NCBI GenBank assembly: GCA_023374045.1
Contig: CM041783.1
Location: forward strand, 126,977,503-127,041,502
DNA from: Limonium bicolor
Lineage: Eukaryota; Streptophyta; Magnoliopsida; Caryophyllales; Plumbaginaceae
Reading direction: 5' to 3'
DNA: 64,000 nucleotides
Shown here: positions 1 through 64,000 of the stretch, one piece after another
How positions within the stretch are numbered: position 1 is the first letter of the stretch
Layout: every line of letters starts with the position of its first letter
Translations under genes and position numbers: made by a program
The notes under the pieces: model-generated
Seen by the model: the letters and a program-made list of their open reading frames with translations, nothing else
Told to the model about the DNA's origin: nothing
The model's database searches: none

Positions 1-300
1 ACGTGGGTCGGACGGGCCTTGAAAAACACCGGAAATCCTTCTGGAATGGTCCGACCCAGGGCCGTGAGTCGGACGTGGGTCGGACGGGTAAATTTTTTCC
101 TTCGAAGTTTTTGACTTCGTCCGACCCAGAGGTTGGGTCGGACGTGGGTCGGACATGACCTGGATGACAAATCGAAACTTTCTGGAATGGTCCGACCCAG
201 AGGGTATGGGTCGGACGGAATAGTGCTGGGTCGGACGGGAGTAATTTCAGAGGACGAAACCTACTGGAATGGTCCGACCCAGGGTTGGGTCGGACGGCCA
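1..300 (+). repeat. Inverted-repeat (GTCCGACCC/GGGTCGGAC) array in E1 5' LTR
   Basis: Irregular tandem units pair GTCCGACCC with GGGTCGGAC, so each can form a hairpin. Units are preceded by TTCTGGAA (39-46 and 180-187), which fits the core heat-shock element TTCnnGAA. The array continues left of the window; the full version is at 10533-10957. Confidence 0.8.
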
Positions 301-1995
301 AACACTTACAACAAAAAAAATGTTTTAATTATATGACTATAGTAATCATATATACATATATATATGCCTATATACCTATATGCATATATATGTAGTAATA
401 CACCATTGATGTAGTAATAATGGTAGGAAGTAAGTAATTTTGTAAGAAAACAATTTATGAAGTAATAAAGGAAAGAATGGTTTTATAACCAAGTAAGAAA
501 GTAATGGGTAGTAAGTATACATTGAAAATACCAATGAAGGAGTAAGTAGATCAATAATAGATCATTGATCATACTACTTCATGTATGTATAGGAATCAAA
601 TAGTTGATCTCCAAGGGAACCGGTAGTACGTGTTCGACGGTGAACGGTATGATTTCCTCATGCCCTGTATCCTAACTTGGTTACCCCGATTTGTGTGCTT
701 ATGTGATCACCAACAAGATAAATGCATGAATCGGATTTATATTGCACTTATATGTGTTTGAACTATATTGTTCTTGTTTATGCTCTTGAACATTTAGTTT
801 GTATAATTCATGAAATGTATGAATGAAATGAAGTGTATGTGTAAGTATGAGTACTTGTGTATGTATGTATGTATGGAAGTAAGTATGGACTTCTACTAAT
901 TCCTAACAACCTAACTCCTAACATGAGTAATGAGTAAAATGGAATGAGTAGAAGCCCGATATAGTTTCGGCCACGCGTGAGGATAAGGAACCACAAGAGG
1001 TTGGAACCGAATCCTGGCTATGATCTTTTCCTTGGACCAATTCCCTTTGTATGGGTAGCATCCTGGATTAGTGGGCCACCCTAAAGCCCGGTGGTGGGAA
1101 GTAGTATTCCCTGCCCGGAGGTCATACCGACTTAACTGGAAGTAAAGTATGTAAAAAGTATGTATTGTATTTGTATTGGTCTTGACTATTGTAAGTCATT
1201 GACCCGGAGTAAAAGTATTGAACACCCGATTAACCGGGTGTGTAATAAGGCTAACAAGACCTTGTATGTATTGGAGAATTGTATCTCCGTGATGCGGTGA
1301 GTATGGTAAGTATGAATGAATGACTTGTATTGTATTCCTTGTATGTATTGTATGTATGTATGCTTGGTAAAATGAATGTATTGTATTGTATTGTATTGAA
1401 TAAAGCATGTATGTATGTATGAATGAAACGAACCGCATGTACTCGACCAAATAGTTGGCGTACCCTCGCTAGTACGCGGGGTATGCGGTTATCATATGCA
1501 GCGTAAGCTGACCCCCTAGGGGGAATGTTTTTACTCCACAGGTACCCGCGAGGCGTGAAGGTAAAGTAGGGTCAAGATGTGATTCTTTTTGGAGTAGTAG
1601 TAGAATTGAAACGGTGTACTGAGTTGTACACGGCTAAAGCCTTTTGTGTAGCCGGTGTACCATGTGGTACACCTTTTTGGATATTGAATTCTTCGATTGG
1701 ATGGAAAGGAGTAGTTGTATAAACTCTTCATTTTTGGAAGTAGTCTTGGAATGTAATTTGTATACTTTAGACACTCGGTAATCAAATGTAAGTAAGTATT
1801 CGGTATTGTAAAGTAGTAGTATGTATGTATTCATTCTAATCGTCAGACCGATACGGTAAGTAGTAGTAGCCTTGTTAACCTTGGATGGTTAACGGCATTG
1901 TATCACCCGCCGGGAGTAGGTAAGTATTCCGCTGCGAGTAAGGTAATTATGGGAGGATTAGAGGATAATGAAGGATTAGCGGTTGGGGTGTTACA
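1..1995 (+). repeat. E1 5' LTR (3' half only)
   Basis: Matches 10648-12645 along its whole length with scattered substitutions and single-base indels. It ends TGTTACA at 1989-1995, directly before the primer site. The stretch from about 800 to 1450 is rich in TGTATG/TGAATG runs. No gene lies here; small frames are chance. Confidence 0.92.
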
Positions 1996-2000
1996 AAAAG

Positions 2001-2028
2001 TGGTATCAGAGCGAAGTATCGCTCTGAT
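2001..2028 (+). promoter_or_regulatory. Primer binding site inside a hairpin (E1)
   Basis: TGGTATCAGAGC (2001-2012) lies five bases after the LTR end and complements the 3' end of plant initiator methionine tRNA, the usual primer of many plant Ty3/gypsy and Ty1/copia elements. Most of it (2005-2014) pairs perfectly with 2019-2028 (arms ATCAGAGCGA and TCGCTCTGAT, four-base loop), so the free RNA can hide its own primer site. Confidence 0.88.
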
Positions 2029-2071
2029 GATTAGAATCTTAAGAGTAGTGATTACCGAGTTAGGATTTCAA

Positions 2072-2182
2072 CCGTCTTAAGACGGATATTTAGAAACCTA
2101 ACTAGGAACTACCGTTAGCAATAACGGATACCCTTAACGTCTGCAAAGACGATACCATTGTTTGAATGAAGACCATGAGGTC
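2072..2182 (+). other. Four tetraloop hairpins in the E1 leader
   Basis: Between the primer site and gag are four perfect small stem-loops: CCGTC/GACGG with loop TTAA (2072-2085), CCGTTA/TAACGG with loop GCAA (2112-2127), CGTCT/AGACG with loop GCAA (2138-2151) and GACC/GGTC with loop ATGA (2171-2182). Two loops are GNRA type. The place matches where retroelement packaging signals lie; function is inferred. Confidence 0.55.
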
Positions 2183-2897
2183 ATAGTATCACAACATCTA
2201 ATGTAATCCACACTTGTTCAGATGTCAGGACGAGGTCGAGGCCGACCTAGAGGAGAGACATCTGATGGACCGGGCGCGCAGACGATAGCTGAGATCGTCG
2301 CCGCCACGGTAGCGCAGATGCTACCGCAAGTAATCACGGCTGTACAGCAAACACAGCAAACACGCAGCAGCACAGCAGCAGCAGCAGCCCGACCCACCTC
2401 ATCCCCGAGAAACGAATTGGGTGAAAGCTGTCGCCGACCTTCGACCTGCCTGCATGCTTTAAAGGCGAGAGCGACCCCGCCAACTCGAGGCCTACCTCTC
2501 CGAGATGGAGACGGCCTTCGAGACACTTGAGACTCCCGCTGGAGTTCGAGTGAGGATAGCTGCGTACTACCTCAAAGACGCGGCTATGGACTGGTGGAAG
2601 CTCGTTAAGCCGAGCACATAGCTGACCCTGCTTTCGGATGGGAAGCATTCACCTCTCTCCTCCGATCTAAGTACTACCCCGAGCATGTCAAGACCAAGAA
2701 AAGGCTTGAGCTCGATGCACTAAAAATGACTGAGAAGATGACGGTTGATGAATATTACCGCACCTTCACCTCTCTTCTCCGACTTCTACCCGACCTTGGG
2801 TATACCGGCCAAGTCTTGGTCGACCGCTTCTACGGCGGATTGAGCCATCGACTCCGGTATGGCATGGGCTTCACTCGGTTTACCTCCCTCCCTTCAG

Positions 2898-2984
2898 GTA
2901 AACAAGTTGAACCCTTAAAAAGCCATGAGTAATGTGAATTAGTATTCCCGTATGTAAATGTAACCTAATGCCTAAGTAATTCAG
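2898..2984 (+). other. Intron 1 of E1 gag (87 bp)
   Basis: CAG/GTAAAC donor and AATTCAG/GAGTG acceptor. The same break, with aligned exon edges, is at 47336-47421 in E2. A CTAAT/CTAAG branch-like motif lies 15-25 bases before the acceptor. Homology to the E2 protein stops and resumes at these edges. Confidence 0.75.
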
Positions 2985-3259
2985 GAGTGTTACCACGCTG
3001 CATCTCGAGTTGAGATCACCTGCCAGCTGAGAGATGAGGAACAAGCGCTGAAGCGCAAGGTGAGCGGCAAGGGTAACCCCTCCGAAGAACAAAACCAATC
3101 CAAACCCTGGAAGAAAAGGAAAGGAAGCACTCCCACCAGCAGAAAATACATCCGGAGACGGCGGTGCCCATGCTGAGAAGGGCAAGGCAACTGAGCCTTT
3201 ACAGATTGCCTACACCGCACCAGTGGCAGCGAAGCCACTGAGGTCTCAGCCCTACAGGG

Positions 3260-3351
3260 GTAAGAAACCGAAACCGAATTAGTACACTTATGAAATTGTA
3301 TATGTATGGAGTATTGTAAGTATACCAACCTTGCTAACTTAGAAGCTATAG
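3260..3351 (+). other. Intron 2 of E1 gag (92 bp)
   Basis: Donor G/GTAAG after phase 1 of a codon; acceptor ATAG/G preceded by a plant-like CTAAC branch motif. Removing it joins the Lys-rich linker to the zinc-knuckle exon. It matches 47675-47753 in E2. Confidence 0.75.
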
Positions 3352-3693
3352 GTTCTGGATTTGGCCAAGGAAAGAACCAATCTGATGGCCGCAGCTACAT
3401 CTGCCGTAACTGCAACAAGGATCATCCCGGCACAGATTGCCAAGGAAGGGAGATCCGCTGCTATACCTGCCAGAAACCAGGCACCGTGCCAATGTATGCC
3501 CAAGAACTCTAAGCCCAAGGGCAACTACCAGGGCTACAAGCAGCGTGAGGGCAAGGAGCTGCATCTGGTGATGCTCATGCCCAGCATACCTCACAGGGAC
3601 AGGGATCCCGAGGCCCGCAGAAGGGCGCACCGCAGAGGCAGCCCGCCCTACACATCATTGACCGTGATGGGACCGGGACTAAGTCCGGCCCAG

Positions 3694-3882
3694 GTAACTA
3701 CCGTAACCTTTAATCCTTGAAAAGCATGCCTAAAGTAGTGAAGTAACTGTATGAGTAAATGTATGAATGCGTAAGTACTTGAAGTATGAAATTGAGCATG
3801 AGTAAGTAACGTGGAAGTATGTATTGAGCATGAAATGAATTAGTAAGCCTAGAACTTATTCTAGATGAATTTACCACCTTAG
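3694..3882 (+). other. Intron 3 of E1 (189 bp), gag to AlkB exon
   Basis: Donor CAG/GTAACT after a phase-1 exon end; acceptor CCTTAG/GG. The exon after it starts with two bases completing the split codon and is open to the AlkB stop. It matches 48096-48227 in E2. The same donor can alternatively reach the acceptor at 4764. Confidence 0.75.
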
Positions 3883-4622
3883 GGAAATTCCATATCTGTT
3901 ACCCAATACCTTCAAACTCACCTCATGAAGAGATCGACATCGCCAATCACCACTTCAACAACGAACAGTGTCAGGTCATCCGCCCAGGTATGATCTTATT
4001 AAAAGGATACCTGACACCCGAAGCACAAATTTCAATCATCCGACGATGCAACGAGTTAGGAACGGGTCCAGGAGGATTTTATACACCCGAATTCCCCGGT
4101 GGAGCTACAATGAAGCTGAAAATGATGTGCTTGGGAAAGGACTGGAACCCTTATACCAAGACATACCAAACAACGCGAGCAGGAGACGGAGCAACACCTC
4201 CAGCAATACCCCCAGAATTCCAAACGCTTGTCACACAAGCTGTAGAAATTGCACAACAATGTGAAGATGAACCAATCCCTGCACTTGAAGCAGATCTGTG
4301 TATCGTCAACTTCTATGAGAAAGAAGGACGACTTGGCTTACACCAAGACAAGGACGAGACAACGGAATCTCTTGAACTAGGAGTGCCCGTAGTGTCTTGG
4401 TCCATTGGTGATGACGCCGTATTTTTGTATAGCGAGCGGAAGCGTGTGGACCTCGCAGAAAAATTGGTATTGAGATCAGGAGATGTTCTAATCATGGGTG
4501 GAAAATCAAGGTTGCTGTATCACGGGATCCAGAAGATCAAGTTGAATACGGCACCACCGGCAATAATCAATGCCACACACATGATACCAGGACGCCTGAA
4601 CCTTACCTTTAGAAAGTATTAA
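3883..4622 (+). CDS. AlkB-type 2-oxoglutarate/Fe(II) dioxygenase exon (E1)
   Basis: Predicted oxidative demethylase of nucleic acids (Fe(II), O2, 2-oxoglutarate), fused by splicing to the Gag zinc knuckles. The exon is open from 3883; the first internal Met is at 3990, from which 210 residues follow. Counted from that Met: N107-F-Y109, the iron-binding HxD as H118-Q-D120, the distal His H178 in YHGI, and the 2-oxoglutarate RxNxTxR motif R202-N204-T206-R208. This is a complete AlkB double-stranded beta-helix. By eye it is nearest the plant ALKBH1B/C/D-type proteins (GRLGLHQDKDE, SGDVLIMGG, GRLNLTFR) rather than the m6A erasers ALKBH9/10 or viral AlkB domains. It aligns without gaps with 48335-48967, about 74 percent identical. 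The surrounding gag and pol are full of frameshifts; this exon has none. Substrate is unknown. Confidence 0.92.
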
Positions 4623-4764
4623 TCTTGTAGTAGCATGTAATCCAGTAGTAACGTGTATTAGAGACACAGTATGTATGATGGTTGGTTATTCAATAAAAGC
4701 AGAGTTGGTTATTAAATTCCACTTGCGTTCCACCATCTTTACTTATAATCTCATGAATCAATAG
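4623..4764 (+). promoter_or_regulatory. AlkB 3' UTR with poly(A) signal, then acceptor of the pol exon
   Basis: After the AlkB stop comes a canonical AATAAA at 4692-4697, 70 bases downstream. Then a T-rich stretch leads to an acceptor (CAATAG/G) at 4763-4764. E2 has the same arrangement at 49040-49045 and 49121-49122. This suggests a terminal exon with its own polyadenylation site that can be skipped. Confidence 0.65.
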
Positions 4765-5250
4765 GTTGTGGACTCGGTACCGAAGGTAACCTGAGCATCC
4801 TCACCGAAGAACAAGCCGGCAAGAGCGGCACATTCTAACGGGAACATTCCCAGTAAACGGCATCGAAGCCTCAGTATTATTCGACTCCGGCGCCTCTCAC
4901 ACCTTCATATCGCCATCTCTTGCGAAGAAGTTGGGGCTAGATGCGGATGAGCTACCAAATTTCTTGGTTACTCTCCCATCGAAGGAGCGGGTACAATGTA
5001 CCAAGTATTACAAATCAGCCACCATTCAAATCAAAGGTGAAGCGTTTCCCATTTCCTTCATCGAATTCAACGGATTGGGATTCGACTTAATTATTGGAAT
5101 GAACTGGTTGGAGCGGCACAAGGGGAGAATCCTATGCGCCGAGCACCGATTGCTGCTCAAGAGTCCATCTGGGTCACTGTTTCATACCGCCAGAGACCGA
5201 GAGAGCCTTCAACTACAGTCATCTCCGCCATGGCAATGTATCGGGAGCTC
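4765..5250 (+). pseudogene. pol: Aspartic protease region of pol (E1), frameshifted
   Basis: Cleaves Gag-Pol. Opens with two bases that would complete the phase-1 codon left at 3693, then GLGTEG as in E2. The active-site DSGAS begins at 4883, followed by the conserved [14 protein letters not shown] region near 5098. Frames break at about 4835 and again near 5185. E2 keeps the region in one frame (49123-49640). Confidence 0.85.
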
Positions 5251-6270
5251 AGAAAAGGGCATGAAGTGTATTTATGTCACGTGCAAGACCTGGAGAGAGA
5301 TCCAGAGTTCAGTGACGAGGTAGCAGTAGTCTCAGAATTCCCCGATGTATTTCCGAAAGAGCTACCTGGTATGCCACCACAGAGGGCGGTAGAATTTGAA
5401 ATCGATCTTGTACCGGGTACTGGTCCCATCGCTAGGGCACCATACCGTATGGCACCGGCAGAAATGGCAGAACTTAAGGAACAGCTACATGATCTTCTCG
5501 ACAAAGGGTTTATACGCCCGAGCGTATCACCCTGGGGAGCACCGGTCCTCTTCGTGAAGAAGAAGGACGGTAGTCTCCGCCTCTGCATCGACTACCGCGA
5601 ATTGAATGCGGTCACAGTAAAGAACAAGTACCCATTGCCACGCATCGACGACCTGTTCGATCAGTTGAAGGGAGCATCCGTCTTTTCTAAGATTGATCTC
5701 CGATCCGGTTACCACCAAATTGCTATCAAAGAGCAAGACATTCAGAAAACAGCATTCCGAACAAGATATGGCCACTACGAATTCACGGTGATGCCATTCG
5801 GTTTGTCTAATGCACCAGCCAAATTCATGGACCTAATGAATCGGTTATTCAGTGATCAGCTGGACACTTCAGTAGTAGTATTTATTGACGACATCCTTGT
5901 GTATTCGAAGTCACCAGAAGAGCATGAAAACCATTTGAGAAAAGTACTTGAGACACTGCGCGAGAACCAGCTGTATGCGAAGTTCTCCAAATGCGAGTTT
6001 TGGCTAGATCAGGTATCTTTCCTCGGTCATGTCATCTCGAGCGCGGGCATTTCAGTAGATCCATCCAAAATCGAAGCAGTGCGATCATGGCCTAGACCTA
6101 AGACGGTTACCGACATCCGGAGCTTTCTTGGTTTAGCCGGTTATTACCGGAGGTTTGTAAAGGACTTCTCGAAAGTCGCTAAGCCCATGACGGCATTGAT
6201 GAAGAAAGATGCACCCTTTGTATGGACAAAGGAGTGCGAAGTATCCTTTCAGAAATTAAAGACTCATTGA
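5251..6270 (+). pseudogene. pol: Reverse transcriptase (E1)
   Basis: Copies element RNA into DNA. Open over the whole domain in one frame. Visible landmarks are the PYRMAPAEM entry, [19 protein letters not shown], the [13 protein letters not shown] palm motif with its first catalytic Asp, [12 protein letters not shown], and the FIDDILVYS box holding the catalytic Asp pair at about 5881-5910. The thumb runs to the GLAGYYRRF connection. The frame is lost near 6255, at the start of RNase H. FIDD instead of YVDD is usual for plant Ty3/gypsy elements. Confidence 0.93.
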
Positions 6271-6660
6271 CCTCCTCAGCGCCAATTCTCACACTTCCAG
6301 AGGGCACAGAGGGATTTGAGGTGTATTGTGATGCATCGGGCAAGGGCATGGGATGCGTACTCATGCAGCATGGCAAGGTAGTAGCCTATGCTTCTCGCCA
6401 GCTGAAAAAGCATGAGGAGAATTACCCGACACATGATCTAGAGTTAGGAGCCATTGTCTTCGCCTTGAAGATATGGCGACACTATCTCTATGGGTAAGCA
6501 TCACCATCTACTCCGACCACAAAAGTCTACAGTACGTATTCACCCAGAAAGAATTGAACCTAAGGCAGAGGAGGTGGATGGAGTTCCTCTCGGATTACGA
6601 CATCAACCTCCAGTATAAAGAAGGGAAGGCAAACGTAGTAGCCGACGCCCTGAGTCGTCG
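6222..6660 (+). pseudogene. pol: RNase H and tether (E1), frameshifted
   Basis: Removes the RNA strand of the hybrid. [15 protein letters not shown] carries the first catalytic Asp; [21 protein letters not shown] follows with the Glu; then a frameshift near 6495 and IYSDHKSLQYVF with the next Asp; it ends at the ADALSRR motif near 6640-6660. Order and motifs are those of Ty3/gypsy RNase H. Confidence 0.9.
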
Positions 6661-7960
6661 AGCACACTCGCTCCATTCGCTACTCGCTTCTTCTAGCTTG
6701 GTTGACGAGGTGCGAGACGCTCAGTTGAGCGACCCTTACTTCACAGAGATCAGACAGAAAATTACAGATGGTACCTTCGAGCGCCGAAAGTACGACTTCA
6801 AACTGCATGAAGATGGTCTGATCCGTTTGAATGGCAGATTATGCGTCCCCCGAAGCAATGCTGAGCTAAGGGATCGCATTCTGCGAGAGTCACATTGTTC
6901 GACATTGCATGTCCATCCGGGAGCCTCTAAAATGTACAAAGACATGAAGAGGTACTTCTGGTGGTCAGGGATGAAGTCAGACGTGACTGAGTATGTTCTG
7001 AGGTGTCTCACATGCCAGAAGGTGAAGTTCGAGCACCGAAGACCGGGAGGAATGGTGCAATCCATGCCCATTCCGGAGTGGAAATTCCACGACATCTCCA
7101 TGGATTTTGTTGTTGGACTCCCACCTGCTAGGGGAGGACTCAACATGATCTGGGTAGTAGTGATCGCCTCACCAAGGTTGCCCGATTCATACCGATGAAG
7201 GACACCTGGAAGGTGGCGAAGCTCGCAGAGCTATTCGACAAGGAGATCATCCGACACCACGGAGTCCCAAAAACCATTGTATCTGACCGCGACACCAGAT
7301 TTCTTTCGAGATACTGGAGAGCGACACGGGAAGCGCTTGGTACTGAGTTGAAGCTTAGCACCGCCTTCCATCCACAGACCGACGGTCAGACAGAAAGGAC
7401 CATCCAAACACTAGAGGATATGCTAAGGGCATGTGCCTTAGACTTCCAGGGGAGCTGGATTGAGAAGCTTCATCTTATCGAGTTTTCGTATAACAATAGC
7501 TACCATGCTTCGATTAAGATGTCGCCATTCCAAGCTTTGTATGGTAGACCTTGCCGTACCCCGTTGTGTTGGGATGAGTCAAGCGAAGCGGTCATCATAG
7601 GACCGGAGTATTTGGAACAAGTACAAGCTGAGGTACAACAAATCCGAGCCAATATGAAGGCAGCCCAAGATAGACAGAAATCCTATGCGGATGTGCGACG
7701 ACGCGACCTTGAGTTCGCCGTGGGCGACCAAGTGTTCCTGCGTGTCTCACCTATGAAGGGTGTCTTCCGATTTGGCCAGAAGGGCAAACTGAGCCCGAAA
7801 TTTGTAGGCCCGTATGCCATTACCGAGAGGATTGGAGCCGTAGCTTATAGGCTAGCATTGCCTGAAGAATTGGGGCGTGTTCATGATGTCTTTCATGTAT
7901 CACAACTCAAGAAATACATAGCCGATCCCTCTCATGTATTAGAACCCGAACATCTATCCC
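6661..7960 (+). pseudogene. pol: Integrase (E1), one frameshift
   Basis: Inserts the cDNA. The N-terminal zinc finger has the paired His around HCSTLHVHPG (about 6893) and CLTC near 7005. The catalytic core has Asp in SMDFVVGLP (about 7100), Asp in VSDRD (about 7280) and Glu in GQTERT (about 7390). The GPY/F-type region (KFVGPYAI) is near 7800 and HDVFHVSQLKKY near 7885. The frame breaks around 7160-7190, just after the first catalytic Asp. Homology continues without loss of sequence, so this is a small indel. Confidence 0.92.
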
Positions 7961-8141
7961 TAGAGCCGACGATGAGATATGTCGAGACTCCATGCGAATC
8001 CTTGATACGAAGACAAGAGACACTCGCCATAAATCTGTACGAATGGTGAAGGTCTTGTGGTCTAACCACGATGTCGAGGAAGCGACTTGGGAATTAGAGG
8101 ACGCCATGAAGGCGAAGTACCCGAATTTATTTGTAGACTAG
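7961..8141 (+). pseudogene. pol: C-terminal chromodomain (E1), frameshifted
   Basis: After a frameshift near 8010-8030 the sequence reads MVKVLWSNHDVEEATWELED and ends at a stop at 8139-8141. This is the compact chromodomain of plant chromoviruses, thought to direct integration to marked heterochromatin. It fits the nested setting. It identifies E1 as a chromovirus. Confidence 0.85.
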
Positions 8142-8679
8142 ATGTCTAGTATCCGTATAGCACGGAGGGTACGGGGCGTACCCCTTTTAAGGGGGGTAGA
8201 GCCTTTTTGCTTTTGCATTGCTTCGGGTTAGCATTGCGTAGTATGTATGTATTGTAATTGTATTTTGTTGGCACATGTAGTGCTAATTGTATGTATTGGC
8301 ACAAAGTAGTGCTAGTAGTATTTGGTATGTAGTACGATGTGTATGGTATGTATGTAATGAGTAATGCATGGTTTGTACGGTATATGACACGAATGACATT
8401 GTGAAGTATTTCGAATGTATTGTGGAATGTATGAATTGGATGGAGCACTGTGTATGGTATTTGAGTGAAGTATTGTGTATGGATTGAGTATTGCGTATGG
8501 TATTTGAACTAAGTATGTGGCATGGTATGTGAATTGCGTATGCTGGTAGTGTAAGAATTTGCGAACACCTTGTACGGTGGTAGTAGAATGTATTGTGGCA
8601 ATTGATTGCCAAATGAGTAGAAATGGTAAACGGTAACCTTGAGCAACTTTGAGGGCAAAGTTTCTTAAGGGGGGTAGAT
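8142..8679 (+). promoter_or_regulatory. 3' UTR with duplicated polypurine tract (E1)
   Basis: No gene. The plus-strand primer tract TTAAGGGGGGTAGA abuts the 3' LTR at 8665-8678. An identical 14-base copy is at 8187-8200, near the start of the 3' UTR. Between them is a TGTATG-rich simple-sequence stretch. Confidence 0.85.
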
Positions 8680-11600
8680 TGAAATACCCCGTAATTAAAA
8701 ACAGTGATTAATTAGGCTAATTATATTTTTAAAGGCTTAATTACACTAAAATAATATGAGGGAACAAATCCCGAAGAAAACGGACCTTTAAAATGGGTTA
8801 AAAGCATAAACGAACCTTAAAGCGCGTTTTCCGAGGAAACCGGGAAAACGTGACTTTAAGCGGGTCAAATAGACTCGTAATAATTTTGGTCAACTAAATA
8901 GTCACTAATAAATATTAGTGAAGCTTTAGAACCAATAAAATTAATTAAACGAGAAAATTCCGGAAACGGGTACCGGTTAGTGAAAACTGTAACAACCGGT
9001 AAGTTGTGGGGTAAGAGTACAAATAAACAAACTAAGTGTGTCCACTTTGCAAATAAAAATAAAAATGTGTGTGTGTGTGGGTGTGGGATCCGATTTCCCT
9101 CTCACTCTCACTCTCTTTATTATTCCTAATTCACTAAATGACAAAAGGAATAAGTAAAAAGCAAACAAAACTCTCTCTCCTATTCTACCTCCTCTCACGT
9201 GTTCCCCTCCCTCTTTCTCTCTCTCTTTCCTTCTCTTCTCTACCTTGCGATTTTCATGGAGAATATGAAGAACCCACAAAACTCTCTCCTTCTCTCCTCT
9301 CTTGAGTACCCAATCTCCTCCAAATGCAATAAAATTACACCACTAGAATCCCCTTGCAAAGGAGAGATTTTCATCCTTTCAAAAACCAAAAGCTCCACTT
9401 TCATTTTATGGGTGTTCACCATTTGGAGATTTGAAGCCACCATTAGAAGCACCTTCACCTCCTTACATCTTGAGGTAAAAAGAAGTTCGAAAATCCACTG
9501 TTTCTAGCCCTCATTAGCATTTTAAGAATTTCAGTTTTTGAATCTTTCTCCATTGTTGCCAGCCGATTTTGGCTCTTCCTTGGGCTAGGAATATTGTTCT
9601 TTTGCTATTCAAGAACTCCATTCATCCATTGGAAGGTAAACTCTTTTCTAAACCCTAAACATTAAATTCTAGGGTTAGTGCAAATTGTATGTTAAATGGT
9701 GTTGTGTATTGGTATGGGTTGTAGAGCTTGGTGAAAACCCCATTCAAACCGAGAAGAAGGAGAAGGAAAGAGAAGAGGAAAGGAAAGAAAGAAAACTAAC
9801 AAGACAAGGTAATACCCTTACCTTGAGTTAGTTGTGTATTGTGTATGTAACAGTTTTTGGAGTTGTAAAATGAGTAGTGAATTGGGTAATGAGTAATGAG
9901 TATATTGTAGTATGTGAGTAATGAAGTTATAACAGTTTTGAAGTTTTTAACGAAACTAAAAGCTTGGGAAAACCATTGGGTAGTATGTGTATATGTGCAG
10001 GAATTTTAATGTGTGTAGTAGTGTTGAATGGTGTACATAATGTATTGTGTAAACAGGTTGTGAGAATGTGAATTTGTGAGCTGAAATAGTGTGTGGAGAA
10101 TGTTAGAAATATAGGGAAACCATGTCAAATTTTGTGTAGAATGAGAGGACTTAGCTTGTGTAAAAAGAGGAAGTAGTTAGAGAGTTTTAATGGATTGCCT
10201 TAGTAGTTGTAACAGATTGGAAATGAGTTTGTAAGGAAGGAAACTAGAGTGTAAGATAATGCATTTGGGATGCTAGGAGTAACATTAGTTGAGGGAGTAT
10301 TGAAGTGTAAAAGTTAAGTAAAAATCTGTAGCATAAGTGTGAGGAAACTAGTATAAGTGTTGAAAATGTAATGAGGAAATGTGTAAGTAAATGTAAGGAT
10401 TGAGTGATAAGTTTGGTGGATGAATTAAGGTGATTTAGAGTGTTTAATTAGTGCTAAATCATGTGGGGAATATTGTAAGGATAGGGAAGCAATAGGTGAA
10501 ATTGGGAAAGAAAAAATAAATCTGTAGCCATGTTCTGGAACCGTCCGACCCAGCGTCTGGATCGGACGTGGGTCGGACATGGCTTAAAAAACGAGAATAA
10601 ACCTTCTGGAACCGTCCGACCCAGAGCCGTGTGTCGGACGTGGGTCGGACGGGCCTTGAAAAACAACAGAAAATCCTTCTGGAATGGTCCGACCCAGGGC
10701 CGTGAGTCGGACGTGGGTCGGACGGGTAAAAATTTTTCTCCTCGAAGTTTCTGACTTCGTCCGACCCAGAGGTGGGTCGGACGTGGGTCGGACATGACCT
10801 GGATGACAAATCGAAACTTCTGGAATGGTCCGACCCAGAGGGTATGGGTCGGACGGAATAGTGCTGGGTCGGACGGGAGTAATTTCAGAGGACGAAAACC
10901 TACTGGAATGGTCCGACCCAGGGTTGGGTCGGACGGTGGGTCGGACGGCCCAAAACTTACAAAAAAAATGTTTAATTATATGACTATAGTAATCATATAT
11001 ACATATATATATGCCTATATACCTATATGCATATATATGTAGTAATACACCATTGATGTAGTAATAAAGGTAAGGAAGTAAGTAATTTTGTAAGAAAACA
11101 AGTTTATGAAGTAATAAAGGAAAGAATGGTTTGTAACCAAGTAAGAAAGTAATGGGGTAGTAAGTATGCATTGAAATACCAATGAAGGAGTAAGTAGATC
11201 AATAATAGATCATTGATCATACTACTTCATGTATGTATAGGAATCAAATAGTTGATCTCCAAGGGAACCGGTAGGACGTGTTCGACGGTGAACGGTATGA
11301 TTTCCTCATGCCCTGTATCCTAACTTGGTTACCCCGATTTGTGTGCTTATGTGATCACCAACAAGATAAATGCATGAATCGGATTTATATTGCACTTATA
11401 TGTGTTTGAACTATATTGTTCTTGTTTATGCTCTTGAACATTTAGTTTGTATAATTCATGAAATGTATGAATGGAATGAAGTGTATGTGTAAGTATGAGT
11501 ACTTGTGTATGTAGTATGTATGTATGGAAGTAAGTATGGACTTCTACTAATTCCTAACAACCTAACTCCTAACATGAGTAATGAGTAAAATGGAATGAGT

Positions 11601-12645
11601 AGAAGCCCGATATAGTTTCGGCCACGCGTGAGGATAAGGAACCACAAGAGGTTGGAACCGAATCCTGGCTATGATCTTTTCCTTGGACCAATTCCCTTTG
11701 TATGGGTAGCATCCTGGATTAGTGGGCCACCCTAAAGCCCGGTGGTGGGAAGTAGTATTCCCTGCCCGGAGGTCATACCGACTTAACTGGAAGTAAAGTA
11801 TGTAAAAGTATGTATTGTATTTGTATTGGTCTTGACTATTGTAAGTCATTGACCCGGAGTAAAAGTATTGAACACCCGATTAACCCGGTGTGTAATAAGG
11901 CTAACAAGACCTTGTATGTATTGGAGAATTGTATCTCCGTGATGCGGTGAGTATGGTAAGTATGAATGAATGACTTGTATTGTATTCCTTTGTATTGTAT
12001 GTATGTATGCTTGGTAAAATGAATGTATTGTATTGTATTGTTTGAATAAAGCATGTATGTATGTATGAATGAAACGAACCGCATGTACTCGACCAAATAG
12101 TTGGCGTACCCTCGCTAGTACGCGGGGTATGCGGTTATCATATGCAGCGTAAGCTGACCCCCTAGGGGGAATGTTTTTACTCCACAGGTACCCGCGAGGA
12201 GGCGTGAAGGTAAAGTAGGGTCAAGATGTGATTCTTTTTGGAGTAGTAGTAGAATTGAAACGGTGTACTGAGTTGTACACGGCTAAAGCCTTTTTGTGTA
12301 GCCGGTGTACCATGTGGTACACCTTTTGGATATTGAATTCTCGATTGGATGGAAGGAGAGTTGTATAAACTCTTCATTTTTGGGAAGTAATCTTGGAATG
12401 TAATTTGTATACTTTAGACACTCGGTAATCGAATGTAAGTAAGTATTCGGTATTGTAAAGGGAGTAGTATGTATGTATTCATTCTAATCGTCAGACCGAT
12501 ACGGTAAGTAGTAGTAGCCTTGTTAACCTTGGATGGTTAATGGCATTGTATCACCCGCCGGGAGTAGGTAAGTATTCCGCTGCGAGTAAGGTAATTATGG
12601 GAAGGATTAGAGGATAATGGAAGGATTAGCGGTTGGGGTGTTACA
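8680..12645 (+). repeat. E1 3' LTR (3966 bp)
   Basis: Starts TGAAATACCCC after the polypurine tract and ends GGGGTGTTACA. A pyrimidine-rich stretch (about 9100-9300) followed by CTTGAG/GTAAAA near 9470 looks like a transcribed leader with a splice donor. The hairpin array lies at 10533-10957. No canonical TATA box was found. Open frames here are not convincing genes. Confidence 0.9.
10533..10957 (+). repeat. Hairpin/HSE array in E1 3' LTR
   Basis: About six units, each TTCTGGAA (10533, 10604, 10677, 10818; a degenerate copy near 10903) followed by paired GTCCGACCC and GGGTCGGAC. At 10813-10825 the sequence reads GAA-ac-TTC-tg-GAA, a three-part heat-shock element. Unit length varies around 70-80 bases. 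Confidence 0.85.
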
Positions 12646-15600
12646 CACACTCTCGGTTACTTATTCTCATTATCTCACCCATACTCTTGGGTTATTTATA
12701 CTCAGGCCTTGTAGATTCTCGAGATGCTACGGTCTCCTACTCACGCTGTTACTCTTAATACATACTTAGGCCAAAACTCATGGCTCTCTAGCATAGTCTT
12801 ACTTCCCGTTTCGACCCTACTCTGGGTCTAGCATGGTGGGAGGTTCAACTAGCTCACGGAACTCTCTCTTAGTTCCTATCTCTTTTACTTAGGTCCGACT
12901 ACTCTCGGACTACTCTCGTTCCCATACACTCCTCTCTCGGAGTTATAATATATTATGTATATTAGTCTAGAAGCATCACTCTCGATGTTTCTAACGACTT
13001 GGGAACATTACTTTAGTTCGGTTATCATAGGTTTAAGAGTTACCCATACATTTACTTTACTCATACTTTCGGTTACTTGCATACCAGGTAAAATCCTCAT
13101 ATAGGAGGTCGACCATGTCTCAAGGGAGTTACTAATCCCTTAGGTCTCTTTTACCTTCCTCACTAGTTCGTATCTTTGAACTAACTTAAATCCTCTTGAA
13201 GGAGGTTCACTTATCTTTCCACTCTCATTCGTTTCGTGGATTATTTCACTGTGGTTTTCTAACCATTATCGGGTATTTACTCAACCCGTACTTCTCCCCA
13301 CATTCTCTAGGGAGTTCATACATTTGCATTATCGTTATACTTTAACGGATAGTTTGTGTGTTTGCACATTTTCGTTATCATAAGCATCGACCCGATCTAC
13401 GGGTCTCTAGCCAAACGTTACTCACTATGTGTCGGTCTTTACACTATGTTATACCACACCGGCATTCAAGTATGTTAGCTCATTCAACATACAACATGAC
13501 ATACATAATCAAACAAGGGATTATTTTCATGCTTTAATCTTAATTAAGCCGGCACACAAACACACAAATCAACGTAACTCGGTTAGCACGCGGAGTATGA
13601 GAAAATCATACCTTTCACCAGGGTTTTACTTTTACCGTGTCATCTCACCAAGCTCGGGTCACGCACGACTCTCTGATAATGTTTCAAACATTATTGTTAA
13701 TACTAAACTCATACGGTACATAATAAATGCTATTCCCGTATTTACCCCGTTATCCCGTTAACTCGGTTTTATTCTTGTTAATTTGAGTTCTCACTTCTCA
13801 ATCACTTCTAACACTTTCTTACACTTCCTAGGGCCTTTACATGTCACCAAACAAGGCCTTAACATCTTTTAAACATCATTAACATTTAAACCCCCATCAT
13901 TTCCAACCTTAAAAATGCTCTCTGTTGGTTTCTGGGGGTGGTTCGGGACTTGGTCCATACCCTAAGTCCCGGACCAATGCATTAGCTAACTCTCGGGTGG
14001 TTTTTTAACACATGGTCCGGGACCTTGTCCCTAACCCAAGTCCCGGACCAGTTGAATGTTCAGTCTCGGCCAATTTAAATGGGGTGGTCCGGGACTTTGT
14101 TCATACCCCAAGTCCCGGACCAAGTGTAGGGTAATCTCTCGGGTGTTTTTAGCAGGTGGTCCGGGACCTGTACCTTACTCAAGTCCCGGACCAAACATGG
14201 TAGGAAACTCTCGGTATGAATAAAGGGGGGTCCGGGACTTGTCCATGGACTAGGTCCCGGACCCTGCTACAGATTTTACAAACTTAGCATTTTCCAACTC
14301 TGTACAAGGTATTCTCTTAACCCCTTAATCACCCAATCTTCCCCACTTATAATCACATGTCTTAGCCCCTATTTACCCATCTAACCACCTTAAACCAGTC
14401 ACCAAGTCCCCTCACTAAGCCATGCTTAATTCACTCCAATTCACTTATATTTCATAACTTGGTTTTCTTGTTTTCTAATACTCTTGTAACAGATTTGGTA
14501 ACTTCTTTTACCATCCAAACAGTGCCATTCCCAACACTTCAATTGACATTATTTTTACTCCTACACACTCTCCTTCAAAGTTTGGTTTTCCAAACCATTA
14601 ACCACTCACTTAAACCTCTTAAACACACCTAATTTCTTCCTTTGAATAAAACACTCAAGTCCATACATCCCTAGGAAATTTTGACAGCACTTGCCTACTT
14701 CTTAAGCATATTCACCACACTTAAATCAGCTCATAAACACTTCTCACACCTGTTTGGTTTAGGCATCAATAAACACACCAAATTCCCATGGTTCACATAT
14801 ATGCCTAGCTTAGTTTCCAAGCTTCTTTCTCACACTTAAACAACATTAAACATTCTCATTCCCACTCAATAATATTGTACCATGACTACACCAATTCAAG
14901 AGCATTAAGCCAACTCTAAAATCTGGTTTACAAGTCAAATAACACCAATTCAAGGTGAGCTCATTACCTTATTTTACTTTCAGTTTTCACTCCTCTTCTT
15001 CCTCTTTCTCTTGCCCCCTCTTTCTCCTCTTGTTTTCCACACCACACAAGGGCTATGGTTTGCCAACTACAACCACATCCCATCACGTATAACAACAAGT
15101 AATTTCAATATTTCCACATAACCTAATATATTTCAAGGAGCTAGTTTTCAAGGTTTAGCTTAGGTTTTACCTTAGAATAACCAAATGGATAGCTTGGCAA
15201 TCTATTGGAAGGGTTTCCAACCTTCCACAAGCGCAAGATGCTCACGGCTAACATGGGGAAAAATTCAACGTGAAGGAATTTTTTCCAAAATTGGAAGTGT
15301 TAGCTAGAAATGAAGAGCTTGTAACTTTCTTTTACCTTGAAGTATCAAGAAGATGATGGAGGCTCAAAATCAGCTCCTTAAGCTTCAAAACGCAGAACAC
15401 CCATGGAAGTGAAGGTGGAGGAAACAAGATTTTGAGGGGTGGAAAACGTAGCCCTCGCATACGAATCTAACGGTACAATTTTTGTGCGATTCGGTGGAGA
15501 AATGAGCAAGTTAGAGGAGATTGAAGATGGAGGTGGTGGTGCTGTGTGGAATCGCGCATTAACAGAGGAGGAAGAAGAGGTTTACAGAGAGCTGGGGCAA

Positions 15601-16274
15601 TACGTGAGAAATAAGGAAGAAGGAGGTGAGAGGTAATACAAGTTACTTTTTACTTTACACTATTTGCTTTATTTATTTATTTACTTGTCTTCTTATTACT
15701 AAATAGCTAGCAAGCTATTAATGAGTGTATACATTATAATAAAACCGGCCCACTCGAATTAGTAGCCCGGGTCGTTTCTCGACTTTTCGAATTAAACGTG
15801 TTTCGTCTCTCGTTTTCGACACTATTCATTTATCGGGTCCATTTTCCGGAATTTTGCCGTTTAATTAATTTTAATGGTTACTAAGCTTCCATTAATAATA
15901 CTTAATTATAGTTATTTAATCAACTATAATTTTTTACGGGTCCGTTTGACCACTTAAAGTCACGTTTTTGGGCTTCCTCGACAACGTGCTTTTATGCTTA
16001 TTTAGTGTTTTAATCCATTATTTGGATCCGTTTTCTTCGGGATCATTCCCGTAACTAATTAGGCCTAACAAAGCCTTAGGAATCCATCTCGGACCCTTAC
16101 GAGATTATATATCTTTTATTTTCATTTAATGCGCATTTTAGCGTTTTTTCGCTTTTCCAGCGTTTTCTCTTTTCTTTTGTTTTATTCTTTTTACCAATAC
16201 TCTCTAGGCACAATTAGGCCCTTAATAATTTTTATTAGAGTAATTAAATCACCATTTTTAGATCCGGGTATTAA
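12646..16274 (-). repeat. Diverged chromovirus LTR (B), minus strand
   Basis: The reverse complement of about 15720-16274 aligns with the start of the E1 LTR (shared blocks such as CCCGAAGAAAACGGA and AACGTGACTTTAAG). The start is near 16274; the other end is interrupted at 12646 by E1, so the rest should lie left of the window. Bases 12646-13900 are T/C-rich with no gene. 15300-15640 is a likely leader region whose small plus-strand frame I do not consider a gene. Confidence 0.7.
13920..14280 (+). repeat. Hairpin array in LTR B (GGTCCGGGAC stems)
   Basis: Five units, each GGTCCGGGACTTG-like then about 15 bases then its complement AAGTCCCGGACC, separated by spacers that often contain CTCTCGG. 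Unit spacing is about 65-75 bases. Measured from the LTR start, the array is at about the same offset as in E1 but with a different stem sequence. Confidence 0.85.
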
Positions 16275-16358
16275 AGTCGGAAAGTCCTCGGTGGCCAACT
16301 TCAAAAATATTATCCTCGGAAACAATTTGTCGGAAATTACTGTGTTTTTTTAGTAGTG
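16275..16358 (-). mobile_element. CACTA (En/Spm-type) terminus
   Basis: Read on the minus strand from 16358, the sequence starts CACTACTAAAAAAACAC and continues with TTTCCGA...TCCGAGGA repeats, as in plant CACTA ends. The other end is not visible, probably because LTR B and E1 inserted into it. Confidence 0.5.
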
Positions 16359-17789
16359 GTTGTTTCTGATTCTATTCTTAATGTGAGTATTGTGGTAGAA
16401 GTTCCAATATGTGTCAATGTACCTCTCCGCAGAATGAAGAGGTAAATTATATGGGAAATAGGCAAGGGAACTTTTAAATAACTAGAATAATGAGGGCTAT
16501 CAGCAGCAAAGATTTCAGGAGAATAACTACAATCAGAGTCCACCATAGCAGCACAATCAGCATTATCAGAGACTTCCTCATAATCACCATGCAGAATCGG
16601 CAAGTTCAAGATCAGCAAGCTGGTGTTAGCTCGGGTCTAGAGGCTATGATGTGTGAGTTATCACGACGACCAATAGAAGACTCGATCAACAAGAAAATAT
16701 AAATCATGAGCATAAGGCATTCATGCAAGAGTATAAAGCTTTCAACAAGCACCTTGAGACTCAGATTGCCCAAATTAATGAGAGATCTTCTGATAGGAAC
16801 CCAAGGGAGTAGGCCAAAGCTGTTTTTGTCGTGAAGATGTTCCACTTGTTGTTGTAGTTCTCCTGTTCAAAAAAAGAGGTTGAGGACTCCAGTAAAGTTT
16901 TTAAAAAAACTAAGGAGAAGGAGTCTCTTGAAACTCAACCTTCTAACTCTTCTAATTCTAATGGTAAATTTGAAGAACCTATTCCTTTTCCTGGCAGGTT
17001 AAAGAAAAGGGACCTGATGAACAGCTTTGAAAATTTCTTAGATTTTTTAAGAATAACTTAGGAGGGTTTTTTGGGGCTTGGTTTCTGATGTGCTTAAGTT
17101 AATGCCAACAAAATGCTAAACTAGCGGATGATATATTGGCTAATAAATGTTTAATGCCGGAAAAGAAAACAGCGAAGAAGGTAACTACTTGGAGTGGTAA
17201 AGGTAAAGCTACTGAACCTGAGGTGGCGAACATAGAGGAACCAGTGCTAGAGATTGTGCAAAATTTTGAAGCTACCTAGTCTTCTCCAGTTACACCACCT
17301 GCGGTTGAAGTTACTCCTCCAGTTCCTTTCCCGAGCAGAGTGAAACACACTAAGAAGGATAGTGAGTTTGATAAATTCCTTATTTTACTTCGTCAATTAT
17401 CAGTTGAAATTCCTTTTGTTGAATTAGTTGCGAAGGTTCCTAACTATGCTAAATATTTGAAGAAGTTGTTATCTAATAAGGCAAAGTTAGTTGAGAAAGG
17501 GACTATTCAGCTCATAGAAACTTGTTCAGTGGTCATACAGAAGCGCCTACCAGAAAAATGCAAAGATCTTGGAAGTTTCACAATTCCTTGCAAAGTAGGA
17601 GACATTAACTTCGACCACTGCCTTGCTGATTTGGGAGCGTCGGTCAGTCTCATGCCATACACTGTATTTAAACAGCTTGGGATTAGAGACTTACAGCCTA
17701 CAAGAATGATGCTTCAGCTAGCAGATCGCTCAATGGTTTATCCTTGTGGGATTGCGAAGGACGTGATGGTTAAGGTGGAGCATCTGTAC
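16359..17789 (+). pseudogene. Athila-like gag end and protease, interrupted
   Basis: Remnant of an Athila-type Ty3/gypsy element. Around 16480-16640 is a Gln/Asn-rich Gag C-terminus with stops. 16640-16800 resembles the region with LETQIAQ. 17340-17789 is open and holds the protease: ADLGASVSLMPY with D-L-G-A in place of the usual D-S/T-G-A, then LQLADRS and PCGIAKDVMVKVEHLY. The frame stops where element R inserted, at target duplication TGTAC (17785-17789), and resumes at 29532. RT and integrase are absent downstream. Confidence 0.75.
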
Positions 17790-18261
17790 TAAGAAGGGAA
17801 GAAATGGTGTCAAGACAAAACAGAATGTGTAGAGCATCCGGCCGCTTTAGCCGGATGGAATTAGAAACACATAGGGCATCCGGCCGTCTCCAGCCGGATG
17901 GGGATAGGACTTAGGCAGAGCAAAGTATTATACGACCGACCGTCTGTGGTCAGTCAAAGATACTAGGAAAGGGTAGAACTGTACTTATACATGTAAAATA
18001 CAGGCTGGCATCATAAAAACCATGCCCAAAATACTATAAATAGGGGTGTACCCCCATGAAATAAGATACGCAACATTTGGCAGTCGAACTTACATTCGAT
18101 TCCAATAGAAGCTCTCTTTCTCTCTCTCTCTCTACTCTTGTGAGACTTTGTGATTGAGACCAGGTAATGTAGGATAGAGGATCAGATTGGATCATGCTAG
18201 GATAAATGTATTGTTTCATTAAGATCAGATCGAAGGTTACTAGGATTGATGCACTGTTTCA
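17790..18261 (+). repeat. R 5' LTR with TATA box
   Basis: Ends TGTTTCA at 18261. TATAAATAG at 18035-18043 is a good core promoter. Two hairpins with stems CATCCGGC/GCCGGATG lie at about 17836-17860 and 17876-17902. A CT-repeat at about 18115-18135 is in the likely leader. Confidence 0.93.
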
Positions 18262-18263
18262 TT

Positions 18264-18281
18264 TGGCGCCGTCTGTGGGAA
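18264..18281 (+). promoter_or_regulatory. R primer binding site
   Basis: TGGCGCCGTCTGTGGG lies two bases after the LTR end. TGGCGCCGT-type primer sites, matching an aspartate tRNA 3' end, are common in Tat and Athila elements; the match beyond the first nine bases was not checked. Confidence 0.8.
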
Positions 18282-18398
18282 ACGAACAGCAAGAAACAAC
18301 CACGAGACCACCTAGAAACAGGGAAGTAATCTGCGATGATTTATAGCAAAAGTCCTGAAACAACTAATGACATTTTTTGCAGGATCGGAACACGACAA

Positions 18399-19784
18399 AT
18401 GGCTCCAAGATCAAAGAAAACACCGAAGAACGCTACCGGAGATAACAATCGCTCTGAAGAAGGAATGAGTTCGGAGATGCCAGAAGCCATCTCCAAAAAA
18501 GATCTCGAGGACATGCTAAAGGGGCTAGTCAGATCCATCGACGAAAAAATTGTAGAGGGAAATGAGACTTTGCAACAGGAGTTAATGCAAAGGGACGAGG
18601 AGTATCAGAGAAAATGGGATGAAATGACTGAGGCCATTGAACAACTGAGAAACAGAGATTCCAGAGGCAGTAATGGCGAGGAAAGCAAGGATATGAAGCG
18701 AAATTCAATCATTGCGAAGAAGAGATGGAAGAAGATGACCAGATAGACATGAGCTTGTACCCCTTCTCAGAGCGGATAAGAAAAGCAAAACTCCCGCCGC
18801 ACTTCGTCGCCCGGCGATTGAGAAATATGATGGGACTGGAGATCCCGCCCAACATATTAAGAAGTTCATGTTTGCCATGAACACTCAGGGGATCAGCTCC
18901 CTCGCCCTCTGCAATCTGTTCCCCGGAACGCTTTCGAAGAGAGCGTTGGGATGGATCTCACGAGACCGCCACAGTCCATCACGAGCTTCAAGCACCTGAC
19001 CAAGGATTTCCAGCAATACTTCGCTGCGAGTAAGAGGGTTAAAAAAGAAACAATAGAATTGATGGACGTTAAGCAGCGAAAAGGAGAGACCGTGAAGGAG
19101 TTCAGCGAGCGCTTCCATAAGAAGGTCGCAGAGATTGATGATATCGACGAGAAAATCTTGATTAAGGCCTTTGGTAACGGCCTAGCTCAGCCTCGACTAG
19201 CTGGAAAGATCGCAACGAAGGCGCCGAAAACTCATGGAGAATTAGCTGAAATGATCCATGATTTTTTGAAATCTGAGATAGCGGAAAACAAGGCTAAAGA
19301 GCTAGCGGACAGCTTCAAACCCGCAGGGGTGCCGGAAAAGAAGGAGGGGCATGGAGGAAATGCCGGAAGGGGAGGGTCAAGGTACAAGCCATATTATGGC
19401 AAGTCTACCGCCGGATCTTCCTCTCAGGGGGCACAACACTAGGGAGCAAGAACCATTGTCTACATTGACCCGGGGAAGTATGATGCTGCAGTAAGAGAAG
19501 GGTACCTTCCCCAGCCTAGAAAGCCGCCGCAGGGGGAAATTCCGGTTGCATTCTGTGAGTACCACGGGAACCGCAGCCACCGGACTGTAAACTGTGCTAC
19601 CTTGGCCAAAGAACTTCGAGTCATCGAGGAAAATAAGAAGAAAGAAAAGCAGGCAGCCGGAGCACAAAGGCAATACGGCGGCCAACAGGGTAGTACCCAG
19701 AATGCACCTCGAGGGCGACAAGAGGAAGAGGTTCACCCCAGGCTTGATCCCGGCAAATCAGTGGGAATGATAACAGGTTTGTGA
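18399..19784 (+). pseudogene. gag: Gag of element R, frameshifted
   Basis: Starts at MAPRSKKTPKN with a charged, coiled-coil-like first 110 residues. A frameshift near 18735 leads to the capsid region (AIEKYDGTGDPAQHIKKF near 18810) and another near 18930 to ITSFKHLTKDFQQYF and MDVKQRKGETVKEFSERF. An in-frame stop is at about 19440. The zinc knuckle CEYHGNRSHRTVNC near 19555 is the Tat-type knuckle. GMITGL then a stop at 19784 closes the frame. A TTTTTTGCAG acceptor-like site precedes the start. Confidence 0.82.
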
Positions 19785-20040
19785 AGAAGGAGAGTAAAAG
19801 TTTCTCTCCTTTCATTCAGGATAACATTCGGAGTTAAAATTTGTAGCCTGCTTTAAGATGAAAATTTTGTGTCACATAGATTGTCAAAGATCATGCTGCC
19901 AAAAGGAGAAATAAAATTTCCATTCTTTTTGCATTTTTTACTATTAGTTCCCAAGAAGAAAGCTAACAAAACTTTCTCTAAGAAAACTCACAGGACTTTT
20001 TTCAGAGGTAGGACAACTAACCCCTAATTAAAGAAAAAGG
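19785..20040 (+). other. Gag-protease spacer of R, possible intron
   Basis: No open frame bridges Gag and protease here. CAG/GTTTGT at 19776-19778 could be a donor and AAAG near 20033 an acceptor, as in Ogre-type relatives with an intron before pol. The phases do not match exactly, so this stays tentative. Confidence 0.35.
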
Positions 20041-20700
20041 CACATTCATCAAGTACATCAAGAACTCCCGGAGAAGAAAATCGCCAAAAAGGAAAGTTTT
20101 CCTCCAATTTTCTTCTCCGACGAGGATGAAGATGGAGTGCTATACCCGCACAACGATCCACTTGTCATTCGTGCACAGGTAAACGATGGAATGATGGAGG
20201 GAATTTTAATCGATAGTGGGGCCGGAGCAAATGTCATATCAGCTGAGGCGGTTAGGAGGTTGGAGATACCTGAGGACCGGATCAAGCCCTATTCGGCGGT
20301 TCTGGGAGGATTTGTAGGAGGCGTCTCTACCACGTCTTCCGGCAGTATAGATTTCACAATGACCCTGGGCCAAGGAGACGAAAGAAGGACAGAGAGACTC
20401 ACGGCTTTTATTGTGCCAGGTCTTTCTGGATATAACATGTACCTTGGAAGGCCAGGAATCAATGCTTTCAAAGCCATCCACAGCACTCATCACTTAAAAA
20501 TGAAATATTTAACCTCACACGGGAAGGTGGTTACGATAAGAGGAAGCCAAAAGATGGCCCGAATGTGTGAAGTCCGCATCATGGATAGCCTTCCTAGTGA
20601 GGAGGTGGTCAAAACTGTGGGATCGGACAAGGAGTTCAAGGGAAAGTTGCCTTCTTCCCCAGGGCCGAGTCAAGAAAAGGAAGGATGTCGAACAGCCCAA
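20041..20700 (+). CDS. pol: Aspartic protease of R
   Basis: Open and continuous with RT. It begins with the acidic FFSDEDEDGVLYPHNDP segment typical of Tat proteases. The active site is ILIDSGAGANVIS (about 20206-20244), followed by the flap and MYLGRPGINAFKAIHSTHHLKMKYLT. No stop interrupts it, so the domain itself looks intact although its junction to Gag is not. Confidence 0.88.
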
Positions 20701-21697
20701 GATCTCCCCAGAGAGGTACATTTAAAATCTGACCCTTCTAAATTTTTTAAAATAGGAACTGCGTTTGACAGTGGAGAGCAAACTCACTTAATGAGGTTCC
20801 TGGAAAAAAGAAGGGCGACATTCGCTTGGAGCACGGACGAGATGCCTGGTATAGACCCAAGCGTTATCCGGCATGAGCTCAGGGTAGACCCTAAGCATCC
20901 GGCGGTCAGGCAAAGGAAAAGGGTAATAGGGGAAGAAAGAGATTTAGCCGCACGAACCGAGGTCCAAAAACTCCTCAAGGCCGGATTCATCAGGGAGGTT
21001 GCGTACCCACGATGGTTGGCTAATGTTGTCATGGTGAAAAAGGCAAATGGAAAATGGAGAATGTGTGTGGATTTCACAGATTTAAATAAGGCATGTCCTA
21101 AAGATTTCTATCCCCTGCCATCAATAGATAGATTGGTGGTTTCAACTGCCCAGAGTTCTGTGTTAAGTTTTCTGGATGTTCTCCGGTTATAATCAAATAA
21201 AAATGAAAGAAGATGATTCGGAAAAGACATCTTTTATTACTTCAGCCGGAACATTCTGTTACAAGGTAATGCCCTTCGGCCTAAAGAATGCAGGGGCCAC
21301 TTTTCAACGAATGATTGACAAAGTATTTTGTCAAAAAATTGCTCGAAATGTGGAGGCTTACATTGATGATATAGTTGTAAAAAGTCCGTCAAAAGAACAG
21401 CACATGAAGGATTTAGAAGAAACATTCGACACTCTGGATAAATACCAAATCAAACTAAATCCAGAAAAGTGTGTTTGGTGTAACCAAGGGAGGTTTCTTG
21501 GTTTCATTGTTGGGCAACGAGGTATTGAAGTCGATCCGGAAAAAAGTCAGGCAATCCTCGACCTTTCTCCTCCAAGAAATATCAAAGATGTCCAAGCTTT
21601 GAACGGAAGACTCAACGCATTAAGTAGGTTTTGTTCTAAGCTTCAAGAAAAATCAATCCCATTCTTCAATATTCTAAGGAAGAACAACAAATTCTAG
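20701..21697 (+). pseudogene. pol: Reverse transcriptase of R, one frameshift and one stop
   Basis: RHELRVDP and the WLANVVMVKKANGKWRMCVDFTDLNKACPKDFYPLP block are diagnostic of Tat RT. The frame is lost at 21180 inside the first palm motif (SFLDV...SGYNQI), at the catalytic Asp region. It resumes with MPFGLKNAGATFQ and AYIDDIVVKS (about 21358), which holds the catalytic Asp pair. A stop at 21695-21697 precedes RNase H. Confidence 0.9.
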
Positions 21698-22172
21698 TGG
21701 GGACAAGAGTGCATAGACGCATTTGAAAAGATCAAGGAGATGCTTCGGGATCTACCTAAATTGGGTGTACCTGCCCCGGGACAGGATCTATATCTTTACT
21801 TGTCCGCAACAGATTGGGCGGTTGCAGCTGTCTTAATCATGAAAGAGAAAAGGGAGATACCAGTTTACTATACGGGCAAAATCTTGAGCCCGACAGAAGG
21901 ACGGTACACTAACATAGAGAAAATCTTGTTTGCACTGGTGGTGGCGTCAAGAAAGCTACGACCCTACTTCCAGTCACATCGAATCTTTGTCAGGACCAAT
22001 TGGCCGCTCAAGCAAATTGCGAACAATCCGAATGCCTCCGGCCGGATGGTAAGCTGGACAGTAGAACTGACACAATATGAAATTCACTTCTTGCCCAGAA
22101 CGGCGATTAAAGCTCAGGCCTTAGTAGACTTCATAACAGAAACAAACTTTGCGAAAGAAAAGAAGCAGACTC
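21698..22172 (+). pseudogene. pol: First RNase H of R
   Basis: DLYLYLSATDWAVAAVLI carries a Ser where the first catalytic Asp of other RNases H often sits. TNIEKILFALVVASRKLRPYFQSH, a divergent IFVRTNWPLKQI (usually V.TD.PL) and WTVELTQYEIHFLPRTAIKAQALVDF follow. Loss of the Asp fits the known decay of this domain in Tat elements, where the second RNase H is thought to act instead. Confidence 0.85.
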
Positions 22173-22177
22173 AGAGT

Positions 22178-22660
22178 CCATATATCATCTTGGTTGATGG
22201 AGCTCGATGCAAAAGTGGGGCAGGAGCTGGGATAGTGGTACAGGCGCCGAATGGGCAAAGCTTGAATTATGCCTTCCGACTGGACTTTGATGTTACTAAT
22301 AATGAAGCCGAATACGAAGCCCTTATCCAGGGTTTGGAAGTAGCTACAGCCCTCGGGGCGACAGGTTCCATAGAAAAGATGCTTTCTCTGTTTTTTCATT
22401 CTTATAAAATCCTGTCTAAAGTAAAACTTATGAGAATATAACCTATTTTTAACAGAATTAGAGGTGTATTCGGACTCTATGTTGGTGGCAAGACAAAATG
22501 ACAACATCTATGAAGTCAAAGAAGAAAAACTATGGAGGTACTTGCTCAAGGTCCAGGAACTAAAAGCAAATTTCCAAAGATGCGAGCTAAAACACCTTCC
22601 CGCGAAGAGAATGTCGAAGCTGACGCCTTAGCCAAATTGGCAAGTATGGCCGAAAAGTTA
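22178..22660 (+). pseudogene. pol: Second, archaeal-type RNase H of R, with a 91-bp intron
   Basis: Reads ILVDGARCKSGAGAGIVV (first Asp), NNEAEYEALIQGLEVA (Glu) and, after the break, LEVYSDSMLVARQ (Asp) and ADALAKLAS. This extra domain defines the Tat lineage. Homology is split by 22365-22455, which starts GT, ends CTATTTTTAACAG, contains stops, and whose exact removal (phase 1) restores ALGAT-E-LEVYSDS. One further base loss lies near 22600. Confidence 0.88.
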
Positions 22661-23953
22661 CCCAATGAGATATGGCAAGAAATCAGAACTTCCCCAAGTA
22701 TAGAAGGAACTCAGGTGTTTGTGGTGGAGACAGGTGACAAAGAAGAATCCTGGATGACTCCAATCATAGATTACGGCAAGGAAAGCTGCCGAAGGAGAAA
22801 AGGAGGCCAGATAATAAAAAGGCGGGCCGCATCATTTTTTATTGAGGATAACCAGCTGTATAAGCGATCTTTTGCAAGGCCAGCACTGAAGTGTGTTACC
22901 ATAGCTGAAGGAGCAGAATAAGAGAGATACATGATGGGCTCTGTGGAAATCACCAGGGAGAAAGGACCACAACCCACAAAATCTTGAGACACGGATATTT
23001 TTGGCCGAAAATGATGGAGCATTGCAAGGAATATATACGAAAATGTCGCAAGTGTCAAGAGCATGGAAACAAATACATACTCCTCCGGCGGAGCAAAAAT
23101 CTATTCTCTGCCCAATTCCCTTTGCTATGTGGGGGTTGGACATTGTGGGCCCATTCCCGGAAGCTTCACAGGGAGGTTCAAATTCATGTACGTTGCCATC
23201 GACTACTTCACAAAGTGGGTCGAAGCAATGCCTACTGTCTCCATCACGGCAAGGAAGTCACAAGAATTTCTGGAAATATGTGGTATGCAGGTTTGGTATA
23301 CCGAAAGCAATAATAACTGATAATGGAACACAGTTCAATTGCGAAAGCTTCCGAGAATTCTGTGAAGAATGGAAGATCGACTTAAGATTTGCATCAGTAG
23401 CTCACCCTCAGGCAAATGGGCAGGTCGAGATGCGAATGGGCAAATAGTAAGGGCGATAAAGAAGAAACTCAATGAAAAAAAAGGAAAGTGGGCAGAATTG
23501 TTACCCCAGGTCCTTTGGTCGTACAGAACGACAGAAAGGGGGTCGACGGGAGAAACGCCTTACAGATTGACATATGGTTTGGAAGCCGTCATTCCGGCAA
23601 AATTGTGGTGCCATCCATAAGGTGGGAATCATATGACGAAGAGGTCAACAATCAGGGGGCAGGATCACCTAGACCTCCTTGAAGAAACCAGGATGGCCGC
23701 CGTAGTAAGGATGGCGAAATATAAATCCAAGGTAGAAAGATATTTCAACAGGAGGATAAAAGAACGACGTTTTGCCCCAAGAGAATTAGTTCTCCGAGAA
23801 GTTAAGCAACCCAAGAAGCTGGAACCCCAATGGGAAGGACCGTACATCATACACCAGAAGACGGGACGAGCTTCATACCGCTTAAAAAATGGTGAAGGGT
23901 ACGAATTGCCGCATTCTTGGCATGGAGAATGTCTGAAAAAGTTCTATGTGTAA
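22661..23953 (+). pseudogene. pol: Integrase of R, several frameshifts
   Basis: Zinc finger HGYFWPKMMEHCKEYIRKCRKCQEH near 22990. Core pieces are in different frames: WGLDIVGPFPEAS (first Asp, about 23130), YVAIDYFTKWVEAMP (about 23190), ITDNGTQFNC (second Asp, about 23315), HPQANGQVE (Glu, about 23405), and LWSYRTTERGSTGETPYRLTYG. The C-terminal part with the GPY/F motif (EPQWEGPYII) is open at 23633-23953 and ends in a stop. At least four small indels. Confidence 0.88.
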
Positions 23954-24002
23954 AATTTATAACTCTTCAATAAAAGGTATTATTTTTGGGAAAGTGAAAG
24001 AA

Positions 24003-24662
24003 AAAGAAAGCACCGGCCAACGAGCCGCAGGCTATCATGCCTTGAAAGAAAGCACCGGCCAACGAGCCGCTATCATGCCTTGAAAGAAACATCCGGCCAA
24101 CGAGCCGCAGGCTATCATGCCTTGAAAGAAAAAGAAAGCACCAGCCAACGAGCGCAGGCTATCATTCCTTGAAAGAAAAAGAAAGCACCGGCCAACGAGC
24201 CGCAGGCTATCATGCCTTGAAAGAAAAAGAAAGCACCGGCCAACGAGCCGTAGGCTATCATGCCTTGAAAGAAAAAGAAAGCACCGGCCAACGAGCCGCA
24301 GGCTATCACGCCTTGAAAGAAACATCCGGCCAACGAGCCGCAGGCTATCATGCCTTGAAAGAAAAAGAAAGCACCGGCCAACGAGCCGAAGGCTATCATG
24401 CCTTGAAAGAAAAAGAAAGCACCGGCCAACGAGCCGCAGACTATCATGCCTTGAAAGAAACATCCGGCCAACGAGCCGCAGGCTGTCATGCCTTGAAAGA
24501 AAAAGAAAGCACCGGCTAACGAGCCGCGGGCTATCATGCCTTGAAAGAAAAAGAAAGCACCGGCCAATGAGCCGTAGGCTATCATGCCTTGAAAGAAAAA
24601 GAAAGCACCGGCCAACGAGCCGCAGGCTATCATGCCGAGCCGCAGGCTATCATGCCTTGAAA
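24003..24662 (+). repeat. Minisatellite in R 3' UTR (48- and 42-bp units)
   Basis: About fourteen units built from GCCTTGAAAGAAA, (AGAAAGCA)CCGGCCAACGAGCC and GCAGGCTATCAT. The long unit is 48 bp; a shorter variant with AACATCC is 42 bp. Both are multiples of three, so long open frames appear on both strands. Tandem repeats in the 3' UTR of Tat elements are known as seeds of plant satellites. Confidence 0.92.
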
Positions 24663-25124
24663 GAAAAAGAAAAGAGTCGGCAACAGGCCGCAGATTCCTA
24701 TACTTCATATCCTAAAAATCCGGCTAAAAACCATAGATGACCATACTTTAAAAGGAAAAAGGGTCCGGGCGGAACCAAAGTCCAAAACCACAAGTCCCTT
24801 GTGTTGTAAAGAATGGATACTACACTGGCATAACTTGCATAAGATAACCATACGTGCACCATTAAAAAAAAGAGGGAAATATCACGGCAATAGAAAACTC
24901 GGCTCAAAAGAGTCACTCCGGCAGACAAATAACTAAAGATGGTAAAAATATAGATATTTCTCCCAAGGTGTGGGGTAAAAACAGTTACAAAATATGATCA
25001 TTCGGCAAACAAAAAAATACATGCCGAAACAAAAACTCCTCTAAAGATAAAAAAAACTTCTATTACTTTCTCTACAGCTTCTTTTTCGGCAGTTAACAAT
25101 CTATCGCCGCTACCAGCCACACTC
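24663..25124. other. R spacer without a gene
   Basis: Separates the minisatellite from the 3' end of the antisense gene. I see no domain, repeat or convincing frame. It may include the antisense transcript's 3' UTR. Confidence 0.5.
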
Positions 25125-26491
25125 TCAGAAGACTTGGACCTCCTGGAAAGACGCTGCATCCCTCCGGCAGACGGCAGGATGTTGCTTCCAGCTGGAAGAA
25201 TGAGGCTTCGCCGGCGCCAAAACATGTCTCTCCAGGACTGAGGCAAAACCTCTCGAGCTCCAAGAAGAAGTTGGACTTCTGGGCAACAGCCTTGAATTCC
25301 AGCTTGTTATACAGATCATCATCCAGTAACTCTCTTTCTCGAGAGAGTGATCCGAGACAATCTGCTGGCAAATATCAACTATCCGGCGACACTGAGAAGC
25401 AAAGGACTCCTTTAGATGGGCGTAAATGGTGCCTTGCTTATATATCTCCTCCTGAGATTGCCGGGAAAATGACTTGAGCCTGGCCACTTGAGATTCAAGG
25501 GTCAGGACTTGGGCTCGATACTTGTCACGTTCAGAATTGGCAGATGACAGCTCCTCCTTAGCACGGCTACCCGACCACTCAACTGAGTGACGTGCTTCAG
25601 TAAGTTGGCAGAACTCAAGCCTAGCCGGAACAAAAAAGAATAAGAAGAAGAAAAGGGCAAAAGGAGAAACAAAAGTTGAAGGCCTGAAGTTTACCATGGC
25701 CCGATGGCTCAGTATTCTCGGCTTGAGAGCGAGACTTGGCTTCCTCCAGCTCTTTTACTCTCTCCTCCAGCCTGGTCCTCTCTTCTATCAGGGCAGCTTT
25801 ATCCGCAACAAGGGTTTTCTTCTCCTCTTCAAAAGAGAGCAGTCTCGGAGCAGAGACTGCTTCTCTTGATCAAAGGAGGACTCGACTGCTCTTCCAGTGC
25901 GGCCTTTTCTTCCGACAGGCGATCAAGCTCCTGCATAAGCTTTTCTTTTTCCTTCACAAGGGCTTCATTCTCCCGTTGAAGAGTTTGCTTCTCCAGCTCG
26001 AGCGTTTCAGCCTCCTGCTTGAAAGAGTTCCTCTCCTGATAGAAAAAGGCCTTGTCACCTGAAGAGTGTTCACTTCGTTCCGGTGCATAGAGCGTACCTG
26101 ATCCAGCATAATATCTAGGTCAAAGAAGGACCGAATCAGCTTATCTTTATCAAGGGAAAAAGAGATGGTTTCATACCTCTATCAAAGTTGTCAGCTTCCT
26201 TGATCCGGCCTCTTAGAGAAAAGTTCTTCCCGGAGTTTCTTCAGCTGCAGCTCATACTCATCACGCTGACGCTGCATTCTCGCGGGACAACTGCAGGTCT
26301 TTGTTTATTACTTCAGTTCTCTCCTTTTCCTTACGGTCGATCTCATACTTAACCTGGTCAATGTAAGCATCATGAGAAGAGCGGGACAGCTTCAGTTCCT
26401 CCTCAACATTATTGGCTCGGCTTTCCTCATAGCGAAGCCTGGATTGGAGGTTGCCAAAGTGAACCTCAGCACTTTGGGCCATGGACATCAC
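25125..26491 (-). CDS. Antisense gene of R, C-terminal coiled-coil exons
   Basis: Minus-strand frames hold long heptad-like, Glu/Lys/Leu-rich sequence: RLRYEESRANNVEEELKLS (26491-26261), EAETLELEKQTLQRENEALV and KLMQELDRLSEEKAALEEQ (about 26030-25890), and SERDKYRAQVLTLESQVARL (about 25540). These read as one long coiled coil cut by introns or small indels; exact exon edges are unresolved. The gene runs opposite to pol and lies between pol and the 3' LTR. Coiled-coil tails are common in such Tat antisense proteins. Role unknown. Confidence 0.6.
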
Positions 26492-26818
26492 CTAAAAGCA
26501 ACACAATTCATAAAATCAAGGAAAAAGCCAAACCAAAACAGAAGAGAAACACAAAAGATACGCATGCCAACCTGAAAGATTCCCCCCCACATCATGTCAA
26601 ACACTTCATTTATTGGGAGGGAATGCCGCATGATAGCATCTGCCCCCCCATCTCCGATCCGCAGCCTTTTTTTGGTAGCAGTAAAGGGGCGGAGGAGCAA
26701 AGATCCCGTCGGATGACCAGATCTCTTTATTGCCTCCTTCAGACGAGGAGTACTTGGCAGAGTCGCAGGTTATCAAAGGAAGAGGGTGCCCGCAATGGTA
26801 GAACCACCCTTATTTTTG

Positions 26819-27102
26819 GGAGGGTCCAGTATAGGACTCCTGAGCAGGAGGAGGAGGGGAAGAAGAAGAGGAGGCTATGTAGTCCTCTCTCTGCTTACTC
26901 CGGAGCTCAGGATCCTCCGGCACCTGACGATACTCCATTGCTCTATCCCTTGCCGCATCCATGGCCACAACAACGTCAGTGCAGAATGATCCTGAAGCTT
27001 CGGGATCACCAGAGGTTTGTCCTTCTCCTGATGCCCCTGGCTCTGTGGCCTTCGGCTTTGATGTAGTTTTCTTTTTTAGTCTTTTCTTGGCAGGAGCAGG
27101 GA
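26819..27102 (-). CDS. Antisense gene of R, basic exon
   Basis: Starts after a GCGGCAG acceptor and continues the previous exon in phase 1 with VPAPAKKRLKKKTTSKPK, a likely nuclear-localisation stretch, then an acidic and Ser/Pro-rich segment ending at a stop near 26819 (or at an unseen donor). The preceding intron is 27213-27103 (111 bp on the minus strand). Confidence 0.6.
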
Positions 27103-27213
27103 CTGCCGCAATAATAAAAACAGTTAGGACCAGAAGGTAGAAACTGGAAATGGAAGGATACTAAAAATAGAGGAAAAGTAAAGAATAGGAGAAAGCGACG
27201 AAACAACCAAAAC

Positions 27214-27681
27214 CTTCTTCAGCCGAAGGACCAGCATGGAAGTCTGTGGCCTCCAGTGTGTTTTCTTGAGCAGGATCTGAGGAAAAGTAACCCGTCAAAT
27301 CAGGAAATTGCTCACAAATAGGAGTCAGATGACCGGACTCCCGCCCCGGGCGAGAACCAAGGTCTAAACCCGAACCAGGGGTGAGGGGAAGAAGGACACG
27401 GCGCCCAGACTTGGGGCTCACGTGCCATGTACCTGACAGCCCGGCGTCAGCACGATCAGGAGACTCTAGCTTCTTCTTTTTCTTTGAATGACCGACTTGG
27501 TCATCCCCGACTTCTTGCCTGGAGCGCTTTACCGGAAGGGGAGCACTCTCCAAAAGCTGCTCGGCCGCATCAGTAGCCGCATCCAGTGTGTCATAGTAAT
27601 TGATTTTTTCGTCCCCATTCTTGAAGGTGACGAAGTTCCAGCTATAAAAGGAGCCGATCTTGTCCCCCTTCTGGAAGAAAT
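27214..27681 (-). CDS. Antisense gene of R, second exon
   Basis: Begins after a TGTATGTAG acceptor and reads DFFQKGDKIGSFYSWNFVTF, an aromatic-rich end of the conserved domain, then a basic patch (SKKKKKLESP near 27480) and a hydrophilic linker. It ends at GAAGAAG/GTTTTG in phase 1, matching the next exon. The junction with the first exon is out of phase by one base in this copy. Confidence 0.6.
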
Positions 27682-27757
27682 CTACATACAACATGTCAAA
27701 ACGATAAGAAAACCGATAGGAATGACAGAACTTGTATTAAGAGTTAAAGGCGCTTAC

Positions 27758-28509
27758 TGTGTATGTCTTAGGAAGACAAACGCGCCTTTGTAAAAAACGC
27801 TGACAGTCGGCGGTTTCTTGCTTACTGCCCTCAGAACCTTCGAAATGGGCAGCTCAGCCGCAGGGGTTTGGGGGCTAATCAGCTGACCTTTGTCAACCTC
27901 AGCACAGTATGGGACGCCCAAGACTCGGCCGGATGGAGGAACAATAACGAACCACCGTGACCCCCACTCGTGAGCCTTCTTGTAGACGAAGAGGGAGTAT
28001 CCAGCCTTCGCGATGAGGGTTAAGCTATCCGGGTCAACCCTAACTGTGAAGAATCGGACGAAATCAGTACCTTCCAGCCGAATTTTGCTACCCTCGCAAA
28101 GAGAAACAAAGGCGTGGAGGTGCGAAATGGCCTTTGGGTGAAGATGAGCAAGAGTGAAGCAGCGGCGAAGGAGGAAGCCCAGCACAAAAGGGTGCGGGGG
28201 AATGGTCAGGCCAGAGCGGAAAAAATCAGCGAAAACTACGTACCCACGGCCAAAGTCGTCGTTAGGGTGAGAGTCGGAGGATGGCAGGTAAATCTGCGTG
28301 CCAAGCGGGGCTTCGACATCCCTGAGACAATCGCAAAGGGAGGAGTAATTAAGAGAGGAGGGAGAGGGTTGACACCCAGATAGGAAGGGTCTTGTGAACT
28401 TCAGATACGAGGGGCGAAAGCCGTTAGAGGAGCGAGAGCCCTGAATCGCCTCAATGGCGGGCGGAAATTTGGCAGCAAGCTTACTCTGTTTTGCGGAGGA
28501 GGAAGACAT
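27758..28509 (-). CDS. Antisense gene of R, first exon (gypsy-type transposon domain)
   Basis: Start at 28509 (MSSSSAKQSKL) is preferred over an upstream Met. About 250 residues, open throughout. The stretch FFRSGLTIPPHPFVLGFLLRRCFTLAHLHP...HAFVSLCEG...FVRFFTVR matches by eye the plant putative gypsy-type transposon domain (Pfam Transposase_28 family), known from antisense genes of Tat elements. It ends at a CA/GTAAGC donor (27757). Molecular function is not established for the family. Confidence 0.75.
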
Positions 28510-28677
28510 TGTCAAGCTTAACAAAGGATCAAAGGGCGACGGCAATGAAAGACGAGGTAGCACAGAACAACCGGGGGGCGAGAGAAGAAGAACAGTCGAA
28601 GTAAAGGGGCAGTAGAAGAAAGAAGAGGAAGCTCAAAGATCGGGCTTTAAGGGAAGTTTTTTCCCGCTCAAATAAAT

Positions 28678-28688
28678 AATATATATAC
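28678..28688 (-). promoter_or_regulatory. TATA box of the antisense gene
   Basis: TATATATATT on the minus strand, about 170 bases before the antisense start codon, suggests the gene has its own promoter rather than relying on the LTR. Confidence 0.5.
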
Positions 28689-28689
28689 A

Positions 28690-29057
28690 TGTGCGAACAG
28701 AAAGTATTCTTTCTTTGCAGGGGAAGAGAAAGAGCCGCACGCTTCCTAAAGACGCTTCCGATGTTTATTCGAAAAAAAAGACCCTGCATTTTCTACACCG
28801 AGAACAGGCGGAAAAATTCAAAAAGGCGGTACGAAGCAGGTTCGAACCACGAGCTATGCACGTGGCCAATAAGAAGTTCCTTTTCTCCAGGTATGAAGAA
28901 AAAGAACTTGTGGGACTGGGATAAGGAAAAGACGAAGCTCAGACAGACCAAAGAGCCTCAGAATTGGCCGTAGTCGCAAAATTTTTCGTCAAAACACAAG
29001 ACACAGAAGTTCTATTTTCTTCACCAAAATTCAGAAAGATAGAACTTGTGGGACTGA
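28690..29057 (+). other. R 3' spacer before the LTR
   Basis: No convincing gene. CTTGTGGGACTG occurs just before the 3' LTR and again at about 28907-28918. The expected polypurine tract is weak here (AACTTGTGGGACTGA). Confidence 0.45.
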
Positions 29058-29526
29058 TGAGAAGGGAAGAAATGGTGTCGAGACAAAACAGAATGTGTAG
29101 AGCATCCGGCCGCTTTAGCTGGATGGAAGTAGAAACACATAGGGCATCCGGCCGTCTCCAGCCGGATGGGGATAGGACTTAGGCAGAGCAAAGTATTATA
29201 CGATCGACCATCTGTGGTCAGTCAAAGATACTAGGAAAGGGTAGACCGTACTTATACATGTAAAATACAGGCTGGCATCATAAAAACCAGGCCCAAAATA
29301 CTATAAATAGTGGTGTACCCCCAAGAAATAAGATACGCAACATTTGGCAGTCGAACTTACATTCGATTCCAATAGAAGCTCTCTTTCTCTCTCTCTCTAC
29401 TCTTGTGAGACTCTGTGATTGAGACCACGTAATGTAGGATAGAGGATCAGATTGGATCATGCTAGGATAAATGTACTGTTTCATTAAGATCAGATTGAAG
29501 GTTACTAGGATTGATGCACTGTTTCA
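29058..29526 (+). repeat. R 3' LTR
   Basis: Begins TGAGAAGGG, ends TGTTTCA, followed by TGTAC. TATAAATAG at 29302-29310. The first CCGG hairpin has one changed base (still a G-T pair); the second is intact. Confidence 0.93.
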
Positions 29527-29531
29527 TGTAC

Positions 29532-30369
29532 TTTCCTTGTGATTTTGTCGTACTCGACATGGCTGCAGATCCAATAGTTCCTATCATCCTTAGAAGACCC
29601 TTCCTAGCAACAGCCGACGCTCGAATCAAAGTTGCTCACGGTACGATCACTTGAATGCAGAGGGTAAGCAACTACTATTTTATGCTGGTAGGTCTTCGAA
29701 ACAAGTTTTGGAAGCATCTCGAACTTCTTGTCACCAAGTTTCGAAGACAATTCAATCTTTTGAACTCTCTTGAGAGAACAAGATACGTCTAGCCAAAGAC
29801 GTCAAAAAGGGCGGCTGGTTGGGAGGCAACCCAGCATTATGTTTTATTAGTTTTTAAATTCAGTTTTAGTTTCATTTTGTAGTTATTTTCCTGGTTTTGT
29901 TGTTTATTAATTTGTAACTTCGTTTGTAGTTTTTGGTCGTTTTTAGTGTTTTTCTTTCAGATGAATTCTTCATGGTGCTATTGCATTCAGGCTGCAACAC
30001 TTGAGCAAAATCCAAGTGTGGGATGGGGTTGTTCAACGTACGAAGTAACAACAAAATCAAAGGGAGTTCTAGTTTTACTTTTCTTTTTCTTTTAATTTTT
30101 GTTTCTGACTGCTCTGTTGTGTTTCCTTTGGACATAAATGTTTTTCTGCGTGCTCAGAGTTTTCACTCCTACCTTATCACACAATGAGGACATTGTTTAA
30201 TTTTAAGTGTGGGGTAGGGAGTGATCTTTAGGTATCACTTCAGACCACTAGTTTTTTATTGTTTTTCAGGTGATAAATAATATGCTTTTCTTTGCCGTTA
30301 AATGTTGAATTTTGGGTGAAAATATCTGGGGAAGTTTAAAATTGAGCTTGATGACAATCTTTAAAAATT
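29532..30369 (+). pseudogene. Athila-like protease end and 3' region, most of pol lost
   Basis: Directly after the duplication the protease frame resumes: [10 protein letters not shown], then [21 protein letters not shown] and a stop near 29652. RT, RNase H and integrase are missing. Next comes the Athila-type noncoding block with GGTTGGGAGGCAACCCA near 29818 and AATGAGGACATTG followed by TTTAAGTGTGGGGTAGGG near 30183-30218. A related AAGTGTGGG is at about 30013. Confidence 0.72.
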
Positions 30370-31009
30370 GGAAAAATTACATTGCCCGCCCATGAGGTAT
30401 TTGAGAATTACAATGCCCACCCATGAGCTTTAAAAAATTACAATGCCCACCCATAAGATATTAAGAAATTATAAGGCCCACCCATGAGTTTTAGAAAATT
30501 ACAGTGCGCACCCATGTAGATATCAAAATGAGGTGAAAATCAAAGATCTAAGTAAATTTTACATTGATTAATCATTTCAACTATGTAAAGCAATAAAAAA
30601 AACCTAATTTACACCGTGCAACGTTAGAGTGATGAAATGAAGAAAAAACGTGCCAAAATTGCGAGGAATCACATATATGTTCCCCTCATTTTATTTGATT
30701 TTATTTCTTTATTTTGTTACTTTTAGGCATGTTTCATTTATTTGATTTCTAAGTGGTCATATAAGATTAAATTAAGGTTTTAATTTTTTTTACCATTGTC
30801 AAAGTTGTTTCTTAAGGTAATCATTACTTTACATATTAGATTTCACCTCTTTTTGATAAGTACATGGGTGGGCATTGTTATTTTTCTAAAACTCATGGGT
30901 GAGCACTGTAATTTCTTAATATCTCATGGGTGGGCATTATAATTTTCTAAAGCTCATGGGTGGGCATTCTAATTTCCCAATACCTCATGGGTGGGCAATG
31001 TAATTTCCC
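30370..31009. mobile_element. MITE with long composite terminal inverted repeats (640 bp)
   Basis: Ends are GGAAAAATTACATTGCCC and GGGCAATGTAATTTCCC. Each inverted arm (about 165 bp) is made of five tandem units like AAATTACAATGCCCACCCATGAG, mirrored on the other side. Flanking TTAAAAATT (30361-30369) and TTAAAAAAT (31010-31018) look like an imperfect 9-bp target duplication, suggesting a Mutator-type origin. The interior is AT-rich and noncoding. Confidence 0.8.
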
Positions 31010-31887
31010 TTAAAAAATTTCTACTTAAAAGCTGTCTGATTAAATTATTTTCTCAAAATATACTCTATTTTCATTTCAATTTGATGGATTGGCTGTTTGT
31101 GGAGACTAAATGCGTTTAGCTTTGGGCCTTGGAAAAGAAAGGAAAGAAAGGAGAAAGGCAAGGTACTCTGCTAGTTTTTTTATCGTGAACTAAAACAGGC
31201 CTTGTCCACACGGTTATTAAGTCTTTAAGGGTACTTCATCACATAGCTTTCTAAGGGTGCGCAACCTGGGAAAGTTGGCCCAAAGTTATTATAGGGGTGG
31301 AGAGAAAAGTCTGAGGGAATGGAAACGATCCCTATATGCTTATTTACAGAATGTTTATGAATTACGAATTTGAAAGTATGAGTGCTTAAAAGTCAAAATG
31401 CATTGAAAAAGGGATCGTTACAGGCTATGAGTATGTGGCAATGAAAGGTATTGTGGAATAAGACATTACTTCTTGCCCCTTGGCGTCCATTTGGTAATGA
31501 AATTGGTGGAAGGTCCTAAGTTAATCTGTGTTTTAGTTTCTGCAATTCAGTTTATTCATGCTTTTATTAAAATTATTCTCTATTCACTGTTTGCGAAAAG
31601 TGATAGCTTAGAGCAGATTGATTTTTCTGATTACCATTTTGCTTGTTTTCCTAATGCTTATGTTTGATCCTGAAGTTTAATGTTTTGGTTTGGAGCAGTT
31701 ATATTCTTTATTTGCGTGAGGACCAACAAAAACTAAGTGTGGGGTAGAAATCACACGTAGAATAAAACTTAGGTAAAAAACTGTAGTCTTCCTCTTCTTA
31801 TTCTACAATGTGCCCTCCCTGATAAACGATAAACAATTTATCTTTTATTTTAGTCTCGTAACACAATTCCAGCCCTTCACTAATACT
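31010..31887. other. Athila-like 3' region, no gene
   Basis: AT-rich, with another AAGTGTGGGGTAG at about 31735. The short open stretch at 31473-31667 has no recognisable motif. The start of an Athila LTR could be near 31750 but I cannot fix it. Confidence 0.45.
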
Positions 31888-32140
31888 GGTCCGGGTTTGT
31901 AAACAAGTACACAAACCCGGACCATGTCTAAAAATACACCGTAGGCTTCTCGATAGGTTGGTCTGGGTTTGTAAACAAGTACACAAACCCGAACCATGCC
32001 TAAAACTGACCAGTGAGTTTCTGGAAAGGATGGTCCAGGTTTACAAACAAGTACATAAACCCGGACCATGTCTGAAATTCGGCAGAGTGTTGTTCTCATG
32101 GTTGGTCCGGGTTTGTAAACAAGTACACAAACCCGAGCAC
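31888..32140 (+). repeat. Hairpin array, four units of exactly 72 bp
   Basis: Units start at 31888, 31960, 32032 and 32104. Each pairs GGTCCGGGTTTGT with ACAAACCCGGACC around AAACAAGTAC. TTCTGGAA stands at 32019-32026 before the third unit; other spacers are degenerate. It probably lies in the LTR of the Athila-like relic. Confidence 0.85.
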
Positions 32141-33089
32141 ACCTTAAAATGCTCCAGAATAGTTGTTTTTGCTCCCGTTTGGTCCCGGTTTGATCGTTAA
32201 GCTCTTGACATAAGTTCTTAGACCTTTTCTTCAGTATTTTAACTTGTTTAAGCACAAAACCACATGTGAGGATTAATCTTAACATTTAACAAATTTAAGC
32301 ACATAAGTGGGGAAATATATAACATTAGAGCTTAAATTAATAAACAATAAAGCATATAAACATAGATAAATTCCCACTTATCAGGTTTAGTAGATGATAT
32401 CTCTTCCAGGTGTGGTAGTTTTTCCCTAACAAAAGAAGAAGGGGTTATTAGTAGGTTAGATGATCTGGTGAGTGAAGACTAGGGCTTACCTCTTGATAGA
32501 TGTTTACAAAACAAGTTTTTCTCACCCAAGACCACAAATGCACGAGGTATGGAAAACACACTTGAACGACTCTAGCAGATGGACTTCTTAAGTAGAGGAC
32601 CTTGATCCTTTGATGGCTCCCTTTTAGTCTTCTAGCAACTTGACGGAAAGAAGGCGTTGAAAGACCATAATTTTTAGTGGATCCCGATTTGGGTTAGAAT
32701 TCATGATGTTCCATTTCTTTTTCAACACAAGGATTTTACAAAATGTTTGGGTGATCATCTTGAAATCTTTGTGAGGATGATGGGATGATAGGTAGAGATA
32801 TATGAGAGTAAAGGTTATGCTGGACATCTATAATCATGTGCTTAGGGAATGTTAGTATTTTTATGAATGGAGAAGAGACTGCCCTACGCGTCACTTATGA
32901 ACGAATTTCGTATATTTTTTTTCTTTGTGGCTTATTCATTTATGCGACTAGAGATTGCTCTGATCAAACGGAAAACGCATGAGGGTGCTTATTCGTATGG
33001 TCCCTGGTTGAGAGCAACAAGATTTAGGTTTGGAACGAAGAGTTCCACTTAAGATAACAAGGATGTATGCCGTTATATGAGTGGGTTGG
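32141..33089. other. Unassigned stretch
   Basis: Low-complexity, AT-rich DNA without a recognised gene. A sequence ending CCCACTTATCA near 32384 may be the end of the Athila-like LTR. Confidence 0.35.
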
Positions 33090-34334
33090 TGAAATACATC
33101 AAACTTAGATATGGTGTAAAAGTGACAAACTAAGGTATAAGAAGGCTAAATAATGCCTTACAAACATTAAAAAACCATTTTAATCAAAGAAAGCATAAGG
33201 AAACACCGAAAGAGCAGTTTAAGCCAAAAACGTGCTCTAAGCTTGGAGAGACTTGGGTGAGCACTCAAATATCATTCTTAGACCATAGTAATATCCTAAT
33301 TGTCATTTTAAACCAATTACTAAAGAAAACCGAGCTTGAAAACAAGTTAAAACACAAAATGGGCTTTAAGGAGTCTTAAAGCACATTTTTGAAAAATTGT
33401 CTTGTAAATGGGTTTTGAGTGGCTAAATGTCCGTCATTACTCTTTAATTAACATGTGTACTAATTAGTATCACATTAGGAAGTCTAAATCAATGGGAAAT
33501 CAAAAATTTCACAAATATGTGCACTAATTTGTGAATAGTAACCAAATAGTGCCTAGTTTAGTCTTTAATCAATTAAGTCTAATTAATTGGTCAAACAAGA
33601 CCATGACCAGCCTAATTAATGAAGGGGGCCGGTTTTCTAAGGGTGTGAGTCACCAAGAGTGGCCAATTAATGTTAGAAGAAAAAGAGAAAAGTAACTTGT
33701 TACTATTTGCTTTAAGGAATCAAATATCTTATATGCCATCTCTCTCCTCCTTTCTTCATTCTTCACCTTTTTCATCTATTTATCTTGCTCTCTTCCTTCT
33801 CTCTCATGTAAGAACCAACCTCCATGCTAGCTCCACCTTCTTTTGCCCACATCTTGCTCATTTAAGCTCCAAAATCAAAACCAAGCACATATATCTCTTA
33901 GTTAGCTCAAGCTCTTTCTTTCTATCTTTTCAAAACTTCAAGAGCCTCATTTTGGAGCCAAGGCAAATCGCCATTAGAGGAGGAAACTCAAGCTTGGAGA
34001 CTCCATTAGCTTCTCCATTCTCTTAAGGTAAAGAATATGTAAGAAAATCTAGGTTTCCATCATTTCTTCCCTTGTCCAAAAATTTGTACTCATGGGACTC
34101 CATGTTTATGCCTTGTTCTAGCTTTTCTTCTACTCTCCAAAGGATAAAGGAGGTCCTTCTTGCTTCATATCCAAGATTGTCTTGAGAAACCAAGGTAAAA
34201 CAATCAATTTAATACCTTAAAGCACATTTTTAACCTAGGGTTTGTTCCTTAGGGTTAATGTATTATCTAGCACTCATTGGAGTCATTGGATATTGGTTAG
34301 AGCATTAGCAAGGCGAATTTAAGTGGTGACCGAG
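33090..34334 (+). repeat. E2 5' LTR, first segment
   Basis: Begins with TGAAATAC, as in the E1 LTR (start uncertain), and ends where X inserted. The leader-like region (33700-34030) ending in CTCTTAAG/GTAAAG mirrors E1 at about 9300-9470. The open stretch at 33670-34026 is T/C-rich leader, not a gene. Confidence 0.6.
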
Positions 34335-36386
34335 TGTGAGCCTCGATTTTAAACCCTATCCTATGTTGATTAAAGCTGATGAGGATCTAACCGGGTTTTA
34401 GGTCCACTTATAACCTAAGATTAATAACTATGTCATATAACAATAATTATTAAAACCTAAGCTAGCTCACTGGAACCTATTATGAGTCGCCACCTAATTT
34501 TAACCTAGATCAAATTAGGAAAGGAGAGTTCGGGTTCGGGGGCTTGATATTCGACTTAATTAGGGTTCAATTACTTTCATTACCCTCAGAAGTCGTTTTT
34601 ACTCTACTTAGTTTATTTACGGCTTATTACGAGTCGTTTTAACCTAAGTGCGCGAGCTTCTGTTTTTTTTGTGTTTTTAGCATTTTTTTGACAGAAAATT
34701 AAAGTGAAAAGTGAAATTACCTAAACTAGGGTTTCGGAGGCAGAATTAGGTCAAATTTCATTTCCGTCCGTAGCCACGGACCTAATGTCTGAAACCACGG
34801 ACCCCAGTTAACCTATATGAAGATAAAAGTCGAATTAAACAGAAAACAGAAAAAATGTGAAGTCCGGGGCCACAGACAGGCTGTCCGTGGGCCCGGACAT
34901 TATTAGAAAACCTAATTTTTTAAAATTTAAAAATCCCGCCGCCGTCCGTGGGCGTCCGGGCTTACGGACTGGGAGTCCGGGACCCCGGACACGACGTCCG
35001 TGGGTGCGGACAGCCCTCGGACGGCGGCTTTGAGGCGGTTCCCGAAGGTGTTTTTGGCTCAAATTTTATGGGTGTGTAGCCTGAAAGATTTACAATACGT
35101 TAGTGATTGAAAGTTTTCAATTTGAATTCGAATTAAGCACGAAACTTAGCAAACAAGTTATTGGGCAGAAGCGAAAACAAATGCTAATTCAGAAGCGATA
35201 AAAAGTCAATTCGATTCCAAATTTTAACACAGAGTAGTTAAAGTTGAACAAAGTCAGAAAAACATGACTTCAACCTGTTTTACCTTCAGATTTAGTGAGA
35301 CTCTTCACAACAGGGATCTTTTGGTGCTTCGTTGATGCCGGTTTTGGATTGACTTCGAATTGTGCTTCTGACTCCTTCTTCTTTATGCTGTTAAGGACGT
35401 TTCTCTTCTGTTTTTGTGGTGGTTTTGTGTGTTTTTGGTGCTTGGAAGTTCAATAGGAGAAGAAAGGATGAGTTTTTGGTGATTTCGGGGTAATTTCTGC
35501 AGTGTTTCGGTATTGATTTGAGGCTTGGAAGTGTTAAAACGTGGGGAGAAAGTTTGTGGCTGTGTTTCTGACTTTGGAAGTGTTCTCCTCTGCCCTAATT
35601 CGTTTTTGGGAGGTCCTTTTATAGAAAGAGCATGGTCAAATTGATAGAGCAAGATCTTTATCTAAAACACTGATTTTGTGCTCTAAGGGAATCTGATTTT
35701 TTAGAATATGTTGCAGGACGATAAAAATTCTGAAAATTTTACCAAAGATAAAGAACGAATTTTAGGAATTTTGAGAGTTGGAATCAGGTTATTTCGATAA
35801 ATAACCTATTAGATAAAAATCGCACAATATGGAATCTCCCATAATTCATAACTAATTATTGGAAAGTCGACATAACAAAGTTCCAACGGCATTAGTCTCT
35901 AAAAATCATCCTCTATCTTGTGTTAAATTTTCATGACATTTTGTTTTGATTTCGGTATTTTCCAGAGGAGAGAGAAAATTGTAAAAATGATTGAATTTCT
36001 CTTTTAAATTTTGGGATAAGGTTCCAAATAAAATAATTTCAGGTTTATGACTGTATGTAGTCATGCTAACCATGTGACAATTTTATTTTAATTTTGAAAA
36101 CCCTTTTATTTCTATTTTGAGGTTATTTCATGTGTTAATTATTAAAGAAACTAGCTCATTAAAAGCTTAATTTCCAGAATAAATATTATCAGAAAATCAT
36201 GAAATACCTTTCATAATGACTATGATATTTGGAAGTGTTTGGAGATAATGAACAAGTCATATGAAAATAGAAAATCCCGAGAATGTCCTTGTAAAATCCT
36301 GCATCGGTGCATTTTGACCATTTTGCCCTTTGTAACACGTATGCCTTAGAGACTACTCCGAGGGGGTTGAAATTTTGGGTATAACA
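34335..36386 (-). repeat. X 3' LTR
   Basis: On the minus strand it starts TGTTATACCC and ends GGCTCACA. The TATA box CTATAAAAGG is at 35615-35624. The GTCCG hairpin array is at about 34757-35025. GAGTCGCCA at 34484-34492 resembles the primer-site complement. Confidence 0.9.
34757..35025 (-). repeat. GTCCG/CGGAC hairpin cluster in X LTR
   Basis: Nested inverted repeats such as GTCCGGGGCCAC with GTGGGCCCGGAC and many GTCCGTGGG/CCACGGAC pairs. Downstream of the minus-strand TATA box, so likely transcribed. Repeated at about 41866-42130 in the other LTR. Confidence 0.8.
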
Positions 36387-36437
36387 GATTGCCCCCCGTC
36401 AACTAGACTTTGTAGTGAATATGAAAAGACTAGTTGA
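36387..36437 (-). promoter_or_regulatory. X polypurine tract with adjoining hairpin
   Basis: On the minus strand ACGGGGGGCAATC directly precedes the LTR start. Next to it TCAACTAGACTTT (36399-36411) pairs with AAAGACTAGTTGA (36425-36437), one mismatch. Confidence 0.65.
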
Positions 36438-36539
36438 TGCTTGAGTGATACCCCAAAATTTTGTCCGATACCGAATAAACTCCTTGTCTTAGATTTCTAC
36501 CGAGTCTGTTGATTGTGCTGAGCTATTATGAGGCGCTAG

Positions 36540-37225
36540 CTACCTAGAAGAAAAGTCTGAGATTATTGGGCTACTATGAGGTGCCAGCCACCTAAAAAAA
36601 AAGCTAAATGTGTTGGGCTATTAAGAGGCGCCAACTACCAAAAATGTGAAAAAGTGGACCGAACTAATAGTGAATAATCTAGACCGAGCATCTAAGGTGT
36701 CGGGAACCTAAAATTAAATGGAACACACCGAGCATTATAAGGTGTCGGGAACCTGAAGTTTAAATGGGATACGCCGAGCATTATAAGGTGTCGGGAACCT
36801 GAAGTTTGAATGGGATACGCCGAGCATTATAAGGTGTCAGGAACCTGAAGTTGAATGGGATACGCCGAGCATTATAAGATGTCGGAAACCTGAAGTTGAA
36901 TGGGATACACCGAGCATTATAAGGTGTCGGGAACCTACCTGAAGTTGAATGGGATAATGTCAAGCAATTCTAAGGCGTTGACAACCTAAAAAGTAAAATG
37001 AAATAGTGTCAAGCGATTCTAAGGCGTTGACAACCTAAAATGAGGAAATGAGATAATGTCAAGCAATTCTAAGGCGTTGACTGCCTATAATGATGATATG
37101 ATGTCAAACTATTCTAAGGCGTTGACTACCTATAATGATGATATGATGTTAAGCTATTCTAAGGCGTTGACTACCTATGACGAATGAGATGATGTCAAGC
37201 TATTCTAAGGCGTTGACTACCTAAA
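36540..37225. repeat. Tandem arrays of about 43 and 40 bp in X
   Basis: First GAGCATTATAAGGTGTCGGGAA units (about 36660-36955), then AATTCTAAGGCGTTGAC units (about 36955-37225). Each can form a short stem: CCGA/TCGG in the first, TGTCAA/TTGACA in the second. Similar GAGGCGCCA units precede them. Confidence 0.85.
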
Positions 37226-37254
37226 ATGTGATAACCGGGTGGTATGCAAATGCA

Positions 37255-37385
37255 AGAATGCTGAAATGCTAATGATGCTAATGATGCTGATGCTGAGGAT
37301 AATGCTGATGAAGTTGACGATGCTGCTGATGCTGATAATGTTGATGATGCTGATGATAATGCTGATGATGCTGATGATGCTCGGA
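37255..37385. repeat. GATGCT-type triplet repeat in X
   Basis: Imperfect GAT/GCT/AAT triplets for about 130 bp. The frames on both strands give Met/Leu or His/Gln runs and are not genes. Confidence 0.8.
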
Positions 37386-37599
37386 TGCTTCTGGGGGACC
37401 GAAACCCGTGCCGAAGCTCCTGGCTGGACCCAATGTGGACTTATTGCCATCGCCCCCCAAGCCGGTGTGCAGGGATAACTCCTGGTAAAAACCCTGGGGA
37501 CTTATTGCCTTTGCCCACCATTCGTTGATCCCGAAAATAAGTTGACATCGCAAAAGGAGGATTTATTGCCATCACCTCGCCAACTTTTCTGTCGCCAGG

Positions 37600-38240
37600 T
37601 CTTGTGACGCGCCTGGATAATGCAACTAGGTCTTATGACGAGCCTAAAGATGGTCTAGGTCTTGACGAGCCTAAGGGAAGGATAGGTCTTATGACGAGCC
37701 TAAGGATGAACTAGGTCTTATGACGAGCCTAAAGGATGAGGTCTTACGAGCCTAAGGATGGATCTAGGTCTTATGACGAGCCTAAAGGTTGATCTAGGTC
37801 TTATGACGAGCCTAAAGGATGGATCTAGGTCTTATGACGAGCCTAAAGGATGGATCTAGGTCTTATGACGAGCCTAAAGGAAATCTAGGTCTTATGACGA
37901 GCCTAAAGCTGGAATCTAGGTCTTATGACGGGCCTATAGGGTAGCTCTAAGTGAAAGTGAGTAAAATGTATGATGGGTCTAAATGGATGTAGGATTAGGG
38001 CTTATGTCAAACCTGGAGACGGTGGCGCTCAAGACGGGCCTGTGGGTGTTTGAATGTGAAGGTAGGGCTTAAGACGGGCCTAGGGGGATTTGTTGTGGAG
38101 GAAGGGCTTAGGACGGGCCTATGGATGTTTGAATGTAGGAAGGGCTTAGGTCGGGCCTGAGGATGTTTGAATGTAGAGGTAGGGCTTAGGGGGCCTGAGG
38201 TGTTTGATGTGGATGTAAGGGCTTATGCCTGTGGTGGGAT
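37600..38240. repeat. CTAGGTCTTATGACGAGCCTA arrays in X
   Basis: About ten 31-bp units (37620-37940), then about five longer units with GGGCTTAGGACGGGCCT (37985-38240). Most units pair TAGG with CCTA or GGC with GCC around the conserved TTATGACG. Related arrays lie in element Y. Confidence 0.85.
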
Positions 38241-38279
38241 GGTGGTGCTCAAGCTTTAGGTTTCAATTGGTGTTGTCAT

Positions 38280-39480
38280 GGCAATTGTTGGAACCAACAA
38301 TTGCCCCCAGTATTTTTCCTTAGGACAATCTGAGTTAGAGTTCATGGCAATTGATCGGAACGATCAATTGCCCCCAGTATTTTCTTTGATTAAACGTGCG
38401 AACAAGTCTCGTCCTCACAGGGTTAAGACTTATGTTTTGATGTGGTGCTTCCTAACCTACACTCGACGTGTTTGGTGTTTGCACTCGTTTCTCACTTACG
38501 GTCACAACTTCTCAACCATTGAATTTGACATTTGTTAGATTTACGCGTTCAACCTGTTACTTTCACGTGATTGGATACACAACTACTAGGTCGGAAGTCT
38601 TTTAAGCTTATAACGTGGCTATGGGGTGTGATGAATGACAACAGGACAATGGAGGAATGTTTATGATATGTGGAGCTATAAGGGTGACCAAAGCTGCAAC
38701 TTGCACCGTCTCTCGGACTTGCTTCTTTGCCTTGAAGTCGTTTGGCTACTTCGTGATGACTTCGCTTATGAACTTGGGACTTTTTTAATTGTTCCTTGCA
38801 TCTTCTTTCTTTTTTCCGATTTTGGATTTCTTTGAGGCTTTTCAAGTTTGCCTTTCTTTGAATCTCCTTTCCCTCGGGGTTCTTGTGTTTCCCGGTTTTG
38901 AACTTCGAGAGCTGTTTTTAATGTTAGCTCGTTTGGATCCTGTGTCACTTTGGGACCATTTGCGGATCGCTTTGTCATGCTGGTTGCGGTTTTGCTTCTT
39001 TGGACTTGTGAAGTTTTGCTCAAAAGTCGGGCTCCTTGCTTCCTTTGGTCACCGGGTCGGTTATTCATCATTGGTTGGCTTGTTTTGTGGAGTTTGTAGT
39101 GTTGTAAAAGAGGTCGTGTATGAAAAGCTCAGCGGGGGTGCCTAGGGTGTAATGTCAGGGTTCACAAGCTTTTGGCTGTGTGGTGCTGTACCTAGGTGCT
39201 TCGTCATCCCTAATAGTTGTGTATCCTTTCTTTGTTACTTTTCATAGGTTTAAGCGTAAATTTACAAATTATCTCCTTCGGTTGGAGTCATGCCGTTTAC
39301 CTTACCTTTGAATGTAATCTCTCTGGAGCCATGTAAAAATGACATGCTCTTTCACTCATGGTTTTACCACTCAAGGCACCCTTGCGAAATGTTCACTCAG
39401 AGACTTGTTCGCGCGCTTTAAACCAATGAAACAAACGTTATCGACCCTTAACTCAGATTGCCCCCAGTATTGTTTTGGGG
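38280..39480 (-). other. X interior with polypurine-like hairpins and block shared with Y
   Basis: Two hairpins at 38280-38305 and 38346-38374 end in the tract-like GGGGGCAATTG (minus strand); a third copy of the motif is at 39456-39470. Bases 38590-39240 align with 59390-60060 of Y and share TGAAAAGCTCAGCGGGG (39121-39137). Lys-rich minus-strand frames occur but have no recognisable domain. Confidence 0.6.
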
Positions 39481-41420
39481 TCTTTTGACAAGCCTTTTGA
39501 ATACCCAGGTTATTTGTTGGAGGTGGCTATATGTGTGGTGGTACATGGCGATGAAGTCTTGTTGTTTTGGTGGAGTGATGTAGTGATGACAGTAAAACAT
39601 GGCAGTGGGATGCTTTCAGTGTACGGTGAAATTTTCCATTGAGAGGTGATGAGTGGTGGAAGCCAACAAGGTGGTGAGATATTCCTTGCGCAGGAATGAG
39701 TTTCATGTGGAGAGGGGAGTGTGGTGAGACACGTGATGACTTATTTATTTTTTGGTGTTCTGGTTTTGTGAATAAATGCACAAAAAATAATAAAAATGGA
39801 ACTATGCTCTAATTCATGAATGGAAAGACAACATCAAAAATTGTAATCTTAAGAAAACTATCTAAAATGAAAAAGGAAGCTAGCTACCATAAAAGTTGGG
39901 AGAACTACTAGGAAAAGAAAACTACCAAATCGAGAAAACTTCTAAAATAGTGATGTTGGGCTGTCTGATGCCAACATACTGAAGACTCGAGCTCTGGGCC
40001 GTCGGGACGCCATTGAGATGATCATGATTGTCTTCCTTCTGAACTTCGAATAGGCCTCATAAAATGTTTGAACTAGGAATGCCTATGGGTTATGTAGGAG
40101 GAACCCGGGTCTGAATCTTTTCCAAGCTGCGAGTGAAGTGCATGAGCTAGAGTGACTCCTAGGATAGAACAGATTTGCGGGCCTGAATACCCTTAATCTA
40201 GAATTGAAGCAAACGGGCTGAAGGAGGCCACACGAACCGTGAATGGGCCACTGGGCCGAGAGGGAAAGCCTTGAAGTTTGAGATTCGTTTGATGTTCTTG
40301 TCGGGCCTTGACGCTAGAAACTGGAATGAATGAGTTATGCAACCTATCTTGGATTCAAAAGTTTTGTGCTATGGGCCGACTTTCTGGATTGAGAGCGAAG
40401 CTTATGGGCCAAAACTATGAATTGGTCTACGGGCCCCAAATAGAATGAGTCATGAGTGTGGTATTTGGGCCAGAATGATTGCTGAACAAAACCCTAGGTT
40501 GGGATTTGGACTGAAACCTGAATGAGTAGTATTGATTGAACCTGAAAGATGATGCCTAGATCTAGGATTTTGGGCTAAAGCCCAAGTGAAGAGTTTTCCT
40601 ATACTAGAATAGGCCCTGGGTCGGAAGAATTTTAGTGGAAGGCTTGGTTGGTTTACATGTCTCATGGATTACTTTTAGGTGGACTTTTATGGGCCTAAAA
40701 CTAAATGGATAAACCAAATTGGGCTGAAAAAGAAACTACCTAAGTCTAAACTTTTGGGCCGAAGCCCACATAACTCACATGTTGAACCAAACAGAGCCTT
40801 TAGGCTGCAAACAAATAGAACTGACAATTCGGGTTGGGCTAGGTTGATGTAGGAGAAATTCCTATCAGTTTCTAGGCTGGGTAGTGGGCCGATCACACAA
40901 GCAAACAAGGTTCCACACAAATTCAAAATGCCCTCACCCAACGACCTTGATTAATGGGTATGGATCAATCCGGAGAGGTGCTTGGGGCGCTGGCCCAGGT
41001 CACCACAAAGGAATAGGGCTTGCACGCTATTCTCTTTGGGCTTCCCCACTTTTTTCACATCACCTAAAGGTGTGCGTCTACGGTCGGGTCTTTGACTGAC
41101 CAAACAATGGGCTAGGAAAGGGTACTGCCAGGAAGATGCTTGGGGCTAAAGCCCAGGTATTAAGGGGGTGTGGTTAGACGACACCCTCCTCTTTTTCCCC
41201 ACTTGTTCACATCACCTAAAAGGTGTGAGTCCCTGACAGGGGACCCTCAAACGGGTCCCGGGGTGGAATTGGTTTGCGTGGACCCTCGCTCTCATATGAT
41301 GCAAAGGTACAAAAATTAAAGTGCGCACAAAAGTAAACAAACAAAGTAATAAAGCCATAAACAATTTTTCGAGTTAAGCCCTCTTTCTTAAAATTAAACA
41401 AGTTAAAAATTAAGAAGTTG
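39481..41420. other. X interior without genes
   Basis: Contains repeated GGGCC/GGCCC-bearing phrases (TGGGCCGA, GGGCTAAAGCCCA) and two TTTTTCCCCACTT...CACATCACCTAAAGGTGTG repeats (about 41050 and 41200). No supported gene. Confidence 0.55.
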
Positions 41421-41438
41421 TCCCCAGCAGAGTCGCCA
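41421..41438 (-). promoter_or_regulatory. X primer binding site
   Basis: TGGCGACTCTGCTGGGGA on the minus strand, three bases from the LTR end. It ends the way a tRNA 3' CCA end requires; the tRNA is not assigned. Y has the same site with one base changed. Confidence 0.75.
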
Positions 41439-41441
41439 GTC

Positions 41442-43489
41442 TGTGAGCCTCGATTTTAAACCCTATCCTATGTTGATTAAAGTTGATTAGGATCTAGTCG
41501 GGTTTCAGGTCCACTTATAACCTAAGATTAATAACTATGTCATAAAACAATAATTATTAAAACCTAAGTTAGCTCACTGGAACCTATTATGAGTCGCCAC
41601 CTAATTTTAACCTAAACCAAATTAGGAAAGGAGAGTTCGGGTTCGGGGGCTTGATATTCGACTTAATTAGGGTTCAAATTACTTTCATTACCCTTCCTAG
41701 GTCGTTTTTCCTCTACTTGGTTTATTTACGGCTTGTTACGAGTCGTTTTAACCTAAATGCGCGAGCTTCTGTTTTTTTGTGTTTTTAACATTTTTTGACA
41801 GAAAATTAAAGTGGAAATTAAAATTACCTAAACTAGGGTTTCGGAGGCAGAATTAGGTCAAATTTTGTCCGTCCGTAGCCACGGACCTAATGTCCGAAAC
41901 CACGGACCCCAGTTAACCTATATGAAGATAAAAGTCGAATTAAACAGAAAACAGAAAAAATGTGAAGTCCGGGGCCACGGACAGGCTGTCCGTGGGCCCG
42001 GACATTATTAGAAAACCTAATTTTTTAAAATTTAAAAATCCCGCCGCCGTCCGTGGGCGTCCGGGCTTACGGACTGGGAGTCCGGGACCCCGGACACGAC
42101 GTCCGTGGGTGCGGACAGCCCTCGGACGGCGGCTTTGAGGCGGTTCCCGAAGGTGTTTTTGGCTCAAATTTATGTGGGTAGCCTGAAAGATTTACAATAC
42201 GTTAGTGATTGAAAGTTTTCAATTTGAATTCGAATTAAGCACGAAACTTAGCAAACAAGTTATTGGGCAGAAGCGAAAACAAATGCTAATTCAGAAGCGA
42301 TAAAAAGTCAATTCGATTCCAAATTTTAACACAGAGTAGTTAAAGTTGAACAAAGTCAGAAAAACATGACTTCAACCTGTTTTACCTTCAGATTTAGTGA
42401 GACTCTTCACAACAGGGATCTTTTGGTGCTTCGTTGATGCCGGTTTTGGATTGACTTCGAATTGTGCTTCTGACTCCTTCTTCTTTATGCTGTTAAGGAC
42501 GTTTCTCTTCTGTTTTTGTGGTGGTTTTGTGTGTTTTTGGTGCTTGGAAGTTCAATAGGAGAAGAAAGGATGAGTTTTTGGTGATTTCGGGGTAATTTCT
42601 GCAGTGTTTCGGTATTGATTTGAGGCTTGGAAGTGTTAAAACGTGGGGAGAAAGTTTGTGGCTGTGTTTTCTGACTTTGGAAGTGTTCTCCTCTGCCCTA
42701 ATTCGTTTTTGGGAGGTCCTTTTATAGAAAGAGCATGGTCAAATTGATAGAGCAAGATCTTTATCTAAAACACTGATTTTGTGCTCTAAGGGAATCTGAT
42801 TTTTTAGAATATGTTGCAGGACGATAAAAATTCTGAAAATTTTACCAAAGATAAAGAACGAATTTTAGGAATTTTGAGAGTTGGAATCAGGTTATTTCGA
42901 TAAATAACCTATTAGATAAAAATCGCACAATATGGAATCTCCCATAATTCATAACTAATTATTGGAAAGTCGAAATAACAAAGTTCCAACGGCATTAGTC
43001 TCTAAAAATCATCCTCTATCTTGTGTTAAAATTTCATGACATTTTGTTTTGATTTCGGTATTTTCCAGAGGAGAGAGAAAATTGTAAAAATGATTGAATT
43101 TCTCTTTTAAATTTTGGGATAAGGTTCCAAATAAAATAATTTCAGGTTTATGACTGTATGTAGTCATGCTAACCATGTGACAATTTTATTTTAATTTTGA
43201 AAACCCTTTTATTTCTATTTTGAGGTTATTTCATGTGTTAATTATTAAAGAAACTAGCTCATTAAAAGCTTAATTTCCAGAATAAATATTATCAGAAAAT
43301 CATGAAATACCTTTCATAATGACTATGATATTTGGAAGTGTTTGGAGATAATGAACAAGTCATATGAAAATAGAAAATCCCGAGAATGTCCTTGTAAAAT
43401 CCTACATCGGTGCATTTTGACCATTTTGCCCTTTGTAACACGTATGCCTTAGAGACTACTCCGAGGGGGTTGAAATTTTGGGTATAACA
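41442..43489 (-). repeat. X 5' LTR
   Basis: Pairs with 34335-36386. TATA box CTATAAAAGG at 42718-42727 on the minus strand drives transcription through the hairpin cluster (about 42130-41866) towards the primer site. Confidence 0.9.
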
Positions 43490-43494
43490 CCGAG

Positions 43495-46468
43495 ATTGAG
43501 CAAGGAAAACCTAAGGAGGAAAGTTTGTGAGCTTGTGAAAGAACAAGGTAAATTACTTACCTTATGGTGTTTTATTGTTTAAGGGAATGGGATTTAGATA
43601 TGTGATGAGTGTAGCTTAGGTTTACATTAGAAAAGGGATATATATCTAGGAGAAACAATGACTATGTTTGAGAACTTGTGACTAAGGAGCTAATGAGAAA
43701 AGAGATAGTCAAACAATGTTGAGATGAATTACAAGAAGCATTTTATTTCAATGGGAGCCTTGTTGTGTGTATTCGCAAGTCAAAGGCAAATATATGTGGA
43801 AATTCAGTGGTTAAGATTATTGTCATTTAAGGGCCTAAGTGCCAAGCATTTTAAGTTTATACACTATATGATGATGTGGTGTAGTTTTGGTGTAAATTGT
43901 GTGTTAAGATGTTGTAAGGAGAATTTGATTGATCTTGGTTGTTTGATGGTGAAAAACCAAGTGTTTGGGTGTAACAATATACTAGAGAACCCATGGCAAA
44001 ATTTAGTGAAGAACCTAAGTGTTTAAGATGTTCTAAGGTGATTTCATGACTAAGGAAGTACTAGGAGGTTTTAGAGGTTGTCTTGATGTAAAAGGATGAG
44101 TCTAAGGTGTTTTAATGAGTTATAATTACTTAGGCATCACTATGGAGGATTTAGGAATCAAAAGAATGTACTTGAGTATTTAGGACTTAGGCAAATGTTG
44201 GTAAACAACTAGGAAGGAAAATAATGTGTTGATGGATGGAGGCATAAGCTTGTGAAGAAACTTTAAGTAGTTGCATAAAGGAGTTTTAGATGGTGAAAGC
44301 TGCTTGGGAGATGATGTTATAGTGGTGAGGAAGCATTTGGCATAGTGGTTATACTAGGTATGAACCACCACCAAGAAACCTAGTGAAAAACTTTACAAGT
44401 GTTGGCATGATTACAAGGAAAATGCATAATGACAAAGGTGGATGTTGGTGAGTGATTTAAAGTGTTTAGTGGTTGGCTTAAGGTGTATTTGAGGTGCCCA
44501 AATGAGGTTAGAACTTACTAGGATATATGAGGAGAAGGTTGGAGTCAAATGGGAATTTAGAAACAAGGTTCTGGAGCCGACCGACCTTAGGGACCGGACC
44601 TGCAAGGTCGGTCGAGCTCAGATTACACTACCGGAAAAAGTTTCTGGAATCGACTGAACTTGGGGACCGGACTTATAAGTTCGGTTGGGCTTGTATTTTG
44701 TGTATGAATTAAGTCTCTGGAATGGACCGACCTTGGGGACCGGACTTGCAAGGTCGGTCATGCCTATAATTTTGTACGGTAATAGGTCTCTAGAATCGAC
44801 CGAACTTGGGACCAGACTTGGCAAGTTCGGTCAAGCTTAAATTTCTCATGGGGAAAACTCTCGGGAATGGACCGACCTTGGGGACCGGACTTGCAAGGTC
44901 GGTCGGGGTAGAATTTTCAAGCGGTAATATGTTCTGGAATGGACCGACCTTGGGTAAGGTCGGTCGGTAAGTTCGGTCGAGCCTAAAACACAAAAAAAAA
45001 AGAAATTTTAAATTCTAAGGATGTTAATTGGTAATAAGGTATGCCATTGGTAGGGTAGTAAAGATTAGGACCCTAGGAACCTAAGGAATTAAGCTAAGCT
45101 AAGTATAAACCTTAATATTTAAAGTTAAGTTTACAAGGTTAAGTGGCAAAGACTTAAGAGGGTATTGAATGGGAATCTTTAGGGACTAAGTGAGTTAAGT
45201 AAGGTGCAAATAACTAATGGCCTAAGAATGAACCAATGTTTTAGGTTTGTGAATTGGGACCCCGGAGAAGGTCAAACAAACGATAGACGATGGTGAACGG
45301 TACAATCTTTCTTGTGACCTTCTTGCTAACGAGGTGTCCCTCGGCTTGTGTGCTATCTGTTTACTGGCTATGACTAAGACAAGATAAAGCATGCAACCGG
45401 TTATATTTGTTCTCGTTGTGTATGTGTTTTCTTTACACTAACCCACGAGACTTGAGACTGTTACTAACTAAGTTTAGTACTTACTGAGTTAAGGTTATGA
45501 GTTAAGTATTGAAAAATGTTGGTTAATACCCGTTAGGGTTTAACTAACACATGGTGTGTAAGATTTATACTAACTGGAACTTGAGTGAGGAAACCCGGGA
45601 CTGACTCCAGTCATGCATGCTAAGGAAAGGGGGACGGTATCTCAATCAGATCCGCCCTCCGCTTAAGGACTTGTCTTCGGACTTGTTGCCTAGGGCCGGT
45701 TGCCGGCTCAGCTACGCTGGACTCCTGTCCAAGGTAGGTGGCATTAAGATAGTGCGGTAGGATCACCTAAATCCTAGGTTTGAGATTAAGCTACAACCAT
45801 TTCCTTTCTAGGAACGGTTTGTATACTGAGATTAAGATAAGGTTAAGACTGAGGTAAGATAAGGAACTGAGGTTAAGGAAATCAGGATTAAGGAGGGGGT
45901 TACTAACCCGCTTGATAAGGGAACGCTTGTGTCGTTCATTGTGTGTGAACCATGAATGTTCATCTGTGGATTGTTGTTTATTGCACTTCATATCATGCTT
46001 GTGTACTTAATCAATTTCCATGCTATCGACAATTAGTCGTCGTAGCCCCGTTAGCTTGGGGGCCATGAGAGGGAGTACCAGCATTCGTGCTGACCCCCTT
46101 TGGGGGCTTTTTTTACACTTGCAGGTAGGAGACCCATGAAGTCACACCACGAGAGTAGGAGCGGTTAGACTTAGGATGGGTTGTTTATTTTGAGTACGGG
46201 TTGCGCTTGTGCTCCCGTCTGTTTATATTGAAGCTGATGTAAGTTTGTGACTATGACTTAGATACTTAAACTCGGTTGGTTGGTGGTTTTGGATGGTGAT
46301 GTTTTGGTCGGTTGGTTACTTTGGATAAGTGTTGTAATTTGATAAGGCCGGTATGTTCTAACGATCAGACCGTGGCAAGGTCCAGGTGTTTGTTATTTCC
46401 GCTGCGACGAGTTCGATTAAGTGTTAAGTTTTGCGATAACCACGATTGGCTTTGGACGGGGTGTTACA
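43495..46468 (+). repeat. E2 5' LTR, second segment
   Basis: Resumes after X and ends GGGGTGTTACA like E1. The combined LTR is about 4.2 kb, close to E1. A hairpin array lies at 44570-44980. Confidence 0.85.
44570..44980 (+). repeat. Hairpin array in E2 LTR (GACCGACCTTG stems)
   Basis: Six units: TCTGGAATGG-like box, GACCGACCTTG, GGGACCGGACTTG, then CAAGGTCGGTC. One family of units uses GAACTTGG/AAGTTCGG instead, with both arms changed together. TTCTGGAA at 44642-44649 and 44932-44939. Confidence 0.87.
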
Positions 46469-46472
46469 AAAG

Positions 46473-46500
46473 TGGTAACAGAGCGTAGTTACGCTCTGAT
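46473..46500 (+). promoter_or_regulatory. Primer binding site inside a hairpin (E2)
   Basis: TGGTAACAGAGC (46473-46484) has one change from the E1 site. CAGAGCGT (46479-46486) pairs with ACGCTCTG (46491-46498). The pair next to the loop is changed on both sides relative to E1. Confidence 0.82.
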
Positions 46501-47335
46501 CAACAAATACCGGACATGAGTAACCACCGAGTTAGGATATAAGTTAAGAAATAAGTGATGGGTTAAGGGTGAGAGCTGTTAGTGTGAGTAGAGTCAGGTG
46601 ACCACTAATAAGTGTGGATCATCTTTACCGTCTACGGACGTTATAAATTCGTTAACCGAAACAGTGGTGGATACGGATCTAATGTAAGTTGTGATTGTTC
46701 AGATGTCTGGAAGGAGAGGCCGGGGGCGTCCCAGAGGCGACGAGACCGAAATACTAGAGGGGCAGACGATCACAGAGATCGTAGCAGCCGCATTAGGGCA
46801 CAAGGGCTATCAGCCTGATGTGGGTGCACCACCTCCACCGCCACAACCCCGGGAACCAAATTGGGTGAAGAGCCTTGCAGACCTTCGACCCGCACACTTT
46901 AAGGGGGAGACCGATCCCGCCAAGCTTGAGGCGTATATCTCCGAGCTGGAGACCGCCTTCGAGACCCTTGACGTCCCTGCAGGGATCAAGGTGCGTCTGG
47001 CTGCTTTCTATCTGAAGGGGGCATCAAGTGATTGGTGGAAGCTAGTGAGGGCCGAGCATGTGGCCAATCCAGAGTTCGGTTGGGAGCAGTACACCACATT
47101 GCTACGAGCATAGTACTACCCCGCCCATGTCCAGATGAAGAAGCGCTTGCAGTTGGATGCGCTTAAGCAGACAGACAAGATGACGGTGGACGAGTATTAC
47201 TCAGAGTTCACCGCCTTGCTCCGTCTTCTGCCAGGTCTTGGATATTCAGACCAGATCCTGGTGGACCGCTTCTATGGCGGGCTTAGCCATCGACTCCGCT
47301 ACGGCTTGGGGCCGACGAGTTACACTACCTTGCAG

Positions 47336-47421
47336 GTAATAAGAATGGATGAGATTTGAGTAAGTAAATGAGTAAGATTTAGATTATGAGAAATAAGAGT
47401 GACTAATACTGGGGAAAGCAG
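47336..47421 (+). other. Intron 1 of E2 gag (86 bp)
   Basis: GCAG/GTAATA to AAAGCAG/GAG, phase 0, with a CTAAT branch-like motif. Same position as 2898-2984 in E1. Confidence 0.8.
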
Positions 47422-47674
47422 GAGTGCTATCATGCCGCTGCTAAGGTTGAGATAACCGTTCAGCTGAGCGACGAGGAGAATGCTAAGAGGAAGAGTGTCG
47501 GTAAGAGCACGGAGAACCAAGGGCAAGGTGGGTACAAGAAGCAGAAGTACCAGCCTCAGGCCCAGAAAAATCAGAACCAAAAAGGGAAGGAGGAAAAGGA
47601 TAAGGCTCCGGAAGAGCCACTGAAGTTGACATATGCGTATGCAGCTACACCCCTGCGCTCAAGGGCGCCAAAGG

Positions 47675-47753
47675 GTAAGGGATTGATATTGAGTGAATTA
47701 AGAGACAATTAGTAACCATTTGAGATATAAGTACTGATATTGCGAATGATCAG
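47675..47753 (+). other. Intron 2 of E2 gag (79 bp)
   Basis: G/GTAAGG to GATCAG/GA, phase 1. Joining the exons keeps one open frame into the zinc knuckles. Confidence 0.8.
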
Positions 47754-48095
47754 GATCTGAGGCTGAGAAGGGAGCCGGTGGTGGCTACCAGCGACGCTAC
47801 ATCTGTAGGTGGTGTCACAAGGACCACCCCGGGCTCGATTGCAAGGGGAACAAGGTGGAGTGCAACTATTGTGGGGTATACGGACACCGAGCATACGAGT
47901 GCTTCCGGAACCCCGCTAGCAGAGCCTATAGACCCGAGACTAGGGGCAAAGGCAAGACTGATCAGGGAGCTGGATCTGACAGTCAGAGGAGGGTGCAACA
48001 AGCTGCAGACAAGAACCCACGGGTGACCCAGAAGTCGGGACCCACACTACACTTGGTGGACCGGGACGATGAGCCTGAACCCTCATCGAGGCCAG

Positions 48096-48227
48096 GTACC
48101 GCTATAACCATTTAGTAATAAAACTACCTGCTTACAGCATTATCATGCATGTTTGGTGAATAATTGAGTTGAGTGAGCATGAGATGAGATTAGAACTTAA
48201 GTAAGATATAACCTACTACCACTTTAG
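48096..48227 (+). other. Intron 3 of E2 (132 bp), gag to AlkB exon
   Basis: CCAG/GTACCG to CTTTAG/GA, phase 1. The same donor can alternatively reach 49122, giving a 1027-bp intron that removes the AlkB exon. Confidence 0.8.
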
Positions 48228-48967
48228 GAAGCTTCAACATCTGCTATCCAATACCATCTACACCTAACCCGGAGTACACCGACATCGAAACCATAGACTT
48301 TCCAACCGAACAATGTCAGGTTATCCGCCCAGGTATGATTTTATTAAGGGGATACCTGACACCCGAAGCGCAAATAGCCATCATCAGGAAATGCAATCAA
48401 CTAGGAATGGGACCGGGGGGTTTTTATAAACCGGAGTACCCAGGGGGAGCAAGGATGAAATTAAAAATGATGAGCTTAGGCAAGGATTGGAATCCATATG
48501 CCAAGAACTACCAAACCACGAGGATGCAGGATGGAGTCTCACCACCGGGAATACCCGAAGAGTTCCATCCAGTTATTACACAAGTCGTGGAGATCGCTCA
48601 ACAGTTGGAAGTTGAACCGATTCCAGACATACAAGCAGACATTTGCATTGTAAACTTCTACGAGAAAGATGGGCGACTTGGACTACACCAGGATAAGGAC
48701 GAGACAACTGAGTCTCTCGAAGGAGGGATACCCGTAGTCTCTTGTTCCATTGGAGATGATGCAGAGTTTTTATACGGCGAGCAGAAGCGTGCGGACCGTG
48801 CAGATAAGTTGATACTTAAGTCTGGAGATGTATTAGTTATGGGAGGAGAATCAAGGATGTTGTACCATGGGATTAAGAGAATTAAGTTGAATACAGCACC
48901 GTCAGTAGTGATTAATGCGACGCACATGAAACCAGGACGGTTAAACCTAACCTTTAGACAATATTAG
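48228..48967 (+). CDS. AlkB-type 2-oxoglutarate/Fe(II) dioxygenase exon (E2)
   Basis: Second copy of the captured dioxygenase, same exon length (740 bp) and no gap relative to E1. The first internal Met is at 48335; 210 residues follow to TAG at 48965-48967. All catalytic positions are kept: NFY at 107-109, HxD at 118-120, distal His 178, RLNLTFR with Arg 202, Asn 204, Thr 206, Arg 208. Roughly 55 of 210 residues differ from E1, mostly conservative. The N-terminal lead (ICYPIPS...TEQCQVIRPG) is also shared. The exon is free of stops although the flanking gag and pol exons have four. Splicing would attach it to two RNA-binding zinc knuckles. Confidence 0.92.
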
Positions 48968-49122
48968 CCATGTAATGTTAGAATGAGATGAGGAATGAGA
49001 TGTAAGATTGAAGCACATGTTGTAAACAGGATGGTTATGAATAAAATAACAGTGTTGTTCATATAAATTGTTACGACTCTTGTTATACCATCAATACTCA
49101 TGAAGCTTATGAATACAATTAG
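48968..49122 (+). promoter_or_regulatory. AlkB 3' UTR, poly(A) signal and pol acceptor (E2)
   Basis: AATAAA at 49040-49045 lies 72 bases after the stop, as in E1 (70). The T-rich tract ends in CAATTAG (acceptor at 49121-49122), opening the pol exon in the phase required by the exon ending at 48095. Confidence 0.65.
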
Positions 49123-49640
49123 GTCATGGACTCGGTACGGAAGGTGCGCTAAGCATACTTACAGAGGCACAGGCCGACACCAGCGGTACTATCCTCACCG
49201 GCACCTTTCCGATTAATGGGATTGAGGCATCAGTTCTCTTCGACTCAGGGGCCTCACATACCTTTGTCTCGGCATCTTTCGCGAGCAGGTTGGGGCTAGA
49301 CGCTGATGAGCTACCCGACTTCACGGTTACGCTCCCGTCTAAGGAGAAGGTTCGTTGCACTCGCTACTACCGAGGAGCCATTGTCAGAATTAAGGGGGAA
49401 GACTTCCCAGTCAGTTTTATTGAGTTCAGGGAGTTGGGATTTGATGTTATCTTCGGGATGAACTGGTTGGAGCGGCACAAGGGTCGTATCCTCTGCGCCG
49501 AGCATAGATTGCTGCTCAGGAGCCCATCTGTGGTAACAATATCATACCGCCAGAGGCTCAGAGAGCCTTCGACTAAGATCATCACCGCTATGGCAATGTA
49601 TAAGGAATTGAGAAGGAAGGAAGTAGTGTACCTCTGCTAG
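49123..49640 (+). pseudogene. pol: Protease region of E2 pol, stop at end
   Basis: Opens in phase 1: HGLGTEGALSIL, then VLFDSGASHTF with the catalytic Asp (about 49240), PDFTVTLPSKEKV and [14 protein letters not shown]. Continuous with RT in one frame except TAG at 49638-49640. Confidence 0.87.
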
Positions 49641-50504
49641 GTACATGACATAGAGAGAGACCCCGAGTTCGACCCCGACTTACCGGTAGTGTCGGAGTTC
49701 CCCGACCTATTTCCACGGGAACTGCCCAGCATGCCACCCACTCGGGAGGTAGAATTCACCATCGAGCTGCTACCTGGTACCGGACCGATAGGCAAGGCAC
49801 CATACCGCATGGCTCCGGCAGAAATGACTGAGTTAAAGGAACAACTGAATGACTTGTTAGACAAAGGGTTCATAAGACCCAGTGTATCACCATGGGGAGC
49901 GCCAGTTCTCTTCGTGAAGTAGAAGGATGGTAGTCTCCGCCTCTGCATCGACTACAGAGAGTTGAATGCAGTAACAGTGAAGAATAAGTATCCACTACCC
50001 CGCATTGACGATCTGTTCAATTAGTTGAAGGGAGCATCTGTGTTTTCCAAGATAGATCTCAGATCAGGGTATCATCAGATAGCCATTAAGGAGGGAGACA
50101 TTGAGAAGACGGCATTCCGGACACGATACGGCCACTATGAGTTTACAGTGATGTCGTTCGGTTTGTCGAACGCACCGGCGAAGTTTATGGATCTGATGAA
50201 CCGCTTGTTCCGGGAGCAGCTGGACAAGTCGGTTATGGTGTTTATTGACGATATTTTGATATATTCGAAGTCAAAGACTGAGCATGAGGAACACTTGAGG
50301 AGAGTATTAGAGATATTGAGGGAGAACCAGCTATATGCCAAGTTCTCCAAGTGTGAGTTTTGGCTTGACCAGGTCTCTTTCCTGGGTCATGTCATCTCAG
50401 ATGCTGGGATCTCAGTGGATCCAGCAAAGATTAATGCCGTACGTACCTGGCCAAGGCCGAAGACTGTTACCGACATCCGGATCTTTCTCGGTCTGGCAGG
50501 TTAC
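49641..50504 (+). pseudogene. pol: Reverse transcriptase of E2, truncated by Y
   Basis: Same frame as protease. Shows [12 protein letters not shown](TAG)[38 protein letters not shown] and [12 protein letters not shown] codons at 49920 and 50022 replace Lys and Gln codons of E1. It ends after FLGLAGY, where Y starts. Confidence 0.9.
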
Positions 50505-53500
50505 TGTGGAGGGTGATTTTTCGGTATGAGGGGGGTCAATCTAAATATGGTCTGACTGAAAAGCCTAGATCCTAAAATGCCATTCTGTGGAGGGTGAAAA
50601 CCCGTTATTCTGGCATCCCTCAAGTACCTACTACATTGTCCGTCTTTCCCAGAAAGCTTATGGGGAATGCTAGTGAGCACTACACCCGCTCTCGATGGGC
50701 TCCACGCGGACTTATGCCTCTATAAGGCGGAATTGACTAGAGTCGCCATCTAGTTTGACCTAAGGAACTAGGAAAGGAGGAGAAGGGTTCTAAGAACCAC
50801 TAATTGACTCTGATGATTTGTTGTCTATGGATAGGACTTATCTAATCATACTAGAGATTCTGTGTGGGTTCGCACTGGGTTACACCCCTTAGAAGTGGCA
50901 ACGACCACAACTTCGGATTGGTGCCTGAGGAAACCTCGGTCTCTAATTGTCGGGATTGCCTTCTTTCAAAACCTTATCTAAAGAGATTCATGTAAAAGCC
51001 AACGATAGGATTGATTGGGAGAGTAGAAAACAAAGAGATTCATGTAAAAGCCAAGCTAGCGCCAAATGAAAGGGTTGATGAATTCGGATGAGTATAGAAT
51101 GAAGATCTGAGAAAAGTCTGAGGTTGAGTGAATGAACTAGACTTAGAGTCTGATAGTTTGAAGTTTGTGGGAGTCGACGAAGGTTGGGCGTTTCGAAAGA
51201 TATGAGAGCCACTTTAGAAGGGGAAGGGGTTTTTTTGTTTGGAATGGGGTCGTACCCTATGTGGGCTGCCTACTTACTTAACTCCATGTTGAGATCAGAC
51301 CTTACGTAGTTCAGGGTTTTGGGGTTTTGGAAGTTTTGAAGGGTTTGGAGTTTTGGGTGTGAGAGATTAGTCTGTGAGACGCTCGGGTCTATGAGACGGT
51401 TGGGATGGGATGGGATGTCAAGGCCTGTGAGACGCTCGGGTCCGTGAGACGCTTGAATCTTAAAATGGTGGAGAAATTGAGATGTTCGAGTCTGTGAGGC
51501 GCTCGGGCCTGTGAGACGTTAGAAGTTAGAGAGGAGTTGGGATTAGGGAGACGATTCGAGTTTGAGGCAATTTGGAGTTTGAATGGTGATTTGAGTATGA
51601 AGTGTTTTGGGGTTTTGAAGATGATTTGAGTATGTGTGAGGCTATTGAAGTCTAAGTAGAGATCCCGGGTTTTTCAGATTTGAGATTCAAAAGGGGTTGA
51701 GGTTTTGGGATATTTCGAGTTTAGAGTGAGATGATGGTAGACAGAATTGTTTGGAGGAATGATTGTCAAGATTGTCTCTCTTAAAGTATTTGAAACCAAA
51801 AAATCATTTTTTGTTGTAAAAGGGCGAATAATCCCGAGGGATATTACCCTATGTACCCCCTCGAACACGACACTTAATTAATGGTAAGTGTCGAGGCTCG
51901 AAAGATGGGGCAATGAATTTATGTCGAAAATAGGATTTAGAAAGAAACACCATGAATGAGATGTTCTCGGTCAAACCCTAATAACGTCTCTAACTCCCGG
52001 GTTTTAAAACGTTTGAAACCGAAAACCTTGAAATCGAGCGGAAGGGAGTTAGACGATTCTAAAATCCCGGCTGCAACTTGATAAGCGAGAAATACATCTA
52101 GTTTTAGGGCTTTAATTCTTCCTATTTTCATAGCAATTTGTGTCGTATTTCTCACTTATCTTACGATTTTCCTAGATTTATGTTTTGATATGAACTGATA
52201 CATTTTATGTGTCAAATGCAGTAAAAAGTCTTGGAATCACATAGTTTATCTCATGAGCTTTCCAACGCAACAAACGGCGATTAAAACGGACTTATAACGA
52301 CGAATCGGGATGTTACGACCCCAGTGCCCCGCCTAAAGAGATCCAGACTGCGACAAGGGATGTTACGACCCCAGTGCCCCGCCTCGGATTTTTATTTGGA
52401 GGAGAAACAAATAATGTCTAACTAGGAAGAAAACGTTCTTTAAAGGTGTTAGACATCCTATGTTCCCCGAAAACAATTTATTTTGGGTTTGAAAACTATG
52501 TTAGGAAACTTGTGAAGTTGTTCGGAATTCTCGATGAAGAAACACTGATTTTGAGAATTGATTTTAGGGGAAAACTTTCTGTATATGTGAGAAGAACTTT
52601 CTGCGTTTGAGAAGAGTTTTCTGTGATGTGAGAAGAGTTTTTCCTTTAAAATTCCACAAAATAGTTTTGGTTTGAAATAAAAGAGTTGTTTGAAATCTTT
52701 GAAAAGATTTTTGATTTTTTTTAAAATGAATGGGATTTACAACTTGAGTTTGAATTGGATGAATTGAATCTGGATTTGAATTGAATGGAATAGGATTTGA
52801 ATTGAATTGGGATGAATGAATTGGGTTTGAATTAAATTTGGGTTAAGGTTGGAAAACGGGCCGGGTCAAAGTTAGACCGGCTCAGTGTTGAATTGGGTCA
52901 AAGTTGAGATTGGTCAGAGTTAAAGTTTGGATTGGTCAAAGCTAGACCAGGTCAAAGATTGGGTCAAGGTCAAAGTTCGGATTGGTCAAAGCTTGGGTCA
53001 TGGTCAACATTCGGTTGGTCAAAGTTTGGGTTTGGTCAAAGCTGGACCGGGTCAAGGTTAGGTCAAGGTCAAAATTCAAGTTGGTCAAAGTTCGGGTTGA
53101 TCAAAGTTGGGTCAAGGTCAAACTTGGGTTCAAGTTGAAGTGGGCTTTGTTTGGGGTTTTGGGCCGAATTGGGCCTTGGTTGGGCTTTTGGGCCTTGTTT
53201 GGTGTTTTGGGCCGAATCGGGCCTTGGTTGGGCTTTTGGGCCTTATTAATTTGGGCTGAAATGGATTTTTGATTGGGCCTTGGAGTGGCCTTTTGAAATG
53301 GGCTTTGGAATTGGATCAAATATGGGCCTGATTTAGAATTTGGGCCTGATAGGCCTTGTTTGGGGTTTTGGGCCGAATTGGATTTTGGGCAAAACTTGGG
53401 TTTAGGCCAGTGTGATGTTTTGGGCCAGATTGAAGATTGGGCCAGAATGAAATTGAATTTGTATTTGGATTTGAGTTTATTCTTTTTTTTATTGGGTGAA

Positions 53501-56333
53501 TTGAAAGCAAAGGAGGATCCCACCCGCACAAAACGAATCAGAAATACGTTAGGCGTGGGGTGGTTTCACATCCTAAGCTTTCCTACAATAGCCATAAGGG
53601 CATGTTTTTTAAAGTTTTTTTTTTCTTATATATATAAGGGATGGTTTGGATGTTTTGTGAAGCTATAGGAAAATACTACCCCACGAAACGAATCAGAAAT
53701 ACGCTAGATGTGGGGCGGTATTTTATCCCAAGCTTTTCTGTCAATGCAAGGGTCTTAGAGAATAATAACTAGGGCTTAGCAAGCAAAAGAAATAAAACAT
53801 GTACAACGAAACAATAAAGATGAATGGGAATGAAGATAAACAAACATAAAACTTATCAATTCTTGTTAACACTTCCAAAAAGAACTTGAATCAGTCACAA
53901 TTACTGTTGCGAGGCTTAAACATTCAAAACCAAATAATGGTGCCCAAAGAGCAATAAAAGCAGCTTAATTTCCAAATTGAATTTGAGCAGTAGAGAGAGA
54001 AATCAGAAGAGTTTCTTGCGCTAAGAGACCTAACCAATAGGTTTTTTAAACCCCACACAGAGCAGCCGCACGGCCGAAAAGTTGATAAGCCCAACACATT
54101 AGCCAAGTCCAGCATCAGTTCTCATCGATTTTGTATGTACCTCAGTCAAACCATGAAACAAGAATGGTGATAAATATGCATCGCCCACATAAAGATCTAA
54201 AAGTCCCAAGTCACTCAAAAATTGAAAGAGAATTCATGTGTTAAAAGGATGATTGAAGATGGTGGTGAATCTCAGAAGCCGTTCAATATAACAACAAAAG
54301 AATAATCCACGGTGATAGAATTATGCCTCTAAGCTCAGTCTCGAAAACAGCAAGATACATGCTGCACAAATCACTCAGTCCACATATAATACTAAAAGGA
54401 AACAATACCACTTGAAACCCTCTTGCCAAGATTAGTCAGCAGAAATAAATATGTGGCCTAAAACATCTAGTGAAATCTCTTAATCAACAAATCAATCCCA
54501 ATTGAGACAAATTCAACAGTAGGGTAAATAAGGTCGAGTGATTACCCTCAGTCTGGGTAAATTCGCTAATTCCATTTAATTCTCTTTCTGAAATCAAATC
54601 CTCGTCAAACTTCTACTTCCGCACAACATAGTAGAGCATACAAACCCACACCATAGTTAAAGAACGAGAATCCAAAGCATTCATACTGTGAAACCAGAAT
54701 ATAATGAACAGAAACGATGACTCGAGCATATACATCGCACATACATACACAAATTAAGCTCAAATTTCATAAGTAACAAAGATTAGAAACGAAATACCGA
54801 AGCCGAGAATGACTATTTCCTGCAAGGACACAAAACAAACAAACCGGTTAGACTTGTAAAAATTATCAGCTAAACAGAATGAAACTAATGACAACATGAA
54901 ATTGAAATATAGGTTCTGAATGATCAAGGTATGACTCGATTTCAGACCGAACTCAAGGGGTGTATGAGGAGCTCGAAGTTCCAAGAGGATATATAAAGAG
55001 CAACGTGAATAAGGTTGTTCCCAGGTCATGTACAACCCCGAATCGGGTTGATATTGAGGCTACTCAGACCGGATTTCAGATCTGTCACGGACAGAGGAAG
55101 ATGGAGGAGATATGGGAGACTGAAATCGACCGAGAAGAAGAAGGTGGTGATGCGGGATGTCCCTGAGTGAATGAGAATGCAATCGATAGAAGAAAATCTG
55201 AGACAATATTTCTAGTGAGCCTTGTCGAATTCCAAAATTGCACAGAGGAGAGACTTCTTTGGGTTTTGGTTCGATCATGGCCGTGTTTAGCTTGCAGGGG
55301 GCGTGGGTTTCGTGTTTGCTGTGTCTCGGCTGTGGAATAGCGAGAAGTGAGGGGGATGGCTGGTCTTCTGCTCGAGATTTGAGCGATGGCTAGCAGGGCT
55401 GATGAACCGTGGACGATAGGGGGTGGGTGTAGACGATTTCTGGGTGAGGAGAAACGGAAGAATGAGAGGCGGTCGAGAGTCAGGGTTTTGAGCTTTTTTT
55501 TTTAGCCTGATGAAGATTGAATCCTGGGTGAATGAGGTATGTCGATTGCTTGTGTTGGGACTGGAGATTCTCAGTCGAAGAAGAATGGTCGAGGAAGAAC
55601 GAAGGAGATGGGCAGTGTCTTGAGGCGATGGAAGCAGACAAACTGAGTGAAATTTTGTCTACCAGGTTTTTGAATTGAAGAAGGGAGTGGGATGGTGGCG
55701 GTCGATGGAGGTTCAGTTGGTTGTTTGGTTTTTCTTGTTTTGGAGATCGAGCAAGCTTGAGGCTGATGAAAAAAAAAATCGAAGGAAACAAAGCAGAAGG
55801 AAGAAGATGGTAGTCGGCTGGGTTACTGTTCCCCTTGTTCTAGTTACTGTGGATGTTGTTTATAGAGAAGCATTAGGGTTTAGAAGGTGGGTTGGGTTTT
55901 AATGTGGGCTTTTTGAAGCCAAGGGCTGAAAATAGAGTGGGTTCAAGGAATTGGGCTAGGCCAGATTTCAACAAGTGTGGATTGAGTTTGACAGATGAAA
56001 ATGAGTGAGTATAAATAGAAATAAAAACAAAAATACTAATGCTAATAGTAGAATAAAATAAAATATAAGAAAAAGTGAATAGATGAATAAAAATAAAATA
56101 AAATAAAATAGTAAAATAAGTGAATAAACAAAAGGGGACGACCTTGAAACTGGACTGTCGATGGAAATTCATTTTCGAGGAATTGTGTTTTTTTCTGAAA
56201 TGTTTTGAAAAAGATTATAAAATGATGGTTTCGTCTTAGCACGCACGTTAATATGTTTTAAAAAAAGAAAGGCGACGACCCCTCTTATTATTTCGGAATT
56301 TGCTTTATGGGGTGAGACTTTTTGGTGTCTACA
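50505..56333 (-). repeat. Y 3' LTR (5.8 kb)
   Basis: On the minus strand it runs from TGTAGACACC (56333) to TCACCCTCCACA (50505). TATAAACA at 55857-55864 is a possible TATA box. It contains a 50-bp direct repeat (52307, 52357), GGTCAAAG and GGGCCTTGG arrays (52850-53440), and a second inner copy of its end at 50586. 53750-54960 and 55000-55900 are AT-rich or leader-like; no gene is supported. Confidence 0.75.
52850..53440. repeat. GGTCAAAG and GGGCCTTGG arrays in Y LTR
   Basis: Irregular tandem GGTCAAAGTT/GGGTCAAGG phrases pass into TTGGGCCTTGGTTGGGCTTT phrases. Open frames on both strands here are by-products of the repeat. Confidence 0.8.
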
Positions 56334-56384
56334 GATGGCTCCCCTTGATTCAATTCTGCAAGCCCTTGCAGAATTGGATCAAGG
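56334..56384 (-). promoter_or_regulatory. Y polypurine tract with adjoining 20-bp hairpin
   Basis: AAGGGGAGCCATC on the minus strand abuts the LTR. Beside it 56343-56362 pairs with 56365-56384 at 19 of 20 positions. Confidence 0.7.
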
Positions 56385-56439
56385 TTGACGGGACGCCAAA
56401 AATTCTCACTACGGTTTATGATCTGTTCTTATGAATGCG

Positions 56440-57260
56440 GGTGCACGGGGACTTATGACGGGCCCCAAATTGCGGTGATTGATGGTATGAGGACTAATGA
56501 CGGGCCTCAACTAGATCTCGGTGTCTAGCTCTAGGACTAATGACGGGCCTAGAATACGATCAATCAACTTATGCATGAGGACTAATGACGGGCCTCAACT
56601 AGATCTCGGTGTCTAGCTCTAGGACTTATGACGGGCCTAGAATGCATCTTCGAAATGTATGAGGACTAATGACGGGCCTCAACTAGATCTCGGTGTCTAG
56701 CTCTAGGACTAATGACGGGCCTAGAATACAATCGGTATATAGGTTATGCATGAGGACTAATGACGGGCCTCAACTAGAACTCGGCGTCTAGCTCTAGGAC
56801 TTATGACGGGCCTAGAATGCATCTTCGAAATGTATGAGGACTAATGACGGGCCTCAACTAGATCTCGGTGTCTAGCTCTAGGACTAATGACGGGCCTAGA
56901 ATACAATCGGTATATAGGTTATGCATGAGGACTAATGACGGGCCTCAACTAGAACTCGGTGCCTAGCTCTAGGACTTATGACGAGCCTAGAATGCATCTT
57001 CAAAATGTATGAGGACTAATGACGGGCCTCAACTAGATCTCGGTGTCTAGCTCTAGGACTAATGACGGGCCTAGAATACAATCGGTATATAGGTTATGCA
57101 TGAGGACTAATGACGGGCCTCAACTAGAACTCAGTGTCTAGCTCTAGGACTTATGACGGGCCTAGAATGCATCTTCGAAATGTATGAGGACTAATGACGG
57201 GCCTCAACTAGATCTCTTGACATCTAGCTATAGGACTTATGACGAGCCTATAATACTTTG
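56440..57260. repeat. GGACTAATGACGGGCCT array in Y
   Basis: Alternating units: one with CTAGGAC...GGGCCTAG, one with TGAGGAC...GGGCCTCA. They are combined in longer repeats of about 90-180 bp that also contain ATGCATCTTCGAAATG or ACAATCGGTATATAGG. About eighteen stem units in all. Confidence 0.9.
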
Positions 57261-58790
57261 TGGAGTTGTACGAAACTCGCTGCTTTTCAGTGGTTGGTTG
57301 ATTTGAGGATGGCTTTGATTGTGGATTGATTTGGGATTGGATGTTTTTTGGTTGCTTCTGTGAGGGATGTGATGGTCGAATGCTTTCTGTCGATGTCGCC
57401 TTTGACTTTGTCAGTGTGGGACTTGTGTTTCGTTTTTTTTTGACAGTTTCGCCCGATGTGCACTATAGTTTCGGGATTTTGTAGGACTCTTGGCTCCAGA
57501 GTTTCGAGATGGCTCCGGTATGGCTCTTGAGTTTTTGGTTTTTGTGATTTTGCGATTGGTCTTTGAATGAATGTTTCTTTTTTTTTATGAATGAGTGACT
57601 TTGGGAACTTGATGATTTTGATATGACCGGATGACTTTGGTATATTCAGATGGCTCCGATGTGATTGGATGGCTCCAGTGCGGTCAGATGGCTCAGGTTT
57701 GATATGTGACTCCCTTGTGAGCAACGACTCTGGGATGGTTGATGAGTTTCGATTTGGATTGAGATTTTTGGGATGGTTGGTGGGTTTCGATTTGTTTTGG
57801 ATTTTGAGTCGAATGGTGGGTTGATGTGATTGGTGGATTGTGTTGTGTTTGACGTATTTTGATGTGGTTGACAGTCTTCTTTTTTTGTAGATGAATGGCT
57901 TTGGTATGGTCGGTTAAGGCTTCAGATTGATGGCTCCGAAATAGCTCGGGATGGCTCCGGGGAGGCTACGGGATAGCTTCAAAGATCTGAGATGGCTCCA
58001 GCATGCGTTGATGGCTCCAGTATGCACTGATGGCTCCGGTGTGACCAATGGTCTTGGGGTGGTTGGTGGGTTTGACATGGTTGGTGATTTTGTGGCAATT
58101 TGTGGGCTTTGATTTGCCTTGAGATTTATTTTCAAGGTGGTTTGATGGCTCCGATGATAGATTTATTGTTGTTTGACGGGATTTGTTGTGGACTTTGTAG
58201 TGAGTGAATGGTTTTTCACAAGTGAATGATGAAACACAGTTGCATGACTTTGTTGGGAGTTCCAATCATGGTTCTAGGATTTCCATGGATGGCTCCGGGA
58301 TAGCTCGGGATGGCTCCGGGAAGGGCTACGAGATGGCTCTATTTGGTGATAGTGAGGAACAAAGGGGAATTTTTTCTTTGAGGTGGTCGTACCCTGGGCG
58401 GGCTGCCTACGTACTCAATTTCGTATTGAGATCAGACCATACGTAGTTCGAAATTATGTAGGCAAGGCCCTGGTGATGAAATAGCTCTGACGTGGATTTG
58501 AGGTGGCTCCCGTGTTGTTCTAAAGATGGTCACAATGTCTGAGGACGGCTCCCGTATGGCTCCAATTTGGCTTTGGGAGGGGTGTCGATGAGACTCAAGT
58601 ATGACAGTGGATGGCTCCGAGATTGTCTTCGTACGGCTTAGGATGGCCTTATTTTGGTTCGATGTAGCTCAAAGGTAGCCTGGGATGGCTCTGAATGCTT
58701 CGATGTAGTTCGAGGATGGCCCCGGGTGGCTTCATAATGATTCAACGTAGCTCAAACATAGCCCGGAATGGCTTCAACTTGATTTCCTTT
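57261..58790. repeat. Dispersed GATGGCTCC motif region in Y
   Basis: At least fourteen copies of GATGGCTCC (GGAGCCATC on the minus strand), the core of this element's own polypurine tract, within TTGG/GGTT-rich low-complexity DNA. No gene. Confidence 0.75.
58383..58455 (-). repeat. GTACCC...CTACGTA hairpin block, interior copy
   Basis: CTACGTA and TACGTAG enclose CTCAAT/ATTGAG. A diverged copy lies in the LTR at about 51247-51316. Confidence 0.7.
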
Positions 58791-61700
58791 GATAGGAAGT
58801 TTTACTTCAACTACAGCAACTGAAGTCGACTCTCAGCGAGACTAGGCAGAGTTCTTACCAATCAGATGTTGACGATGGAGTGCTTATGATGCATGCAAAT
58901 ATTAAATGCTAGATACGATGCAAAATGCATATGCAGTTTTGTAGAGAAGGTACGGTCCTATCTCTATTAATATGAGGTTTACGAATATAAGGCATCTTCG
59001 ATTCGATCTTGAATGATTGTTGAGCTTGAATGCGTGAATCACTTTTCTCTCATGGAGGGATGCCGGTCAATCTCTCGTGAGTATGGCCGTGTGTGCAAAT
59101 GGTGTGATGATGCTCTCGACGCTCGGAGCAGTATTTTCCTGAGAATTTCTCTTCGAGGTTATGAACTTTCCATTCCTTACAAATTCCTCACCTGCAATGG
59201 GGTAGGCTGTTTACGTTTTGGTGCCTAGATCAAAGATTCGCTCGCACTCAGAAGACTTCGTGGGGTGAGGTCATACTCATTCGCTCATGGTCCCTTTGGT
59301 ATGATGGGACATGTTGACAACAAGCACGAAACTTATAATTCATGTTTCAGATCCGATACTTTCAGTTAACGCTCACTAACTAACGAGTCAGAGGTCTTTT
59401 ATTGGGTTATAACGGGGATGAGGGGTATGATGTATGTCACATGGGACTGGAGGATTTGTTTAGGAATTGTGGAGCTTTTGTGCAATAGAGGACATGTAAC
59501 GCCTTTGCCATGGGTGGAATGATTAGACGGGTTTCGATAACCCCTTATCGGTTTCTTCGGGACATCATTGGTCCTTTTGGTTTGGATTTCTCCTTCTTGC
59601 CTTTTCTGGCGTACGATTTGAACTTTTTTTTCATTTTTGTGTTTTTGAAATTGCATTTGGCTCGACTTTCTCAAGCATTCTCTGCTTTGTATTTTGGCTT
59701 TCAGCTTTGGAGTTGCATTGACTCATCGATCTTCTTGAACATTTTCGGTGTTCTCTTTTTGTGTTTGACTTTGGAGTTGCATTGACTCACTGATTTCTTT
59801 GAACAATTTATTTGTTGTTTTTGTGAAAGATGGTGGGGAAGAGACCATGGCTCCGGCTCCTTTGAGATCCTCTATTGCAAGGGTGAGTAAATACGTGTTG
59901 GCATGTTGTGGAGTTCGCAGAAAAAGGTTTATCGTGAAAAGCTCAGCGGGGCTCACTAAGGGATTATGTTGAGGGCAGTTGAAGCTCTTTGGTTTTGGTG
60001 GAGGTTTTTGATCCTAAGTGCCTCGTAATTCTCATTAGTTAAAGATTGTTTTCTTACTATTCTCGGATCTTTGCATGAATCACAGTTAGTATCTTGCTAT
60101 CGACATTGATCTCACTCTAAATTATGCCTCTCCATGTGCTGAAGGAAAGCACAAGTCGCTCATGGTTTTACCTTGATTGGCTCTCTCTACCTTCCCTCGT
60201 CGCTCAGTGGATGGTCCAATACCCTCTTTTGGAATTCAAGAGAAAATACCGCTCTTCGCGCACTACTCACTTGGTTTGTGGTGCTAATTTTGATGAGACC
60301 CTTGTGTTCATTGATGGGTCGAGAGTTACGTGGTTCACGCGCTCCATTCAAGCAATCAATCAAGATTTTCGCCAAAGACGTCGTTTCGATACGGGAGTAT
60401 GCAAATGCAACGATCTATCATGCAATGTGTTGTGATAATATGAAGTTACTATGTATAGGATGTGTCAAATGCTGAAAATGATGAATGAAGATGGTTGACT
60501 TCAAGTTTTGACTGAATGTTTATTTGTTTTTTTTTTTTGATGCAATGCATGCGTGGTAAGGCTACACCTAGTCTCGCTTGAGTCGGCTCTAGTTGAAGGT
60601 CCATGAAATTCATCCCGTCAGTGTCGGTCTTGGATATGGTCTAACAGTTGGGGTTGTTGTCTAAGAAGTAACTCTCGAGCGAGGTCGGGTTGGTGATTAG
60701 CTCCTGGATTTTGGATTTTAGGGAGTGACAACTCCCGCATGGTAGCCCCACGATATGGAAACGACTGCACTATTCTCCTTCTTCTTCTTCTTTTTTTTTC
60801 AATCATTCTGGTCACTGGTGCCCATGGTGATTCTGGGTTTGGAAAAGGCTCAAACTCTCTGGTGTTCTTCACCATCCTATTGAAGATTAGTTTGGAGGTT
60901 GAGATATTGGGATGAAGGCTGGTGTGTGGCAAGTGATGATGAAACACGTGAGTGCGTGATGCTCATGAGTGTGGACGAGATTCATGTATTGCTGATGATT
61001 TTGGACTGACTGTAAGTGCATGTGACCTTTTTGTCATGAATGCAATGCATGTGTTTTGTTTTGCGCTCGGTTGTATTTGTTGACATTGTTTATTTAGGGG
61101 ATGCCTCCTGTAGATACCGTGAGTTTTCACCCCATAAAGCAGAGTTGATGAATGATATATAAATGTGAGGAGTCTTTCCTTATTCATTCTTCTCTCTATT
61201 CGTGCATGCCAAAAGAAACCAAGTTTTAGAAAAACAATTTTGAAAACGCGTGTTTTCAAAGTGGTGGATTTTCTCAATAGAAATTTTGATGTTCGATCAT
61301 TCGCAAATAAAATAGGGAATGGGGAACCCTATACACATTGATCTAGATAAATTCAAAGGGAACATGTAAACCTATACATGTAATCTATTCAGAAATTGAC
61401 AAGAGAGAAAAGAATGCTAGGGAAAACCTATACATCAATTCTAAAAGTCATTAAATGGGGAAGTTTTGAGCTAAACTTCTTTTCAACTCTTCTGGTCCGT
61501 CCTCGAGCTTCTGATCGACTACTTGCGCTCATCTTCAGACTCTTGCCCGGCTGCTTGCTCGTCGTCGGGCTCTTGATCAGCTGCTCTCTCGTCTTTGGGC
61601 TCTTGACCGGCTGCTCGCTCGTCTTCGGGCGCTTGTAGTGAAGCGGTACTATGATCAAACAAAACGGGTTGGTGTTCCTCTGATTCTTTACATTCTTGGA

Positions 61701-63655
61701 CTCGACGTTTGTTTGGATGTGGTCGGTCTTCATGTGTTTTGATTTGTTTCACGGGTTTGTGTTCTTCTGATTTCCGACATTCCTGAACGCGAATGGTTGT
61801 TGCTAGTCTTCATGTTGCTGGATTCGGACTGGTGCTCCTCTGATCTTTGGTTCGAATGGTTGACGTTGGTCTTCACGTTGCTCGGCGCTCCGCGGGTTGG
61901 TGCATCTCTAGCTTTCGGCTGATTCACGTAGTCGGCCTTCATGCTGCTCTACTTGCTCTGACAAGGGGAATAAATGATATTTTTGAGAAAGGAAAGATGA
62001 ATGATCGAGCACAGAATCTCATGTAAAAATCCACCACTTTTGTGAAAACACGAAATGACTAGAACGCTCCACAGTAATGACTACTGCTCTTGAAGGTGGG
62101 TTGAACTTCAAAAATAGTGGGTCATAACATGGGGACTGAATCATTTATTTGAAATACGTTTGTGAAATTCAATTTTGAAAACTGTTTTCGAAAACTATTT
62201 TAAAAATCATGTTGGTGAAGAATGTTGTTTGATATTCGTTTGTGGAAAGTAGGTTTTTCGAAATCAAATTTTTGAAAATTGTTTCGGAAAATAGCATTTT
62301 AGTGAAATAAACCTTTTAAAGGAGAATTGACAAATTTTGAAAAACCCGTTTATGAGTAAATATTTTGTGGAACTTTAAATTAAACGAGCTCATAAAACAG
62401 CTTTTAGGGACATGCAAACGAGAATTCCGAACATTTTAAAACGGATTGATCTGAAAAAGTGGTTTGCACACATGTATAGCATAAAGTAAATCGCGGCTTT
62501 ATTGGATGTGGAGCTGTAAGTGTTAATGTTGGGATAATCACTTTCCAGGTCAATTATGATTCCATCTCACCGGGGAACCGTCGTCCCATCACTGTTCATC
62601 TCTCAGGGTTTTTCTCTGCTATGCCTTTATGGGGCACATTATCAAGAAAGTCCGGAGTGCTTAAGTTCGAAAGGTCAGGACACCCGAGATGATTAGGAAA
62701 CATACGCCACGGCCAGTGATGATCCGACAACACGCTCACTTTTCGGGAAACTCGGGGAAGTACTGCATGGGAACGGGTCTCTCGTCATCTGCACGGTCAG
62801 GTGTGTCTAAAGTCCAAATTATTCACTAACTACGTTGTGCCATGTATGGGTATCCGGTAAATACGGGATCCTCTATGGACGTGTAGCGTGACATTGGGCT
62901 TTAGAGACACATGTAGTGCAGAGGAACAATGGAGAACTGAGCCCATGCAATATTCAGGGTAAGGCAAAAGGGCGGTCAGACAGGCGGCATACAAAGGGGG
63001 TGACTTCCATAAACCCGTCTTAGACACCGGACCAGGTAGCTGGACACTGAAGGCTCAGAGTTCACTATATGCTGGCTTTGACTCGGATAATGGAGGATAA
63101 TTTTGGATCATGAGCTCAAGGCGTCGGTCAGAAACCTTACCGCCCCGTGGGTTTGTTCACTCATAAAGTGACCCTAGCTCATGGGGAATCAACCGTGGAC
63201 CGGTTGGGGATCCCGTGACATCGTGGGTAAATCGGGTGACACAGAGGAATGCATGTCCTAAGCTACCCACCCCATGCACCCACAATCGCAATATAAATAT
63301 GAAAGCAGTAAATAAACCAGATGAAGTTAGCACCAACCTATGTACTAAGCGTTTTATCTTGAGATTAGTGATTCCAAATTGGTTGTTTATTAACCTAAAG
63401 GGAAGTTAGCTTCATTCACACCTAAGTGTCTCTTTCTAATCGTGAGCTAACCATTAACCCAATTGTTGCAATGTTTGTTGAGGATCTAACGAATCCTATC
63501 TATCATCATCAGATACACACTCAAAGTGTGGAATAGAATAATCCTAGAGGCTTTGAAAAGAATCTCTTGAAGGTTTTGAAAGAAGTGGGGAAGTCCCGAC
63601 AATTTTGAATGGAGTTCAGTCTTCCTTGAGTTTGAGAAAAACTTATTCAAGTTTT
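58791..63655. other. Y interior without genes
   Basis: 59390-60060 aligns with 38590-39240 of X (TGAAAAGCTCAGCGGGG at 59935-59951). 61519-61640 holds a minisatellite encoding, on the minus strand, DERAAGQEP-type repeats. The rest is AT-rich and I see no domain in any frame. Confidence 0.55.
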
Positions 63656-63673
63656 TCCCCAGTAGAGTCGCCA
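63656..63673 (-). promoter_or_regulatory. Y primer binding site
   Basis: TGGCGACTCTACTGGGGA on the minus strand, three bases from the LTR end, as in X. Confidence 0.72.
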
Positions 63674-63676
63674 TTC

Positions 63677-64000
63677 TGTGGAGGGTGATTTTTCGGTATG
63701 AGGGGGGTCAATCTAAATATGGTCTGACTGAAAAGCCTAGATCCTAAAATGCCATTCTGTGGAGGGTGAAAACCCGTTATTCTGGCATCCCTCAAGTACC
63801 TACTACATCGTCCGTCTTTCCCAGAAAGCTTATGGGGAATGCTAGTGAGCACTACACCCGCTCTCGATGGGCTCCACGCGGACTTATGCCTCTATAAGGC
63901 GGAATTGACTAGAGTCGCCACCTAGTTTGACCTAAGGAACTAGGAAGGGAGGAGAAGGGTTCTAAGAACCATTAATTGACTCTGATGATTTGTTGCCTAT
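63677..64000 (-). repeat. Y 5' LTR (end only)
   Basis: Matches 50505-50830 with about six differences by eye. It continues beyond the window. Confidence 0.88.

Follow-up and report, generated by a model that had tools for sequence, protein, structure and literature searches.

A captured AlkB dioxygenase has been described in Ty3/gypsy retrotransposons of orchids. The Ogre-like Gypsy_Pa_2799 elements of two Phalaenopsis species are reported to carry an ALKBH5-type AlkB, encoded by a separate ORF of 565 amino acids (ORF2), which has m6A demethylase activity in vitro (PMC9289625). The same report places Gypsy_Pa_2799 as sister to Ogre in the Tat group, with a tRNA-Arg primer site and a dual RNase H, and states that such elements were not detected in the other genomes of a 121-genome screen (PMC9289625). 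AlkB domains are also present in plant RNA viruses (Alphaflexiviridae, Betaflexiviridae, and Closteroviridae), for which a role in RNA repair has been proposed (cited in PMC9289625). Among plant proteins, rice ALKBH1 (OsALKBH1) reportedly has 6mA demethylase activity on single-stranded DNA in vitro; we equated the rice ALKBH1 locus of that study with the protein of structure 5xeg by their shared name (PMC10469495). Finally, the copia elements EVADE and BARE1, as well as Ogre, are reported to use introns to make separate Gag and Gag-Pol products (PMC12786077).

Here we describe an AlkB exon in a stretch of 64,000 nucleotides from Limonium bicolor (contig CM041783.1), which we call the window. 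An earlier, sequence-only reading of the window held that AlkB domains are not a standard part of Ty3/gypsy elements. Such a domain had already been published in Phalaenopsis, in a different element clade and of a different AlkB subfamily (PMC9289625).

Two Ty3/gypsy elements in the window carry AlkB

Element 1 is a Ty3/gypsy element of 14.6 kb, and both of its LTRs were found (3,954 and 3,966 bp, with TG..CA ends, a CACAC target-site duplication, and a purine tract before the 3' LTR). Pfam matches show the order Gag, protease, reverse transcriptase (RT), RNase H, and integrase, in separate pieces, and the protease matches RVP_2 (6.1e-27). AlkB sits downstream of the Gag zinc knuckles and upstream of the protease, as the sequence-only reading had placed it: Pfam matches flank it, and a second element is arranged alike. 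The features of element 1 are as follows (positions are those of the window).

1-1995, + strand: 5' LTR (full length 3,954 bp, the first 1,959 of which precede the window)
2001-2012, + strand: primer-binding site TGGTATCAGAGC
2222-2897, + strand: Gag exon 1 (frame broken)
2985-3259, + strand: Gag exon 2 (predicted; frame broken)
3352-3693, + strand: Gag exon 3 (zinc knuckles; phase-1 donor at its end; frame broken inside)
3694-3882, + strand: intron predicted to separate Gag exon 3 from the AlkB exon
3883-4622, + strand: AlkB exon, from a phase-1 acceptor to the stop codon (profile, sequence, and fold matches)
4623-4764, + strand: 3' UTR or intron after AlkB (AATAAA at 4692-4697; phase-1 acceptor at its end)
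4765-5320, + strand: start of the Pol exon, protease (frame broken)
5041-6267, + strand: open frame with reverse transcriptase
6437-7195, + strand: open frame with the end of RNase H and the zinc-binding domain of integrase
7132-8046, + strand: integrase open frame with an SH3-like C-terminal domain
7902-8135, + strand: integrase end that resembles a chromodomain (Pfam Chromo 1.1e-4, narrowly below the cut-off)
8680-12645, + strand: 3' LTR

We call element 1 a chromovirus on a weak chromodomain match at the integrase end: the Chromo matches in the two elements score 22.5 and 24.5 bits, just under the cut-off of 25.1, and lie in the right place in both. Element 1 may belong to the Tekay/Del clade of chromoviruses, and we take TGGTATCAGAGC to be a primer-binding site of the initiator-Met type. 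The LTR pair differs by 52 substitutions (K=0.013), and at two assumed substitution rates this divergence corresponds to an insertion age of 0.5-1.0 million years.

Against these 52 substitutions, the LTRs (1-1995 and 8680-12645) show 98 gap openings, which reflect either indel errors in the assembly or an indel-rich history. Because of these gaps, some of the broken frames of element 1 may be assembly errors, and artefacts could account for many of those in Gag and Pol.

The second, diverged element (element 2, at 46.5-50.5 kb) has AlkB in the same position.

46473-46484, + strand: primer-binding-site-like TGGTAACAGAGC (one mismatch; chance matches are common, and its position supports it)
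46703-48095, + strand: Gag (predicted exons 46703-47335, 47422-47674, and 47754-48095; one stop in exon 1)
48228-48967, + strand: AlkB exon
49123-49637, + strand: protease exon
50025-50503, + strand: RT piece (a nested insertion interrupts it at 50504)

The remainder of pol in element 2 lies past the nested insertion, in the downstream flank (L040). The Gag genes of both elements are broken. The insertion is a long young element that runs from 50504 to beyond 64000 within the RT of element 2, and its end pieces of 1.8 and 2.7 kb match at 98-99% identity.

Other repeats lie in the window as well. An LTR-type element at 17280-29527 has Gag, protease, RNase H, and integrase matches and a second RNase H-like match (RVT_3); it is flanked by a repeat pair (17792-18262 and 29060-29527, 96.6%) and includes a minus-strand ORF (27757-28632) that matches PF04195 (gypsy-type transposon). 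This element looks Tat/Ogre-like. An LTR-like pair of about 2 kb (34335-36386 and 41442-43489, 98.2% identical) encloses no frame of at least 300 codons (the longest listed has 122) and perhaps bounds a non-autonomous element. Tandem repeats, seen as overlapping self-match arrays, lie at 23995-24693 and 56449-57256.

The exon encodes an AlkB domain of the OsALKBH1 kind

The AlkB reading frame of element 1 is open from 3834 to 4619 in the ORF listing of the window; the span given by the sequence-only reading starts where the exon is predicted to begin (3883) and closes with the final base of the stop codon (4622). The profile search that had been proposed as a check gave a strong match: PF13532 scores 149.3 bits (E=2e-43; the curated cut-off is 31.2) and is covered from 2 to 194 of its 194 positions, which is the whole domain. 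By sequence, the nearest solved structure among the PDB matches is 5xeg (E=1.2e-67). An AlphaFold2 model built from a 43-sequence alignment (mean pLDDT 93.6) has as its top PDB fold match OsALKBH1 (5xoi; 51% identity; TM 0.84 by query and 0.90 by target), followed by E. coli AlkB; human ALKBH1 is weaker. Identity to the OsALKBH1 structures (5xeg and 5xoi) is 51-52%. ALKBH5 was absent among the 21 PDB sequence matches and the 50 fold matches listed for the element AlkB.

The motifs that the sequence-only reading had named (NxY, HxD, a distal His, and RxNxTxR) were all found in element 1, as NFY, HQD, H, and RLNLTFR. They are invariant where covered in an alignment of six retroelement sequences, and the motifs for iron and 2-oxoglutarate (2OG) are kept in both window copies and in the first ten loci of a third subfamily (see below). 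Ahead of the domain, a stretch with FDIC is common to the element and host ALKBH1 proteins. These results support the view that 3883-4622 encodes a complete AlkB dioxygenase domain of the plant ALKBH1C/D (OsALKBH1) kind. The likeness to plant ALKBH1B/C/D proteins that had been noted by eye was thus borne out for ALKBH1C/D, with OsALKBH1 nearest in both sequence and fold.

Copies and conservation of the AlkB exon

The AlkB exons of elements 1 and 2 share 74% of their amino acids. We searched the host genome (2.92 Gb) with both copies and with a palm ALKBH1D. Copy 1 gave at least 150 matches at 96-100% identity (14 of those 150 have a stop), and copy 2 gave at least 150 at 92-100% (13 of those 150 have a stop). 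The palm query gave 117 scored matches at 53-58% identity from 47,067 first-look candidates. (The three AlkB searches had 47,067 to 50,291 such candidates, which are unscored and give no copy number.) Thirty of these 117 matches (the first ten and another 20 chosen by hand down the list) were examined and define a third subfamily of AlkB elements, 59-63% identical to copy 1. All 30 were elements, and none was the ALKBH1 gene of the host itself. The AlkB-bearing elements are real, conserved, and abundant in the host genome.

Lists ranked by AlkB favour copies with an intact AlkB, so a sample picked by protease DNA is fairer. From 3,972 candidates, 40 were scored and 30 of these were examined, including the copy in the window itself. 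All 30 loci contain AlkB, and 29 contain Gag exon 3. Five loci have a fully intact AlkB, and an RT stretch of equal length is likewise intact in five, so we saw no preferential preservation of AlkB after insertion in this sample. AlkB is a regular part of this subfamily, and once inserted it decays like the rest of the element.

Between elements 1 and 2, the dN/dS of AlkB is 0.098 (bootstrap 0.048-0.153), similar in size to the 0.085 of the protease; a short stretch of Gag exon 3 gives a loosely bounded 0.388 (0.18-1.18). The dS of AlkB between these copies is about 1.6, which is near saturation. Within subfamily 3, the five pairs that we computed have AlkB dN/dS values of 0.11-0.18. These ratios indicate that purifying selection keeps AlkB between copies.

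Could a fragment or pseudogene of a host gene have been inserted by chance, in one element or in one young burst? The AlkB frame is broken in 25 of the 30 protease-picked loci, as a passenger's would be, but so is the RT stretch of the same length, also in 25 of 30. Also, three subfamilies keep AlkB in place at low dN/dS, near 0.1 between the window copies. The sequence-only reading had itself named a recent pseudogene shared by no other elements as the outcome that would speak against it, and instead three diverged subfamilies carry AlkB. We consider an insertion by chance extremely improbable, and we rejected a passenger or pseudogene because AlkB is kept in these three subfamilies.

One donor faces two acceptors

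In both window copies, Gag is interrupted by short, intron-like GT..AG stretches. Gag exon 3 ends at a phase-1 donor, and the AlkB exon and the protease exon both start at phase-1 acceptors. This arrangement, in which a single phase-1 donor can pair with a phase-1 acceptor ahead of AlkB or with another ahead of the protease, is present in three subfamilies. AlkB and protease share a frame in copy 1 and differ in copy 2, and the distance from Gag exon 3 to the protease is divisible by three in copy 1 but not in copy 2; yet in each copy both predicted splices, to AlkB and to the protease, preserve the phase. That the distance changes while the splices stay in phase speaks against read-through or frameshifting. 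We rejected a frameshift or read-through from AlkB into protease because the relative frame differs between the window copies.

The sites are kept in most of the loci examined. Among the 30 protease-picked loci, 28 have the donor, 30 the AlkB acceptor, 30 the protease acceptor, and 27 the AATAAA (of the two loci without a standard donor, one reads N and one is changed). Seven of eight loci picked by AlkB, one of them the window's own, keep every site, and the other (L007) is without the part before the AlkB exon. In subfamily 3 (n=30), the order exon 3, AlkB, protease is seen in 29 loci, a GTAAG donor in 28, and the strict protease acceptor pattern in 24; the acceptor TAATAG, followed by G, precedes AlkB in all loci except L064 (29 of 30).

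We also compared the two copies at the DNA level. Gag exon 1 is 68% identical, the AlkB exon 73%, and the protease exon 72%. For Gag exons 2 and 3 the values are just 55% and 52%, no higher than for the introns. Two predicted introns are at the level of shuffled sequences (0.447 versus a shuffled mean of 0.452, and 0.519 versus 0.469), and intron 3, at 0.538, is slightly above its shuffles (maximum 0.534). Four proteins from intron-free relatives gave a weak check, with 200 shuffles per exon: the protease exon was above its shuffles in three of the four, Gag exon 3 in two, and a piece of Gag exon 1 in two (narrowly). Gag exon 2 and the AlkB exon were above their shuffles in none of the four in this weak check.

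Intron 3 is present in all 30 protease-picked loci, which suggests that, as in retroviruses, the unspliced RNA serves as the genome that is copied. Copies 1 and 2 share 63% identity over the 142 bases that follow the AlkB stop, above all 40 shuffles (maximum 53%), and this stretch contains AATAAA in both window copies. Of the first ten loci of subfamily 3, one has AATAAA and the other nine have AATGAA. An internal poly(A) site behind AlkB is possible.

Overall, the splicing model is well supported by sequence: the sites and their phase are kept in three subfamilies, and the splicing itself is predicted. The claim that AlkB lies inside the element therefore holds, but AlkB does not seem to be part of a single Gag-Pol frame; it looks like an alternative terminal exon that begins at a phase-1 acceptor.

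Another reading of the same anatomy is that AlkB is free-standing. Translation would start at an ATG within the AlkB frame (3990), on an RNA that is subgenomic or initiated internally, the protein would act in trans, and the splice sites would only remove AlkB from the Gag-Pol mRNA. This ATG is kept in both window copies and in three database proteins (P0001 to P0003), and the orchid AlkB is a precedent for a separate ORF (ORF2; PMC9289625). The same methionine is common in host ALKBH1 proteins, though, so its conservation says little. Also, the coding stretch upstream of the ATG is conserved between copies: the 35 codons of the AlkB exon before the first ATG have a dN of about 0.32 and a dS of about 1.45 (by subtraction, between the window copies), as a fusion would predict and an independent start would not. 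Finally, a conserved acceptor lies exactly before this stretch and matches the Gag donor in phase. We consider translation from its own ATG unlikely.

The position of AlkB and the conserved sites would also fit a switch that sets the ratio of Gag to Gag-Pol, with the AlkB exon serving chiefly as a cassette for splicing and termination and its enzyme activity unused. A mere cassette would need neither the iron and 2OG motifs nor the whole fold, which are kept across subfamilies that are 59-76% alike, and we find this explanation very unlikely.

Origin of the captured domain

In phylogenetic trees, the AlkB sequences of the retroelements form one clade on a long stem (support 100/99 with 66 rows and 100/100 with 38 rows). 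Four database proteins (P0001-P0004) join this clade. We took these four to be elements on the basis of the tree and, for P0002, because it also keeps the stretch before the domain. Separately, a protein labelled Staphylococcus aureus (P0279, from a 1.8-kb contig) is 74% identical to the element RT; it is probably plant contamination of a public genome.

The retroelement clade falls outside the 59 host rows in the 66-row tree, with weak support (82/51), and beside Arabidopsis and Tarenaya rows in the 38-row tree, which has other sampling (95/83). AU tests rejected none of the groupings with eudicots (p-AU 0.294), with monocots (0.46), or with all but monocots (0.348). Among 300 stretches of viral contigs that matched a search pattern, none was a relative. 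AlkB was likely captured from a plant gene, and the AU tests are compatible with several donor lineages. The proposal of capture from a host gene stands as to a likely plant ALKBH1-type origin. The divergence among the subfamilies speaks for an old capture.

A proposed role for Gag-AlkB

Our preferred reading, which we hold with slightly better than even confidence, is that a lineage of chromodomain Ty3/gypsy elements keeps a long-captured ALKBH1-type dioxygenase as an alternative terminal exon, which would yield a Gag-AlkB protein that demethylates the element's nucleic acid. An ancestral element would have captured the dioxygenase from a plant long ago. The donor after the Gag zinc knuckles would join the AlkB exon to give Gag-AlkB, ending at the AlkB stop, perhaps on a transcript with its own poly(A) site; or the donor would join the protease exon instead, skipping AlkB, to give Gag-Pol. 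Together with Gag, Gag-AlkB would enter virus-like particles. There, its fusion to Gag and the RNA-binding knuckles would place the enzyme on the genomic RNA and the new cDNA, and the reported activity of OsALKBH1 on 6mA in single-stranded DNA makes single-stranded cDNA or RNA a likely substrate. In the particle, AlkB may strip methyl groups (6mA, or marks of the m1A/m3C type) from the genomic RNA or single-stranded cDNA, which could ease reverse transcription or hide the marks from the host.

Alternatively, Gag-AlkB or AlkB might act mainly on the nucleic acid or chromatin of the host (host RNA, or marks at element copies) and so relieve silencing. According to one report, rice ALKBH1 is nuclear and affects 6mA at R-loops as well as H3K27me3 (PMC10469495). 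The anatomy of the Gag fusion, with its RNA-binding knuckles, points instead to the particle and its RNA, and we judge action on host targets to be quite unlikely.

Returning to Gag-AlkB in the particle, this role suggests that the elements rid their own genetic material of methyl groups. More specifically, we propose, at somewhat under even confidence, that an old lineage (silent sites of the subfamilies are near saturation) delivers an OsALKBH1-type demethylase as an alternatively spliced Gag fusion, independently of the orchid case and maybe acting on other marks.

If so, plant Ty3/gypsy elements would have made two separate captures of different AlkB subfamilies, of which the orchid one is active in print and the one described here is kept under selection. 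Plants and retrotransposons would then be generally in conflict over nucleic-acid methylation. An alternative exon that encodes an enzyme would add to the known cargo of LTR elements, and this design makes a testable prediction of where the enzyme acts, namely in the particle alongside Gag.

Comparison with known systems

In the literature that we searched, which had most subscription journals outside its reach, we found no chromovirus with AlkB. The closest known system is Gypsy_Pa_2799 (PMC9289625). Both are high-copy Ty3/gypsy families with a captured plant AlkB and its cofactor residues. Gypsy_Pa_2799 belongs to the Tat group and has a tRNA-Arg site, whereas element 1 is probably chromodomain-type and has the TGGTATCAGAGC primer site; the orchid AlkB is the separate ORF2, whereas the AlkB of element 1 is an exon between the zinc knuckles and the protease; and the orchid AlkB is ALKBH5-type by its published description, which sets it apart from the OsALKBH1-type fold of the element AlkB.

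The element AlkB has the same fold and the same iron and 2OG motifs as OsALKBH1 (5xeg and 5xoi). Unlike the plant ALKBH1C/D host genes, it is a retroelement exon in a long-stemmed clade of its own. Like the plant RNA viruses, the element is a plant parasite that encodes an AlkB domain; in the viruses AlkB is a domain of a viral protein, whereas in element 1 it is a Gag-linked retroelement exon (PMC9289625). EVADE, BARE1, and Ogre are also reported to have introns that separate Gag and Gag-Pol products; they make a short Gag or remove a gag-pol intron, whereas here, where splicing is predicted from sequence, the alternative exon would add an enzyme (PMC12786077). Compared with the AlkB retroelements of orchids, the elements described here differ in AlkB subfamily, in element clade, and in architecture.
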